The position numbers and the translations under genes are program-made. This document shows, piece by piece, positions 1 to 64,000 of a stretch of DNA of 64,000 nucleotides. This DNA is from Buxus sempervirens (lineage: Eukaryota > Streptophyta > Magnoliopsida > Buxales > Buxaceae). Below the pieces are notes generated by a model. The model saw nothing but the letters and a program-made list of their open reading frames with translations. It was not told the origin of the DNA and did not search any database. The stretch covers positions 19,432,366 through 19,496,365 of the forward strand of contig OX387185.1 in assembly GCA_947561395.2 (NCBI GenBank), read 5' to 3'. Positions within the stretch are counted from its first letter, which is position 1. Every line of letters starts with the position of its first letter.

Positions 1-1
1 A

Positions 2-842
2 CCAAGGCTACTTCAATCACTTCCCATTTCAGAGTGGAAGTGGGAACATGTGACTATGGACTTTGTTTCTGGATTGCCTAAGACAGCGAAAAAGGAGGAT
101 GCCATATGGGTTATTGTGGACAGATTGACGAAGTCGGCGCATTTCTTACCAATCAGCACCACACAGCAGTTGAAGTCTCTTGCTGAGTTGTATGTTAGGG
201 AGATTGTGAGACTTCATTGAATGCCGGTTTCCATAGTATTAGATCGAGATGCTCGTTTACTTTTTGACAGTATTTCAGGAAGCTATGGGTACGAAGCTTA
301 ACTTTAGCACTAGTTATCATCCTCAGACAGATGGTCAGTCTGAGTGTACCATACAGACATTGGAGGATATGCTGAGGTGTTGTGTCATAGATTGGGGAGG
401 CAGTTGGAGTCAGCATTTGCCATTGGTAGAGTTTGCTTATAATAACAGCTATCAGGCGAGTATACAGATGGCACCTTTTGAGGCACTATATGGCAGAGTT
501 TGGAGATCCCCAATGTGCTGGGTGGAAGTTGGGGAGAAGTAGCTTATTGGGCCACAGATTGTATATGACAATGTGGAAAAGGTAAATCTGATCCAGCAGA
601 GATTGCGTATGGCCCAGAGTCATCAGAAGAGTTATGCTGATACCAGGAGGAGAGATCTGCAATTTGAGATTGGCGATCAAGTATTTTTGAAGGTATCTCC
701 ATCCTGAGGGATTAAGAGGTTTGGCAAGAAAGGTAAGTTGGCTTCGAGATACATAGGTCCCTTTGAGCTTGTGAATACAGTGGCATACAGATTGGCATTG
801 CCTACACAGCTGGAGGGAGTTCATGACGTATTCCATGATTAA
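2..842 (+). pseudogene. Ty3-gypsy integrase relic (3' part of pol)
   Basis: The translation gives an integrase catalytic core ([39 protein letters not shown]) followed by the C-terminal GPF/Y-type region (GKLASRYIGPFELV, YRLALP, GVHDVFH). The frame is broken: TGA at 218-220 (after VRLH), a frameshift around 250-285, TAG at 540-542 (after VGEK), TGA at 705-707 and TAA at 840-842. The usual continuation after VFHVSMLR is missing; similarity stops at about 842 and the sequence passes directly into an LTR tail. It is a dead, 5'-truncated gypsy pol fragment, resembling but distinct from the better preserved copy at 39904-41301. Confidence 0.9.
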
Positions 843-1434
843 ATGCTGATTTGTGTTTCTCGACTGCAATGATCGATTATACGAGACCTGCTTATCCGTG
901 TTAGTCTTATTCGAGCATGAAATGATTATTTTATTAAATATAAACTGTTTAGCATGCATCGTGTTACCTATTTAGATATTCGTATCTCACTTTTTTGCTT
1001 TGTTTTGGTTTTCAGCTGATACGCGAGGAGGGGATCTTTGTGGTAATACTCAGGGTGATTTCATTGATTTCTTGCAAGAGGATTATTATTATCCAGATTG
1101 AGCTGAGGTTGATGAGAGATGAAATTTTGATATTTGACAGTTTATTTTATTTATTGGACATGATGTATTTAGAGAGAGAGAGTAAGAGTTTTTAGAACCC
1201 TTTTTGATTACACCATACTTGATCAATTAACTTGATGGTCATTTAATATTTTTTATATTTATTGTGATGATAGGCATTACACTTCTGCACATTATTCTTC
1301 CGCACTCTGATAATCACAATTGAATTAATTAATTTTAGTCTGGTTTAAATTGTTGATTATATATATTGGCCCAGTAGCACTTGGATTCAGGTTCGGATGC
1401 CGGTTTTGCATTGACCCAAGTTCGGGGTGCTACA
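843..1434 (+). mobile_element. LTR 3'-end fragment, family E
   Basis: This stretch matches the LTR at 63560-64000: GATTATACGAG, AGATATTCGTATCTCAC, TTTTCAGCTGATACGCGAG, GATTATTATTATCCAGAT, then GCACTCTGATAATCACAATTG. It ends GGGGTGCTACA at 1434, the expected LTR terminus. Only about the last 590 bp remain; polypurine tract, U3 and leader are gone, so a deletion joined the integrase relic to the LTR tail. Confidence 0.8.
974..1101 (+). other. LTR splice-acceptor module E0: hairpin, TTTTCAG, mini-exon frame
   Basis: Hairpin AGATA-TTCG-TATCT (974-987), T-rich tract, acceptor-like CAG at 1013-1015, then a frame read with two leading nucleotides (CT|GAT ACG CGA...) that stays open for 27 codons to TGA at 1099-1101, ending QEDYYYPD. 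The phase and the DYYYP tail match the E copy at 63690-63778. Splicing itself is inferred. Confidence 0.6.
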
Positions 1435-1972
1435 GCACATGCAGCATGAATACATGCTATAGTGAAGCTCACCTAAGTGAGTATGTCAACTTCTTAACTC
1501 GATACGAGCCTTAGTCTAGTCACAACATATGCAACTAACCTAAGTGCTTCGCCCAAGTCGCATCCATACTATGCCAAGGCAAAAGTGCTCACACTCGGCT
1601 ATCAGGCTATGCAAGTTCTATGAGTCTCCCACTCAAACAGAAAATGCTCTATTCTTCTTAAGAATCTCATCTTGGAACTAATCCAAGGCGACATATGGAC
1701 AATATTCCAAGATATGTGCTTTAGAGTCCTATGAATGCCTCCCTAATAGGCATAAGTCCTCCATAAGTCTCATCCCGCTCGCAAACTATGCGCCAGGAGT
1801 AATCACAGTGTGAGTGGCCGATCCATTAGCCTGGTGACATATCCAATAAATGTGTATATGCATATTGTTCATCAAAACAACACTAGTAGATTAACAAGAA
1901 ATTGTATTCTTACAAAATAATTAACATGTCTCAAGTACACTTAAGGAAACTGACAAATCACAACCGAGTCAA
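1435..1972. other. Non-coding stretch at the 3' end of Cop1 (probable UTR/LTR remains)
   Basis: This follows (on the minus strand) the Cop1 RNase H stop. No domain, clear LTR edge or tandem repeat is visible. It is probably 3' UTR and decayed LTR of Cop1, by position only. Confidence 0.35.
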
Positions 1973-4900
1973 TCACATCTCTCTAAAATGTGACTTGAAA
2001 GCTTCTCTAGGAATTGGCTTAGTCAATGGATCAGCAATCATGTGATCTGTAGGGATATGAGTCAGTATCACGTCTCCTTGCACTACTCTTTCTCTAATAT
2101 AGTGATATCTAATGTCAATGTGCTTTGTCCTTCCATGATACTTGGGATTTTTGCATAAGCCAATGCTAACATACTATCACAATAGATAGTAATCGGTCTT
2201 TCTGGATTGGCTATCACTGCAAGATCTCTCAAAAAATGCTTCAACCATATGGCTTCATGGACGGCAGCACTGAATGCAATATATTCCGATTCCATGGTTG
2301 ACAACGCGACACATGATTGTTTCTTGCTACACCATGAGATGGCCCCGCCACCTAGCAAGAAAACATATCCAGACATTGACTTACGATCATTTGTGCTACT
2401 AGCCCAGTCAGTGTCACTATATCTAGCTAGTTTCAAGTTCGCTCCTCTGTAGCATAGCATATAATCAACTGTAGCTCTTAGGTACCGGAATATCCTCTTA
2501 ATGGCCTTCCAATGCTTGATAGCAGGATTGCTTTGAAATTTACTAACCAATCCAATAGCGTAAGTGATATCTAGTCTAGTGCACATCATTGTGTACATTA
2601 AGCAACCCATTGCACTAGAACAAGGTACACGAGCCATCTGCGTCATTTCTGCTTCATTTTGTGGACAAACACCTGAATGTAGCACAAGCCCTTTTTCAAC
2701 AGGTGTGTCAATGGATTTGGCATTCTGCACATTAAAGCGCTCAAGAATTTTCTTTATATAAGTTTCCTGAGACAAACTAAGAAATTTTTTGGCGCGATCC
2801 CTATGGATCTTAATTCCCAGAATGTAATTTGCTTCACCTATGTCCTTCATCTCAAAATTCGAGGACAACCACTATTTAGTGGTGACAATCAACCTCATGT
2901 CATTTCCAGCTAGTAGGATGTCATCAACATATAATGACAGGATCAAAAAACTTTTACCCCTGTGTCTAACGTACACACAATGGTCTTCTTCAATCATTAT
3001 GAACCCATACTCAACGATAGCTCTATGAAATCATAAATACCACTGCCTAGATGATTGTTTAAGGCCATAAATGGAATGCTTAAGCTTGCACACTTTGCGC
3101 TCTTTTCCTTCCACTACAAAGCTTTCAGGCTGATCCATGTAGATCTCTTCATCAAATTCTCCATTGAGAAATGCCGTTTTCACGTCTATCTAGAAAGCTC
3201 TAAATCCAAGCATGCTTCTATTGCCAAAATCAGTCAAATCGATACCCATTCTTTGATTATAGCCTTTCGCCACTAAACGGGCCTTATACTTCTCAATGCT
3301 CCCATCAGCCTTGCGTTTCACCTTGAGAACGCATTTGTTCCCAACAAGCTTACGTCCTTGCGGAAGATCCGCAAGTTCCCAAACTCGGTTCTTCTCCATG
3401 GAAGCAATCTCTTCTTTCATGGCGCTAATCCATTCATGGGATGTTGGAGATGACAAAGCCTCGTGGTACGAACCGGGCTCATCATCCTCCAAAGAAGCGA
3501 TCATGAAGGATTTGCCCTCTATGTCAAATCGACGACGAGGAATCTTCATACTCTTACTTTTCCTTAAGCTTGGTGTATCCGACTTTGTTTTCAACCGAAG
3601 GCTCCCATTGGGCAAACGATCCCTTCCATTGTCTTCAACACTTTGGTTACTTCTATCCCTAGTTGGAGAAGTTACCATAGGTGTCTCAGTAGGTTCTTCT
3701 AAAATCTCCGCTGGATTTAGGCCGGGCTCTTTCGTTTCGTAGAGGTCAATGTTGTTGTCGGATTTCTTACTACTTGGGAAATCATTCTCAATGAAATCCA
3801 CATCCCAAGACTCAATCTTTGTCAAGCCACCATCAGCCCGTTCACGTCCAAACATGTAGCCTTTGGAGTGCTCAGAGTACCCCACAAAGATGCACTTTAT
3901 GGCCCTTCGGTCTAATTTCCCAACCTGATGGGAAAGTACATAAATATATGCTACTAATCCCCACGGTCTCAAATGATCAAGACCGGGTTTCCTTCTCGTC
4001 CACAATTCATAAGGAGTAAAGGGAACTGATTTTGTAGGAACTCGATTAAGGATATAGGCTGCAATCATTAATTCATCTCCCCAAAAGCTTATGGGAAGGT
4101 TTACCTACATCATCATTGACCTCACCATATCTAGCAAAGTTCTGTTCCTCCTTTCTGCAACACCATTTTTTTGTGGAGTTCCTGGCATCGTTAACTGCCT
4201 TAGGATTCCTTTTTCTCCACAGAGCTCCTGGGAAAGCTCAGACAAATACTCGCGACGTCTGTCAGTCCTTAAGCACTTAACGTGCCTTTCTAATTGATTT
4301 TCGACTTTAACCAGGAAACGCCTGAAGCAATCTAATGCTTTTGACTTATGCTAGATCAAGAAAACATATCCATATCACGTGTAATCATCTATGAATGTGA
4401 TGAAGTAGGACTCCCCTCACCGGGATTTGACATTGATTGGTCCACACACGTCAGAATGGATCAGTTCTAAGGGTTCTGTTGCTCTTTTTGCTTTGCCAAA
4501 GGGTTTTATACTCAACTTCCCTGCCAGACAATCCTCCCAAAGAGGAAGATCAACTTTGGCGAGTGATCCCAAAAGACTTGCTCGAGCCAACCTGTTCAAT
4601 CTGTCTTGGCCAATATGGCCTAGTGTAGCATGCCACAATAAAGACTAAGATGTCACATCATCATCATAATTAGCCAAATAAAGAGAAATATTAAAATCTG
4701 AAACTGTATTCAAACAATATAATCCATCGTTTACAAACCCTATAGCAACAGTAACACCACTAGAACTAATAATAAAGGAATCCCTACTAAAAGAAACATC
4801 AAAATCAAGCCTAGCTAATTCAACTACTGAGACCAAACTACAGCGAATCTCAGGAGCATAGAGAACATCATGGAGCATTAGTGACTGATTTTCTCCAGTC

Positions 4901-5350
4901 TTGAGTAGATACGTGCCAACACCAAGCACATCCACACTCGAACTGTTCCCCATGTAGACCTTCTAACTTCCAAATGGTAATCGCCTGTAGTCTACGAATC
5001 CTCCTCGATCTCTTGTTATGTGGCTACTTGCTCCTGAGTCCACAATCCACACAGAATGTGAATGAGCAACTAGCGCTTCAGCACATACTAATAGATGAGA
5101 GAAAGAGTAGGTTATAACCTTCTTCTGCTTACAACAATTCCGAGCGAAGTGGCCAAAGGTCTTACAGTTGAAGCACTTGATCTTTGAGATGTCTTTCTTT
5201 CCTCACTTGCCTCGGCGCTGCTTTCTTCTTCCCGCCACCCTTTAGGAGTTTGGATCCTTAACCTCTTGATTCTGGGTATTGCCTCTGCGCTTGCACTTAG
5301 GTTTATAACCTTAATGCTACGCCGGTTCAACCAAATAAACAGATGGCTCA
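1973..5350 (-). pseudogene. Ty1-copia (Cop1) pol: zinc knuckle, protease, integrase, reverse transcriptase, RNase H
   Basis: Read on the minus strand from 5350 down: Gag zinc knuckle CFNCKTFGHFARNC (about 5115-5165), protease active site VDSGAS (about 5030), GAG-pre-integrase (MWHATLGHIGQDRL, about 4638), integrase remnants, RT start region (VWELADLP, ARLVAKGY near 3250-3400), late RT (FEMKDIGEANYILGI, near 2860), and RNase H (SDTDWASS, STMESEYIA, then KHIDIRYHYIRERV) ending in TGA at 1973-1975. Stops and frameshifts occur around 2130, 2870-3190, 4070-4420 and 4954-5110. The element is dead. Its gag is displaced to 11918-11971 and 15274-15876 by insertions F and G. Confidence 0.88.
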
Positions 5351-5676
5351 TGTAATGACCCAGAACCAGGTATGCCTCTCCAAGGCACCCACCTGTCCCC
5401 GGTCGTCACGGGTTGGTCTTTCAACCCAATAAAAATGCGGATAATTTACAATTTTCACTAACAAGTGCAAGTGATGGAACAATTCATACTTGTGCGTATC
5501 AAAAGTGTGTCTATATATATATAAAGTATAACAAGTCCCGTGGTGGACTTACAAAATGAAGTATTTAACTACTTGGGAGATTACAACAAGAGATAGGTTC
5601 TAGTCACTCCTCTCAGTTAGAAGGTTTACAAGTCCAAAAGAAATATACAACTATCATGTACAAGGAAAGTAAAATC

Positions 5677-5814
5677 CTAAGTAGGTCGGCAAAAATCCTC
5701 CTCTCTATACCTTGGTGCCTTGTCCTTTCCTCTGTCCCCAATCCGGTCCTTCACACCGAACGTCGACGGCTCTGAAAGCAAAACAATAAAAACAACTTAT
5801 GAGACGAATGTCTC
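5677..5814 (-). other. LTR splice-acceptor module F: hairpin, CTTTCAG, mini-exon frame
   Basis: Minus strand: TTACT, hairpin GAGAC-ATTC-GTCTC (5814-5801), T-rich tract, CAG at 5774-5772, then two leading nucleotides and 30 open codons to TAG at 5679-5677, ending YREEDFCRPT. Compared with family A the fifth stem pair is C-G instead of T-A, a compensatory change. The acidic YREED tail equals that of family A. Confidence 0.6.
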
Positions 5815-6108
5815 AGTAAGCAACACATGCATGCTCGATAAAACACAGTTTAGGCTAATATCATTCCGAAGAAACCATGACATGCGGTGTAACACCCCGG
5901 TTTTGGGTCAATTTTCCCAGACCCGAGGAGTTATGGTAAGTAACAAAAGCAAATAAAAATCTGAATCAATTTAAACCTTCATTAATTTCATCATCAGAGT
6001 TTATGCGGAAACATGAAGTAGAATTTATTAATAATTGATACATTTCATTTGCAAAATTTTTCCAATTCTATAAACAAATCTACAACTATAAAATCTACCC
6101 CGTTACAA

Positions 6109-6175
6109 CTAGCCCAAAGTTTTGTCGTCCTCGTCAAGAGTACCTGAAAAATGGAAGAAACCGGAGTGAGAATAA
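6109..6175 (-). other. LTR splice-acceptor module B
   Basis: Minus strand: GAGA-TTTAT-TCTC weak hairpin, CATTTTTCAG with CAG at 6146-6144, then GT plus ACT CTT GAC GAG GAC GAC... open to TAG at 6111-6109 (TLDEDDKTLG). Same phase as the other families; acidic EDD but no aromatic tail. Confidence 0.5.
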
Positions 6176-6339
6176 ATCTCAACAAGTAGCAAGGTGCATG
6201 CATGAAATCAGTACATAATTTTCATAAAAATAAGTCATGAGGTGTACGATTAAACCAAAACAACAACCATAAAAACGATAATATAGAAATCATGGCAAAC
6301 AGCATGCCACCCTGTAACATCACACAATGAAAAATAATC

Positions 6340-7090
6340 ACAAACACCAGGAAGTATCCCGCCGAGTACACGGACTGGGGATAAAAGGCACCAGCCACAA
6401 AACAACAAGCTTCCCACCAAGTACATGGATTGAGGAAGTAAACACAATTAACCAGCTTCCCACCGAGTACACGGATCGAGGAAGTATCCCACCGAGTACA
6501 CGGACCGAGGATATAAACACAAGTAACCAACTTCCCACCGAGTACATGAATCGAGGAAGTATCCTGCCGAATACACGAACCAAGGATATAAACACAAGTA
6601 ACCAGCTTCCCACCGAGTACACGGATCAAGGAAGCATCCCGCCGAGTACACGGACCGAGGATATAAACACAAGTAACCAGCTTCCCACCGAGTACACGGA
6701 TCGAGGAAGTATCCCGTCAAGTACACGGACTGAGGATATAAACACAAGTAATCAGATTCCCACCGAGTACACGGATCAAGGAAGTATCCTGTCAAGTACA
6801 CAGACTGAGGATATAAACACAAGTAACTAGCTTCCTACCAAGTACATGGCTCGAGGAAGTATCCCGCCAAGTACACGGACTGAGGATATAAACACAAGTA
6901 ATCAGATTCCCACCGAGTACACGGTTCAAAGAAGTATCCTTTCAAGTACACGGACCGAAGATATAAACACAAGTAACCAGCTTCCCACCGAGTACACGGA
7001 TTGAGGAAGTATCCCGCCGAGTACACGAACCGAGGATAAAAGAATAACAATATCATCCCAAGATACATGGGGCATCCCCAAGGTACACGG
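6340..7090 (-). repeat. 75-bp minisatellite in LTR B
   Basis: Successive units start CTTCCCACCG near 6456, 6531, 6606, 6681 and 6757, a 75-76 bp period. Each unit holds two half-repeats of the form CCGAGTACACGGACCGAGGA plus ATATAAACACAAGTAACCAG. About nine units, 80-95% alike by eye. Because 75 is a multiple of three, several frames stay open through the array on both strands; these are not genes. Confidence 0.9.
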
Positions 7091-9298
7091 AAGTCTTCAA
7101 TAATTCTGTCAATTCATTAATGAAACCATATGCAAATGTCCAAAAATATAGCATCGAATGCAAGAAATGGATCAAATTTGGAAATAAATAGAAAACACAA
7201 TCCAAGCCTTAAAAACACAATATTATAGTTAAACATACCCAAATCACTCATTAGTTTCCTAAACAATAATTTAATAATATGAACACTCTTAATTTACCCA
7301 TGTGAAAGTGTTAGATAATTTGCCAAATCAGTATTGTATGATTCACAAAAATTCATCCCCCTAGTTGGTTTTTATTCTAGATATTTGCTAAAGAATACCC
7401 ATAGTTTCCCATTTAAAGAACCTAAGGTGTCAAAATTTATTAACTTTACTATTTAACCCTTCTAGAGGTAAATTTAGGTCTGTGGTGAAGTTTAGGAATA
7501 GGTAAAGCTACCCAAAATCAGGTCCCAATAGGTTAAGTCCTCTTTTTCCTCAAAACATCTCCATAAAATTCATCTTTACATTTATCGTTCCAAATTACTA
7601 TCCATTAATCCAAATTAAATTCCACCACTTCCTACATCTCAAATTAACCTAGTTACAGGTGTTACAACTTTAGAATTTACAAAAAAATCATTAAAAATTA
7701 AATCTGGGCACAAATCCCAAAATCTGAAATTTCTGACATTGGTCGCTCGAGCAACTGTTCTGGCAGTGGGAAACTAGGTTTTGTTCAAGTTTTACAGGCA
7801 TAACGCCGTGGTTGTGCTCGAGCGGTACCTCTAGCGTTCAAACTAAAACTTTGTTTTTCTGATTTGCTGTAATTTTCTGAACTTCCTAAGTCTAATATTA
7901 ATCTAATTTGAATCTAAAAATATGATTTTCATCCTAAACTAGTTCTGAGACAACCCCAAACTAGTCCCATCATCTTCCCACTTATTTGGAGTATTCTTTC
8001 TAAATTTTAATCACCATGATCAACCCTTTTCTTGATTCTAAGGAAAGTTAAAAAACCAAATCAAATCTTTATAATTCATCAAACCTTTCCAATGAAATCC
8101 ATCTCAAATAACAATACGATCAAACATCATAATAACAAGAAAAACATGCAATTTTCTCCAGTTTCAAGGGTTTGCTACTTGCCTCATATATAAACTAAAT
8201 CTGTCAAGAAATCTGCTCACCCAACCATTTTCTGAGCTTGATCGCACCAACTTAAACTCCTCCAAATCCAATCTCCACCATTCAGATTGAAGTTCCTCGA
8301 GTGAAAATAATAACCTCAAAATTTCAGCTCATTCCAACGGTTGGAGTTCTCTAGAGCTTCGTTCGAACTTGGCTAGTCGCCCATCTGCAGCATTCCTCCT
8401 TCCTAAAACCCCTATTTTCTTTTCTCTCTTCTTTCCCCTATTTTCTTCCAAGCCCAATCACAAATTCCCCTCTTCTTTCTCCTTATTTTTGATTTGCTAA
8501 AAACCCTACCCTTCCCTAGACCTTCCCTTTTATAAGCTCACTTAATTAGAAGTCCTAATAGGTTTAGGAGACCTTCTAAATAAGATTCCCAATCTTAATA
8601 GGAAACCTTCCTATCTTACCCCTCCTTCTAATTCCTCTTTTAAGAATCTCATACAAAAGGACTTATTTTAATTTATTTTCGTGCTAATTTAATTTCTTAT
8701 TTTAAAATATTATTAAAACACCCCAAAGCACTTCTTATCCTCAAATTTAAGGCTCCTCATCAACCATAATCACCAATGTACCATTTTTCCTACTTTTAGG
8801 CCATAATTTGCTATTTAAATTTAAACCTAACCCAAATTAAGTCTAATTAAATATTTCAAGTATAATAATTATTTAATTACTCAATATATTAATTTGGCTA
8901 ATTGGAAAATGACTAAAATACCCTTTTCTTATAATTCCATATCTAAACTTTGGATCTTTCCCAAAATCCTCATCTTCATTCCTCATATCCTTCTTAACCT
9001 TAAAATTGCACTTGGACTAATACCTAAATTAAATCTTAACTTCTCAATGTTCAGGCTTATTTAATTTGTTTTATTATATTATTATTATTCCCATTATTTC
9101 TCTTCATAGTTTTGGAATTTTAAAGCTTAATTATTAGTTTTTCAAGTTCTCCTTTATAACATAAATTTGATTCCTATACTTGATTCATATTTTTCCCTTT
9201 TTCTAATTTTTATCTTCACTTCTAAATCTCTCTAGTTTATTCACTAATTATCTTATTTACTTATTTATTTTAGGAAAATCGAGGGTTCTACAATAATT

Positions 9299-9767
9299 TG
9301 TAACAATCCAACCCAGCGAGGTATTGTCCGCTTTGGGCCTAAGCCCGCATGGTTTTGTCCTCAAAAGGTGCCTCACTTGATTAAGTGTTCTCCCTGACTC
9401 TTATACCATATCGGGTATTCATCCGTTTCCAATGTAGGATCGGGATATCACAATATCCCCCCCTTAGGGCTGCACGTCCCTATGCAATGGCCACCTAGAA
9501 GCCTATCAACCCCTCATGGGCCCACCCTCATTGGTCCAACCACCTTTCCTGGGCAACGCCAGGACCCACACTAACCACGGACTACTGGACCCGGATCTAG
9601 CTCTGATACCATTTGTAACGACCTAACCCAGCGAGGTATTGTCCGCTTTGGGCCTAAGCCCGCACGGTTTTGTCCTCGATAGGCACCTCGCTTGGTTAAG
9701 TGTTCTCCCTGACTCTTATACCATACCGGGTATTCATCCGTTTCCAATGTGGGATCGAGATATCACA
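9299..9767 (-). mobile_element. TRIM retrotransposon (non-coding, two 154-bp LTRs)
   Basis: Two near-identical 154-bp repeats, 9299-9452 and 9614-9767, begin TGTAAC and end ATATCACA. Between them, directly left of the right LTR, is GCTCTGATACCA (9600-9611), the complement of a tRNA-Met primer site, so the element reads on the minus strand. Next to the left LTR is a C-run (minus: AAGGGGGGGGATAT) that fits a polypurine tract. The interior is only about 160 bp and codes for nothing. The word TTGTCCGCTTTGGGCC recurs in the Cassandra-like LTRs at 55372 and 59155. Confidence 0.88.
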
Positions 9768-9949
9768 TGCGAGTAGTTGAAATAATAGGAAATCATCGAC
9801 AATTCAGTGTAATACAATTAGTGCAAATCTGTGCTTAGGTGTACTAGTCAACCATTAATAAGCAATCATACATTTATTCTTATCACTTGGTTATTTAGGG
9901 TGTTGAATACATACTGCACATGACCCCATCTAGCTTCACCGATTCCTTA

Positions 9950-10085
9950 TGGTGGCTAGGCATCCAACGCTGATTACCCTTGACGTTAGGCATTGATACG
10001 CCGATTACCCTTGATGTATGAGCATCCATGCCGATTCCCCATAGCAATGGGCATCAGCCACCGATGTTGCTTGGTGCCGGGATGA
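9950..10085 (-). repeat. Degenerate short repeat in LTR F
   Basis: Four to five copies of GCCGATTACCCTTGATGTTAGGCAT-like words. They occupy the same slot, upstream of the acceptor, as the minisatellites of LTRs A, B, D and T. Confidence 0.55.
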
Positions 10086-10799
10086 TATAACAATATACAG
10101 AATCACGAGAACCATAGTACTTGGTCATGGCATAATATACAAATACACCTACTTAAATTTATGGATCCATAACTTAAGATTGTTCATTATGTAAGTGTTC
10201 ATTCAATCGATTCCGTGTGTCAAACCATGTCATCATACATGTAAAATCTCAAGGGTAGCCCATGGCCTTACCCGAGTTAATCTTGGGCCAAGCCCTTTTC
10301 AATATCTCATGGAACCCAGGCCACTGCCCTCCATATCAATCCAAATCAATTCGGGCCAATTCCCTTCACAATATATCATGCTAAACAAGTGTGCCAACGC
10401 CCTAAAATAAATCACATGATTACAAGAGTAATCAATAACAGTAAAGTACATTCTTAGTATTAAAGCTTGCATTTCATACCTTACTTGGGCAACCTAGGCC
10501 CCAACTCTTTGGAAACATGTACAACTTTAATTTGGCTTTGGTTTTCTACTTCCAAGGATCATTTGGAAGGTGTTCTAATTGGTAGAATTAAATTACCCTA
10601 CTTCTATAGCAATCTGGGACAGAAACTTCCCAGGAAACCTATTTCAGTAGAACATACTCAAAATCTTGGTTATTTGGAATTTTGAGTTGATTCCAGTGTG
10701 TACACTTCCTAGACACCTAAATCATATTTGTACATTGGTTGGATTCAAATTAAAACAATCCGTAGTTGGGTTTGTGCTAAAATCCAAATATACTCAAAT

Positions 10800-11015
10800 C
10801 TGGGCATGGGCGCTTGAGTGCTCGCTCTAGCGCTGATTCGAGCGCCTGGCTTAGATCAAATTTCAACTCTCAGGTTCTAGGTTTTAAAAAAACACAGGCG
10901 GGGCCCTTGATAAGGCGCTCGAGCACCAACAAGCGGCCTCATATTAACAAAATTTTTGAACGGGCGCTCGCCAGCGCGCTCGAGTGCTCTGTCGGGCGCC
11001 CTGGAAATTTCTCAG
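10800..11015 (-). repeat. CGCTCGAGC palindrome block in LTR F
   Basis: A CpG-rich island in AT-rich sequence. Words such as GGCGCTCGAGCACC, GCGCGCTCGAGTGCTC and GAGCGCCTGGC recur, all built on the palindrome GCTCGAGC. It lies between the donor-like site (about 11248) and the repeat block at 9950-10085. Confidence 0.65.
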
Positions 11016-11917
11016 GTCGCAAAAAATCCGAATTTCGCCAATTTCTAGGGTTTTTCAAATCTCACTCTTTTCTATGGTTTTTTATCTCTAAATTGTCTCT
11101 AGCATGTGTGGCTACCTATTACTTATCAAAACCCCAACAAATCCCTCTACTTGCAAGGATAATCAAATACATATAAAAACCCCCAAATGTTCACATTTTA
11201 TCCAAAAACAAGAAAACGAAATCTTGGGTTGGGGAGGGTGTTGCTTACTTGTTCTAATCAAGAATGCACGTCCTCTAGCTCCCAAATCAAGCCACAAACA
11301 GAACCTCCTTGCCTCTTTGGTTGCTTCTCCTCAAGTCTCCAAGCTTCTTCCCCAAACGAAAATCACCAACTCTTTGAGTTTTTCTTATTCTTTTCTTGCA
11401 AGAATCTCTCCTCCCTTAGGTTAACTCAACCAAGAGAAAGAGATGGAAGAGTAGAAGGAGAAGGAAGAGAGGAAGAAGAAGGAAAGAAGAGTGTGTAGGG
11501 TCTCATACGAATGAACCCCCTCCCCCAAAATCCCCTCTTCACACTTAGTAAAATTCCTCCAAATGGATTTTTGGCAATTTACTTCCAAGTATGCCCTTCT
11601 CCCCTCAAGACACCCAAAATCACCATCTTGCACACAACAATTTACCACTCTCCTCCTATTGCATACAACAATTTACCACTTAGCCATTCTTCATCTCATA
11701 TGAAATAATTCATTTAATAACTTAGAAATTACTCAAATGAAGAAAGGCTTACCCTTACACATTTCTGATAAATTTGGACTTAGACACTTGGCTGGCTTCA
11801 AGTTTGGGCTCCTCCCAATTCACCTTCACAATTTAAAATACTATTTGTTAGGACTTGCTAATTATCTCTTGATTAGCACTTAAGCAAAAGGTCAAGAATC
11901 TATGGTCTCACAGCTCA

Positions 11918-11971
11918 GCTGTTGTAGCTTGCCTATCTGCTTCCAGCTCTAGATGACGTGATAGATCAGTG
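11918..11971 (-). pseudogene. Cop1 gag fragment between insertions F and G
   Basis: The minus strand reads DLSRHLELEADRQATTA, matching the copia Gag segment that should follow ESIKTF (about 15280). It is isolated by LTR F on one side (TSD gctca) and G on the other (TSD cagtg). Confidence 0.7.
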
Positions 11972-12479
11972 TGTAAGCACCTCATTTTTGCACCCCTCTG
12001 AAAGTCGGAAATGAAAACCCTAAAAGACAGGTCAAACCCTAGGGAGCAGAAATTGACTTTCTGATTAAACTCGAATTGACTGTCATACCATGTCCCCATG
12101 GATAGGAAATCCAAACATGATTCCAACATAGTTGAGTTTGCCAGAATCAGAGTCTAGATGAAGAAGATATGAGCAAAACAATCCTAACGTCAAAACGGTA
12201 AATAAATGCAGAAATTCTGTCTACGTGGCAAATGTACAAGTCACATTTGCCAAATGGCAAATTAAAGGACAAAATAGAGAAAAGATAAAACACAAAAGCA
12301 AAATATCTCAAATAAAATAGTATCATCTTCTAAAATATCTCATTTAATTAATTAATTAAATTAAAAATAAAAAAATCTGGATTCTTTCATTAGTGAGTGA
12401 ATCAAACATCATCTTAAGCAAATTGGAGAGAGAGAGAAAAATCTGAAAATATCTCAAAATAGCTTAAATTAAATTTTGG

Positions 12480-12715
12480 CTATACATAAAATGTGTATAA
12501 CCGAAATTTAATTTCGGTTCTAAGATAAGATCCTAGATTTTTGTGTGAGGATTCTCTGCACAAATCCCTGACACGAATCATTGCTGATTGGATGTTAATG
12601 TAACTGAAATTGTATTTCGGCCACAAATAAGTTGTGTATATATAGCTGAAATTATATTTCGGCTATACATAAAACCAATGTAACCGAACTGAGTTTTCGG
12701 TCACATTGTTTTTGC
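12480..12715. repeat. ACCGAAATT...AATTTCGGT palindrome cluster, part 1 (element G)
   Basis: Repeated hairpin-forming words: ACCGAAATTTAATTTCGGT, CTGAAATTGTATTTCGGCC, GCTGAAATTATATTTCGGC, ACCGAACTGAGTTTTCGGT. The arms vary together (ACCGAA/TTCGGT, GCTGAA/TTCGGC), so the pairing is kept while the sequence drifts. Confidence 0.75.
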
Positions 12716-14034
12716 CTATGTAAGGCAAACAGCAGCTCATTTCAAGGGGTTGGCTAGTTTTTACACTCTCTAACATCTCTCCCGCATATGTACTCTTCTC
12801 CTACCCCTCTCCCTCACTCCCTAAGACCTCTAATCCATACTAAAGTCCCCCAAATCCTCTCCCCCACCTTGCCTTCTATCCTAACCAAGAGAGAAGCCAA
12901 GGAGACACTTGGAAGCTGAAAGGGAGTGTTCCAACAACTGTCTTCACCTCAAGGGACCTCCAAAGCACATCAAAGAGGCTTCTCCTCCCCAAGGTAAGCT
13001 TCCTAAACCCCATTTGTACAACATATATGAGTTTGAAGTTAATGTGAGTATATTCTTCTTCCATGCTGTTCTCTTTCACTTTGGCTTGTTTTCTTTCATC
13101 TTTTCTTCATCTCTCCTTCCTTTTCTTCATGAGAATGGACTCCCATGGTAAGGGGAGATGTCTAGGCCCCAAAAGGGGAGGATGAGAGATCTTACCAGTA
13201 TCATTTAGGGCCTCACTTTAAGGAATATTTCCTCCCATGTTTCCCTTTATTTTGTTTTCTTTTATAAAGGGAAAGAGTGTTCTCCCTACTACCTCTTTAT
13301 GTCCCATGTATCCTTTAAACCCCCTTAACCCTTCTCTTTACTTGCTTTCTTAGGGGACCTTATGCTATCTTATCATCTCTTAATTTTATGTGAATGGTTG
13401 CATGGTTTTGAGATCTTGCATAAACACTAGACGCCTACTACACACCACTTCCTTTATTCTTTGTTTTGGTTATCTTTTTTTTTTACATAATATGTGCACA
13501 AAACATCATGCACATGCATGACACACTTAGAATGCATGCTTAGGTTTTTTCCCTCTTATCTTCACTTCATCAACATGTATATTAGTATGAAGGGTATACC
13601 CATTAGCTCACTGATTTACAGGCCCTAAGTCTCTATTAGTTTGTCTTTGTTTATTTTTTATTATTTGTTTGGGCATGCAAATGGTTTGACCGACAAGACT
13701 TGGACATAGGCCAATCGGGCCATTCCCTTTCCTCTTCCCATGGAGGGAGGGGGGATGTCTTTAGCACAAGAATAGGGACACTTAAGGTCCCTGTTTTATC
13801 ACTTGAGCTTCAACTCAAGGTGGGGGAGCAAGGCCCGAAGCCTTAACACCCCCCGCCCACACCCCCCCCCCCCCCCTCCCTCATTTGCTTAAAAGTGATT
13901 TAAAGTATTTGAATTAGGGCAAGCACCCAAATCTCAGACCACTATGGGCCTACCCAGGGGCCCATAGAAATCCTGGTTACCCCAAGAGACTAGGGAACCC
14001 AAACCCTAACTGAAAATTGTAAATTTTAGTATTT

Positions 14035-14195
14035 TCATGCTTGACCGAAAACTTAGATTGGTCAAGCATATTAAATTTTGGTATTTTCATAGCTGAAGCT
14101 TAATTTCGGCTATGCTCATTTTTAGTATGACCGAAATTAAATTTCGGTCATACATAAAAATCAGGTTGACCAAACTATGTTTTTGGTCAACCTGA
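14035..14195. repeat. Palindrome cluster, part 2 (element G)
   Basis: Four more members: CTTGACCGAAAACTTAGATTGGTCAAG-type, AGCTGAAGCTTAATTTCGGCT, GACCGAAATTAAATTTCGGTC and GGTTGACCAAA...TTTGGTCAACC. It lies about 1.3 kb downstream of part 1, on the other side of the donor-like site and the C-run. Confidence 0.7.
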
Positions 14196-15273
14196 ATGAA
14201 ACCCAGAAATGCCATTTTTGGTTCCTTTAATCATTTTAATCCTTCTTTTATTAAACCAAATAGATCCAGTATGGTTTTGGGTCATCCCATAACCCAAGAT
14301 GGGCCTTGGGCCCAGTGGGTCCAAATTGAGTATCTGTGGGCCTTCCAACGGGGCCCACCCATTCCAACCAACCCACTTTGATTAATTAAGCAATAATTAA
14401 CTTAATTAAGGGTTGTACCCTTTGAGGCCCAATCAAGGCCCACTTAAATACGTGTTGGATAAGATAGCTGGTTTGGCGAAGACATTGGGTGTGGGCCTAT
14501 CAAGCCCCATCTCTTCATTTAAAGAGAGCCCACTCAACAAATTAAGAGAAGGAAGGGATCCACATCCCTCACCTGCAAAAGCCTTAGGCTTTCAAGCCTA
14601 AGCCTAGGAAATGGGCCCGAAGCCCATCCCTAGCCCATTTGGATCAAAACTAAAACAAAGATACTAAATTGATAGAAAACCATTGTAAGGCCCACCTAAG
14701 GGGCCCATGAAGCATCCAGGCCCACCTAAGAGCATAAATCTTAAATCCAAATCCCTTTTAAACCTTAACCTAATAAAATTAATCAAACTAAACCAAAACC
14801 CTAAAGGGCTTTTTAGGCATAGACCAAGCCCAAATGAAGGATATGTGGGCTACACCTTAGTCCACCTGGGAGTCCGCAAGCCTTCCAACGGGGCCTACCC
14901 AATTAGACTAAGATCACTTAAATAAAGAAGATAAAATTAAATAAAAGCGGACCTACAACACGTTAAGTGGTCCTCACATAGACTTAAAATAAAGAGTGCA
15001 TATCGGATTAGGATTAGGTGAGGTAATCAAATTGACTCAACCAAAATTAACCAGGATGACCCATGGGACCCGTCACCGAGAACTTATTCAGAATCTCAAG
15101 TCGTTGACCATCAAATAGAGAAACACTAGGCACCTAGGTGTCTGCCTACACCCCATCAAATAGTGGCAACTCCCCATTCCCCATTTCCCAAAGGAGGTGC
15201 GCACCCACGTGCACCTCCTAAAGATCTCGTCCCAGTCAGCGTGCGGCACGCAGATCGATGCACGTACACAGTG

Positions 15274-15876
15274 AAAGTCTTAATACTTTCGTTGTGTATC
15301 ATTGTGAGCATCATATGCTCCCAAGAATCAGGAAGGGATCTCAAAACCGCTAGGATCTGCTGCTCATCACTAAGATTATTGCCAGCATATTTTAGGTCAC
15401 GAATCATGGCAGAAATTTTCCTAAGATGCTCGACCATCATGTCTTTGGGAGACATCTTGTAAGTATCAAAATTTAAGGTTAATGCCCGCAACCTAGTGGC
15501 TGAAGTTCTAGTAAATGCAAGACGAAGGGCATTCCATATATCCTGGGCTGTTGTATAACCCTTGAATTCGCCAATCAGATCATTGTGCAAGCTACTGAGC
15601 ATGGTGAATCTGGCACATTGGTCTTTCTTGGCCCAAGCTAAATAAAGCCTCCTCATTCCTTCGGTGCTGAGCTGAAAAAATTCCCTCAGCCTCTTGAGGG
15701 TAGGTCAGGCTGTGGGTTAGGGTCTCGAGCACATCCTATTCTTCAAGCAAATACTGGATCTTCCTGTGCCAAATATCATAATTCTTGCCATCCAGTTTCT
15801 CACCTTTGTTGAGATCAGCAACGATTTGCTTTGAAGCCATTTCCACTGTCACGAAAGAGTGCGCATTACGAGACAT
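15274..15876 (-). pseudogene. Ty1-copia (Cop1) Gag, N-terminal part
   Basis: Minus strand: an ATG context (MSRNAHSFVTVEMASKQ), then LDGKNYDIWHRKIQYLLEE, a stop, a frameshift near 15650, then the UBN2-type Gag core AWAKKDQCARFTMLSSL, DIWNALRLAFTRTSATRLRAL, MSPKDMMVEHLRKIS, LSDEQQILAVLRSLPDSW and NESIKTF. It ends at the G insertion (TSD cagtg) and resumes at 11971. It packages copia RNA in functional elements; this copy is dead. Confidence 0.85.
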
Positions 15877-16326
15877 GTTCAATATGCATATACACACACC
15901 ACTAATTTCTGAGAATTTGTTCTGAATTAACTAATAAAATACTATCCTAAATTTTGGGTCAAAAACACCACAAGGCCTAAGCCACTGTGTGAAATCATCT
16001 CAAAAAATAAAAGACGATGATCTTATTGTCAATCCTACAATTTCCACAGAAATCCTGCAAGGAGTTTTCACTACAACAATCAACACATGATCATGCTAAA
16101 AATTCCTACACACCAGAAATTTGAGTGCACAAAGCACTTCTAAAGGGTACTCTATCCTGCATATTTGGCCTCAGTCTTCATGCCAGGGAGTTCACCTAAG
16201 GCTTTAGCATTGTGTTGGTGATCACCTGTGCCTCAAATATCATACTGTGAGACATGGGAAAAATCAACTCAATGACTTCCTAATCATCACACGGGATTGG
16301 TTAAAGACACAGAGTCGCCACCATTC
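15877..16326. other. Leader remains of Cop1 and of an H-type element
   Basis: No coding domain. CAGAGTCGCCA at 16310-16320 is the complement of TGGCGACTCTG, the Tat/Ogre primer-binding site, next to the LTR H end at 16327. The rest is AT-rich; the Cop1 leader/H junction lies somewhere between 15890 and 16290. Confidence 0.5.
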
Positions 16327-18045
16327 TGTTTAGGTGTGAATGGACACCAAAATATCAAATAAGCACAAAAAGGCAAATTTAGAGTAAAAATAACCCTATT
16401 AAAAAAACAACCAGAGATAGGTAAGGGGATTAGGTTATGAATAGGGGAAAGTGTTAGGCACCCCTATTCATCCACACAAGGTGGTTGCCAGGTATTGTTC
16501 ATGTTTTTCAAAGGAAAAAAGGCTTGCTACAAAAATCATGAAAAATCACAAAAAAGACAAAAGTGTATGGTTTTTTCATACGAATAGCCTGATTGATCCA
16601 AAACTTTCAAATATGATCATACCATTCCTAGGGTTTCATAATTAAAATAACATTGAGATAAAATCAAATAAAACCAAAATAAAGTGAAAACTTCAAAAAT
16701 CTTGCTTCAAGTTAAATTTTAGAAATTTAGAAAAATATGATTTTTATAAAATATTGCAGAATTGAACTTGAACAATCCAAGACATAGATATAGCCCAAAT
16801 TTCACATTAAATCAAGAAATCAAAACCAAAAATACCCACGTTGATGAAGAACATCAAAAGGCGAGAACTTAGATCGTAGGGTCTTCTCTCAATAATGAAA
16901 AAGGACTCAAAAACCATCTCATGAAACCCTAGAAGTTATTTTCAGGCCTCTGAATCCAGATCTATCGCATAGATCATGATAGATCCAGGATCTTAGCCTA
17001 ATATCACGAAAACAGTGCTGTAGGGGCAAAAGTGATGAAAATCCAAATTTTAGAAAAAAGTGGGGATCTCATGCTATAAACATCATGGATTCATATGATT
17101 CATTCAGATTCAACATAAAAACTATTAAAACATGAACAGGATATTCAAAGCAGCCACATCTCACAGATTAGAGCACATGGGGGTCTACCCTAAGGATCCA
17201 CCTGTTCTCTTTTCCCCTAGCTCTCTCTTCACGTTTTACGGCTAGAGAGGATTCTTGAGGTACTTAGAGATAGGTTTGGGTATACAAACACAATCAAAGG
17301 CCTTATTCTAGAAAAAAAGGAGAAAAACATATTATGGGGTTCTATTCTAGGGATCCACCTGTTCCCCTTTCCCCTAGATCTCTCTTCACCTTTTACGGCT
17401 AGAGAGGATTCTTGAGGTACTTGGAGGCAGGTTTAGGAATACAAATAAGAACTAGGCCTTATTCTACAGCAATGGAGAAGATCCTATTATTTCTAGAATT
17501 GAAGACAGAAAATAAAAGGGAAAAGGGACTTACCTGGATTGAGCAAGCAGAGCAGCAGGGATTCCTCTCTTCTCTTGAAGCTCCTTGGACTTCAAATTTT
17601 CATGTCCTTTTGCTTAAGGATCTCACCTCTATTTATAAGCAAGCCCAGGGGTAAGGCTGGTCCAAAGGGATATGCCATGATCCTCTAGATTGGGTTAAAA
17701 ATAAGGATAATGCCCATCCATGGCCAACACAGATATTTCGAACGAATAAAAGAGATAATTCACTCATCTAAAGAGATATTAGACTGAAGATAAGGCTCAG
17801 AAATCGAAAAAGGATAAATTCACACAAATCTCCTGCGCCTGTAAATATATTGCGGGCAAGTGGTGTCCGCATTTTTATTACGGGCGCTGCGTGCCCGTAT
17901 AAAAATTTGGGGCGCGGTCAGCCCATAGATACAATACGGGCAATGCTTAAATAATTAAATTTTGTACATTTTTGACCTGTTTCAAATCCCAATTACATGT
18001 TTTCAATTATTTTCTCATTTTGTAGTGCAATTTGGGGTGTCTACA
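16327..18045 (-). mobile_element. Tat/Ogre-type LTR (H)
   Basis: Minus strand: starts TGTAGACACCCCAAATTGCAC (18045) and ends AAACA (16327), followed by GAATGG and the primer site TGGCGACTCTG. It is preceded by the purine tract AAAGAGGGGGCAGT (18046-18060). So one LTR has a polypurine tract on one side and a primer site on the other. It includes a direct duplication (17185-17480) and a GCGGGC/GCCCGC hairpin block (17830-17945, for example TACGGGC...GCCCGTA). Confidence 0.72.
17185..17480. repeat. Direct duplication of about 155 bp in LTR H
   Basis: GGATCCACCTGTTC...CCCCTAG...TCTCTCTTCAC, TTTTACGGCTAGAGAGGATT and CTTGAGGTACTT recur at an offset of about 155 bp (17197 and 17352), with a few substitutions. 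Confidence 0.8.
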
Positions 18046-19145
18046 ACTGCCCCCTCTTTGCTAGTAATTAGAACCAATTATGAGCAGAGAGCAAAAAGAC
18101 CCACCAATTCCACTTTTTGAGATATTTGTCTAACTAATTGCATTTTACAAGGATTAAATGGATGATTTTGGAAAAAGAATTTGTGTGGAAGATTTGCTGA
18201 AAAGTCCCTAACCTTAAGAGGTAAATCCTCCTCTCTGGTCTCACTGAGCACTCGTGGCTATGAAGTGAGATTTGAGACAAATTTTAAAACAAAAGTGGGT
18301 AAGGTCGCAATCCTTGCAACTTACAACTAATATAAACATTAATCTCTTGATCAGTGTGGAGAAAATGATGAAAAAAAAATTTCTGCTTTGCCCGTATTTG
18401 TATTGCGAGCAGGCCATGCCCGCAATTTGAATACCGGCGCAATTGACCGCATTACCTTTGCGGGTTTCTCTTGCCCGTGTTTCTTTTACGGATTTTAGGG
18501 CTTTACTTATTCGCGACCGTGAATAGTTCCTCCATTTCTTCTGCTCGCATTTCCTCTCCAAATCCTTTGCGACCGCATACCTTTCTCCGGTCTTCAATCT
18601 TCACTCTCTGACAACACACAACTTCGCCGGCGTCTTCTTCCCTTCCGGCGACTCTTCTTCTCCGGCTACAGTAGCTATACTGGCCGCTGCTGTGTCGACT
18701 TGCTTCCCTGATCCTTGGACGACTGTTCCAATTTCTCCGGTGACTTTCATCTCCTACTGCCGAGACTAGTACACCTTCTCATCTCTTGGGATTTCATTCA
18801 AAGCATCCACAAACATCGGATACCATCCGTGAGTGTGCTCAAAGCTTCAATTTTTAATTTGCCCATTCCTCATTTCAACCTAAACAGGTATGCTCAGACC
18901 ATTGACTTTTCTTGACTAACAGTTCATCGGCATACACAATCCCTAAATGAATGATTCTATACTTTTGCTCAATTATGGTCCCTTTAAAACGTGCAATCTG
19001 CTTTTGATTACACAAGAAGTTCCCAAATCCTGATTGATTTCATGATTTATTATTTGATCTGTATGCTGATAAATTTCACTTCATGTTCGACCCATGACTG
19101 CATTTTTCGGCTCTTGGATGATACATTCTTAATCTATGGTGTTTA
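18046..19145. other. Non-coding part of the H element, with a GC-rich patch
   Basis: Between the LTR and the pol/gag relics no domain is found on either strand. 18380-18520 contains GCCCGTATTTG, ATGCCCGCAATTT and GACCGCATTACC, related to the GCCCGC words of LTR H. 18600-18760 is TTCTCCGGC-rich. Tat elements often carry long non-coding or antisense stretches near the 3' LTR, which would fit. Confidence 0.4.
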
Positions 19146-19484
19146 CTATATTGTTGACTTTGGTTTGTCACCTGGCATGATTTCATCGAATTTCTGATTC
19201 CTCTTTGCCATTGGTAACATGTGAGCACTTTGATCACAAATACTGAACCCCAAATTTCTGTATCTATCCATGGCTTGTATTGTTTTGATTTGCCTGCCAG
19301 TTAATGAATCTTCAATTAGATTCTTGCTGTCAAAGGCTCTTATGATTCTTCCATTTTGTTTGATTTTATTTTGCACCAAACCAAGCTTTACAAAGGTTAT
19401 TAACAGGCAGGCATTCAAAGCCGACCCATTATCAATTAAAACCCGGGCTATCATGCAACCCTTACTGAGCACAGCTATGTGCAA
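19146..19484 (-). pseudogene. Tat/Ogre-type aspartic protease region
   Basis: Minus strand 112-aa frame: ARVLIDNGSALNACLL carries the D-N-G-S form of the retroviral protease triad, typical of Tat elements, preceded by MHIAVLSKGC. RT, RNase H and integrase, expected downstream (towards 18046), are absent, so most of pol is deleted. Confidence 0.75.
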
Positions 19485-19892
19485 AGGATCAACATGATGG
19501 TACCCTGCAGGGCTAATTTCAGTCTCAGAGAAAGTTTTGACATTATGAGATAAAATCTACCCAACCATCTTGCCTAGTTGGTCTGGTTCAATATTTTTAG
19601 GCACATGTGCCCCCTGAAGTACCCTTAACAAGGAGTCCCTATGGTTTTTAGAATTCAACAATAATCCCAGAATAGAGATCTGGGTAGGGACTTTGTTCAA
19701 CTGATCGACAACATTGAACTCACTCTTTTTTTATGATTTTGATGAGGTCAACAGCCTCATTGTCAATTACCTGAGGGGCATCTTCCCCTACCTTGGCCTT
19801 TCTCTTATTTTTCTCTTCTTCCTTTTCCTTCTCTGTCTCCTTTTGTTTTTTTCCACACCTACACATTTTCCTGACCTCATCATGAGGTTCAC

Positions 19893-21296
19893 TTATTTCT
19901 TGCTTTCTGCCTCAGCTGCAGGGAATGTAGTGGTGAAGGCTTCGCTGTAGTTCCATGGTACAGCCGATTCAGAGTAAGAGGGCTTAGTGACATTTATCAC
20001 TAATGGGGGAAGTTTGGATTTGGATGATGAAGTCTGAGTATGAGGAACATCTACAACCAATGGTGGACATTGTTTTGGTTGAGGAGTTACAGAAGTAACA
20101 GAAGCATTGAGAGGGTCACAATTTATGACCAATGGCGGTTTGGACTGAATGGGTGATGTGAAGGTGGGTGAACAGCAATTGATTACCAGAGGTGGTTTTG
20201 CAATATTCAATTGGGCCATGAGAGAGGAGGCCCGGTCCAAAGAAGAACTAATGTTCTCAACAGCACTCTCATTCTTTCTTGAAATTACATTTATTTCCTT
20301 GTTCTTATTTCCTCTGTCAAAATACACTTTGACCGTTGTCCCTATAGGAGCAATTAACTGGGATGGGTCAAAGGTTATTTCATCAGAGGAAATGACCCCT
20401 ATGACATTAGATGGGCCTGCCCCATGATGCTGAGGCAAAGGGTTTTGCCCAATGTCCGTTCTGGGAGGATTAGGAGCCCCTGTATTGAACGACAGGGTAT
20501 TCTAGTCAAGCAAATCTTGAATGGCGTGTTTCAAAGGCCAACACTTGTTAGTAGGGTGCCCAGGTGCACCCATATGAAAATCACAAGTGGTGGAGGGGTC
20601 AAAATTTCTCCCCTTGGATGCATTCGGATTGGGTTCTCTTAAGGTAATATACCCTGCTTGCAATAAAGTGGGTAGCAACTGAGACGGAGACATTGGAATA
20701 GGGGTGAAAAACCTATTTCTCCTTGTTGTGAAGTAGGCATCCATTTCCTCTTTAGTAAAAGCCCTCTTTTGGTCTGAGGGTGCTGCTGGAACATTAACCC
20801 TCATGGGGGCCTGGGTAGATGGAGCAGATGGAGTAGGAAAATGAGCGGGTATATTAATTTGTATGGGCTTGTTAGGGCCTGATGGTGGCTGCACCATGTT
20901 CACCTCCCCCTCTTTCTTGTTCCCATTCTTTTTCAACCCACTTCCTTTCTTCAGATTGGGGTCCTGCTGACTGACCATAGCAGAATGGTCAATTATTTTA
21001 CTTGACCTAGTCCTGTCCTCGATTCGGTCAGCCACTTGTACCAAGGCAGCAAAATTAGTGGTGGTCTAACCCACCAGGTGGCTGTAGAATGGTTGACCCA
21101 ATGTACTGATGAAAGTGGAAATCATCCCCTGCTCTAGCATGGGTGGCCTGACCTGAGAGGCAGTCTCCCTCCATCTTTTGGCATACTGCCTTACAGATTC
21201 GTCCCTTCCCTTACTCAATCTCATTACGTCGTACCTATCTGGCACGATCTCTGAATTGAACCTGTATTGATGCACACTGCTCGATACTTTGAACAA
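19893..21296 (-). pseudogene. Tat/Ogre-type Gag and Gag-Pol linker
   Basis: Minus strand: VHQYRFNSEIVPDRYD, SVRQYAKRWRETASQVRPP, GQPFYSHLVG, then a stop near 21065, then RNRFFTPIPMSPSQLLPTLL, YITLREPNPNASKG, CDFHMGAPGHPTNKCWPLKH (zinc-knuckle-like C-H-H-C), then PPLVINC-rich repeats and AVPWNYSEAF. This order is characteristic of Tat-lineage gag. The N-terminus is truncated at about 21296, where different sequence begins. Confidence 0.85.
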
Positions 21297-21499
21297 TCAC
21301 ATCGATTTTCTCGATGTCCGAGGCCTTTAATGACCGTTTATTCCTGACTCGTTTTGAGTGGGTCTGAGTTTGCTAGTTTCCACCCAATTCGACTCGGTTT
21401 GGGCTCAGAAGCTTATCCTAATCTTTGAAAGAAGATTTTTCCTGGTCGGAGAGGCTCTAATGGCTTGATTATACATTTTGTGCTCCCCTACACTTGTTT
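21297..21499 (-). other. Fragment of the DUF4283-like relic, left of LTR T1
   Basis: Contiguous with 28860 onwards once T1 (TSD tgttt) is removed. No clear domain; broken minus-strand frame RASPTRKNLLSKIRISF. Confidence 0.35.
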
Positions 21500-21779
21500 T
21501 GTAAAATCCCGACCCGGATTATATTTTAATTATTAAGATTAATTATCTAAAGTGTGATTATTAGACTAATTAAGTACTTGTATTATGAAGATGAGGTAAG
21601 TATGGATTATACTTGAGGATTTAGAGAAATCAATTGAACTTTATGAAGGTTATTAAGGTAATTTTAATTAATGTTATTTCTCAATTCCAATTGTCTAAGA
21701 TACTCTCCAATTAGCTTTAGTGAATTGGAAATCAAATTCTGAAAAATTAAACTTATGTGTACCTAGAGTAATTCCCAAG

Positions 21780-22256
21780 TATACCCATGGTACCCCAAAG
21801 TTTACCCCAGGTACCCTCCCGGATAACACTAGTGTATACCCATGTATACCCCAAAATACTCCCAAGAATATTTAAAGTAACTCCTAAGAGTACCCAAAGT
21901 ACCTCCCAAGTGTATCCAAATTATCCTCTAAGAATACTCAAAGTAATTCTTAAGAATGCCCAAGGTACCTGTCAAGTGTACCTTAAGTATCTCCCAAGAA
22001 TACCCAAATAACCTCTCAAGTATACCCCAGGTACCCCACTTCTATACCCATGGTACACCCAAGTATTACCCACGGTACCCTCATTATATACCCAAGGTAC
22101 ACCTAAGTATTACCCAAGGTACCCCCATTGTGTGCCCAAGGTATGCCCAAGTATTATCCAAGGTACCACCCAAGTGTTACTTAAAGTACCCCCCAATTAT
22201 ACCTAAGGTACCCCACTTGTATCCCTAAGGTACCCTACTTTAATTGCCTAAAGTAC
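21780..22256 (+). repeat. GGTACC-phased array, first half (LTR T1)
   Basis: Degenerate units around AAGGTACCCCNNNTATA, spaced about 20-23 bp. It continues at 25729-26470 after the D1 insertion. It lies in the presumed U3, upstream of the TATA box. Confidence 0.85.
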
Positions 22257-25200
22257 TGTAACACCCCAGAACCGGGTTACATAGTAAAAACCATAACTCG
22301 TTCCCCAAGGGTTACTTTTATACACAGGATCGCTATATCAGAGTAAGGAAAACATGAAATGGCAATCACAAAATCAGAGTCAACTAAAAGTTTTCCCAAC
22401 TCACCTGAACCAATCATAAACCCGCCTGTATCGTCCTCTCGAAGATCTGAAAACAAAACAAAACAAAAGGAATGAGATACGACTATCTTAACAAGTAGCA
22501 ATGCATGCTCAAACATATTTAATTTAATTTCTAAAACATGCACGATTAAAATATACTCAACGACTAACCACAAATAAATCGATTAATCCGACTAATCCGG
22601 CAAAACAATATCAAATCACATAATAAGATGGAACTCGTGAAATTTGACCGCTTTGTAAGGTTAAGTTCTAGCTCCAAACAGTTCTAGTCCGAGAACCTCT
22701 GACAAATCTGATACCTCTGTAAACTGATTCCAATATTCCGTCTCTTGGTGGAAATCACAAGACCTCACCCTCCTCAAGGGTGGAAATGGATATCAATCCA
22801 GTCTGAGAACCACTGTCGTAACTGCTGCCAATAATAAACCTCATCCCCTCATGGGGTGGAAACGAAGCTGCTGCAGCACATCCCTCATGGAAGGCCTCTT
22901 TATATAGAGGAAACGCGTAAAATAAATCCCTCTTAGTTCGCAGCACTTCCCTCATGGAAGGCCTCTCTACATAAAGGAAACGCATGAAGGAAGCTAGACT
23001 TTAGCCAAACAAATTAGACAGACTTCACTTACTAGCTAAATTATGGATCCATAACGTGCTATGCCCTAAATAGTTTAAAATGATTAAACCAACCAGTAAA
23101 GCAAGGACTTCGATTCAAACCGAAATATTTCAACATGCAAACCATTATACAACTAAGTGCGAGCAACATATTCATGGCTACTCAGGGCCAACTTACTCCC
23201 TCATGGAGTTTCCCAATTTATTTCTCATGAAAATCCAAGAATGAATCAAAATGAATTAGACAATTGAAGCACAAAAACCCCTTTTATTTAAAACTGTCTA
23301 TATTGACTAAAAATTAACTCAAGTCAAATCAAAATAATGCTCAAGCAAATGAAGTCATTAACACTACCAAATTCAGCTCAACAATCCACTAGAATTCTCA
23401 ACAATGGAAATTTCCATAATTTGACACAACCGGTAAAAGTACTTTATAAATTAACCAAAATTAGAAACCAGCAATCTTTCGAAGAAAACATAACCAATTT
23501 CTAATCAGGTCACAAATAAAGAACAACAAATTTAATAATATTATAATCAGGTCAATAACTCTCCGATTAGCAAAATTTATTTTACATATTTCCAACATAA
23601 TCTCTCCTTCAAATTTATACTCAACTTTACTTTTCGTAGGGTTCTATTAGTTCTGGAAATCCTGTTTAGAATTTTGAACAAATCAATTTAAGCAACTAAG
23701 AGAATGGACATAATCTGAAATATTAGAAAGTATAAAGTTTTACTTAAATTCCAAATCTGCCATATATGCATTAGTACTATTCAATCCCCAAAACTGAATC
23801 AATTTTAGACCAAATCCTCTAAAATATTGTTAGTTAGTTTCCTCACTCACCCTTTTTCATCACCTAATAATAGTTTCTACAGAACTACTGTGATTAGAAA
23901 ATTATGTCCAAACAAACTACACTTTCAAGAAAAATCTGTGCAGACAGGTGCACAAAGAAATTGTATTTTAAATTACCAAAAACCCTACAAAGAAATTGTA
24001 TTTTTAAATGAATCTAGACCCAAAACCCTACAATTCTCATGAAGACCATCTTACCCAAATCCGTCATTTGATACCTACAAAAATTCACTTTTGTGGAAAA
24101 TTGGGTGTAGTCCCAAAACAGACATTTTCGCAACCTCTAAACTTAGAATTCAAAATTCACATGGACTGATCTAAATAATTCACATTCAAACTATTTCTAG
24201 CATATTTCTAATCCTCTAAATAGTGTTCTTACACAGGTTTGAATTTAATTGAATTGATCAAACAATTTCTACAGAAATATACACTCCAGTTCCACCCAAA
24301 ACAGACATTTTAGCAATCTATAAACTTAAACTCTCCAAGATGTAAAAATACCTTAAAATCTAGTCTCTTATTAATCTGGGAATTTCCAGAAAATAAAACA
24401 AGCCTAAATCCATCTTAAAATATAATCTATTTATTTTCTATTGAATTTTAATCATAACTATATCAATTCTGTGTTTTCTGACGTAGTGAGAAACAAATCC
24501 CCATAACTCATTCATTTCTTAACAAAATAACATGAAATCTGGTTTGTTAGACTTCTAACTCAATATACTAAAATAACCTATAGCATTTTTGCAAAATTCC
24601 TCTTGGTTAATTAATTATAAGTTTTCAAAATCACCTTTAATACAAAATCTGTACAGACTAACAGCTCTAATAATTCGATTAACATTACTAAATCATAGGT
24701 TTTTATCCCAGAATATATTTTTCAATGAAAATACAGAAATAATGGAACAACTTTCATTCAGAAACTGAAACCTAAATATATCTCCAAATTAGTCTAAAAA
24801 TTCCATATTTCTGAAAATTTCTGCAGAATCTGGGTTTTAACAGATTCTATCAATTTCGTTCAATTCAAAACTAAATTTCAGGATGTCCACAAAACACACG
24901 AAAATCATGACATTTGAAAGGGCTACATGCCTTATATTTGCTGGCCTCCCAACTTCAATAACCCTGCAATGAACTCAATTATTCACCATGGTCAAAACTC
25001 CTTCAAAATCTGATCTGGAAGTCTGGAGCACTCTACCACTTGAGTTTTGTTGCAGAAAATTCTTCCAAAAGACTCCAAATGAATTCTGGTTCTCCCCCTT
25101 ATGCTGCTCCTCTTTTCTCCAGCAACAAGGACTCCAAGAGTCCTTTCTCCAGCAGCAATAATTTCAATAGACCTTTCCCTAGTATCTAGAACTCCAAGAG

Positions 25201-25728
25201 TCAAGACTTTAGTTTAATGCTCCAGCAGTTTTTAGAATCCCAAGGGTCTAAAGCTAACTCTCCAGCAACCTTTAGAAACCCAAAGGTCTAACTCTCTAGC
25301 AACCTAACTCTTCAACTTCTTCATGATCCGGTGCAACTCCACTCCACCAATTGCCTACACCACTAGCCTATCGACCCTTGGTTATTTGATTTACAATCCT
25401 AACCAACAACACACTTATATTATTATTTGTTTCCAGCTCTAAATTTTTCTCATAATATTTATTTAATATTGAAACTAAAATATAACATCACTTACCCTTA
25501 ATTCATATAAACCGAATTTTCCAAAGTTCCCAAATTACCCTTGCTTGACAATCCAACAATAATTTCCAGCAATTTCTTATATCTATTTATTTATAGTTAT
25601 CCCATCCAGTTCGACCAAGAGTCCCCGGTTTAACTCCTTGATCTCCTTCCTCTATGAAATTTTAATTAGCCTTAAATTAATTATCAAACTAATAATTTTT
25701 AATTTCATTAAAAATTTGAGATTTTACA
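22257..25728 (-). mobile_element. Solo LTR, family D, copy D1
   Basis: Plus-strand ends TGTAACACCCCAGAACCGGG and TTTGAGATTTTACA; minus-strand start TGTAAAATCTCAAATTTT matches D2 at 55707. The flanks are agtac and ggtac, a 5-bp TSD with one change, inside the GGTACC array. It carries CCCTCATGGAAGGCCTCT repeats (22780-22985), a degenerate donor-like AAG|GCATGTAGCC (about 24930) and the hairpin-acceptor module at 22488-22447. Confidence 0.85.
22277..22488 (-). other. LTR splice-acceptor module D1
   Basis: Minus strand: hairpin AGATA-GTCG-TATCT (22488-22475), (TTTTG)n, TTTTCAG with CAG at 22449-22447, then AT plus CTT CGA GAG GAC GAT... open to TAA at 22277 (LREDDTGGFMIGSGE start). Same phase; the frame is longer than in other families and lacks the aromatic tail. 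Confidence 0.5.
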
Positions 25729-26470
25729 GGTACCCCTATGTTTACCTAAGGTATCCTCTTGTGTTTGCCTAAGGTACCCCTGTATTTATCTAAGGTATCC
25801 TCTTGTGTTTGCCTAAGGCACCTCACTCATATTAGCTAAGGTACCCCATTGTTTTGCTTAAGGTACCCCATTCAAATACCTAAAGTATCCCTTAATTATA
25901 CCTAAGGTACCTCACTTGTATTGCCTAAGGTAACACTTTATTTTAACTAAGGTACCCTACTGTTTTACTTAAAGTACCCCTTGTTTATCTAAGGTACATT
26001 CCCTTATACATCTAAGGTACCCCTTTATATAACTAAAGTACCTCCAACATGCCTAAGGTACATCCCCTATATTACCTAGGGTATACCCCTTGTATTTCCT
26101 AGAGGTATTCCTCTCATATAAGTAAGGTACCCCTACTGTTTTACCTAGGGTACACCCTTCATATAGCCAAAGTACCCCCTTTGTCTAACTAAAGTAACCC
26201 CTATATAAGTAAGGTAACCCCCCATTGTTTTGCCTAAGGTATAACCCCTTATATAGCTAAGGTACCCCCCTCATATAACTAAGGTACACCCCTTCTATAG
26301 TTAAGTACCCTCCTCAATATAACTGAGGTACACCTCCAAAGCATTCCTAAAGCATGCCTTTTGAAGTGGCTGAGGCAAACACCCCAATTAACACAAGGTA
26401 CCCCCACTTAATACCAAGGTACCCACTCAAATAACACTAAGGTACTCCCTGGTATGCCTTAGGTACACCC
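25729..26470 (+). repeat. GGTACC-phased array, second half (LTR T1)
   Basis: More than 30 units of CTAAGGTACCCC with 20-23 bp spacing, for example the run from 26130 to 26330. It ends at TACACCCTAGGGTTTTAG, about 60 bp before the TATA box. Confidence 0.85.
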
Positions 26471-26530
26471 TAGGGTTTTAGTTGAATAAAAGCTTTGTTT
26501 AGGAGCAAATTTGAAAGACCAAAAACTTGG

Positions 26531-26540
26531 GCATATAAAA
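26531..26540 (+). promoter_or_regulatory. TATA box of LTR T1
   Basis: GCATATAAAA in CTTGGGCATATAAAAAGG; the same context occurs in T3 (43921) and T2 (53350, minus). It is followed by about 160 bp of purine-rich leader to the donor-like GT at 26701. Confidence 0.65.
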
Positions 26541-27094
26541 AGGATGCCCTAATTTCTATTCTAAGTGTTTTTGAGAACACTTTTTCTTGTCTTGATCGTA
26601 TAGAACAAGAGGGAAAGTGTGGGAGCTTGCTTGGAAGCTTTAAGAGGAAGAAGAAGAAAGAGAGAAGAGCTTGGAGAGGAGGTTGCTTCTCCATTAACAG
26701 GTAAGTAGCAAACCCTTCAAAACAAAATGTATTACAAAATTCGTATTCTCTCTCTAAGATTTGATTTATTTGATGAAACGATCTTGCATGATGGTTTTTA
26801 CTTCTTAAATTCGTAGGGTTTTGGTTGTATGATAATCTTGTTTGGTTTCCTATTGATTTGCCATGGATTTCCACTCACATTGATCATATTTCGGATTAGG
26901 GTTTCAGGTTTGTGGATTAAATGAGATTTTATGTGTTAGATTTGTTTTCATGTGGATTTGGGATGAATCTTTGTTTTAGAAGGTGTTTTCAAGTGTATTG
27001 GGATGTTTTGTGATCACCCATTTTGATGTTGGAAAGGTTGGAAAGGATTTATATGAGTTTTGTGTTGAAAATAAACAAAATATTTCAAAAACCC

Positions 27095-27350
27095 GACCTG
27101 GCGATTAATCCTGAAATTTGGCGATTAATCCTGAGCCTAAACCCCTAAAAACCAGCTTCTGTTATCTTAATCACGGCTCAGGATTAACCTGGGCGATTAA
27201 TCGCGAGCCCCCAACGCGCGAATGTCAATCCTTAACGCACGCGCGTTGCCTTTGTTTAACCTCAACGCCCAAACCTTTAACCTCAACGCCCGAACGTTGG
27301 GGCTAATCGCCCCTGGGCGATTAATCCAGGGGCTAATCGTGGACCCTGTT
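27095..27350 (+). repeat. GCGATTAATCGC palindrome block (LTR T1)
   Basis: GCGATTAATC occurs four times, once as the full palindrome GGGCGATTAATCGCG, plus CCCCTGG-GCGATTAAT-CCAGGGG, and AACGCGCG/CGCGCGTT and CGAACGTTGGGG words. It is CpG-rich in AT-rich surroundings and lies inside the presumed intron. Confidence 0.75.
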
Positions 27351-27914
27351 TCTTGAGTTCTTCACCCTGTTTCTCTCAAACCCTTGCCCAAACAACCCAA
27401 GCCTTCTACACAGCACCCTTATTACATAAAAGACATTTAAGTAAATGTCCTATGTATTTATTGCTCCATTTACTTAAGTCTTTACATGTAAATAAGGTTT
27501 TACCCCCCATTTGGAACCAATAAAAATACTCCTAAGGCCCAATTCCCAACCAATAAAAAGTCAACTTTCCAATTCATGCCTAAATTTCCAGTTTTCCCGA
27601 TTTTCAAAAAGGGCCAGTTTGATATCCAAATGAGTGATTCAGAAGCCTAGAAAATTCTAGATGATTTGTATACTCTCCAATAGACTACAGCCAAAATTTG
27701 AGCCCCAAACTCCTTGTAGATTTGTCGAGAAAAATTCTACACCGAAAAGTCAACGTTTTTATCCAGACTTAGAATATTTTTGAGGTCCAAAACTTTTTGT
27801 CTCGGAATCCATTGATTTTTGGTATAGTGACTCATTTGGGATTCCTAAGATCATCCCACTCATCGAAAATGTATTTTGAGGATTTTATGGTATTCGTTTT
27901 GATTGATTTTGGAT

Positions 27915-28145
27915 TTCATGAACCAGGGCAGTGTAGAAGTATTCCACTTGGCCTTGATTCATCAGGCAGCGTAGAAGTACTCCACTTAGCTTTGATTCAT
28001 TGGGCAGCGAAGAAATACTCCACTTGGCCTTGACTCATTGGGCAGCGTAGAAGTACTCCACTTCGCCTTGATTCGTCGGCAGTGTAGAAGTACTCCGCTC
28101 GGCCTTGATTTGTCGGAAGTGTCGAAGTACTCCGCTTGGCCTTAC
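27915..28145 (+). repeat. Minisatellite in LTR T1
   Basis: Five to six units of about 38-40 bp: GGCAGCGTAGAAGTACTCCACTTGGCCTTGATTCATT with drift. Confidence 0.8.
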
Positions 28146-28359
28146 TCTTGGTTAGTGGTCATTAATCTGATTTGGACATTTGACTTGAAATTGTTGATTT
28201 GATTTCATGAATTACCCGATTGAGATATTTGACTTGGAATTTCACTTTATATCTGTTTGAGATGTCTTGGTTTACATTTGGTACTTTATATTGTGAATAT
28301 TATCATGATGTTACAAAATTGCATAAACTATTTCTCTGCATGAATGTTTACTGCTTACT

Positions 28360-28485
28360 GGGACTTTAAGTCTCACACGTTTTGTTTTACCGGATTTGTT
28401 TTCAGATCCGCTTGGTGAGCCACGTACTGGGGCAGATAGTGAGGGTAAGCTTGAGCACGAGCCCAAGGACTTTTACTACCCGTAG
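28360..28485 (+). other. LTR splice-acceptor module T1
   Basis: CTTACTG, hairpin GGGACT-TTA-AGTCTC (28360-28374), T-rich tract, CAG at 28403-28405, then AT plus 25 open codons to TAG at 28483-28485, beginning PLGEPRTGADSEG and ending EPKDFYYP. The stem differs from family A at paired positions 5 and 6 (C-G and T-A against T-A and A-T). Confidence 0.62.
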
Positions 28486-28859
28486 TAGGGTTCTCTTCAT
28501 GTTATTGTACTTGGTATTTAGAAACTATAAATGGGATGTAATTATTCTTTTTGGATTTATAGACTTGGGAGTTATCTTTAGATTATCACTTGTATATGGA
28601 TGCTCACGTGAGAGATAGAGATGGTGAGATCTAGTTGCCTTTTTGTATACGCAAATGTTATCATTTGAGGTTATTATACAAATGATCTTGTGTTATATGG
28701 AAAATTTTAATTCCATGCTTCTTTTTGCTTATGCACTCTGATAATTACATTGTAATTGCCTAGGACAAATTGTGTTTATCAGGTTCTATTGGGCCCATAA
28801 GTAAGTCTCGGGGACGGGTCGGTGCCGTGATAGGGCAGACCCGGATCTGGGGCGCTACA

Positions 28860-29626
28860 TGTTTCCTCCGGATTAGCTAAAAAAGGGTTAGTACACTCAA
28901 TAAAAATATGGTCTAAACAACCACAAGAAAAGCAAAGTTCTGGTAGATGTTCAAACCTGAAATCATTCTTACCTTCCTCCTCTTTGAAGAAGATCCCTGC
29001 TGGGATTGGATATGAGATTGGGAGAGTAATACGAACCGCATCGAACCCTTTGGTCTCCTCACTATTAACCTAGGTATCACAAACCTTACCATACCATGCT
29101 TGCCAACTGCTTAATGATGGAGGGGTCTCTGTACTTTAGGGGGAGATTATGTATTTGCATCCATAGGGTGATTTCCTCGATTCTTGCCTAGTTTGCTTCC
29201 CTTTCTTCATCGATCGCTTTCAGACGCATGATTTGTCCATTAATGGACAAGGGTTGAGCTAGCGAAACCATTTCTTTGTCTGAAGGGGATTTTAGCCCAA
29301 TCCTATCTATTAGATCCAACTTGAGACACTGAGCTCACCCCCACAGTTTTTCAAACTCTGCTTATGAAATTGTTTATGGTATTTATATGAATACTCGGAC
29401 CTGGTATATCATAGAGCATCAGAGCCTTCCATTTCTCCTTGATTCTAATCTTGTCCTCAGCATCAAGCTTAAAGGTGGTGGTCAGTCTTGGGGGAATAAA
29501 TAAGCTTTGCAACTTATTAGTGATACTTTCCATACTAGCCCTATTTTAATCAAACACACAAAGGCAAGACCCACAAATAAGATAACAATATGAATAGTAG
29601 ATGGCTGGGGCACGGAAACCAGTGAA
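28860..29626 (-). pseudogene. DUF4283/zinc-knuckle protein relic (LINE ORF1-like)
   Basis: Minus strand from 29533: MESITNKLQSLFIPPRLTTT, KIRIKEKWKALMLYDIPGPS, and after frameshifts the knuckle CFSCGCLDHIFIEC (about 28925-28970). A DUF4283-like region followed by one CCHC knuckle is the usual layout of plant LINE-associated ORF1 and related proteins. Several stops; cut by T1 at the left and Cop2 at 29627. Confidence 0.6.
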
Positions 29627-29881
29627 TGATGTAAGAACAAAAGATGAACAGGGGGAGCACTTCTCTCCTTCTCTCTGTGATATATTGAAATAAAACTATT
29701 GTTGCTTTAATACCCAAGTACTTCCCTTGGTACATAACAAAGCATCACAAAGGAATTCCAAGCATCACTCCTAGGTAAACATCAATCCTAGGAACTCTAA
29801 CAAAAGAGAGCAAAAGCAATAAATGGCAATTTCTGGAAAAACAGCAACATTAATAATTTTGGAAACACAGCAACTTTAATA
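29627..29881 (-). repeat. Cop2 3' LTR
   Basis: 255 bp; nearly identical to 36246-36483 except for a 17-bp insertion around TAAACATCAATCC (near 29778) and a few substitutions. It is preceded on the minus strand by the purine tract AAGGAGGAG (29882-29890). Confidence 0.92.
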
Positions 29882-32800
29882 CTCCTCCTTGATGTGTTTT
29901 CCAGTAAATCCAAGCATTCTTCTAAGAAACCGGAATCTGTCCCTTGATAAAGCTTTTGTGAAAATATCAGCCAACTGCTCCTCTGTTCTACAGTACTTGA
30001 GCTGAATCTCTCCACTTGCTTCAACCTCACGTAAGTAGTGAAACTTGACTGAGATATGCTTTGTTCTACTATGGAAAACAGGATTTTTACCCATTGCAAT
30101 TGCTGATTTGCTGTCACAGTATAGCTCCACTGATTTTTGAATCTTTTCTCCCATTTATTGCACAATTCTTTGCAACCATATTGCTTGATTTGCAGCCAAT
30201 GCAGCTGCAACATATTCTGCTTCAGCTGTTGATTGTGCCACACTCCCTTGCTTCTTTGACCCCCAAGAGATTATTCCCGATCCAAGATTGAAACAGAAAC
30301 CAGAAGTACTTCTCATATCATCCAATGAACCAGCAAAATCACTGTTAGTAAAACCAATTAACTTAGCATCAGCATAAGATTTGTACCAAATACCAAAATC
30401 AATTGTTCCCTACAAGTATCTTAGAACTCTCTTTGCAATTCCAAAATGAACTTGACTAGGATCTTGCATAAATCTTGACAACAAACTTGTGGCAAACATT
30501 ATGTCAAGTCTAGTGGCAGTTAAGTAAAGTAAACTACCAACCAAACTTCTGTAAATACCAGCATCAGCTTTCTTAGCTCCATCTTCCTTTTTCAGCTTCT
30601 CATTTGGAATTAATGGAGTTGCAACTGTCTTGCATCCAAGCATGTTGAACTTTGATAGTATATCTTCTATGTACTTCTTTTGAGAAATGAAAATGCCTTC
30701 CTTCTCTTGACTGACTTCCATTCCCATAAAATAATGCATGAGTCCCAAGTCACTCATTTCAAAGGAACTCATCATGTCTTGCTTGAAGCTTCTAATCATA
30801 CCAGAATTGTTTCTTGTAAAAATGAGATCATCCACATACAAGGATACAATAAGAATGTCAGCATTTCCTTGAGTTTTTAAGTAAAGTGTAGGCTCACTCT
30901 TGCTCCTCCTGAATCCTTGGTCAATAAAGTAGCCATCAATCTTGCCATACCAAGCTCTTGGAGCTTGTTTCAGTCCATATAAAGCTTTCCTCAATTTGAA
31001 CACCTTTCCTTCTTCTGCAGAGAACCCGTCAGGTAGATCAATATAGACCTCTTCTTTAAGCTCTCCGTTGAGAAATGCTGACTTGACGTCAAGCCGGTGG
31101 ATTTTCCAGCCTTTTTGAGTTGCAAGTGCAACAAGAGTTCGAATGGTGTCTAGCCGAGCAACTGGAGCAAATGTCTCATTGTAATCCACTCCATATTGTT
31201 TTGCATAACCCTTGACGACCAGCCTTGCCTTGTGCTTCTTAACTGTCTTGTCTGGATTAAGCTTCTTTTTGTATATCCATTTCACTCCAATTACATCTTT
31301 GTTACTAGGACGATCAACCAACTCCCAAGTATCATTTTTTTGAATCATCTTTATCTCCTCCTCCATGGCTTTAACCCACACAGTCTCCTTAGATGCTTCT
31401 ACAAAAGAGTTACGCTCAATAGAAGAGAAATTACAACTTGCATAAATTTCACTCAAAGGCCTTGTTCTCCTAGGCGAAGATTCGAGTGAGTATACAACAT
31501 CTTCATCTTCTTCTTCTGATACTTCTAGAGTTGCTTCTTCACTTTGAGTATCTTGTTCAGCACATGCTTCTGGAATTAAAATGCTCGGCCTTGTAACCTG
31601 CCTTTCCTTCCAATCCCAAATTCCTTGCTCATCAAATACTACATCTCTACTTGTTATAAGCTTCTCTATTACAAGATTGTAAATCCTGTAACCTCTGGAA
31701 AAAGTGCTATAACCCAGAAAAATCCCTTTTTCAGCTTTCTCCTCCAGCTTGGTTCGTTTTTGAGATGGTACATGAGTATAGCACACACAGCCAAATACTT
31801 TCAAATGATCTGCAGTAGGCTGTCTTCCACTCCATGCTTCAATTGGTGTTCGATCTGGAACAGCTTTGGTGGGGCACTGATTTAGCAAATATACAACAGT
31901 GTTTACTGCCTCTGCCCAGAACATTTTTGGCAAGTTTTTCCCATACATCATTGACCTTGCCATCTCCATAACATTTCTGTTCTTCCTCTCTGAGACTCCA
32001 TTCTGTTGTGGGGAATAAGCAACAGTCAACAGATGCTCAACTCCTTCTTCTTCACAAAATTTATTAAACTGAGATGAGTTGTACTCAGTTCCTCTATCAC
32101 TTCTAAGAGCCTTTAACTTATGACCACACTGATTTTCAGCAAAAGTCTTAAATTTTTTGAAGATGCTGAAGACTTCAGATTTTTCTTTCAAGAAATAAAC
32201 CCAAATCATTCGTGTATAATCATCAATGAACAACATGAAATACCTATTTCCAGATTGAGAAAGAGTCCTCATGGGCCCACACACATCAGTATGCACAAGC
32301 TCAAGAGGTTCAGTAGCTCTCCATGAACCATCAGAAGGAAATGATAGCCTATGTTGTTTTCCAAGCATACAACCTTCACAAACAAAATTTTTATCTCCTA
32401 CAAGAGGTAGGTTTCTAATCATACCTTTCTGATGTAGAAGCCTTAAGGCATTGTAGTTATAATGCCCAAATCTTTGATGCCAAAGAGTTGAATCATCAAC
32501 CATAGTAGTCATTGCCTTAGGACAGCTCCAATGAATTGGGAAATTCCTGCCACTTCCCATATTGACAGCAGCAATCTCTACTCCATTCTTCTTATCAAAA
32601 ATTCTGCATAAGTCATCTTCAAAATACAAAGAGTACCCATTCTCCATCATCTGTCCCACGCTCAACAAATTTTGTTCCAAAGAAGGAACCAACAGCACAT
32701 CCTTGATGAGCCTTGTTCCTTTCTCTATTTGAATAGCCACAGTACCTCTGCCTCTCGGCTCCACCACTTCTCCATTTCCCATCCTGACCTTAGACTTAAT

Positions 32801-32893
32801 GGAAGGACCAAGCATAGTGAAGCTGGTTTTGTCGCACGCCATATGATTGCTACAACCACTATTAATAAACCAGGTATCATTGACCTCTTTCAT
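29876..32893 (-). pseudogene. Cop2 pol: protease end, integrase, reverse transcriptase, RNase H
   Basis: Minus strand from 32893: protease-type NSGCSNHM (D changed to N in the usual DSG triad), GAG-pre-integrase (STLWHQRFGHYNYNAL, CEGCMLGKQHR), integrase core (HTDVCGPM, FIDDYTR, SPQQNGVSERKN), RT (DYNETFAPVARLDTIR, HRLDVKSAFLNGELKEEVY, KALYGLKQAPRAWY, catalytic LYVDDLI), RNase H (FTNSDFAGS, STAEAEYVAAA, YCDSKSAIAMG, FHSRTKHISVKFHYLREV) ending TAA at 29876-29878. 827 codons are open, then TAG at about 30410 (Q position after RYL) and TAA at about 30155 interrupt RNase H. Confidence 0.93.
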
Positions 32894-33070
32894 AGCAACT
32901 TGACAAGCAAAGAATAGCTTCTCCGAGTCTTCTTCAAAATAGTTGGCATGGTGTTCTTTTTCTTTAAATCTACAATCTTTTTCTTTGTGTCCAAACTTCT
33001 TACAGTTTGTGCACTGGGGCTTCCCTTTGTGCTAGCAATCTTTCTCAAGATGATTAGTCTTCTTACAGAT
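32894..33070 (-). pseudogene. Cop2 Gag C-terminus with zinc knuckles
   Basis: Minus strand: the second half of knuckle CGICKKTNHLEKDC, a TAG at about 33033 where a W codon is expected (KDC-stop-HKGKPQC), then a second knuckle CTNCKKFGHKEKDC. LTR A1 splits the first knuckle. Confidence 0.85.
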
Positions 33071-33819
33071 TGTAAGACCCTGATTTTTGGTAGAGTATTT
33101 TTTTATTTTATTTTATTAAAATATAGCTTGGGCGCTTGTTAACTTAAGTGGCCGGAATATGTAGGGTTTCAGTGGGCGAGCATGCCCAGGAGCAAGGACT
33201 TTAAAAGGATGGTCGAGCGGCATATGTAGCGTATGAGGTGAAGATACAAAAAGGGAAAGTTAGGTCTTTGGGTTTTTAGAATACCCGTATCATACTTTTG
33301 GCAATACTTTCGTTACTCTTGTTATCTGGAGAACTGGGCGACTTGGAGATTGCGGCTGGTGTGGCGATTAGGGTTATGCCTGTGAAGAACAAGAATCGCA
33401 AGAGCTACTAGGAGGTTATTGGAGTCGGAGTTCTGTGGGTTATTTCTCTCGCGGCAGAGGATCCGTTCGGCTACATTTGCATCCTCGCGCGCAGCCGGAA
33501 ATCGTGATCGGTCGGTTGTGGAATAAGCTTTTATTCTGGGATAAGCGTATACGGGTGAGTAGCACTGATTTACAACTGAGGTTTTAGTTTATTCGTGATG
33601 TATTTTGAAACGCATGGGTGTATTGTGAGTTTTTGGTTTTCTGGAATACCATGAGTCCGAACGTGAGATTGAAATTCAATTTGAATTTAAAGGTGTTTAG
33701 ATTAAATCCAAAACTGGTTGGGAAGTATTCTGGGAACATTGGGAGTGTATTGGAACAATTACAAACTGAAACAAATCAGCCAGACATGGAGATCTCGAAA
33801 TAACAGAGACTTGAAAATC

Positions 33820-34110
33820 GTAGTGGGTATCCGCCCACCTGGCGCCCACTTGCCCCACTTCGGGAAGTAGGCGCATAGAAATATTGACCTGGCGCCGAGC
33901 TCGCACCCACTTGGCGCTCAACTTGCGCCCACTTAAATTAGATGCGCCTATCTCGCGCCTATCCCGCGCCCTTCTCGCGCCCTTCTCTCGCTCAGCTTGC
34001 GCTCACTTAGCGTCGAGTGAGCGCATAGTCGATTTTAGCCTGTTTCCTATCCGCTGACTGGCGCTCACCTGGCGCTCACTTCAGGAAGTGAGCGCATACC
34101 CAATTATACT
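33820..34110 (+). repeat. GCGCCCAC/GCGCTCAC word block (LTR A1)
   Basis: Dense GCGCCCACTT, GGCGCTCA, TCGCGCC and GTGAGCGCA words; GTGAGCGC and GCGCTCAC are inverse to each other and can pair. CpG-rich island in AT-rich LTR. Confidence 0.75.
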
Positions 34111-34679
34111 TGCCGAATTTGATTTCCGACTGAACCAAGAGTAATTTTGATGACTTGAGGATGATACCATTTAATCAATCACTTGTTTGGGAACCTTAGA
34201 ACCTGCATTACTTATGAAATTTCTAGAGGAAATTCTAGTGACAAATTCTTAAAGGTTTCTAAGTTTGAGATTAGGTTAATTGTATGTATTGTGCTGGATA
34301 CCAAAATAATAGGAGTTCCTAGTTTGTTTTATCCTTGAATTTGTACACGGTTTTGATCGAGAAATTATTGACTTCTGGTTTCACTTGTTTGAAAAATTCA
34401 GAATGTATTGTCTTGGTAAAATAACTGTGTTTTGTATTCAAATGGCATGGTTTGCGGAAATGAGAAAATACTGAAAGTATTGAGATACTGCTTGGTCCAG
34501 AAGGACAGGTGATGAACTGTGATGAGATATACATGATGTGGAATGAATGGTTTTACTTTAATGTTGGAATTGAGATTATACGATGTTTTACTATTTTGGT
34601 TTAGCTTGTCCTGGATCCAGATGTTTAAGCTTAGTAATGTAATGTTATTGTTGGTTGTTGGAATTGCATGGCCTTGTGT

Positions 34680-34830
34680 GTTGCCACGACCGGTGTAGAG
34701 CAACCAGAAACCCTGAGTAGGCCTGGTTGTCAATGCAGAAACCCGGGGAGTAGGCTTGCATTGGATGACGAAACCCTGAGTAGGCCGTCATTTCAGAGTT
34801 TCTGAAACCCTGAGTAGGCCGGAACTGTGT
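34680..34830 (+). repeat. AACCCTGAGTAGGCC repeats (LTR A1)
   Basis: Four or five units of GAAACCCTGAGTAGGCC with spacers of 15-25 bp; the same block is at 51475-51600 in A2, and a related GTAGGCC form is in D2 (57770-58150). Confidence 0.8.
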
Positions 34831-35060
34831 ACATGGAGGTGTGGAGTGTCTACTTGGCATGTTTAATTTATCAACCAAACGATAGTCATGACATTGACCA
34901 ATCGATGTGTTGCCGTACCTAACTGAGATGTGATTTGACTGATGAAATGGGTTTTGGTTTGAACTTGAAATTGATGTTAGTTGTTTAATCGTACGGAATG
35001 TTTATCGATGCATAGCTTTGAACTGTGATTAACTATTTCTGCATGCATGTGCTACTCGCT

Positions 35061-35180
35061 GAGATATTCGTATCTCACTCTGTTGTTTTGTTTTGATTTT
35101 CAGATACTCGTGGTGAGGCGACTACTAGGGTAGATCCTGCTGAGGCTTATAGGGAGGAAGATTACTATTACCTTCCTTAG
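35061..35180 (+). other. LTR splice-acceptor module A1
   Basis: CATGCATG upstream, hairpin GAGATA-TTCG-TATCTC (35061-35076, perfect 6-bp stem), T-rich tract, CAG at 35101-35103, then AT plus 24 open codons to TAG (35178-35180): starts TRGEATTRVDPAEA, ends YREEDYYYLP. If spliced, G from the donor plus AT would make Asp. Confidence 0.65.
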
Positions 35181-35434
35181 ACTTGTAGGTTATCTTGTTC
35201 CGAATTTGAGTACTTTGAATATTTGAGGTGTATTAAAGTCTATTTGGGGGTTGGACCATATGATTCTAGTTAAGTTCTAAATGTTACATTCTTGGATGAA
35301 TCAAATTGTGCACTCTGATAGGTTATAGTTAGATGATTATCCAGCGATCATAATTGATTAACGATCCTTGCCTAACCTCCGTGAGACGTGTTATATCTTT
35401 ATTGAACAACATGGATCCGGGGCGTTACACAGAT

Positions 35435-36208
35435 ACCACAAGGTGGAAAAGTACCTAATGAAGAAGTACCTTGTTTTTCCTTTCCTTTGTTGCTAATATT
35501 CTTCTGTGAAGAATCTCCTTTGGTGTAAACCTTCTTCGTCTTTTGATATCCAGATTTCTGATTTTTTATATTGACTTTCGATTGAAAAGCATTTTCTAGC
35601 GAATCTCCATTTCTTCTACTCAATCTTTGCTCTTGTGCTTGTAGTGAACCCATCAATTCTGTTACTGTTAGAGTTGACAAGTCTCTTGATTCCTCTATAG
35701 CACCAACAATATGATCATACTTTTCTATGAGACTAATTAAGAATTTCTGAACAACTCTTTGCTCTGAGATGTCTTCTCCATAAGCCCTCATCTGATTCAC
35801 AACCTCAATAACTCTGGTGCTATAATCCTTAACATTCTCAGAGTCCTTCATCTTGAGATTCTCCATTTCTCTTCTCAAGTTCTGAAGTTTGATGGTCTTC
35901 AACTTTGAGTTTCCTTGAAATTCTTCCTGTAGAATATCCCATGCCTTCTTGGATGTTTCAGCTCTCATAAGCCTAGGGAAAATAGCATCACTCACTGCTT
36001 GTTGAATTACGAAAAGAGCCTTGGCATCTTTCTGCTCTTGCTTCTTTTTTTCAATTATATCAACAACATCTTCTGCAGTTGTTGGTACTCCATTTTCTAC
36101 CACATCCCATAGATCTTGTGATAGAAAAAATGTCTTCATCTTGATGCTCCAGTAATCATAGTTGTCTCCTCCGAAAACTGGAACTACAGTTGATTGAATA
36201 GTAGCCAT
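35435..36208 (-). pseudogene. Cop2 Gag (N-terminal and central part)
   Basis: ATG at 36208-36206: MATIQSTVVPVFGGDNYDYW, then SIKMKTFFLSQDLWDVVENG, KAWDILQEEFQGNSKLKTIK, VKDYSTRVIEVVNQMRAYGE, ISLIEKYDHIVGAIEESRDL, ending at PPCGIC where A1 splits the knuckle. UBN2-type copia Gag. This start sits 25 bp from the primer site and opens the conserved Gag region; an upstream extension into the LTR is not supported. Open throughout up to the insertion. Confidence 0.92.
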
Positions 36209-36232
36209 TGTCGACCCTTTGCAAATTGACCA

Positions 36233-36244
36233 GCTCTGATACCA
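36233..36244 (-). promoter_or_regulatory. Cop2 primer-binding site (tRNA-Met type)
   Basis: Plus-strand GCTCTGATACCA; minus TGGTATCAGAGC, one base after the 5' LTR end. Complementary to the 3' end of plant initiator tRNA-Met. Confidence 0.92.
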
Positions 36245-36245
36245 C

Positions 36246-36483
36246 TGATGGAAGAACAAAAGATGAATAGGGGGAGCACTTCTCTCCTTCTCTCTGTGAT
36301 ATATTGAAATAAAAATATTGTTGCTTTCATACCCAAGTACTTCCCTTGGTACATAACAGAGCATCACAAAGGAATTCCAAGCATCACTCCTAGGAACTCT
36401 AACAAAAGAGAGCAAAAGTAATAAATGGCAATTTCTAGAAAAACAGCAACTTTAATAATTCTGGAAACACAGCAACTTTAATA
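36246..36483 (-). repeat. Cop2 5' LTR
   Basis: 238 bp, minus strand TATTAAAGTTGCTG to CTTCCATCA. The first dinucleotide is TA rather than TG in both LTRs, as placed by the TSD. Confidence 0.9.
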
Positions 36484-37094
36484 GTGAACAACACTAGAGA
36501 GGACAAGGGGAGGAAGCTAATAGACTGGCTGAAGGACTCGTGGCACTAAAAAAGGGGAAGGAAGGCAGCGACCTTAGCCTTCTCTAACTTGCATTCCCCA
36601 GCTAGCTCTAGCTACTCATGACTTTTCCACTATATACACCTTGCTACCCTCTCATTCAGGGTTTGGCTGATCTATCAAAAGGGGTTGTTCAACCTCCATT
36701 TCAGTAATAGATAATTTGAGGAGGTGGGACGTAAATCAGCCATTTCCCTGCTAGTTCACACACTAAATAGGCCTTACATAGCTTATTTGGTCTGTAGATG
36801 TTCTTATGATTGATGCGAATTTGGGCCTTTACTCAAGAGTGAGACTTAATCCACCTTCTACTAGTTTGAGTTGCTACCGGCTCGGTTTGCTTGTTACACA
36901 CCTATATGTGAATAATAGAAAGGGGAGCAAGAGTTTCATGCAAATGTGGGAGTAAGAGGTTCATGTATATGTGTACTATGTACTAGTGTCTGCTGTTGGT
37001 GTATATAGGTGTTAAAAATAGTGTACTAGTACACGATTATTACATTATGCGGTCAATAAAAGCACATGAAATCCTAATCTAAGGCTACTCCTGG
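36484..37094. other. Non-coding flank right of Cop2
   Basis: Continuation of the DUF4283-like relic locus after removing Cop2 (TSD gtgaa). No recognisable domain or repeat; probable leader or decayed sequence. Confidence 0.35.
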
Positions 37095-37927
37095 TGTCAC
37101 AACCCGGACCTCGAATTTATCCATCTAAAATAAATCCAAACCCAAGGTGTGGACCTTCTGGGCCTAAAGTACAACTAATATCCAAACTATTAAAAAATAA
37201 ATATTAGAGTATGGCAGAATTTAGAATTTCATTAATACCCCAAAAATAATGCAGAAGTCGACACCAAATAATAAAGTCAAATTACTCTAATCACATAGTT
37301 TTGGACCAAAGGTCTAACTAAACTATGAACTCACATGATAATTAAACATCAAATCAAGCTCTTATAATAATAAAATTCATCTACAGTACTAAAATGGAAT
37401 TCCTACATAAGGCAAAAATGATCCTCCTCTATATAGTCCTCCATCTTGTTCTACCCCAACTGATTCTTTGTCACTTGGAATATCTGAAAACAATACATTT
37501 GAAAACATTTTGAGGGACATATGTATCAGTTATAACAAGAATGCATGCTCAAAAATATAATTCCAAAGATCTTTAAATTCATAAAATGAGTTCCATGAAG
37601 ATAACCAGTTTCCAAAAAAATCATAATAAGCCAATAAAAAAATTAATAGAAATGATAAAATCTACAAGATCTCAGAACAAGAATAGTAATGTTTTTTAGA
37701 TCATTCAAAAATCCACAACCAAATACTAATCACCAAGTGACATCACAGGACTTGTAAAATTAGACTTCTTTGAGAGATTAAACATGTTCCAATTGCCACC
37801 TCCCATCTTATATATGAAGTCAGACTATTCATTGTTTTGAACATCGACTTACTGTAGAGCACCCGACTAATCATAGATGGCAAGTATAATCCAGTCAAGA
37901 TCAAGAACCGCAATAGTATACCTATAG
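37095..37927 (-). mobile_element. LTR fragment, family C
   Basis: Plus-strand start TGTCACAACCCGGACCTCG, resembling the termini of the other LTRs. It contains the acceptor module (37550-37389), and is cut at 37928 by the Gyp2 LTR. The other half is not seen in the window. Confidence 0.6.
37389..37550 (-). other. LTR splice-acceptor module C
   Basis: Minus strand: GAGCATGCATTC, a poorly paired stem region, TATTGTTTTCAG with CAG at 37486-37484, then AT plus 30 open codons to TAG at 37391-37389, containing EQDGGLYRGGSFLPYV. The nucleotide run TATAGAGGAGGATCATTTTTGCC parallels TATAGAGAGGAGGATTTTTGCC of family F. Confidence 0.5.
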
Positions 37928-39852
37928 TGTAACGTCCCAGATCCATACCCAGCAACGTCCTCTCCAGGAATATCTGAAAACAAAACCGATAAAACAATAA
38001 TGTGAGAAAAAACATCTCAGTAAGTAGTCATGCAAATAGTTGACCACAATAAAATATGCAACGCTTAATGAGAATAACCACAATAAATACAGATTAGAAA
38101 CAATTTAATGAAAATAGATCAAACACAGTTGTTCACCTCATGGGACTCATGAAACAGTAAACCAAAGAAAGAGAGTAGCCATGTGCCAATATGCTACCTT
38201 ACCGAATTACAAATGGACCAGCCGCCCTGCAGTCTGGCTATTCAACACCAACGGAAGAACCCAACCATGGGTTAGCATGTACAGCCCAACCTATCCAGGA
38301 GTGGGTAACGTAGCAACTGACCTATCCAGGAGCGGTACCACCCTCGAGATGATAGAATGCCTATGACACAAAATTCAAACCCCTCTAATAAACATTTCAC
38401 TTACTAGCTATTCTATGGATCCATATAACCGCTAAGCCCACTCAACAGTGGAAAACAAACCAAGGAATAGACATACTTCTCAATAACACCAACAAATATA
38501 GAACCTCATCTGTATAACCAAATCCGCCCTGCGGAAACCAAGAAAACAGGCACCTGCCTTATCACAACTATGACCCAAAACCAAAACAAGATGTACCAAT
38601 TCATATGTCCAAACTCCAGGTTTCAATGGGCAAATATGTCCTGAATGTGTATCAATTCCATTGATGCACAAAATAACTTCATATCATCCAAATACAAGTG
38701 TATGATCTCACAAAATCAACTTTGGTTAAAAATAGAATCATTTGGAACAATGGTATTAAGTAAAAGTGCCTCTATGGTAAAATCTACCCAAAATCTTTAT
38801 AAAAATGAATTTTAAACATCCGCCAATGCAAACAATCTCTAAATACCCTAAACTTGACGATATATAGGTTAAAAATGGATAAAAACACTTTCGTAGTAAA
38901 AAACACTTTGGTCGTTACAGGGTTGGTCGCTCGATAGATCGCTCGAGCGACTGTTCGAGCGACAGTTCATTCTGGAAAAATTTCTCTCGGGTTTGACAAA
39001 CATACAAAGGGTGCTCGAGTGACTACTCAGGCAGCCCGATATGAAGAAAATCCGAAAAGTTACAAAATTCAATAAAAATTCCACAACTCAATATCCAATG
39101 CATCAAATCCATTCTAAATCATTCTAAAACACTTTATAAACATATTAGAACAATTTCCAACAAGTAAAACATCATAAATAACGAATACAACTCATCAAAT
39201 CACCGAATAACCATGAATAGCGAATAAACACAAATTTATTTTTGTGCAAGATTTTAAGGGACTACTTACCTGGTTTTAAGAACTTAAACCTTCTCTAAAA
39301 GCAATGAAAATCATTCCTAAGATCGCCAAACGATCACAACAAGCCTCGATGGCTCCAATAAGAACTTGAGTATTAGGATTTGATCCTTGGAAGAAGAAAG
39401 AAGAATAGAGGTAAGAGAAGGAACGTGCAGCTGTTTCCTTTGGGCTTATACGTGAATAGCCTCATGTATATTTAGGCTATTTTATTAATTTGTTTTCTTT
39501 TACCAATTTACCCTCCTTCTTTAAGCCAAACTATCAAACTACTTAATCCTTAGACCAATTCAACCTTTGGGTCAACCCACCCTCTTTAGGTTCGACCATC
39601 TCCTCTAGTTCCTTATATATTTTACTTTTAATTAGTTCTTACTAATATAAACAATAGCACAACTACATATTATTATATTAAAATTATATTTGGCCTAAAA
39701 TCATGAACTCACCTTATATAGGCTCATCCATCTCCTCCGGTTCACTTTAAACTCCTCCGGTTTGAACCAATATCTCATCTCCTGCATATTATTAACCCAA
39801 TCAGTCTATTTAATAATTAGTTTTATTTATCACTAAAATTTGGGATTTTACA
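37928..39852 (-). repeat. Gyp2 3' LTR (family D')
   Basis: 1925 bp, minus TGTAAAATCCCAAATTTTAG to GGATCTGGGACGTTACA. Contains TATA (39713-39722), donor AACCAG|GTAAGTAGTCCC (GT at 39269-39268), CGCTCGAGCG palindromes (38925-39035), short CCTATCCAGGAGYGGTA repeats (38280-38340), hairpin and acceptor (CAG 37976-37974). Here only 46 bp separate the acceptor from the LTR end, so the frame (IPGEDVAGYGSG) runs to the terminus. Confidence 0.85.
39713..39722 (-). promoter_or_regulatory. TATA box of Gyp2 3' LTR
   Basis: Minus-strand CCTATATAAGG in GAGCCTATATAAGGTGAG; identical context at 60238-60246 in the plus-strand D' copy. Confidence 0.6.
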
Positions 39853-39903
39853 TTCTCCCTTCCTACAAATAAATTTTGTCCTCAAAATTTTACCTCGAGA
39901 TTC

Positions 39904-41301
39904 CTAAAATAAAGATGGGTACTTCTTCATTTCAAATTCCAACTCCCATGTAGCTTCTTCCACTGTATGACTCTGCCACAGCACATTAACAAGTGGAATC
40001 ACCTTCGTACGAAGGATCTACTCACGTCTGTCTAATATCTGCACCGGATGCTCCTCATAAGTCAAATCCTCATGTATGACCAAAGGCTCGTAGACAATGT
40101 TATGACTAGGGTCATGCACATATCGCCTTAGCATCGAGACATGGAACACATCGTGAACTGCTCCAAATGAAGATGGCAATGCTAAGTGGTACACCACTGG
40201 TCTCACTGTACCAATAATCTCAAAAGGTCCTACAAATCTGGGGGAAAGCTTTCCTTTCTTGCTGAACCTTTTTATACCATGGAAAGGAGATACCTTAATG
40301 AATACTCTATCACCAACCTCAAATTTTAGATCTCGCCACCTAGTATCCGCATAACTCTTCTGACGACTTTGAGCTGCCAATAATCTCTGCTTGATCAATT
40401 TCACCAAATCAACACTGTCCTGCACGTACTGAGGACCCAAATACTGCCTTTCACCAACTTCCTCCCAATAGACTGGTGATCTACATGCTCTACCATACAA
40501 TGCCTCGTACGGTGCCATCTGAATGCTTGCCTAATAACTATTATTGTAGGCGAGCTCTACCAAAGGTAGGTGCTTACTCCAATTACCTCCCCAATCAAGG
40601 ACACAACATCGTAACATATCCTTAAGTGTCTGAATGGTCCTCTCTAACTGCCCATCGGTCTGAGGATGGTAACTTGTGTTAAACTTCAACTCTGTACCCA
40701 TGGCCTTCTGGAAAGACTCCCAGAACTGAGATGAGAATCTAGGATCACGATCAGAAACAATGGATACTGGCACCCCATGCAATCTCACTATCTCCCGTAC
40801 ATATAGCTCTACTAGTACATTAAGTGTTTGGTTCATCCTGATAGGTAAAAAATGAGCTGATTTAGTCAAACGGTCCACTAACACCCATATAGCATCATGC
40901 CCCTTTGGAAAAAGAGGAAATCCACTCACAAAATCCATGGTGATATGCTCACATTTTCATTCTGGAATAAGAAGGGGCTGAAGCAACCCTGTTGGTCTCA
41001 TGTGCTTTGCCTTGACTTGCTGACACACCAAGCACTTAGCCACATATTCTGCTATATTCTTCTTCATTCCTGACCACCAATATACTACCCTCAAATTTCT
41101 ATACATCTTCGTACTGCCAGGATGCACTGCATACTTTGATCTGTGAGCCTCTGCCATAATCACTGCCTTAATATCCTCATCAGCTGGTACACAAATGCAA
41201 CCCTGGAATCTCACTAATCCATCCCTTTCAGTAAAGTCTCTGATAGTCTCAGAACCCTCATTCAACAATTTCCTGGTAGTAGTCAACTCTAGATCTGTCA
41301 A
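39904..41301 (-). pseudogene. Gyp2 integrase with chromodomain-like C-terminus
   Basis: Minus strand: HHCC zinc region (AEAHRSKYAVHPGSTKMY, CLVCQQVK), a TGA where W is expected before KCEH, core ([45 protein letters not shown]), TAG after YNNSY (Q position, about 40529), ALYGRACRSPVYW, GDRVFIKVSPFHGIKRF, GPFEIIGTVRPV, HVSMLRRYVHD, then EEHPVQILDRRE, a stop, and VIPLVNVLWQSHTVEEATWE ending at 39904. The VLW...EEATWE tail is the chromodomain signature of Tekay-like elements; it would direct integration to marked chromatin. Confidence 0.9.
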
Positions 41302-42831
41302 CTAACTCACCCTGATCCTATGAATCAAATCAGGCCCTACCTGAATCTGGCCACTCGGATAACTCCCTCCTGAGGTAACCGGAACTCTCCCTGCCAATCA
41401 CGAATTGCATCTACAATACTACACTGACTAGCAGCTAAAGTAGCAATGGAAGTCTCATCAATAGCACCTTTACGACTCAAGGCATCTGCGACTACATTCA
41501 TCTTGCCTGGATGGTACTGTAGTGTAAATCTAAAATATTTCAATAGATCCATCCATCTCCTCCGCCTCATGTTGAGATCCCTCTGGGAAAATATGTATCT
41601 CAAGCTCTTATGATCTGAAAAAATCTCAAACTCAACCCCATATAAGTAATGCCTCCATATCTTCAATGCTAAGACTATGGCTGCCAACTCCAAGTCGTGC
41701 TGGGGTAATTCTTCTCATGAGGTCTTAATAAACGGGATGCATCACAATAGACAGAAAAAGGCTCATCCATGGATGGTACAATCAACACTGGGGTCGTGGT
41801 AAGTCTCTTCTTCAACTGCTGAAAACTCTGCTCACACTTGTCATCCCACTTAAATGGAACTACTTTCTTAGTTAAATTGGACAACAGTGATGCTATCTTG
41901 GAAAAACCCTCAATAAATCGGCGGTAATATCCAGCCATGCCAAGGAAACTGCGGATCCTTGTCACTGTGGTAGGTCTAGGCCAATTTGCAACTGCTGGAC
42001 TTTGGTGGGGTCCACTGAAATACCTTCACCTGAGATAACATGACCAAGAAAAGAGATCTGCCCTAGCCAAAACTGGCACTTACTGAACTTGGCATATAAC
42101 CGATGGTTCCTCAAAGTATGGAGTACTATTCTTAGATTCCCAACATGCTTCTCCTGAGTCCTGGAGTATACCAAAATATCATCGATGAAAACCAGCACAA
42201 AGTTATCCAGATACTGATGGAAAATTCGGTTCATAACATCCATGAATATTGCGGGGGCATTAGTCAACCCAAACGGCATGACTAGAAACTCATAGTGCCC
42301 ATACCAAGTCCGAAATGCTGTCTTCTCTATATCTTCTTCAGCCACTCTTAACTGATGATAGCCTGATCTCAAATCAATCTTGGAAAACCAAGATGCGCCT
42401 CTCAACTGATCAAACAAATCGTCGATCCTAGGCAAAGGGTACTTGTTCTTAACCGTGACTTGGTTAAGCTACCATCCTTCTTCGGCACAAAAAGAACTAG
42501 TGCACCCTACGGCGACACGCTTGGTCTAATAAATCCCTTTTCTAGAAGCTCATCTATCTACTTCTTTAATTCATCTTGCTCAGGTTTTGCCAACCTGTAA
42601 GGTGGCTTAGACACAGGAGCCGTACCAGGCTGAAGCTGGATTCTGAAATCAATGGCTCTAGCGGGTGGTAATCCTGGCAGATCATCAGGAAATACATCCT
42701 CGAACTCAGATACCACTGGCACATCAGAAAGATCAACTGTGTCACTCCTGGTCTCCTCTATTTCCATCGAAGCAACTAACCCAATCCAACTATCCAATCC
42801 CTCACAGATAAAGCAATAAGTCGGCTGCTCA
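41302..42831 (-). pseudogene. Gyp2 reverse transcriptase and RNase H
   Basis: Minus strand from 42831: a linker (CFICEGLDSWIGLV, EFEDVFPDDLPGLPP), PPYRLAKPEQDELKK, stop, IDELLEKGFIRPSVSP, stop, then RT ([57 protein letters not shown], catalytic [23 protein letters not shown]), frameshift near 41965, RSFLGMAGYYRRFI, PFSVYCDASR, frameshift near 41690, RNase H ([35 protein letters not shown]), stop at about 41337. Domain order is standard for gypsy. Confidence 0.92.
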
Positions 42832-43089
42832 TGTAAAACCCCGACCCGGATTATATTTTAATTATTAAGATTAATTATCTAAAGTGTGATTATTAGACTA
42901 ATTAAGTATTTGTGTTATGAAGATGAGGTAAATGTGGATTATTCTTGAGGATTTAGAGAAATCAATTGAACTTTATGAAGTTTATTAAGGTAAGTTTAAT
43001 TAATGTTATTTCTCAATTCCCAATTGTCTAAGATACTCTCCAATTAGCTTTAGTGAATTGGAAATCAAATTCTGAAAAATTAGACTTAT

Positions 43090-43870
43090 GTGTACCTAGA
43101 GTAATTCCCAAGTATACCCATGGTACCCCAAAGTTTACCCCAGGTACCCTCCCGGATAACACTAGTGTATACCCATGTATACCCCAAAATACTCCCAAGA
43201 ATACTTAAAGTAACTCCTAAGAGTACCCAAGGTACCTCTCAAGTGTACCTTAAGTGTCTCCCAAGAATACCCAAATAACCTCTTAATTATACTCAAGATA
43301 CCTCACTTCTATACTTAAGGTACCCCCCATTGGATACCCAAAGTACACCCCAAGTATGCGTAGGGTACACCCATGCATTACCTAAGGTACACTCAAGTAT
43401 TGCCCAAGGTATCACCAAAGTATACCTAAAGTACACCCCTCAATAATCAAGGTACCCCTCCTCAATATAACTAAGGTACACTCCCAAGGCTTATCTAAGG
43501 TTTACCCCTTAGAATGGCTAAGGTAAATCCCTTGAAACATCAAAGTACCTCCTCAAATAACTGAAGTACCCCTCATATAACTAAAGTACCCCTTGTGTTA
43601 ACTGAGGTACACCTCCCAAGCATCCCTAAAACATACCTCTTGAAGTGGCTAAGGCAAACCCCTTGAAACACCAGGGTACCCCCCACTTAATACCAAGGTA
43701 TCCCCCTCGAATAACACTAAATTACCCCCAAGCATCCCTATAGTATACCCCTTGAAATAGTTAAATAAAAACCCTTGAACCACCAAAGTACCCTCATTTA
43801 ATACCAGGGTATCCTACTCGAATAACACTAAGGTACCCCTGGTATGCCTTAGGTACACCCTAGGGTTTTA
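43090..43870 (+). repeat. GGTACC-phased array (LTR T3)
   Basis: Same degenerate 20-23 bp units as in T1 and T2, with several lost or diverged units. Confidence 0.85.
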
Positions 43871-43920
43871 GTTGAATAAAAGCTTTGTTTATGGACAGAT
43901 TTAAAAGACCCAAAACTTGG

Positions 43921-43930
43921 GCATATAAAA
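43921..43930 (+). promoter_or_regulatory. TATA box of LTR T3
   Basis: GCATATAAAA, same context as T1; about 158 bp before the donor-like GT at 44089. Confidence 0.65.
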
Positions 43931-44432
43931 GGATGCCCTAATTTCAATTCTAAGTATTTTTAGAACACTCCCTCTTGTCTTGGATGTATAGAACAAGAGA
44001 GGAAGTGTGGGAGCTTGCTTGGAAGCTTCGAGAGGAAGAAGAAGAAGGAGAGAAGTGCTTGGAGAGAAGTTTGCTTCTCCATTAACAGGTAAGTAGCAAA
44101 CCCTTCAAACAAAATGTATTACAAAATTCGTATTATCTCTCTAGGGTTTGGTTGATTTGATGAAATGATCTTGCATGTTGGTTTTTATTGCTAAAATTCG
44201 TAGGGTTTTGGTTGTATGATAATCTTGTTTAGTTTTCTATTAATTTGCTATGGATTTCCAGCTCTATTGATTATATTTCGGATTAGGGTTTGAGATTTGT
44301 ATTTTGAATGAGGTTTCATGTGCTAGATGTGTGTTCATGAGGATTTGGGATGAATCTTGGTTTTAGAAGGTGTTTTAAGTGTGTTGGGATGATTTGTGAT
44401 TTTCCCATTTGGTTTTGGAAAAGTTAGGAATG

Positions 44433-44654
44433 ATTGGTAATTTGAATGTTTGAGGTGTATTAAAGTCTATTTGGAGTTGAACCATATGATTCTAGTTAAG
44501 TTCTAAATGTTACATTCTTGGATGAACCAAATTGTGCACTCTGACAGGTTATAGTTAGGTGATTATCCAGCGATCATAATTGATTAACGATCCTTGCCTA
44601 ACCTCCTGAGATGTGTTATATCTTTATTGAACAACACGGATCCGGGGCGTTACA
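44433..44654 (+). mobile_element. A-family LTR 3'-end remnant inside T3
   Basis: TTGAGGTGTATTAAAGTCTA to GGATCCGGGGCGTTACA matches A1 35220-35429 almost base for base, including GTGCACTCTGACAGG. Its 5' part and the neighbouring T3 palindrome block are deleted. Confidence 0.88.
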
Positions 44655-45344
44655 TATTACCTCAACACGCGCACGTCCAATCTCAACGTCTACGCGTTGA
44701 CCTTGTTTTCTTGAGAATTCTTCACCCTTCTTCTCCTCAACCCTTTACCAAACAACCTAACCCTCCTACACAGCACCCTTATTACATAAAAGACATTTAA
44801 GTAAATGTCCTGTGTATTTATTGCTCCATTTACTTAAGTCTTTACACGTAAATAAGGTTTTACCCTCCATTTGGAACCAATAAAAATACTCCCAAGGCCC
44901 AATTCCCAACCAATAAAAATCCAACTTTTCAGTTTGTGCCTAAATTTCCAGTTTTCCCGATTTTCAAAAATGGCCACTTTTTGAGTTTGATATCCAAACG
45001 AGTGATTCAGAAACCCAGAAAATTCTAGATGATTTGTATACCCTCCAATAGACTACAACCAGAATTTGAACCCCAAACTCCTTGTAGATTTGTCTAGAAA
45101 AATTCCACATCGAAAAGTCAACGTTTTTCACCAGACTTAGAATATTTTTCAGGTCCAAAACCTTTTTTCTCGGAATCCATTGATTTTTAGTATGATGACT
45201 TATTTGGGATTTTTAAGATCAACCCACTCATCGAAAATGGATTTTGAGGATTTTATGACCTTCGCTTTGATTGGCTTGGATTTATGAAAGCGGTGTCGAA
45301 AAACTCTTATATGGTTTGATTGGCTTTGACCTATGGTTTTATTG

Positions 45345-45450
45345 GCAGTGGATGGGGAATTCCACTTGCCCTTGGCATGAATTGGCAGTGGATGGAGAAT
45401 TCCACTTGCCCTTGGCATGAACTGGTAGTGGATGGGGAATTCCACTTGGC
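45345..45450 (+). repeat. Minisatellite in LTR T3
   Basis: Three units of about 47 bp, GGCAGTGGATGGGGAATTCCACTTGCCCTT with TGGCATGAATT spacers. T2 has the complementary form at 49195-49360. Confidence 0.8.
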
Positions 45451-46094
45451 TTTGGTTTAAGCACTGGTTTTACTCTTGGAATTGAATGGTTTGTTTTGAT
45501 TTATGAGTCATCTAATTGGACATTGTTCTTAGTGTGGATCCACAGTGAGTCTAATTAATGTGTTGGTGTTGGCTTGTTAGCTTTAATCTCCTTATCCATA
45601 TAGCATTCCACTATGGGGAATCAGTGAGGCCTTCTCGGGGAACAGAGGGCTGCGGCAACCCCCCCCCCCCCCCCCCATCGAGGGGAACCGGCGGGAGTCC
45701 TTGCGATTCATCGAATAGTGGGTGGGGAATCCCACTTAGTCTGGATCCTTGGTTAGGTTGACTACTTGCCAGCCCATATGTGGGTACTCCGCTTGCTGAG
45801 ATGTCCCTAGCTAGGCTTCTCTCTGTAAGTCCTGTAGGTGGCAATGGATACTGGTCATTAATCTAATTTACAGACACGCTAACCACGAGTCCTAACAAGA
45901 CATGTTTACAATATTTGATCGTATTTGTTGATTTGATTTCATGAGTTACTCGATTGAGATATTTGAATTGGAATTTCTTTTTATATCCGATTGAACTATT
46001 TTGATTTACATTTGGTACCATATATTTGTGAATATCATGATGATGTTATAAAATTGCATAAATTGTTTCTATGCATGCATGTTTGCTGCTTACT

Positions 46095-46222
46095 GGGACT
46101 TTATGTCTCACACGTGTTTTGTTTTATCGGATTTGTTTTCAGATCCGCTTGGTGAGCCGCATACCAGGGCAAATATAGAGGGTAGGCTTCATTTCAGGAC
46201 AGAGTACTACCACCCCCAGTAA
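46095..46222 (+). other. LTR splice-acceptor module T3
   Basis: Hairpin GGGAC-TTTAT-GTCTC (46095-46109), T-rich tract, AG at 46141-46142, then AT plus 25 open codons to TAA (46220-46222), starting PLGEPHTRANIEG and ending TEYYHPQ. Same exon length (80 nt) as T1. Confidence 0.6.
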
Positions 46223-46542
46223 GGTTCTTTTTATGACGATGTATGTTGTCTTGGGGATTGTATATGGGATGTAAATATGAATTTTGGACTTGTAAACTTG
46301 TGAATGTTTAGTTGCCTTAGTTGTATTTTGTATACACAGATATCATGTTTTGGAGATTGTAATATAGGAAATCTTTTGTTGGATGGAAAATTTTTATTCC
46401 ATGCTTCTTTAGCTTATGCACTCTGATAATTACTTTGTAATTGCCCAGGAAATTGTGTTTATCAGGTTCTATTGGGCCCATAAGTAGGTCTCGGGGACGG
46501 GTCGGTGCCGTGATAGGGCAGACCCGGATCTGGGGCGCTACA

Positions 46543-48071
46543 GCTCAGGCTTACTAACTATAATTGTCCCCTTATGATAGTCGATGGTGACATAGTGTCG
46601 GAACAACCAGTCTATACCCAATATCACATCAAATCCGCTGAACTCAAGCTCAATCAAATCCCTGAGTAACTCTACTCGACCCATCCTGATCATACAGTCT
46701 CTATATACAATCTGGACCCTAGTGGTCTCTCCCAAAGGTGTGTGCACAGATAAAGAAGTATCCAAAGCAATAGGCAACAATCCAATACGCTGTGAACATG
46801 GAGGTGTAATAAAAGATGTAGATGCTCCAGAGTCAAATAAACATATAGCAGATCTACCACAAATAAATAGTATACCTCCAACAAGCTCTAGTGCTCCAAA
46901 CTCCTCCTCATAAGCCTCTACTGCATTCACTCTGACTGCCTTGGGTGCTGCACCTCGATCCTGGGGTCCTTTCCTACCCTGTGGTTTCTGTCCCACAGTT
47001 GCCTTGGGTGCCAGTAAAGTCTAAGTCTGAATCTGAGCACCCAACAGCTATGTTCCCATAGGAAAACGGCTCATTTGTAAATTCTGATAAGTGGAAGGGT
47101 AAGAAAAATCCGAGATGCGGTGTCCAAACTTCTCACATCTAAATCACGCTCCATATGGGGCGACGCATGGTCATGGGACATGGAACCTCTCACACTGCTG
47201 GAATCTAGGAGGTCCAGGTCTGTAAGTCTGCTCACCACGGGGTCTACTGCTTTGACCCTCAGTCTTAGGTTTCTTGAGTGCTTGAGCCAACTGCGTCTGC
47301 GGAAACCTAAGTCTACCCTAATCTGGTCTTTTCTCATCAATCAGGCACTCTACTCTCTCAGCTCGGTGAACTAACTCCGAATAACTGGGGCACTCAACCA
47401 CTGATACGTGGTTTTTAATCTCAAACCTCAATCCCCTCTCAAAGTGTTCCTGCCTATCTGTCTCATAAGTAACCATCTGCAAGGCAAATCAGGCCAGCTC
47501 GCCAAAACGGGGTTCATACTGTAATACCATCTGTCCTCCTTAAGTGATATACATGAACTCCCTTGCCTTCTGACGGCAGAACTCAGCAGTGAAATAGCGA
47601 TCAAAGAAAAGCTCCTTGAATCTCCCCCATGAAGTCTGCTCATCAGGCTCAGTCCTCCTCTTCATAGAACGCCACCAATGAACAGCCTCTCCTTCGAACA
47701 TGAAAATGGCCAGTCTAACCCGACGGTCCTCGGGGCACTCCATACCGTTAAGTATCCACTCCATCCTAAGCATCCATCGCTCAACCTCCATAGGGTCTGC
47801 CTGACCTCCAAAAGACCGGGGTCCCATCTTATGGAACCTCTCTAGCTCCCGTGCACCATAGTCATCAATGTGATCTCTCCTCAAAACCCTTTCATACCCT
47901 CGGTTCCTCTCCAATCTACCAATCAAATCGGTAACAACCCCAATATCTCTCCAAATGTCATCATGTGGGGCGGGGGCAACAACAAGTGGTGGAGGTGGAA
48001 TAGGCTGCTCTACAGCTAGAGGGTCCACATACTGCTCTGCCTGTGGGGCCACCAATGGCTCTGGTTCCCCA
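46543..48071 (-). pseudogene. Gyp2 Gag and protease
   Basis: Minus strand from 48071: Gag (LAVEQPIPPPP, RDIGVVTDLIGRLERNRGYE, FGGQADPMEVERWMLRMEWI, MFEGEAVHWWRSMKRR, SWGRFKELFFDRYF), TAA after FMYIT (about 47540), RQEHFERGLRFEIKNH, decayed zinc knuckle (FRCEKFGH near 47120), then protease CLFDSGASTSFITP and FDVILGIDWL ending at the T3 insertion. At least four stops between 47540 and 47000. Confidence 0.9.
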
Positions 48072-48468
48072 TGTAACGCCCCAGATCCGGGTCTGCCCTA
48101 TTACAGCACCAACCCGTACCCGAGACCCACTTATGGGCCCAATAGAACCTGATAAACACAATTCCCTGGGCAATTACAATGTAATTATCAGAGTGCATGA
48201 CTAAAGAAGCATGGAATAAAAATTTTCCATATAATCAAAAGATCATCTGTACTATAATCTCCAAAACATGATATACATGTGAACAAAATACAACTAAGGC
48301 AACTAACCATTCACAATGATCTTCCCAAAATATACAGATAAGTACAAAAGATTCTTCCAAGAGTATAGGTCCAAAAATAATATTTACATCCCATATACAA
48401 TCCCCAAGACAAAATACATCATCATAATAAGAACCCTACTACAGGTAGAAATGGTAGCCCTCTAGCCT

Positions 48469-48569
48469 TTACTCAAGCTCACCCTCAGTAACTACCCCGG
48501 TACGCGGCTCACCAAGTGGATCTGAAAACAAATCCGGTAAAACAAAACACGCGTGAGACTTAAAGTCCC
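48469..48569 (-). other. LTR splice-acceptor module T2 (mini-exon frame shortened)
   Basis: Minus: hairpin GGGACT-TTA-AGTCTC (48569-48555), CAG at 48524-48522, then AT plus PLGEPRTGVVTEGELE and TAA at 48471-48469. T1 and T3 continue to FYYP or EYYHP; T2 has lost the tail. Confidence 0.55.
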
Positions 48570-49194
48570 AGTAAGCAGCAAACATGCATGTAGAGAAACA
48601 GTTTATGCAGTTTTTATAACATCATGATGATATTCACAATTATATAGTACTAAATGCAAACCAAAACAGTTCAATCGGATATAAAAGAAATTCCAATTCA
48701 AATACCTCAATCAAGTAACTCGGGTGATCAAATCAACAAATACGATCAAATACTATCAACATGTCTTGATAGGACTCGTGGTTAGCATGTCTGTAAATTA
48801 GATTAATGACCAGTATCCATTGCCACCTACACGACTTACAGAGAGAAGCCTAGCTAGGGACATCTCAGCAAGCGGAGTACCCACGTATGGGCTGGCAAGT
48901 AGTCAACCTAACCAAGGATCCAGACAAAGTGGGATTCCCCACCCACTGCTCGATGAATCGCATGGACTCCCGCCGGTTCCCCGCGACGGGGGGTTGCCGC
49001 AGCCCTCTGTTCCCCGAGAAGGCCTCACTGATTCCCCACAGTGGAATGCTATATGGATAAGGCAATTAAAGCTAACAAGCCAATACCAACACACTAATTA
49101 GACTCACTGTGGATCCACACTAAGAACAATGTCCAATTAGACGACTCATAAATCAAAACAAACCATTCAATTCTAAGAGTAAAACCAGTGCTTA

Positions 49195-49360
49195 AACCAA
49201 AGCCAAATGGAATGCCCCATCCACTATTAAATCAACCGAGGCCAAGTGGAATTCCCCATCCATTATTAAATCAACCGAGACCAAGTGGAATTCCCCATCC
49301 ACTACCAATCAATACCAAGGGCAAGTGGAATTCCCCATCCACTGCCAATAAAACCATAGG
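49195..49360 (-). repeat. Minisatellite in LTR T2
   Basis: Four units of about 39 bp: CCAAGTGGAATTCCCCATCCA plus TTATTAAATCAACCGAGA. Confidence 0.85.
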
Positions 49361-49683
49361 CCAAAACCTTGCAAAATCGTATAAGGGTTTTTCAACATTG
49401 CTTTCATAAATACAAGCCAAATCAAAACGAAGGTCATAAAATCCTCAAAACACATTTTCGATGAGTGGGTTGATCTTAAAAATCCCAAATAAGTCACCAT
49501 ACCAAAATTTAATGGATTCCGAGACAAAAAGTTTTGGACCTAAAAAATATTCTAAGTCTGTTTGAAAACGTTGACTTTTCGGTGTCGAATTTTTCTAGAC
49601 AAATCTACAAGGAGTTTGGGGCTCAATTTCTGGTTGTAGTCTATTGGAGGGTATACAAATCATCTAGAATTTTTTTGGGCTTC

Positions 49684-52181
49684 TGTAAGACCCTGAATTT
49701 TGTGAGTATTTATTTATTTATTTAGTTATTTATTCTGATGTATAAACTGTGTTTATCAGGTTATTTTGTGGTTTGAGGGCTTAGCCCATACTCATATGTA
49801 CAGGCGTTATATAGCCATTTTTTTAGAAAAATCATAGTATTATCATTGGTATTATTAAGGCGTAGTTATGTGATTATTAACGCGAATAGATGCTGAACAT
49901 GTAGTATCTTCGGTGGGCGAGCATGCATAGGATCAAGGGGTTAAAAGGGTTGATCCATCGGCGTATACATCTCGCAAGGTAAGTGTTAAATGAGCAAATA
50001 AGGGAAAGTAGGGTTTTTAGTTTTAAACGAAATACGCGTATACTTACGGAAATATTTTCGTTAAGTCTGGAGATCAGGCGAACTCGCGATTTCGGCTGGA
50101 GTGGCGACTAGGGCTTCTGTTCGTCAAGAACCATAAATCGCAAGTGCTGGAAGAAGGAGTTCGGAGCTGAAATTCATTGGGTTATTTCTCTCTGCTCGAG
50201 AAGATTAGTTTCGGTAGACTTTTCATTCGCGTGCGTGGCCGGAGAAGTGATCGGCCGAGGTTTTACCATTCGAGAATAAGCACACTCAGGTGAGTAGCAC
50301 TGTTTTACAACTGGGATTGTGTTTTTCGGTTTCTCTCGAGATTATTCTGATGCATGAGTATATATAAAGTGATTGTGTGAGTTTTCTGGGTTTTTCTGGT
50401 TTTCGGAAAGTTGCATGAACAGAGTCTCCGGATTGAAATTATAATTGAAAATGAAAGTGTTTAGATTAATTTCAAATATGGTTGGGAAGTCTTCTGGGAG
50501 TATTAGGAGTGTACTGGAGTAGTTACAGACCTTCACAAACCGGCCAGTCATGTAGATCTCAAAATAACAGAGAAATGAAAACCACAGGGGGTATCCGCTC
50601 ACCTCGCGCTCACCGGCGTTCACCTCGGAGGTAGGCGCCCCGTTAATAATGACCTACCGCCGATCCCGCGCCCATCTCGCGCTCATCTCGCGCGAAGTAG
50701 AAAACGAGGCACCCATCTCGCGCGAATCTCGCGCCCACCTCACGCCCATCTCGCGCTCATCTCGCGCTCACCTAGCGTCGGGTGAGCGGCAGGTCGATTT
50801 TGCCCTTTTTCTTCACCGCCGACCGGCGCTCACCTCGCGCCCACCTCAATAGGTGAGCGGCAGACCTATTTTGCTTACCGAAATGGAATTTCTGATTTGA
50901 CCAAGAGTATTTGCATTACTTAGGGGTTAAACCACTTCACTATTCACTTGGTTAGGAACCTGGGAAACCATTTTACCTATGAAATTAATAGAGGAAAAAT
51001 TTGTGAACATCTTATGAGTTTTAAGTTGAGTTTAGGTTGCTTATGAGTATTGTGCCGGACACCAAACTAGTAAGAGTTACCAGTTACTTTTCCTTGTTCT
51101 ATACAATGTTTTGATTGAGAAGTTCTTGTATTTCTGGTTTCACTTGTTGGAAACTTTATACGTATTGAAAAGTTTTCTTTGGTATGAATGGATTGAGTTT
51201 TACTTTCATATGACTTGTGTTATAGAAATGAGAAAATACTGAATGTACTTGAGGTACTGCTTGGTCCAGAGGGACAGGTGATGAATTGTGATGAGTTATT
51301 ACATGATGTGGAATGAATGGTTTTGTTTTGATATTGAAATCGAGATTATACGATGTTTACTGTTTTGGTCTAGCTTGTCCTGGATCCAGATGTTTAAGCT
51401 TAGTAATGTGATGTTATTGTTGGTTGTTGGAATTGCATGGCCTTGTGTGTTGCCATGACCGGTGTAGAGCAGCCAGAAACCCTGAGTAGGCCTGGTTGTC
51501 AATGCAGAAACCCGGGGAATAGGCCTGCATTGGATGACGAAACCCTGAGTAGGCCGTCATTTCAGAGTATCCGAAACCCTGAGTAGGCCGGAACTGTGTA
51601 CATGGAGGTGTGGAGTGTCTATTTGGCATGTTTAATTTATCAACCAAACGATAGTCATGACATTGACCAATCGATGTGTTATTGTATTTAACTGAGAGGT
51701 GATTTGTTTGATTTGAACTTGGGAAATTGATGTTGGTTGTTTAAACGTATTGTAGTGTTGTCGATGCATAGTTTTAAAAGATGATTCAACTATTTCTGCA
51801 TGCATGTGCTACTCGCTGAGATATTCGTATCTCACTCTGTTGTTGTTCTATTTTTTCAGATACTCGTGGTGAGGCGATTTCTGGGGTAGATCCTGCTGAG
51901 GCATATAGGGAGGAAGACTACTATTACCTTCCTTAGACTTGTAGGTTATCTGTTCCGAATTTGAGAACTTGAATTAATTGAGATGTATTACAGTAATTGG
52001 GGATGAACCATATGATTTCAGTTCAGTTTAAATGTTACAATTTTGCATAAATGGAAATGTGCACTCTGTTAGGTTATAGATGTATGATTATCCAGCGATC
52101 ATAAATTGATTAACGATCCTTGCCTAACCTCCGTGAGACGTGTTATATCTTTAATGAACAACACGGATCCGGGGCGTTACA
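49684..52181 (+). mobile_element. Solo LTR, family A, copy A2
   Basis: TGTAAGACCCTGAATTTTGT to GGATCCGGGGCGTTACA, 2498 bp, perfect TSD gcttc (49679-49683, 52182-52186), inside T2. Donor CAG|GTGAGTAGCAC (GT at 50290), GCGCTCACC/GGTGAGCG block (50590-50870), CCTGAGTAGGCC repeats (51475-51600), hairpin (51818-51833), acceptor (51859), CACTCTGTTA (52062). Confidence 0.93.
51818..51936 (+). other. LTR splice-acceptor module A2
   Basis: Hairpin GAGATA-TTCG-TATCTC, CAG at 51857-51859, AT plus 24 open codons to TAG (51934-51936), TRGEAISGVDPAEA start and YREEDYYYLP end. Only a few codons differ from A1, and the frame is preserved. Confidence 0.65.
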
Positions 52182-53340
52182 GCTTCTGAATCACTCATTT
52201 GGATATCAAACTCAAAAAGTGGTCCTATTTGAAAATCGGGAAAACTGGAAATTTAGGCACAAACTGGAAAGTTTACTTTTTATTGGTTGGGAATTGGGCC
52301 CTGGGAGTATTTTTATTGGTTCCAAATGGAGGGTAAAACCTTATTTACATGTAAAGACTTAAGTAAATGGAGCAATAAATACACAGGACATTTACTTAAA
52401 TGTCTTTCATGTAATAAGGGTGCTATGCGAGAGGCTTAGGTTGTTCGGAAGAGGGTTGAGGATAAAAAGGATGAAGAGTTCTCAAAAACAGGCTTCAACG
52501 TTCGGGCGTTAAAGGCACAGACAAGGCAACGCTCGGGCGTTGGGGTAAAGACTGGGGTTAACGTTCGCGCGTTGAAGTTTAGAGTTCGCGCGTTGAAGTT
52601 TAGAGTTCGCGCGCTAAAGGGTAAATCAAGGCTAACGCGCGCGCGGTAAGTTCAACGTTCGTGCGCTAGGGTCGCGATTAGCCCTGGGCGATTAATCCTG
52701 TTTCGCGATTTAAGATAACAGAGGCTAGTTTTTAGGGGTTTGGCACAGGATTAATCGCCAACTTTTAGGATTAATCGCAGGGTCGGGATTTTGAAATATT
52801 TTGACTAATTTCAACACAAAACTCATGTAAATCCTTTACAACCTTTCCAACATCAAAGTAGGTGATCACAAAACATCCCAACACACTTAAAAACATCTTC
52901 TGAAACAAAGATTCATCTCAAATCTACATGAACACAAGTCAAACACATGAAACCTCATTCAAGACAAAAATCTCAAACCCTAATATAAAATAGGATCAAT
53001 AGAGTTGGAAGTCCATGGCAAATCAATAGAAAAATAACCAAGATCATCATACAATCAAAACCCTACGAATTTTAGAAATCAAAACCATCATGCAAGATCA
53101 TTTCATCAAATAAACCAAACCCTAGAGAGAGAATACGAACTTTAGTAATTCATTTTGTTTTGGAAGGGTTTGCTACTTACTTGTTAATGGAGAAGCACAA
53201 CTTCTCTTCAAGTTCTCCTCTCCTTCTTCTTTTTCTTCTTGCTCAAGCTTTCAAGTGAGCTCACAATCTTCCTTTCTTGATCTATACATCCAAGACAAGA
53301 GAAATAGGTTTTCAAACCCTTAATTAGAAATTAGGGCATC

Positions 53341-53350
53341 CTTTTATATG
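53341..53350 (-). promoter_or_regulatory. TATA box of LTR T2
   Basis: Minus-strand CATATAAAAG in TTGGGCATATAAAAGGATGC, as in T1 and T3. Confidence 0.65.
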
Positions 53351-53399
53351 CCCAAGTTTTTGGTCTTTCAAATCTGCCCCTAAACAAGGCTTTTATTCA

Positions 53400-54900
53400 A
53401 CTAAAACCCAAGAGTGTACCTAAAGCATACCAGGGGTACCTTAGTGTTATTCGAGTGGGGTACCTTGGTATTAAGTGGGGTACCTTAGTGTTAAGTGGGG
53501 TATTTGCCTTAGCCACATCAAAGGCATGCTTTAGGAATGCTTGGGAGGTGTACCTCAGTTAACACAAGAGGGTACCTCAGTTATATGAGGAGTACTTTAG
53601 TTGTTTGAGGAGGTACCTTGATGTTTCAAGGGATTTACCTTAGTCATTCTAAGGGGTAAACTTTGAATAAGCTTAGGAGGGTGTACCTCAGTTATATTGA
53701 GGAGGGGTACCTTGATTATTGAGGGGTGTACTTTAGTTATACAGGGGGTACCTTTAGGAAATACAAGAAGGTGTACCCCTGGTAACATGAGGGGTGTACC
53801 TTAATAATATAAGAGGGTTACCTGAGTTATAGAATGGGTGTACCTTAGCTATAAGAGGGGGTACCTTAGCTATATAAGGGGTTATACCTTAGGGAAAACA
53901 GTGGGGGGTTACCTCACTTATATAGGGGTTACTTTAGTGAGACAAAGGGGGTACTTTGGCTATATAGGGGGTGTACCCTAGGTAAAACAGTGGGGGTACC
54001 TTACTTATATGAGTGGAGTACCTCTAGGAAATTCAAGGAGTGTACCCTAGGTAATATAGGGGATGTACCTTAGGTATGTTGGAGGTACTTTAGTTATATA
54101 AAGGGGGTACCTTTAGCTGTATAAGGGAATGTACCTTAGCTAAACAAGGGGTACTTCAAGTAAGATAGTAGGGTACCTTAGTTAAAATAAAGAGGTACCT
54201 TAGGCAATACAAATGAGGTATCTTAGGTATAATTAGGGGGTACTTTAGGTATTCGAATGGGGTACCTTAGGCAAAATAGGGGTACCTTAGCCAATACGAG
54301 TGAGGTGCCTTAGGTAATATAAGGGGGTACTTTAGGTATACATGTGAGGTACCTTAGGCAATGCAAGGGGATACCTTAGGTAAACACAGGGGTACCTATA
54401 GGCAAACACAAGGGGATACCTTAGATGAACATAGGGGTACCTTAGGCAATTAAAGTAGGGTACCTTAGGGATACAAGTGGGGTACCTTAGGTATAATTGA
54501 GGGGTACTTTAAGTAACACTTGGGTGGTACCTTGGGTAATACTTGAGCATACATTGGGCACTAAATGAGGGTACCTTAGGAAATACTTGGGTGTACCTTG
54601 GGTATAGAAGTGGGGTACCTGGGGTATACTTGAGAAGTTATTTGGGTATTCTTGGGAGATACTTAAGGTACACTTGAGAGGTACCTTGGGCATTCTTAAG
54701 AGTTACTTTGAGTATTCTTAGGGGATAATTTGGGTACACTTGGGAGGTACCTCGGGTACTCTTAGGAGTTACTTTAAGTATTCTTGGGAGTATTTTGGGG
54801 TATACATGGGTATACACTAGTGTTATCCGGAAGGGTACCTCGGGTAAACTTTAGGGTACCTTGAGTATACTTAGGAATTACTCTAGGTACACCTAAGTCT
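53400..54900 (-). repeat. GGTACC-phased array (LTR T2), the longest copy
   Basis: About 1.5 kb of GGGGTACCTTAG units at roughly 20-23 bp. It is uninterrupted, unlike T1, so it shows the full length of the array. Confidence 0.88.
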
Positions 54901-55149
54901 AACTTTTCAGAATTTGATTTCCAATTCATTTAAGCTAATTGGAGAGTATCTTAGACAATTGGAATTGAGAAATAACATTAATTAAACTTACCTCAATAAC
55001 CTTCATAAAGTTCAATTGATTTCTCTAAATCCTCAATAATAATCCACATCTACCTCATCTTCATAACACAAGTACTTAATTAGTCTAATAATCACACTTT
55101 AGATAATTAATCTCAATAATTAAGATATAATCCGGGTCGGGGTTTTACA

Positions 55150-55213
55150 CCCCAGCTAGCATCATCCTGGGAACGGATGCTACTCTACCTCTGCCTCTCG
55201 ATCTAGTGTTCAT
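55150..55213 (-). pseudogene. Gyp2 gag start
   Basis: ATG at 55213-55211: MNTRSRGRGRVASVPRMMLA, an RGR-rich N-terminus typical of plant gypsy Gag. It continues in frame at 48071 once T2 is removed. About 140 bp of leader separates it from the degenerate primer site. Confidence 0.82.
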
Positions 55214-55371
55214 GGTGAAAATCAACTGCAAAAGACAAACATTTTATTAGGCAAAAAGGATCTCTCATCCTAGAAAATCAGTTAAGGTACTATCTAGTGT
55301 ATCACACATCCCCAATTCCTTGCCTAAAGGTTGGCTACCTAGGGTTAGGATCCTATTGCTAAGATATCATC
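55214..55371 (-). other. Gyp2 5' leader and degenerate primer site
   Basis: Non-coding. GGATCCTATT-GCTAAGATATCA at about 55346-55367 parallels the GCTCTGATACCA primer site with several changes; TGTAACATCCC starts at 55372. Confidence 0.5.
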
Positions 55372-55692
55372 TGTAACATCCCAAACCCATACCTAGTAAG
55401 ATATTGTCCGCTCTGGGCCCTCACGGATTTGTTCTCAAGGGATAACGCAAGAAAACTTCCCAGTGGTGACCCATCCTAGCACTGCTCTCACTCAAGCACG
55501 CTTAACTTCAGGGTTCCAAGGGGATTTAGTCCCTTGTTATGCCTTAAAAGGCCTCTCGCTTTGTAAGGGATCACAAGACTACTTATAGCATCCCCGAGCA
55601 TTGTGGGATCCCGACCATATGCACATCCTCACCTGGTAGCTCGCCCAATCAGATTACCCATTCACTCACCCACTCAAACATCCAGGATGTCA
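55372..55692 (-). mobile_element. Cassandra-like LTR with 5S-derived core, inverted copy
   Basis: Starts TGTAACATCCCAAACCCATA, includes GATATTGTCCGCTCTGGGCC, a minus-strand 5S-like core and ends CATCCAGGATGTCA. It is the reverse complement of 58824-59155. It is followed by CTAGTATCAGAGCC, a tRNA-Met type primer site in plus orientation with one G-to-A change (split by D2, TSD atcag). Confidence 0.75.
55454..55545 (-). ncRNA. 5S rRNA-derived segment, minus strand
   Basis: The reverse complement holds AAGTTAAGCGTGCTTGAGTG and CTAGGATGGGTCACCACTGG, covering the internal polymerase III control region (A box, intermediate element, C box) of plant 5S rRNA with several changes. Part of a retroelement LTR, not a functional rRNA gene. 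Confidence 0.7.
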
Positions 55693-56006
55693 GAGCCTAG
55701 TATCAGTGTAAAATCCCAAATTTTTAATGAAATTAAAAATTATTAGTTTAGTAATTAAATTAAGGTTAATTAGTAATTTTGCAAAGGAAGTAGACCAAGG
55801 AGTTAAGCCGGGGACTTTTGTTTGAATCGGATGGGATAATTCCAATTGAATAAAAATGAGAAGTTGTTGGGATTTTTAATTGGATGATTGCGATGGTTAG
55901 ATAATGTGGCAAATATGAAGTCATGGCCAAATAAGGGTGTTGGTGCAGAAAGGTTGGTAGAGTGTAGCTACGTGGGATCATGACTTAAGTTAGCTGGTGG
56001 CCGCAG

Positions 56007-56016
56007 CTATATAAAC
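56007..56016 (+). promoter_or_regulatory. TATA box of LTR D2
   Basis: CTATATAAAC in GCAGCTATATAAACAGCAGC, followed by the purine-rich leader. Confidence 0.7.
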
Positions 56017-56734
56017 AGCAGCTGGTTCGTTAGTTTATTTCATTTGGAGTTTGAGCAACTGAGGTGGAGATTTCAGAGAGAAGAGGTGAGCTAGGGTTTG
56101 TAAATCTGATCTTGGATAATTGGAAGTGATCAGAGAGAAGAAGTGGTGGCCAATTGATCTCTATTCAAGAGAGAGAGTGAAGATCAGTTGCGGCAACAAT
56201 CAAATCCGATCATGAGCTGCAAATCTCAGCAAATTAGTTCTAATTGCAGGTAAGTTTAGTTAATTAGGTTCTATTTAGTTGAATTTTATCAAGGGGATTG
56301 CAGATGTAGAGAGATCTGATCTGGAACTGGAATTTAGCAGGGGGTTGTTCGTGAGATCAGTTCTGGAGATGGAATTTCAGAAATTCGTTAAGGATTAGAG
56401 GAGCTTCTAAACTCATATTTGCTTCTAAACTGTAAGTAGCACCTTTTTGAATGTTTTTCCATGGATTTCAGAGCTTAAATTGGAGTGAATTCGAAGTAAA
56501 GAGTGAAATCTTCAGATTTGGGCGTTTTTGGTTCATAGAAAGAACACTTGTAGGATTGTGATGATTTACAAATTAAAGTGTTAAAGAATTAATTAGAAAG
56601 TATTCCTCAATGATTCAAAAACCATTCCCAAATTTTTAGAAGCATCTAATTAGGTTTTGGTAGTAAAAATTCCGAAAAATCACAAAAATGGAGTTGTTGT
56701 TCATAACCTGGGTATTGAACTAAATTTAAGCCCA

Positions 56735-56930
56735 GCCGCCCGAAAGATGGCTCTAGCGGCCAAGACATATATGAAATCAAAAGTTTTGATCTGTTAAGTA
56801 AGCCCAGCCACCCGAAAACAGGCTCGAGCGCCCTTTCGAGCGCTCGGCTTATTTTCCAAAACCCGAGAGTGATATATTCAAACCATTTGGCCGCTCGATG
56901 CAAGCTCGAGCGCCGGTTCGAGCGACCATA
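56735..56930 (+). repeat. CGCTCGAGCG palindrome block (LTR D2)
   Basis: GCTCGAGCGCC, TTCGAGCGCTCGGC, CCGCTCGATGC, AAGCTCGAGCGCCGG, TTCGAGCGACC. The same word dominates LTRs B, F and D' although the surrounding sequences do not align by eye. Confidence 0.7.
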
Positions 56931-57769
56931 TCAGTAAACCATGAATTGTCCAACTCAAGGTGTTTTTCATTATGGAATTATTTTTAATCAAATCCAACCC
57001 ATGTAAAAGTAAGATTTAGGTATTTAGAAAGTTTTTGCACAGGAAGTAGATTAAAATTCAATAAAATGAAGAGTTTGTGCACATTTTCCTAAATTAGATT
57101 CTTGAGACACTTTTAGTCCCAAGTCCTCATAGAACAAGGTTTTGTTGATTCCATCACTTGTAACACTTCTTTAAGATTATTCTTAAGGTGTCTATGAAGG
57201 CCAAATGTGTAGTTAGATCAATGGAAATATTATTCATTATTTCTAGAGCTTAACTAAAGATTAATTATGTTCTGAAATTGTTTAAAACTTAGAAACTCTA
57301 TAGCAACTTCAAGTAGGTGAACTATAAAACTTTAGTAATAAATACTAAGGAAAGAACTTAGAAAACTTTATCTGAACTAATAGAAATAATTGAACAGAAC
57401 CTTTACTGATTTAAAGTACTTTTGTGATCCATATCTTACTGCTGAAATTCAGATCGTGATATTGTTTAAACTGAGTTTTATCGAAGGTTAGTATGCTGGA
57501 CAGAATTTATAAAAGTGGTTTTCTTGAGCTATTTGCTTAAAAAGATTTGTTTGCATATTGATCCTTGGTTTGAAAATACATTTGGGTTTCTATAAGATAT
57601 TGTTATGTTCCTGAGTGACCCATGATAAAGATGGTTTGTTTCGACCAAAGGTTGATTTATTTGTTGAATTTATTTTGTTTTGGTCTAGCTTGTACTAGAT
57701 CCAAAGTCTAAGCTTAGTAATGTGATGTGTTGACTTTATTGCTGTAATTACATGGTCATGAGTATTGCC

Positions 57770-58150
57770 ATGACCAGGGTAGAGCAGCCCGTGATCCTTG
57801 GTAGGCCAAGTTGTCAATGCCGAAACCCGAAGTAGGCCGGCATTGGATGACAAAGTCCTTGGGTAGGCAATCATTTCAAAGTACCAAGCCTGTGTTGGCC
57901 GAACTGTGTACCAGGAGGCTTGGATGTCGCTCTGGCATGCGAATTACCCAATATAAGTGAACTACATGGCATTGGCCTCTATGGTTTGTTTTATCGGTAT
58001 TTGTATCTCCACCCTGTTGTAGAGCAACACCAACACTTCGAGTAGTCCAGTGCTGTCAATGTCGATACCCGGAGTAGGCCGACATTGGATGACAATACCT
58101 GGAGTAGGACGTCATTTCAGTATCTAATCCTGGGTAGGCGGATATATACA
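57770..58150 (+). repeat. GTAGGCC repeats (LTR D2)
   Basis: GAAACCCGAAGTAGGCCGGCATTGGATGACA-type units, two clusters; related to the AACCCTGAGTAGGCC block of family A, in the same slot. Confidence 0.75.
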
Positions 58151-58479
58151 CGGATGTGTGGACTTGAGCATGATGTGATTTTTATCGATATTGGAGATTG
58201 ACTTGACTTGAGATATATCTATTGGATTGCTATGAAAACTCAGTTTCATCGAGACGAAGTTTACGATTACATTGAATTTTGTGATTATTCAGGTTAGTTG
58301 ACAGCGATACTATAGATTTGAATTACATGCTGGTCTTCATTAGCTATATCATTTTTATCTGATGATTTATTGTGAGCTTGGTTGGATTAATCGTGTTATT
58401 GCCATCGTTACCTACGTATTATTCAATCCATGTTTTATAACTATGAAAAATGTATTTGTGCATACATATGCTGCTTACT

Positions 58480-58570
58480 GGGATATTCGTATCTCATTCC
58501 GTATTGTTTTGTTTTGTTTTCAGCTGCTCCTGGAGATGACGATATCATGGGTAATTGCTCAGTTATGTGA
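58480..58570 (+). other. LTR splice-acceptor module D2
   Basis: CTTACTG, hairpin GGGATA-TTCG-TATCTC (58480-58495, one G-T pair), (TTTTG)n, CAG at 58521-58523, then CT plus 14 open codons to TGA (58568-58570): APGDDDIMGNCSVM. Same phase, acidic, no aromatic tail. Confidence 0.55.
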
Positions 58571-58823
58571 GTGTAGAGTTGGATTATTGTATTTCTTATT
58601 TTAGTTTGGGTTGTAGTTCACTCTGATTATATAGTTATTGATTCATTCATGTTTTTCCTTCACTCTAATATTGCAATCCTGTGTTATATATTAACCTCCG
58701 GAGATGAGTTATGATTTCTCTATGTAACTCGGATCTGGGGTGTTACAATCAGAGCCTACCCCGACCGGAAGTGTGGGGGTTTGGCCCAACGCGAGGACGC
58801 GTTGTTCCATGGAGAGTGGAGTG

Positions 58824-59155
58824 TGTGACATCCTGGCTGTCTGAGTGGGTGAGTGAATGGGTAATCTCACTGGGCGAGCTACCAGGCGAGGATGAGCATA
58901 TGGTTGGGATCCCACAACGGTCGGGGATGCAATAAGTAGTATTGTGATCCCTTACAAAGCAAGAGGCTTTTTAAGGTATAGCATGGGACTAAATCCCCTG
59001 GGAACCCTAAAGTTAAGCGTGCTCGGGTGAGAGCGGTGTTAGGATGGGTGACCACTGGGAAGTTTTCTCGTGTAATTACTTGAGAACAAATCCGTGAGGG
59101 CCCAATGGGCCCAAAGCGGACAATATCTTGCTAGGTATGGATCTGGGACATTACA
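58824..59155 (+). mobile_element. Cassandra-like LTR with 5S-derived core, sense copy
   Basis: TGTGACATCCTGGCTGTCTG to GGATCTGGGACATTACA. Preceded by a purine tract (GGAGAGTGGAG, 58811-58821). Together with 55372-55692 it encloses the primer site and a short interior (58753-58823), but the two LTRs are inverted rather than direct. Confidence 0.75.
58979..59082 (+). ncRNA. 5S rRNA-derived segment, plus strand
   Basis: AAAGTTAAGCGTGCTCGGGT, GAGAGCGGTGTTAGGATGGG and TGACCACTGGGAAGTTTTCT match the 3' two-thirds of plant 5S rRNA, with A box, intermediate element and C box recognisable. Cassandra TRIMs are known to carry such cores in their LTRs. Confidence 0.78.
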
Positions 59156-60120
59156 AACAAACCCACAACTACGGAATAAACAAACCAGGCAATTGCCTTG
59201 TCACAACTGTTACCCAAAAACCCACACAAGTGGAACCAAGTAATATGTCCAAACTCCAGGTTTCAATGGGCAACTATGTCCCGAATGTGTATCGAATCAT
59301 TCGATGCACAAAATACTTTCAAATAACTCAAATACTGGTGTAGGAACTCTTAAAATCAAGTTTTGTTCAAAAGGGAATTGTTTGGAACAATGGGACTAAG
59401 TTAAAAAGCCTCTTTAGCAAAACGTGCCCAAAATCTTTATAAAATTTTATTTTAATAATCCACTAGTGCAAACTATCTCTAAACACTCTAATCTTGATAG
59501 TAAATTGGTTGAAATTGAATAAAAACAAGTTCGTGGTGAAAAACTAGGCTAGATGGAGAAATCTGAAAATTCTGACAAGGGGCGCTCGAGCCGCGTCGGG
59601 CGCTCGAATGAGCGACATGAAATCTAGGTGAATTCAGGGTTGGTCAATCGAGAAGTCGCTCGAGTGACGCTTCGGGCGTTTGCCTTCTAGGTTTTGATCA
59701 TTTTCAAGTTTTCTGGAAATTAAAAAGCGCAGGCGAAGTGCCCTCAATACCACTCGAGCAGCTATCAAGCGCTCGCGGACACAATCTCGAGACCCATATG
59801 GGCGCTCAAGTGGCGGTTCGAGCGGCCTGTCACAAAACACAATTTTGAATTTTTCCGAAAAGTTGTGTAAATCATTCAAAAATCGAAAACTTGAATTCTA
59901 CAACATCAAATCCATACTAAACCATTCAAGAATACTTCCTAAACATGTTGAAACAATTAATACATAATATAAAACGCAAACGGATCATCAAACATGTGAA
60001 TAAACACGATCATCGAATAAATACGAAATTCTGTTTATACGATTTAAAAGGGACTACTTACCTCTCTTTTGAGATCAAAATCCTTCTCCTATCAATCAAA
60101 AATCACTTTCTAATGAACCC
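59156..60120 (-). mobile_element. Gyp2 5' LTR remains (family D', minus)
   Basis: Collinear with 38500-39330 of the 3' LTR: TTGTCACAACTG, ATGTCCAAACTCCAGGTTTC, GCTCGAG block (59575-59830), donor GAGAG|GTAAGTAGTCCC (GT at 60061-60060). It lacks its start, where a plus-strand D' copy begins, and its end, where the Cassandra-like LTR begins. Confidence 0.75.
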
Positions 60121-61812
60121 TATAAAATCCCAGATTATAGTAATACATAAAATAGACTAATTGGTTAAATAACATGCATGAGATGAAATTTTGGTTCAAC
60201 CCGGAGGAGTTCAAAGTGAACCGGAGGAAAGTGGGGAACCTATATAAGGTGAGTTCATGATTTTAGACTAAGTGTAATTTTTAATATAAATAATTGTAGT
60301 GTGCTGTGATATATATTAGTAAGAATTAATTGAGAAATAAATTAAAGGATGAACAATAGGGGAGTTGGTCGAACCCAAAGGGAGTGGGTTGACCCAAAGG
60401 TTTATTTGGTTTGAAGCTTCATGGTTTAATTTGGGTTGGCATAGTAAAGGGGGTATTATAGTAAAACACTTCAAATAATTAAATAACCTAAGTACATGCA
60501 AAATATTCACATTGAGATCAAAACACAAAATAGAAGCAGCCGCACGCCCACTTCTCTTGTTTCCTCTTATTTTTCTCTTAGCTTCTTGTGATCAAACATA
60601 ATCCAAAAACAACCTGTTGGAGCCATCTTAGAGAAGGAAGAAGGAGATTTTCGTGCATAGAAACTCAGGTAAGAGATAAGATAGAAATCAGCTCTAGTTT
60701 GAGAAGTTAAACTTGTTGTTGGGTTTCTAAAAGAGTGATTTTTTAACCAGACGAGATCAAGGCCTTCTGAGATCTGTTGGAGCGTATTTTTGGTGATATC
60801 TTAGAGCTTTTAGAGAAAGTTTTAGTTCCTAAAACCAGGTAAGTAGTCCCTTCCAACTTGCATAAAAATATTATCATTTTCCTTCGATATCCATGTTTAT
60901 ACGGAAGTTTGATGAGTTGTTTGAATGATTTATGAAGATTTAATTGTTCGAAATTGTTCTAGTATGTTTTAAAGTGTTTTAGAATGATTTAGAATGGATT
61001 TGATGCATTGGATATTGAGTTGTGGAATTTTTATTGAATTTCATAAACTTGCGGATTTTCTTCGTATCGGGTCGCCTGAGCAGTCGCTCGAGTGCCCTTT
61101 GTATGGTATTGAAACCCGAGAGCAATTTTTCTAGATTGAACTGTCACCTAAATAGTTGCTCGAGCGATCCATCGAGCGACCAACCCTGAAATGACCTATT
61201 GTGTAAGGCCGCTCGAGGGCCCTGTCTGTCAAATTTTTGGAAACTTGCCTTTCAACCTAGTTTTTCACTACATAAGTGTTTTTATCCAATTCTAACCTAT
61301 GTACCATCAAGATTGAGGTATTGGGGATTGTTTGCACTGACGGATGTTTAAAATTCAATTTTATAAAGATTTTGGGTAGATGTTTCTAAAGAAGCACTTT
61401 TACTTGATTCTGTCAGTCCAAAGGATTTTACTTTTAACCAAAGTTGGTTTTGTGAGTTCATATACCTGTATTTGGGTGATATGAAGGTATTTTGTGTATC
61501 GATGGAGTCGATACACATCCATGACATATTCGCCCGTTGAACCTGGAGTTTGGACATATGACTTGGTGCATTTTGTTTTGGTTTTTGGGTCATTGTTGTG
61601 ACAAGTCTGGTGCCTGATTTATCATTTCCGCAGGGCGGATTTGGTTATGCAGATAAGGTTCTATATTGGTAGGTGTTATTGAGAAGTATGTCCATTCCCG
61701 GGGTTGTTTTCTTACTGTTGAGTGGGCTTAGCATCTATATGGATCCATAGAATAGCTAGTAAGTGAAATGTTTATTAGAGGGGTTTGAATTCTATGTCTG
61801 AGGCATTCCATC
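60121..61812 (+). mobile_element. D' family LTR, plus-strand copy (interrupted by E)
   Basis: TATAAAATCCCAGATTATAG corresponds to the D' start TGTAAAATCCC with G-to-A at base 2. TATA 60238-60246, donor AACCAG|GTAAGTAGTCCC (exon end 60838), CGCTCGAGCG block (61060-61225). It breaks off at GAGGCATTCCATC where LTR E begins; the acceptor part would lie beyond the window. Confidence 0.82.
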
Positions 61813-64000
61813 TGTAAAACCCCGAATTTTCCTTAAATAATAATATGAATTAATAAATAATATTAGTGAGAGTTATAATTGATGGAAATAATTTATTATT
61901 GTAGGGGATGATCTAATTAGTGGAGATCCAGAATTAGACGCAGATCTGACCGTCCGATCATGAGATATCGAGGTATGTATTCTGATTAGGCATGTGTATG
62001 GAATTTGGTGTATGTGAGATACGTGGGATCGGAGAGTATAAGTATTAGTTTAATAAGCTAAATCATATACGCTCGTATTTCGTTTGTTTTCGACAGCCGC
62101 AAGCGACAAACTCGACTAAAGGAGAAGAAGAAGAGGAGGAGGAGGAAAGGTCTGGTTTTGAGTTCTTCATCGTCCAGAGTGTTGCTGGGTGATAGAGAAT
62201 CGTTGTTGAGAGAAGAGAGGAAGAGGAACGTTCATTCAAGAGGTAGGTGACACCGTTTACCTTCGTTTTTGTATTTACATGTGTTTAATTGACAAAATCA
62301 TGTTTTTATGATATATAATGATGTATATATGTTGATAATCATGTTATATATATGTTAGAATGAGTTTAGACGAGAAAAATCATGATTTGGAACTGATTCT
62401 AATCGTTTTCGAACGACCGCCAACCTCGACTGTGCTTGGCGATCGTCGGCGATCTTAGGCGTTCGTTATAAATTTCAGACCGCCGTAGACCGCTTTGAAG
62501 ACGTATCGTCGGCGTTCGATTTTGAACTACCGCCGACCACAGACCGCCGGGGTGATCCTGAGCGATCCTAGGCACTCTGTTCAGATTTTGCAGATTTTCA
62601 TAATTTCACACCCTGATTCAATTCGAAACTATTTTTAGACAATTTTAATGATTAAATAAGATGTTTTAAGACCAAAAAAAACTATCTAATTCCTTGTTTT
62701 AGAGAAAAATAAATTAGGGAGGTATTTAGGACATTAGTTGCCAAACTTTGAAAGAAATGGAGAAACCTAGTTTTTGGAAAACCTAACTTGTATTTAATCA
62801 CTAGAACATCTTCTAAATGACACTATAAACCAGAAAACTATATATAGAGAATTTAGAACTCAGATGACCGAATATTGAAGTAATTGACAGATTTAACCTT
62901 TATATGCCGCTAGGCACCAACCCTTATAGAAATATTATATTTTAGGGAATTTTGAAGTCTAGTGGGCATAGCTGGTTATGGATCCATAGTTGTAGCTAGA
63001 TAGCTGAGGGATATGTCATTTGGGTTGAGTTACTCCTATATGCGACGCGCTTCCTTTGCAAGTTAGTTTGTCTGGGAAGGTCCTATGTCTGGAGGGACAC
63101 CCCGGTGAGCCGCTGGTGATTCGCTGTACATGTGGATAAGCGACCATCTCCATGTATTAATTTTGGTGCTACATGTTGGTGGTACATGCTAACTTTGATG
63201 GGTACGTGTGCAATAAGTCAGTGACTACGGCTCTTGTCTAAGCTGCGCTGCATGGGACTTGAGTATCATTAGTAGCATTGCTCCTAAGTCGCACGGTGGT
63301 ATAGCAATTGGTTGCGAATCATCTCAAAAGGTTTATCTATCTTTGTGAGTCCTACAATGACACTGAAATCACAACACTTGATATTATTATTGAATACATG
63401 CTGGAGGCATGTGATTGGGATATTGATCGGATGTTACTGCTTAGTGCATCCTAGCAAAGTGTGAATCATGTTATTGATCTTGATATTGGATTCTTATATT
63501 AAATTTGCTGACATTCATTTCTAGAACTGTTTATCAAACTGTTTTGTATACATGAATGATATGAATGATTATACGAGCCTGATTAGTCGATATTGCTTAA
63601 TCGTGCATGAACTGTTACTTTATTTATATGAACTGTTACGAGCCTAATTGGGATATTCGTATCTCACCCTACTTTTATTTCATTTTCAGCTGATACGCGA
63701 GAGGGGGATCTTAGTGATTTCCAGGGAGAGATAGCTGAGTATACACCGGAGGATTACTATTATCCGGATCTTGTTTGAGGTGGATGAATGACATAGACTT
63801 AGCACTTTTGATTAGATTATTATTATTCATTTGGATTTGATGTATTAGAGAGATGAAAGAGAGATAGTAACCAGTTTATTTTACCAGACTTTGATATTAA
63901 TGATTGATGATCAAACTATATGTTATTTGAGGATTTTAAACTACATTTCCGCACATACTTGTTTCCGCAACTCTGATAGTATAATAAGTTGAATGGATTT
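61813..64000 (+). mobile_element. LTR, family E (runs off the window)
   Basis: TGTAAAACCCCGAATTTTCC start inside the D' LTR; presumptive left TSD ccatc (61808-61812). Purine-rich leader (GAAGAAGAAGAGGAGG, 62121), donor AG|GTAGGTGA (GT at 62243), GGCGATCGTCGG/CCGCCGACC block (62405-62580), weak repeats (63060-63150), hairpin-acceptor module, CAACTCTGATAG (63969). The missing end should resemble 1400-1434. Confidence 0.82.
63650..63778 (+). other. LTR splice-acceptor module E1
   Basis: Hairpin GGGATA-TTCG-TATCTC (63650-63665), T-rich tract, CAG at 63687-63689, then CT plus 28 open codons to TGA (63776-63778), DTREGDLSDFQGEI start, PEDYYYPDLV end. Confidence 0.63.

What the first reader, a model, noticed from the sequence alone, without database searches (positions are those of the whole stretch)
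35061..35103. Conserved hairpin with compensatory changes in front of a 3' splice-site-like tract, in 13 LTR copies of 8 families
Seen: the copies at 974 (E), 5814- (F), 6175- (B), 22488- (D1), 28360 (T1), 35061 (A1), about 37550- (C), about 38005- (D'), 46095 (T3), 48569- (T2), 51818 (A2), 58480 (D2) and 63650 (E) carry a small inverted repeat followed by a T-rich tract and TTTTCAG or a close variant. Stems: A GAGATA-TTCG-TATCTC; F GAGAC-ATTC-GTCTC; T GGGACT-TTA-AGTCTC; D2/E GGGATA-TTCG-TATCTC; D1 AGATA-GTCG-TATCT; B and D' only GAGA/TCTC; C poorly paired. Paired positions change together (T-A to C-G, A-T to T-A). Outside this module the families do not look alignable. Several copies have CTTAC just before the stem, fitting a plant branch-site consensus. 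Inference: a structured RNA element at the end of an LTR intron.
Basis: partly seen in the sequence, partly recalled or inferred. Interest (0 to 1): 0.92.

Follow-up and report, generated by a model that had tools for sequence, protein, structure and literature searches.

The report
Hairpin splice site inside retrotransposon ends
The repeated ends (LTRs) of many jumping-gene families in this plant-like genome share a small RNA hairpin just before a splice-site-like sequence, and the piece after it reads like the last coding bit of the element's own enzyme gene, which would make the LTR a hidden exon; no RNA has been checked yet.

Summary
Confirmed, and larger than reported. All 13 sites carry the module; a model built from 11 finds the two held-out ones. 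With only the flanks fixed, 1,164 places turn up genome-wide against 3 for the reversed pattern. Of the 100 listed (all on one contig), 92 form at least 5 contiguous base pairs (shuffled mean 12.8), and inner pair 6 occurs as T-A, C-G, T-G and A-T. The module lies 1.8-3.5 kb into long LTRs of Ty3/gypsy elements, before an AG; in many of these LTRs a GT(A/G)AGTAG donor lies upstream. What follows the AG is more than leader: in one frame (phase 1) it is, in many families, a short codon-conserved C-terminal stretch with a stop. The pol gene ends about 40 nt before the LTR at a phase-1 donor, mostly AG|GTAAA, after which its frame is lost (48 of 49 rows phase 1). Three of five fetched elements show both halves. 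Best reading: Pol's last exon lies in the 3' LTR and the hairpin marks its acceptor, which may also serve the leader in the 5' LTR. Splicing itself is unproven.

The parts
33071..35429 (+). LTR A1 (TGTAAGACCC ... GGGGCGTTACA) that holds the finding
33555..33556 (+). GT of the leader donor TATACGG|GTGAGTAGC in LTR A1
35061..35076 (+). hairpin GAGATA-TTCG-TATCTC (7 bp with the flanking T-A)
35077..35103 (+). T-rich tract and TTTTCAG acceptor
35104..35180 (+). stretch after the AG; phase-1 reading (D)TRGEATTRVDPAEAYREEDYYYLP*
951..1030 (+). module E1 (LTR piece fused to pol near 837)
5761..5835 (-). module F (held out of the model, recovered)
6129..6202 (-). module B
22432..22509 (-). module D1
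28337..28420 (+). module T1
26701..26702 (+). GT of the leader donor of T1 (AACAG|GTAAGTAGC)
37469..37549 (-). module C (held out, recovered; stem decayed)
37959..38034 (-). module D' in the 3' LTR that follows the pol below
39894..42468 (-). gypsy RT / integrase / SH3_Tf2-1 stretch of pol ending YPSLF*ESR-G at a phase-1 donor CTCGAG|GTAAAA; this copy has stops and frame breaks
39892..39893 (-). GT of the pol-end donor, 41 nt before the 3' LTR start at 39852
39268..39269 (-). GT of the leader donor (ACCAG|GTAAGTAGTC) of the same LTR
46072..46157 (+). module T3; leader donor GT at 44089
48507..48592 (-). module T2; LTR end 48072, gag directly downstream
51797..51874 (+). module A2 in LTR 49684-52181; leader donor GT at 50290
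58459..58538 (+). module D2
63629..63704 (+). module E2; LTR starts 61813, donor GAG|GTAGGTGACACC near 62243

Best explanation
The module is the 3' end of a spliceosomal intron that lies inside long LTRs of Ty3/gypsy elements (Tekay-like, by recall). In the 3' LTR the acceptor opens the last coding exon of the pol gene: pol stops being coding at a phase-1 donor just before the polypurine tract, and splicing would join it to about 8-35 codons plus stop in the LTR. The intron removed would hold the polypurine tract, U3 and promoter, so spliced RNA could serve as mRNA but not as replication template, while unspliced RNA is the genome. In the 5' LTR the same acceptor can serve a leader donor (GT(A/G)AGTAG). 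The hairpin sits between likely branch-site words and the AG, so it probably shortens the effective distance and tunes acceptor use. Shown: module, stem conservation, donors, phase match, codon conservation of the stretch. Inferred: that splicing happens, which donor pairs with it, the protein tail, the spacer role.
For: Stem: 92 of 100 listed flank-selected places (88 with a loop of at most 7) have at least 5 bp, shuffled mean 12.8, max 22; pair 6 is T-A 40, C-G 35, T-G 3, A-T 1, unpaired 2 of 81 anchored distinct rows. Stretch after the AG: E[DEN][YF][YFCH] before the first stop in frames 0/1/phase-1 in 1/0/25 of 64; G[EDK] within 10 codons 6/5/44; synonymous share at codons not used to pick rows 0.304 vs 0.129 permuted, 0 of 2000 as high; all three stop codons are used. 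Pol donor: phase 1 in 48 of 49 rows, AG|GTAAA in 44 of 49, A-run of 3/4/5 in 24/16/8 rows so that the frame is lost just after GT. Both halves in one element: L047, L051, L048+L052. Upstream of the leader donor no in-frame ATG was found in phase 1 in any of 14 rows (open codons 0-60), so the coding partner is not LTR exon 1 as fetched.
Against: No RNA or protein data. Two protein searches with the tail found nothing. No clear copy with the leader junction was found for family A; the search for a pol-tail junction did not complete. The phase-1 frame is the longest of the three in only 32 of 64 stretches, 19 of 64 end within 15 codons and 13 fit neither class. 11 of 49 pol rows have an in-frame stop before the donor, 5 of them as the very last codon, which could be a plain pol end. 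2 of 5 fetched pol-LTR junctions showed no module in what was fetched. A second acceptor near the LTR start (exon A) could be the main partner of pol in some families. Copies are related, so shuffles overstate covariation.
Confidence: 0.72

Rival explanations
1. Leader intron only: the acceptor is used in the 5' LTR with the GT(A/G)AGTAG donor, and the downstream stretch is untranslated leader whose codon look is accidental.
For: The donor is seen upstream in A, D, T and C type LTRs: 12 of 37 rows against 3 for the reversed and 1 for the antisense pattern. In 10 D-type sites a further donor [CT]A[TG]|GT(A/G)AGT follows 42-45 nt after the AG. gag of L010 is preceded by TGCTTACAG.
Against: Codon conservation and stop placement in one frame, and the pol frame ending in the matching phase. 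The two uses do not exclude each other.
Confidence: 0.15
2. DNA-level palindrome, e.g. a dimeric transcription-factor site or cruciform, with the T tract and AG by chance next to it.
For: The stem is a near-palindrome with two strongly conserved arms.
Against: Departures from Watson-Crick pairs are 62 G.U cells against 9 A.C, though 49 of the 62 are at one pair and the rest are 13 against 9; stem sequence changes while pairing stays, at a fixed place before the AG; the G.U variant TGGGATATTCGTATCTCA folds at -4.5 in sense and -0.6 in antisense.
Confidence: 0.06
3. Shared descent only: one old LTR 3' end inherited by all families, with no function for the stem.
For: The families are related elements; the LTR end GGATC.GGGGCGTTACA and GCATGCAT upstream are shared too.
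Against: Between A, T and E types the alignable core is the module and the bases just after it; paired changes with wobble intermediates; 6-bp and 7-bp stems where both arms change length together.
Confidence: 0.08
4. Pol is normally completed by a short intron into exon A near the LTR start, and the hairpin exon is a minor or alternative end.
For: Phase-1 exon-A peptides such as GDEILVQP.. and NEILVQPGGVQDEPEVMGEPI* in L047, L049, L051 and the window copy; GDDLISGDPELDADLTVRS* type in E LTRs.
Against: In the T-type L048 the longest such stretch among the candidates listed is 10 codons and off-pattern, and in A the best candidate read by eye has 4 codons, while the hairpin exon is present in these types.
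Confidence: 0.2

Closest known systems
CRM group A chromoviruses (Neumann et al. 2011, PMC3059260, passages read); also the CRM and Reina examples of beet (PMC3605345, passages read)
   Same: The pol coding region of a plant chromovirus continues into the 3' LTR.
   Different: There the reading frame runs on and encodes the CR motif; 'intron' and 'splic' have 0 hits in PMC3059260. Here the frame is lost before the LTR and taken up again 1.8-3.5 kb inside it, behind a hairpin acceptor. In the beet paper the Tekay-type Bongo3 is given a TAA stop overlapping an extra tract.
Ogre elements (Ty3/gypsy Tat), partly spliced intron (as cited in PMC6317226 and PMC12786077, passages read; primary paper not held)
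   Same: A plant gypsy element whose pol needs splicing of a subset of transcripts.
   Different: [quoted passage not shown] no hairpin acceptor is named in the passages seen.
EVADE / BARE1 type short GAG isoforms (PMC12786077, PMC7730604, passages read)
   Same: Splicing separates an mRNA from the genomic RNA.
   Different: Ty1/copia (EVADE is so named; BARE1 recalled), and the product is GAG; here gypsy and the end of Pol.
Hairpins between branch point and 3' splice site in yeast introns (recalled; the search listed one preprint on another subject)
   Same: A hairpin between branch site and AG.
   Different: Those are single genes; this one recurs in more than a thousand LTR places.

Membership tests
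U2-type (GT-AG) spliceosomal intron | 5' splice site GT(A/G)AGT-like | tested here: met
   GT(A/G)AGTAG upstream in 12 of 37 rows (controls 3 and 1) and GTAGGTGACACC in 3 E-type rows; pol end AG|GTAAA in 44 of 49
U2-type (GT-AG) spliceosomal intron | pyrimidine tract and AG | tested here: met
   TTTTCAG or close variant at 13 of 13 window sites; some fetched copies have changed AGs, e.g. L018, L017
U2-type (GT-AG) spliceosomal intron | branch site | tested here: inconclusive
   CTTAC before the stem in 6 of 13 window sites; several others have YTAC-like words nearby
U2-type (GT-AG) spliceosomal intron | spliced RNA | not testable with these tools
   no transcripts held
Ty3/gypsy chromovirus, Tekay clade | gypsy pol domains | tested here: met
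   RVT_1, rve (below its cut-off), SH3_Tf2-1, RVP_2, Retrotrans_gag in separate window pieces
Ty3/gypsy chromovirus, Tekay clade | chromodomain at the integrase end | tested here: inconclusive
   EEATWE..YPSLF words seen, but the 36-aa piece has no Pfam match; the label Tekay is recalled
Ty3/gypsy chromovirus, Tekay clade | place in an RT tree | not tested
   no tree built
CRM group A (pol runs into the LTR unspliced) | uninterrupted pol frame across the LTR start | tested here: not met
   the word downstream of the donor falls in all three frames, 19/14/9 of the 42 rows that hold it
Rfam families | gathering-score match | tested here: not met
   0 matches in the window

The most novel reading that the evidence does not exclude
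A whole lineage of plant gypsy elements encodes the C-terminus of Pol as a separate exon inside the 3' LTR, behind an intron that contains the polypurine tract and promoter, and uses one conserved RNA hairpin as a switch between mRNA and genomic RNA; because LTRs are copied, the same acceptor also trims the leader at the other end.
Probability: 0.5. Interest if true: 0.88.

Novelty: new variant of a known kind. Interest (0 to 1): 0.75.

Why it matters
A recent review states that plant LTR elements generally lack introns, with Ogre and EVADE as notable exceptions (PMC12786077, passage). If this reading holds, pol genes of a common plant lineage have been annotated with the wrong end, LTRs are coding sequence, and there is an RNA-level explanation of how these elements keep translation and replication templates apart. 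The conserved stem also gives a richly sampled natural set for testing how RNA structure sets 3' splice sites.

Tried and rejected
LTR exon 1 as the coding partner: no in-frame ATG in phase 1 upstream of the donor in 14 of 14 rows; the frame is closed within 0-8 codons in 10 of them and open for 32-60 codons in 4 (L023 open over the 219 nt fetched, no in-frame ATG). Donors in gag as partner: no shared strong phase-1 donor in the two elements scanned. Reading the hairpin and T tract as a signal peptide continuing into the exon: the tract length is not kept in multiples of three. Retrocopies of the leader junction: no exact match; 7 places with one mismatch read like ordinary intron ends or a small deletion; a longer pattern gives 1 place against 2 controls. 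Protein database: nothing. MAFFT mis-registers 6-bp and 7-bp stems, so pairs were counted by anchoring each arm by sequence (1 of 82 distinct rows could not be anchored). 4 of the 92 paired rows pair over a loop longer than 7, i.e. not with the usual arm. One weak model hit (L049, E=0.0027) is not a module. Row choices: one unrelated row of 50 dropped; the codon tests pick rows partly by motif, so repeats it on codons not used for picking. The model recoveries are of loci picked by the stem word or by the flanks, so they are not blind. Papers: search listings; passages of PMC3601003, PMC6317226, PMC7730604, PMC3059260, PMC3605345, PMC12786077, PMC2832683, PMC6523491, PMC2864245. None of these listings or passages reports splicing into a Tekay LTR; this covers the open-licence library only.

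Full report
What was checked. The window lies in an unnamed 676.5-Mb genome. The exact 16-mer GAGATATTCGTATCTC of the finding occurs 2370 + 2265 times there; the reversed, not complemented, control occurs 0 times. The 22 places that I fetched from that list all carry the module. All 13 sites of the finding are real. A model from 11 of them recovers the two held-out ones with E=4.6e-8 and 2.9e-4, next best 0.18. It also scores the 24 loci L023-L046, which I picked from the flank pattern by stem variant, and L047, L051 and L052.

Is the stem a real RNA feature? The test that leaves the stem free fixes only GCTACTTACT before and TTTTCAG after, with 20-50 free bases. There are 585 + 579 places, controls 1 and 2. 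The 100 listed are the first on one contig. Of these strings (82 distinct), 92 form at least 5 contiguous pairs from the fixed T; shuffling the 17 bases gives a mean of 12.8 and a maximum of 22. 88 of the 92 do so with a loop of at most 7. Among 81 anchored distinct rows, pair 6 is T-A 40, C-G 35, T-G 3, A-T 1, C-A 1, A-G 1; shuffles pair 74% on average and at most 84%, observed 98%. Over six pairs there are 62 G.U cells against 9 A.C cells, which fits pairing in the sense RNA; 49 of the 62 are at pair 3, so the asymmetry rests mostly on that pair (13 against 9 elsewhere). Stems of 6 and 7 bp exist, with both arms changing length together. A count on 28 aligned loci, one of which (L049) is a false hit, gives 92.6% paired cells against at most 61.5% in slid versions, and both-side changes at 3 of 7 pairs; that alignment was fitted to the structure. 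Related copies make all these shuffles generous. RNA energies of 14 stem variants are -0.1 to -6.6 kcal/mol, with decayed stems at the weak end.

Where it lies. LTRs run from TGTAARAYCC to about GGATC.GGGGCGTTACA. T2 is followed directly by gag on its strand, and L010 by a TGGTATCAGAG primer site and gag, so the module is on the sense strand. From module start to LTR end it is 252-535 bases in the 23 rows where an end was found. Upstream in the same LTRs, at about +430 to +1500 depending on family, lies a donor: GT(A/G)AGTAG in A, T, C and some D types, and GAG|GTAGGTGACACC in E types. The first is present within 3.3 kb upstream in 12 of 37 rows against 3 for the reversed and 1 for the antisense pattern; the second in 3 rows; together 14 rows. 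One of the 12 (window 63629) finds its match in an older LTR further upstream, and two rows share one LTR. Many other rows are cut short or diverged. In 13 of these 14 rows GC is lower in the first and last 300 bases of the intron than in 150 bases of exon 1 and 90 bases after the AG; in one (window minus, D') the last 300 equal exon 1. GC also falls again after the first 90 bases. The tract between stem and AG varies freely in length.

What the stretch after the AG is. I looked at 64 of them. By the script's rule 32 are long (two of them, L021 and L047, lack the typical tail), 19 end within 15 codons, 13 fit neither. Typical readings in phase 1 (first codon split G|NN) are (D)TRGEATTRVDPAEAYREEDYYYLP*, (D)PASETRSGAEVEGYPEYRPEDYFYPG*, (E)NPIGRVRARIDKDSDSDIYYPEDYYFPS* and short (G)DLGEDALG*. 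The motif E[DEN][YF][YFCH] occurs before the first stop in 25 of 64 in this frame and in 1 and 0 in the others; G[EDK] in the first ten codons in 44 against 6 and 5. At codons not used to choose rows, 30.4% of codon differences are synonymous, against 12.9% under column permutation, 0 of 2000 as high (27 distinct rows). Long tails end in TAG 26, TGA 5, TAA 1; short ones in TAG 12, TGA 5, TAA 2. Against this, the phase-1 frame is the longest of three in only 32 of 64.

What it joins. Upstream of the leader donor there is no in-frame ATG in this phase in 14 of 14 rows. The end of pol is the one partner found. A pattern from the EATWE end of pol to the LTR start gives 50 places, control 0. In 49 related rows the pol frame (..KKYPSLFEESQ) reaches a GT in phase 1 in 48, with AG|GTAAA in 44; the A-run after GT is 3, 4 or 5 long in 24, 16 and 8 rows, and the conserved word that follows falls into all three frames (19, 14, 9 of the 42 rows that hold it). 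Eleven of the 49 rows have stops upstream, five of them as the last codon before the donor. So the frame is mostly kept up to the donor and lost at once after it. Of five junctions fetched with LTR sequence, three show the module with a phase-1 stretch downstream: L047 (IPGEDVAGIETPGDYCDY*), L051 (IPGEDVAGVDTPGNYCAYQEEDYFIPVEVQEDMG*) and L048+L052 (PPGEPRIEGDPDYRPEDYYYYPQ*; two adjoining pieces, same LTR judged by distance). L049 and L050 showed none in what was fetched. The window copy at 39852-42468 (-) has the same layout but is broken.

Mechanism. I take the acceptor to be shared. In the 3' LTR it would complete Pol from the pol-end donor, and in the 5' LTR it would take the leader donor. 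The spliced 3' end lacks the polypurine tract and U3, so it could not be a replication template; that separation of mRNA and genome is the likely benefit. The hairpin lies between CTTAC- or CTAC-like words and the AG and hides about 14-18 nt, a plausible spacer. These last points are inference.

Known relatives. In CRM group A chromoviruses the pol frame runs straight into the 3' LTR (PMC3059260, passages). The beet survey says the same for its CRM and Reina examples, while its Tekay-type Bongo3 ends at a TAA by an extra tract (PMC3605345, passages). A 2025 review names Ogre and EVADE as notable exceptions to plant LTR elements lacking introns (PMC12786077, passages). The LTR survey PMC3601003 could not build models for plant Metaviridae LTRs (passages). 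None of the searches listed in Tried and rejected turned up this arrangement. The clade name Tekay is recalled from sequence words; Pfam confirms gypsy domains only. The host plant was not identified. On rechecking two facts were mended and neither moved the main odds: the E-type exon 1 is open for 1, 8 and 60 codons, and the G.U asymmetry rests mainly on one pair, for which I raised the DNA-palindrome rival slightly, from 0.05 to 0.06.

Noticed in passing
L051 161 onward; L047, L049; window minus strand about 39784-39700; E LTR window about 61905-61975: A second acceptor near the LTR start with a phase-1 open stretch (exon A: NEILVQPGGVQDEPEVMGEPI*, GDEILVQTGGV*, GDDLISGDPELDADLTVRS*), whose own donor TATATAAG|GTGAGT overlaps a TATA-like box in L051 and the window copy.
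   Followed up: partly
D-type sites: window 58459 (+) and 22447 (-), L001, L004, L008, L013, L014, L015, L021, L022: The stretch after the AG carries a second conserved donor [CT]A[TG]|GT(A/G)AGT 42-45 nt in, in 10 sites, as if it were a tiny internal leader exon.
   Followed up: partly
L010 minus strand, about 5400-5430: Acceptor-like TGCTTACAG directly before the gag start codon.
   Followed up: no
LTR A (window 49684-52181) vs L021: 81% identity that begins within 5 nt of the leader donor while exon 1 does not align: LTRs look modular, as if swapping their promoter part.
   Followed up: no
window 6332-7156: 75-nt tandem repeat, 8 overlapping copies listed, upstream of module B on its strand.
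   Followed up: no
window 2083-4104, 30410-33031, 35399-36451 (-): Ty1/copia gag and pol stretches nested among the gypsy LTRs.
   Followed up: no
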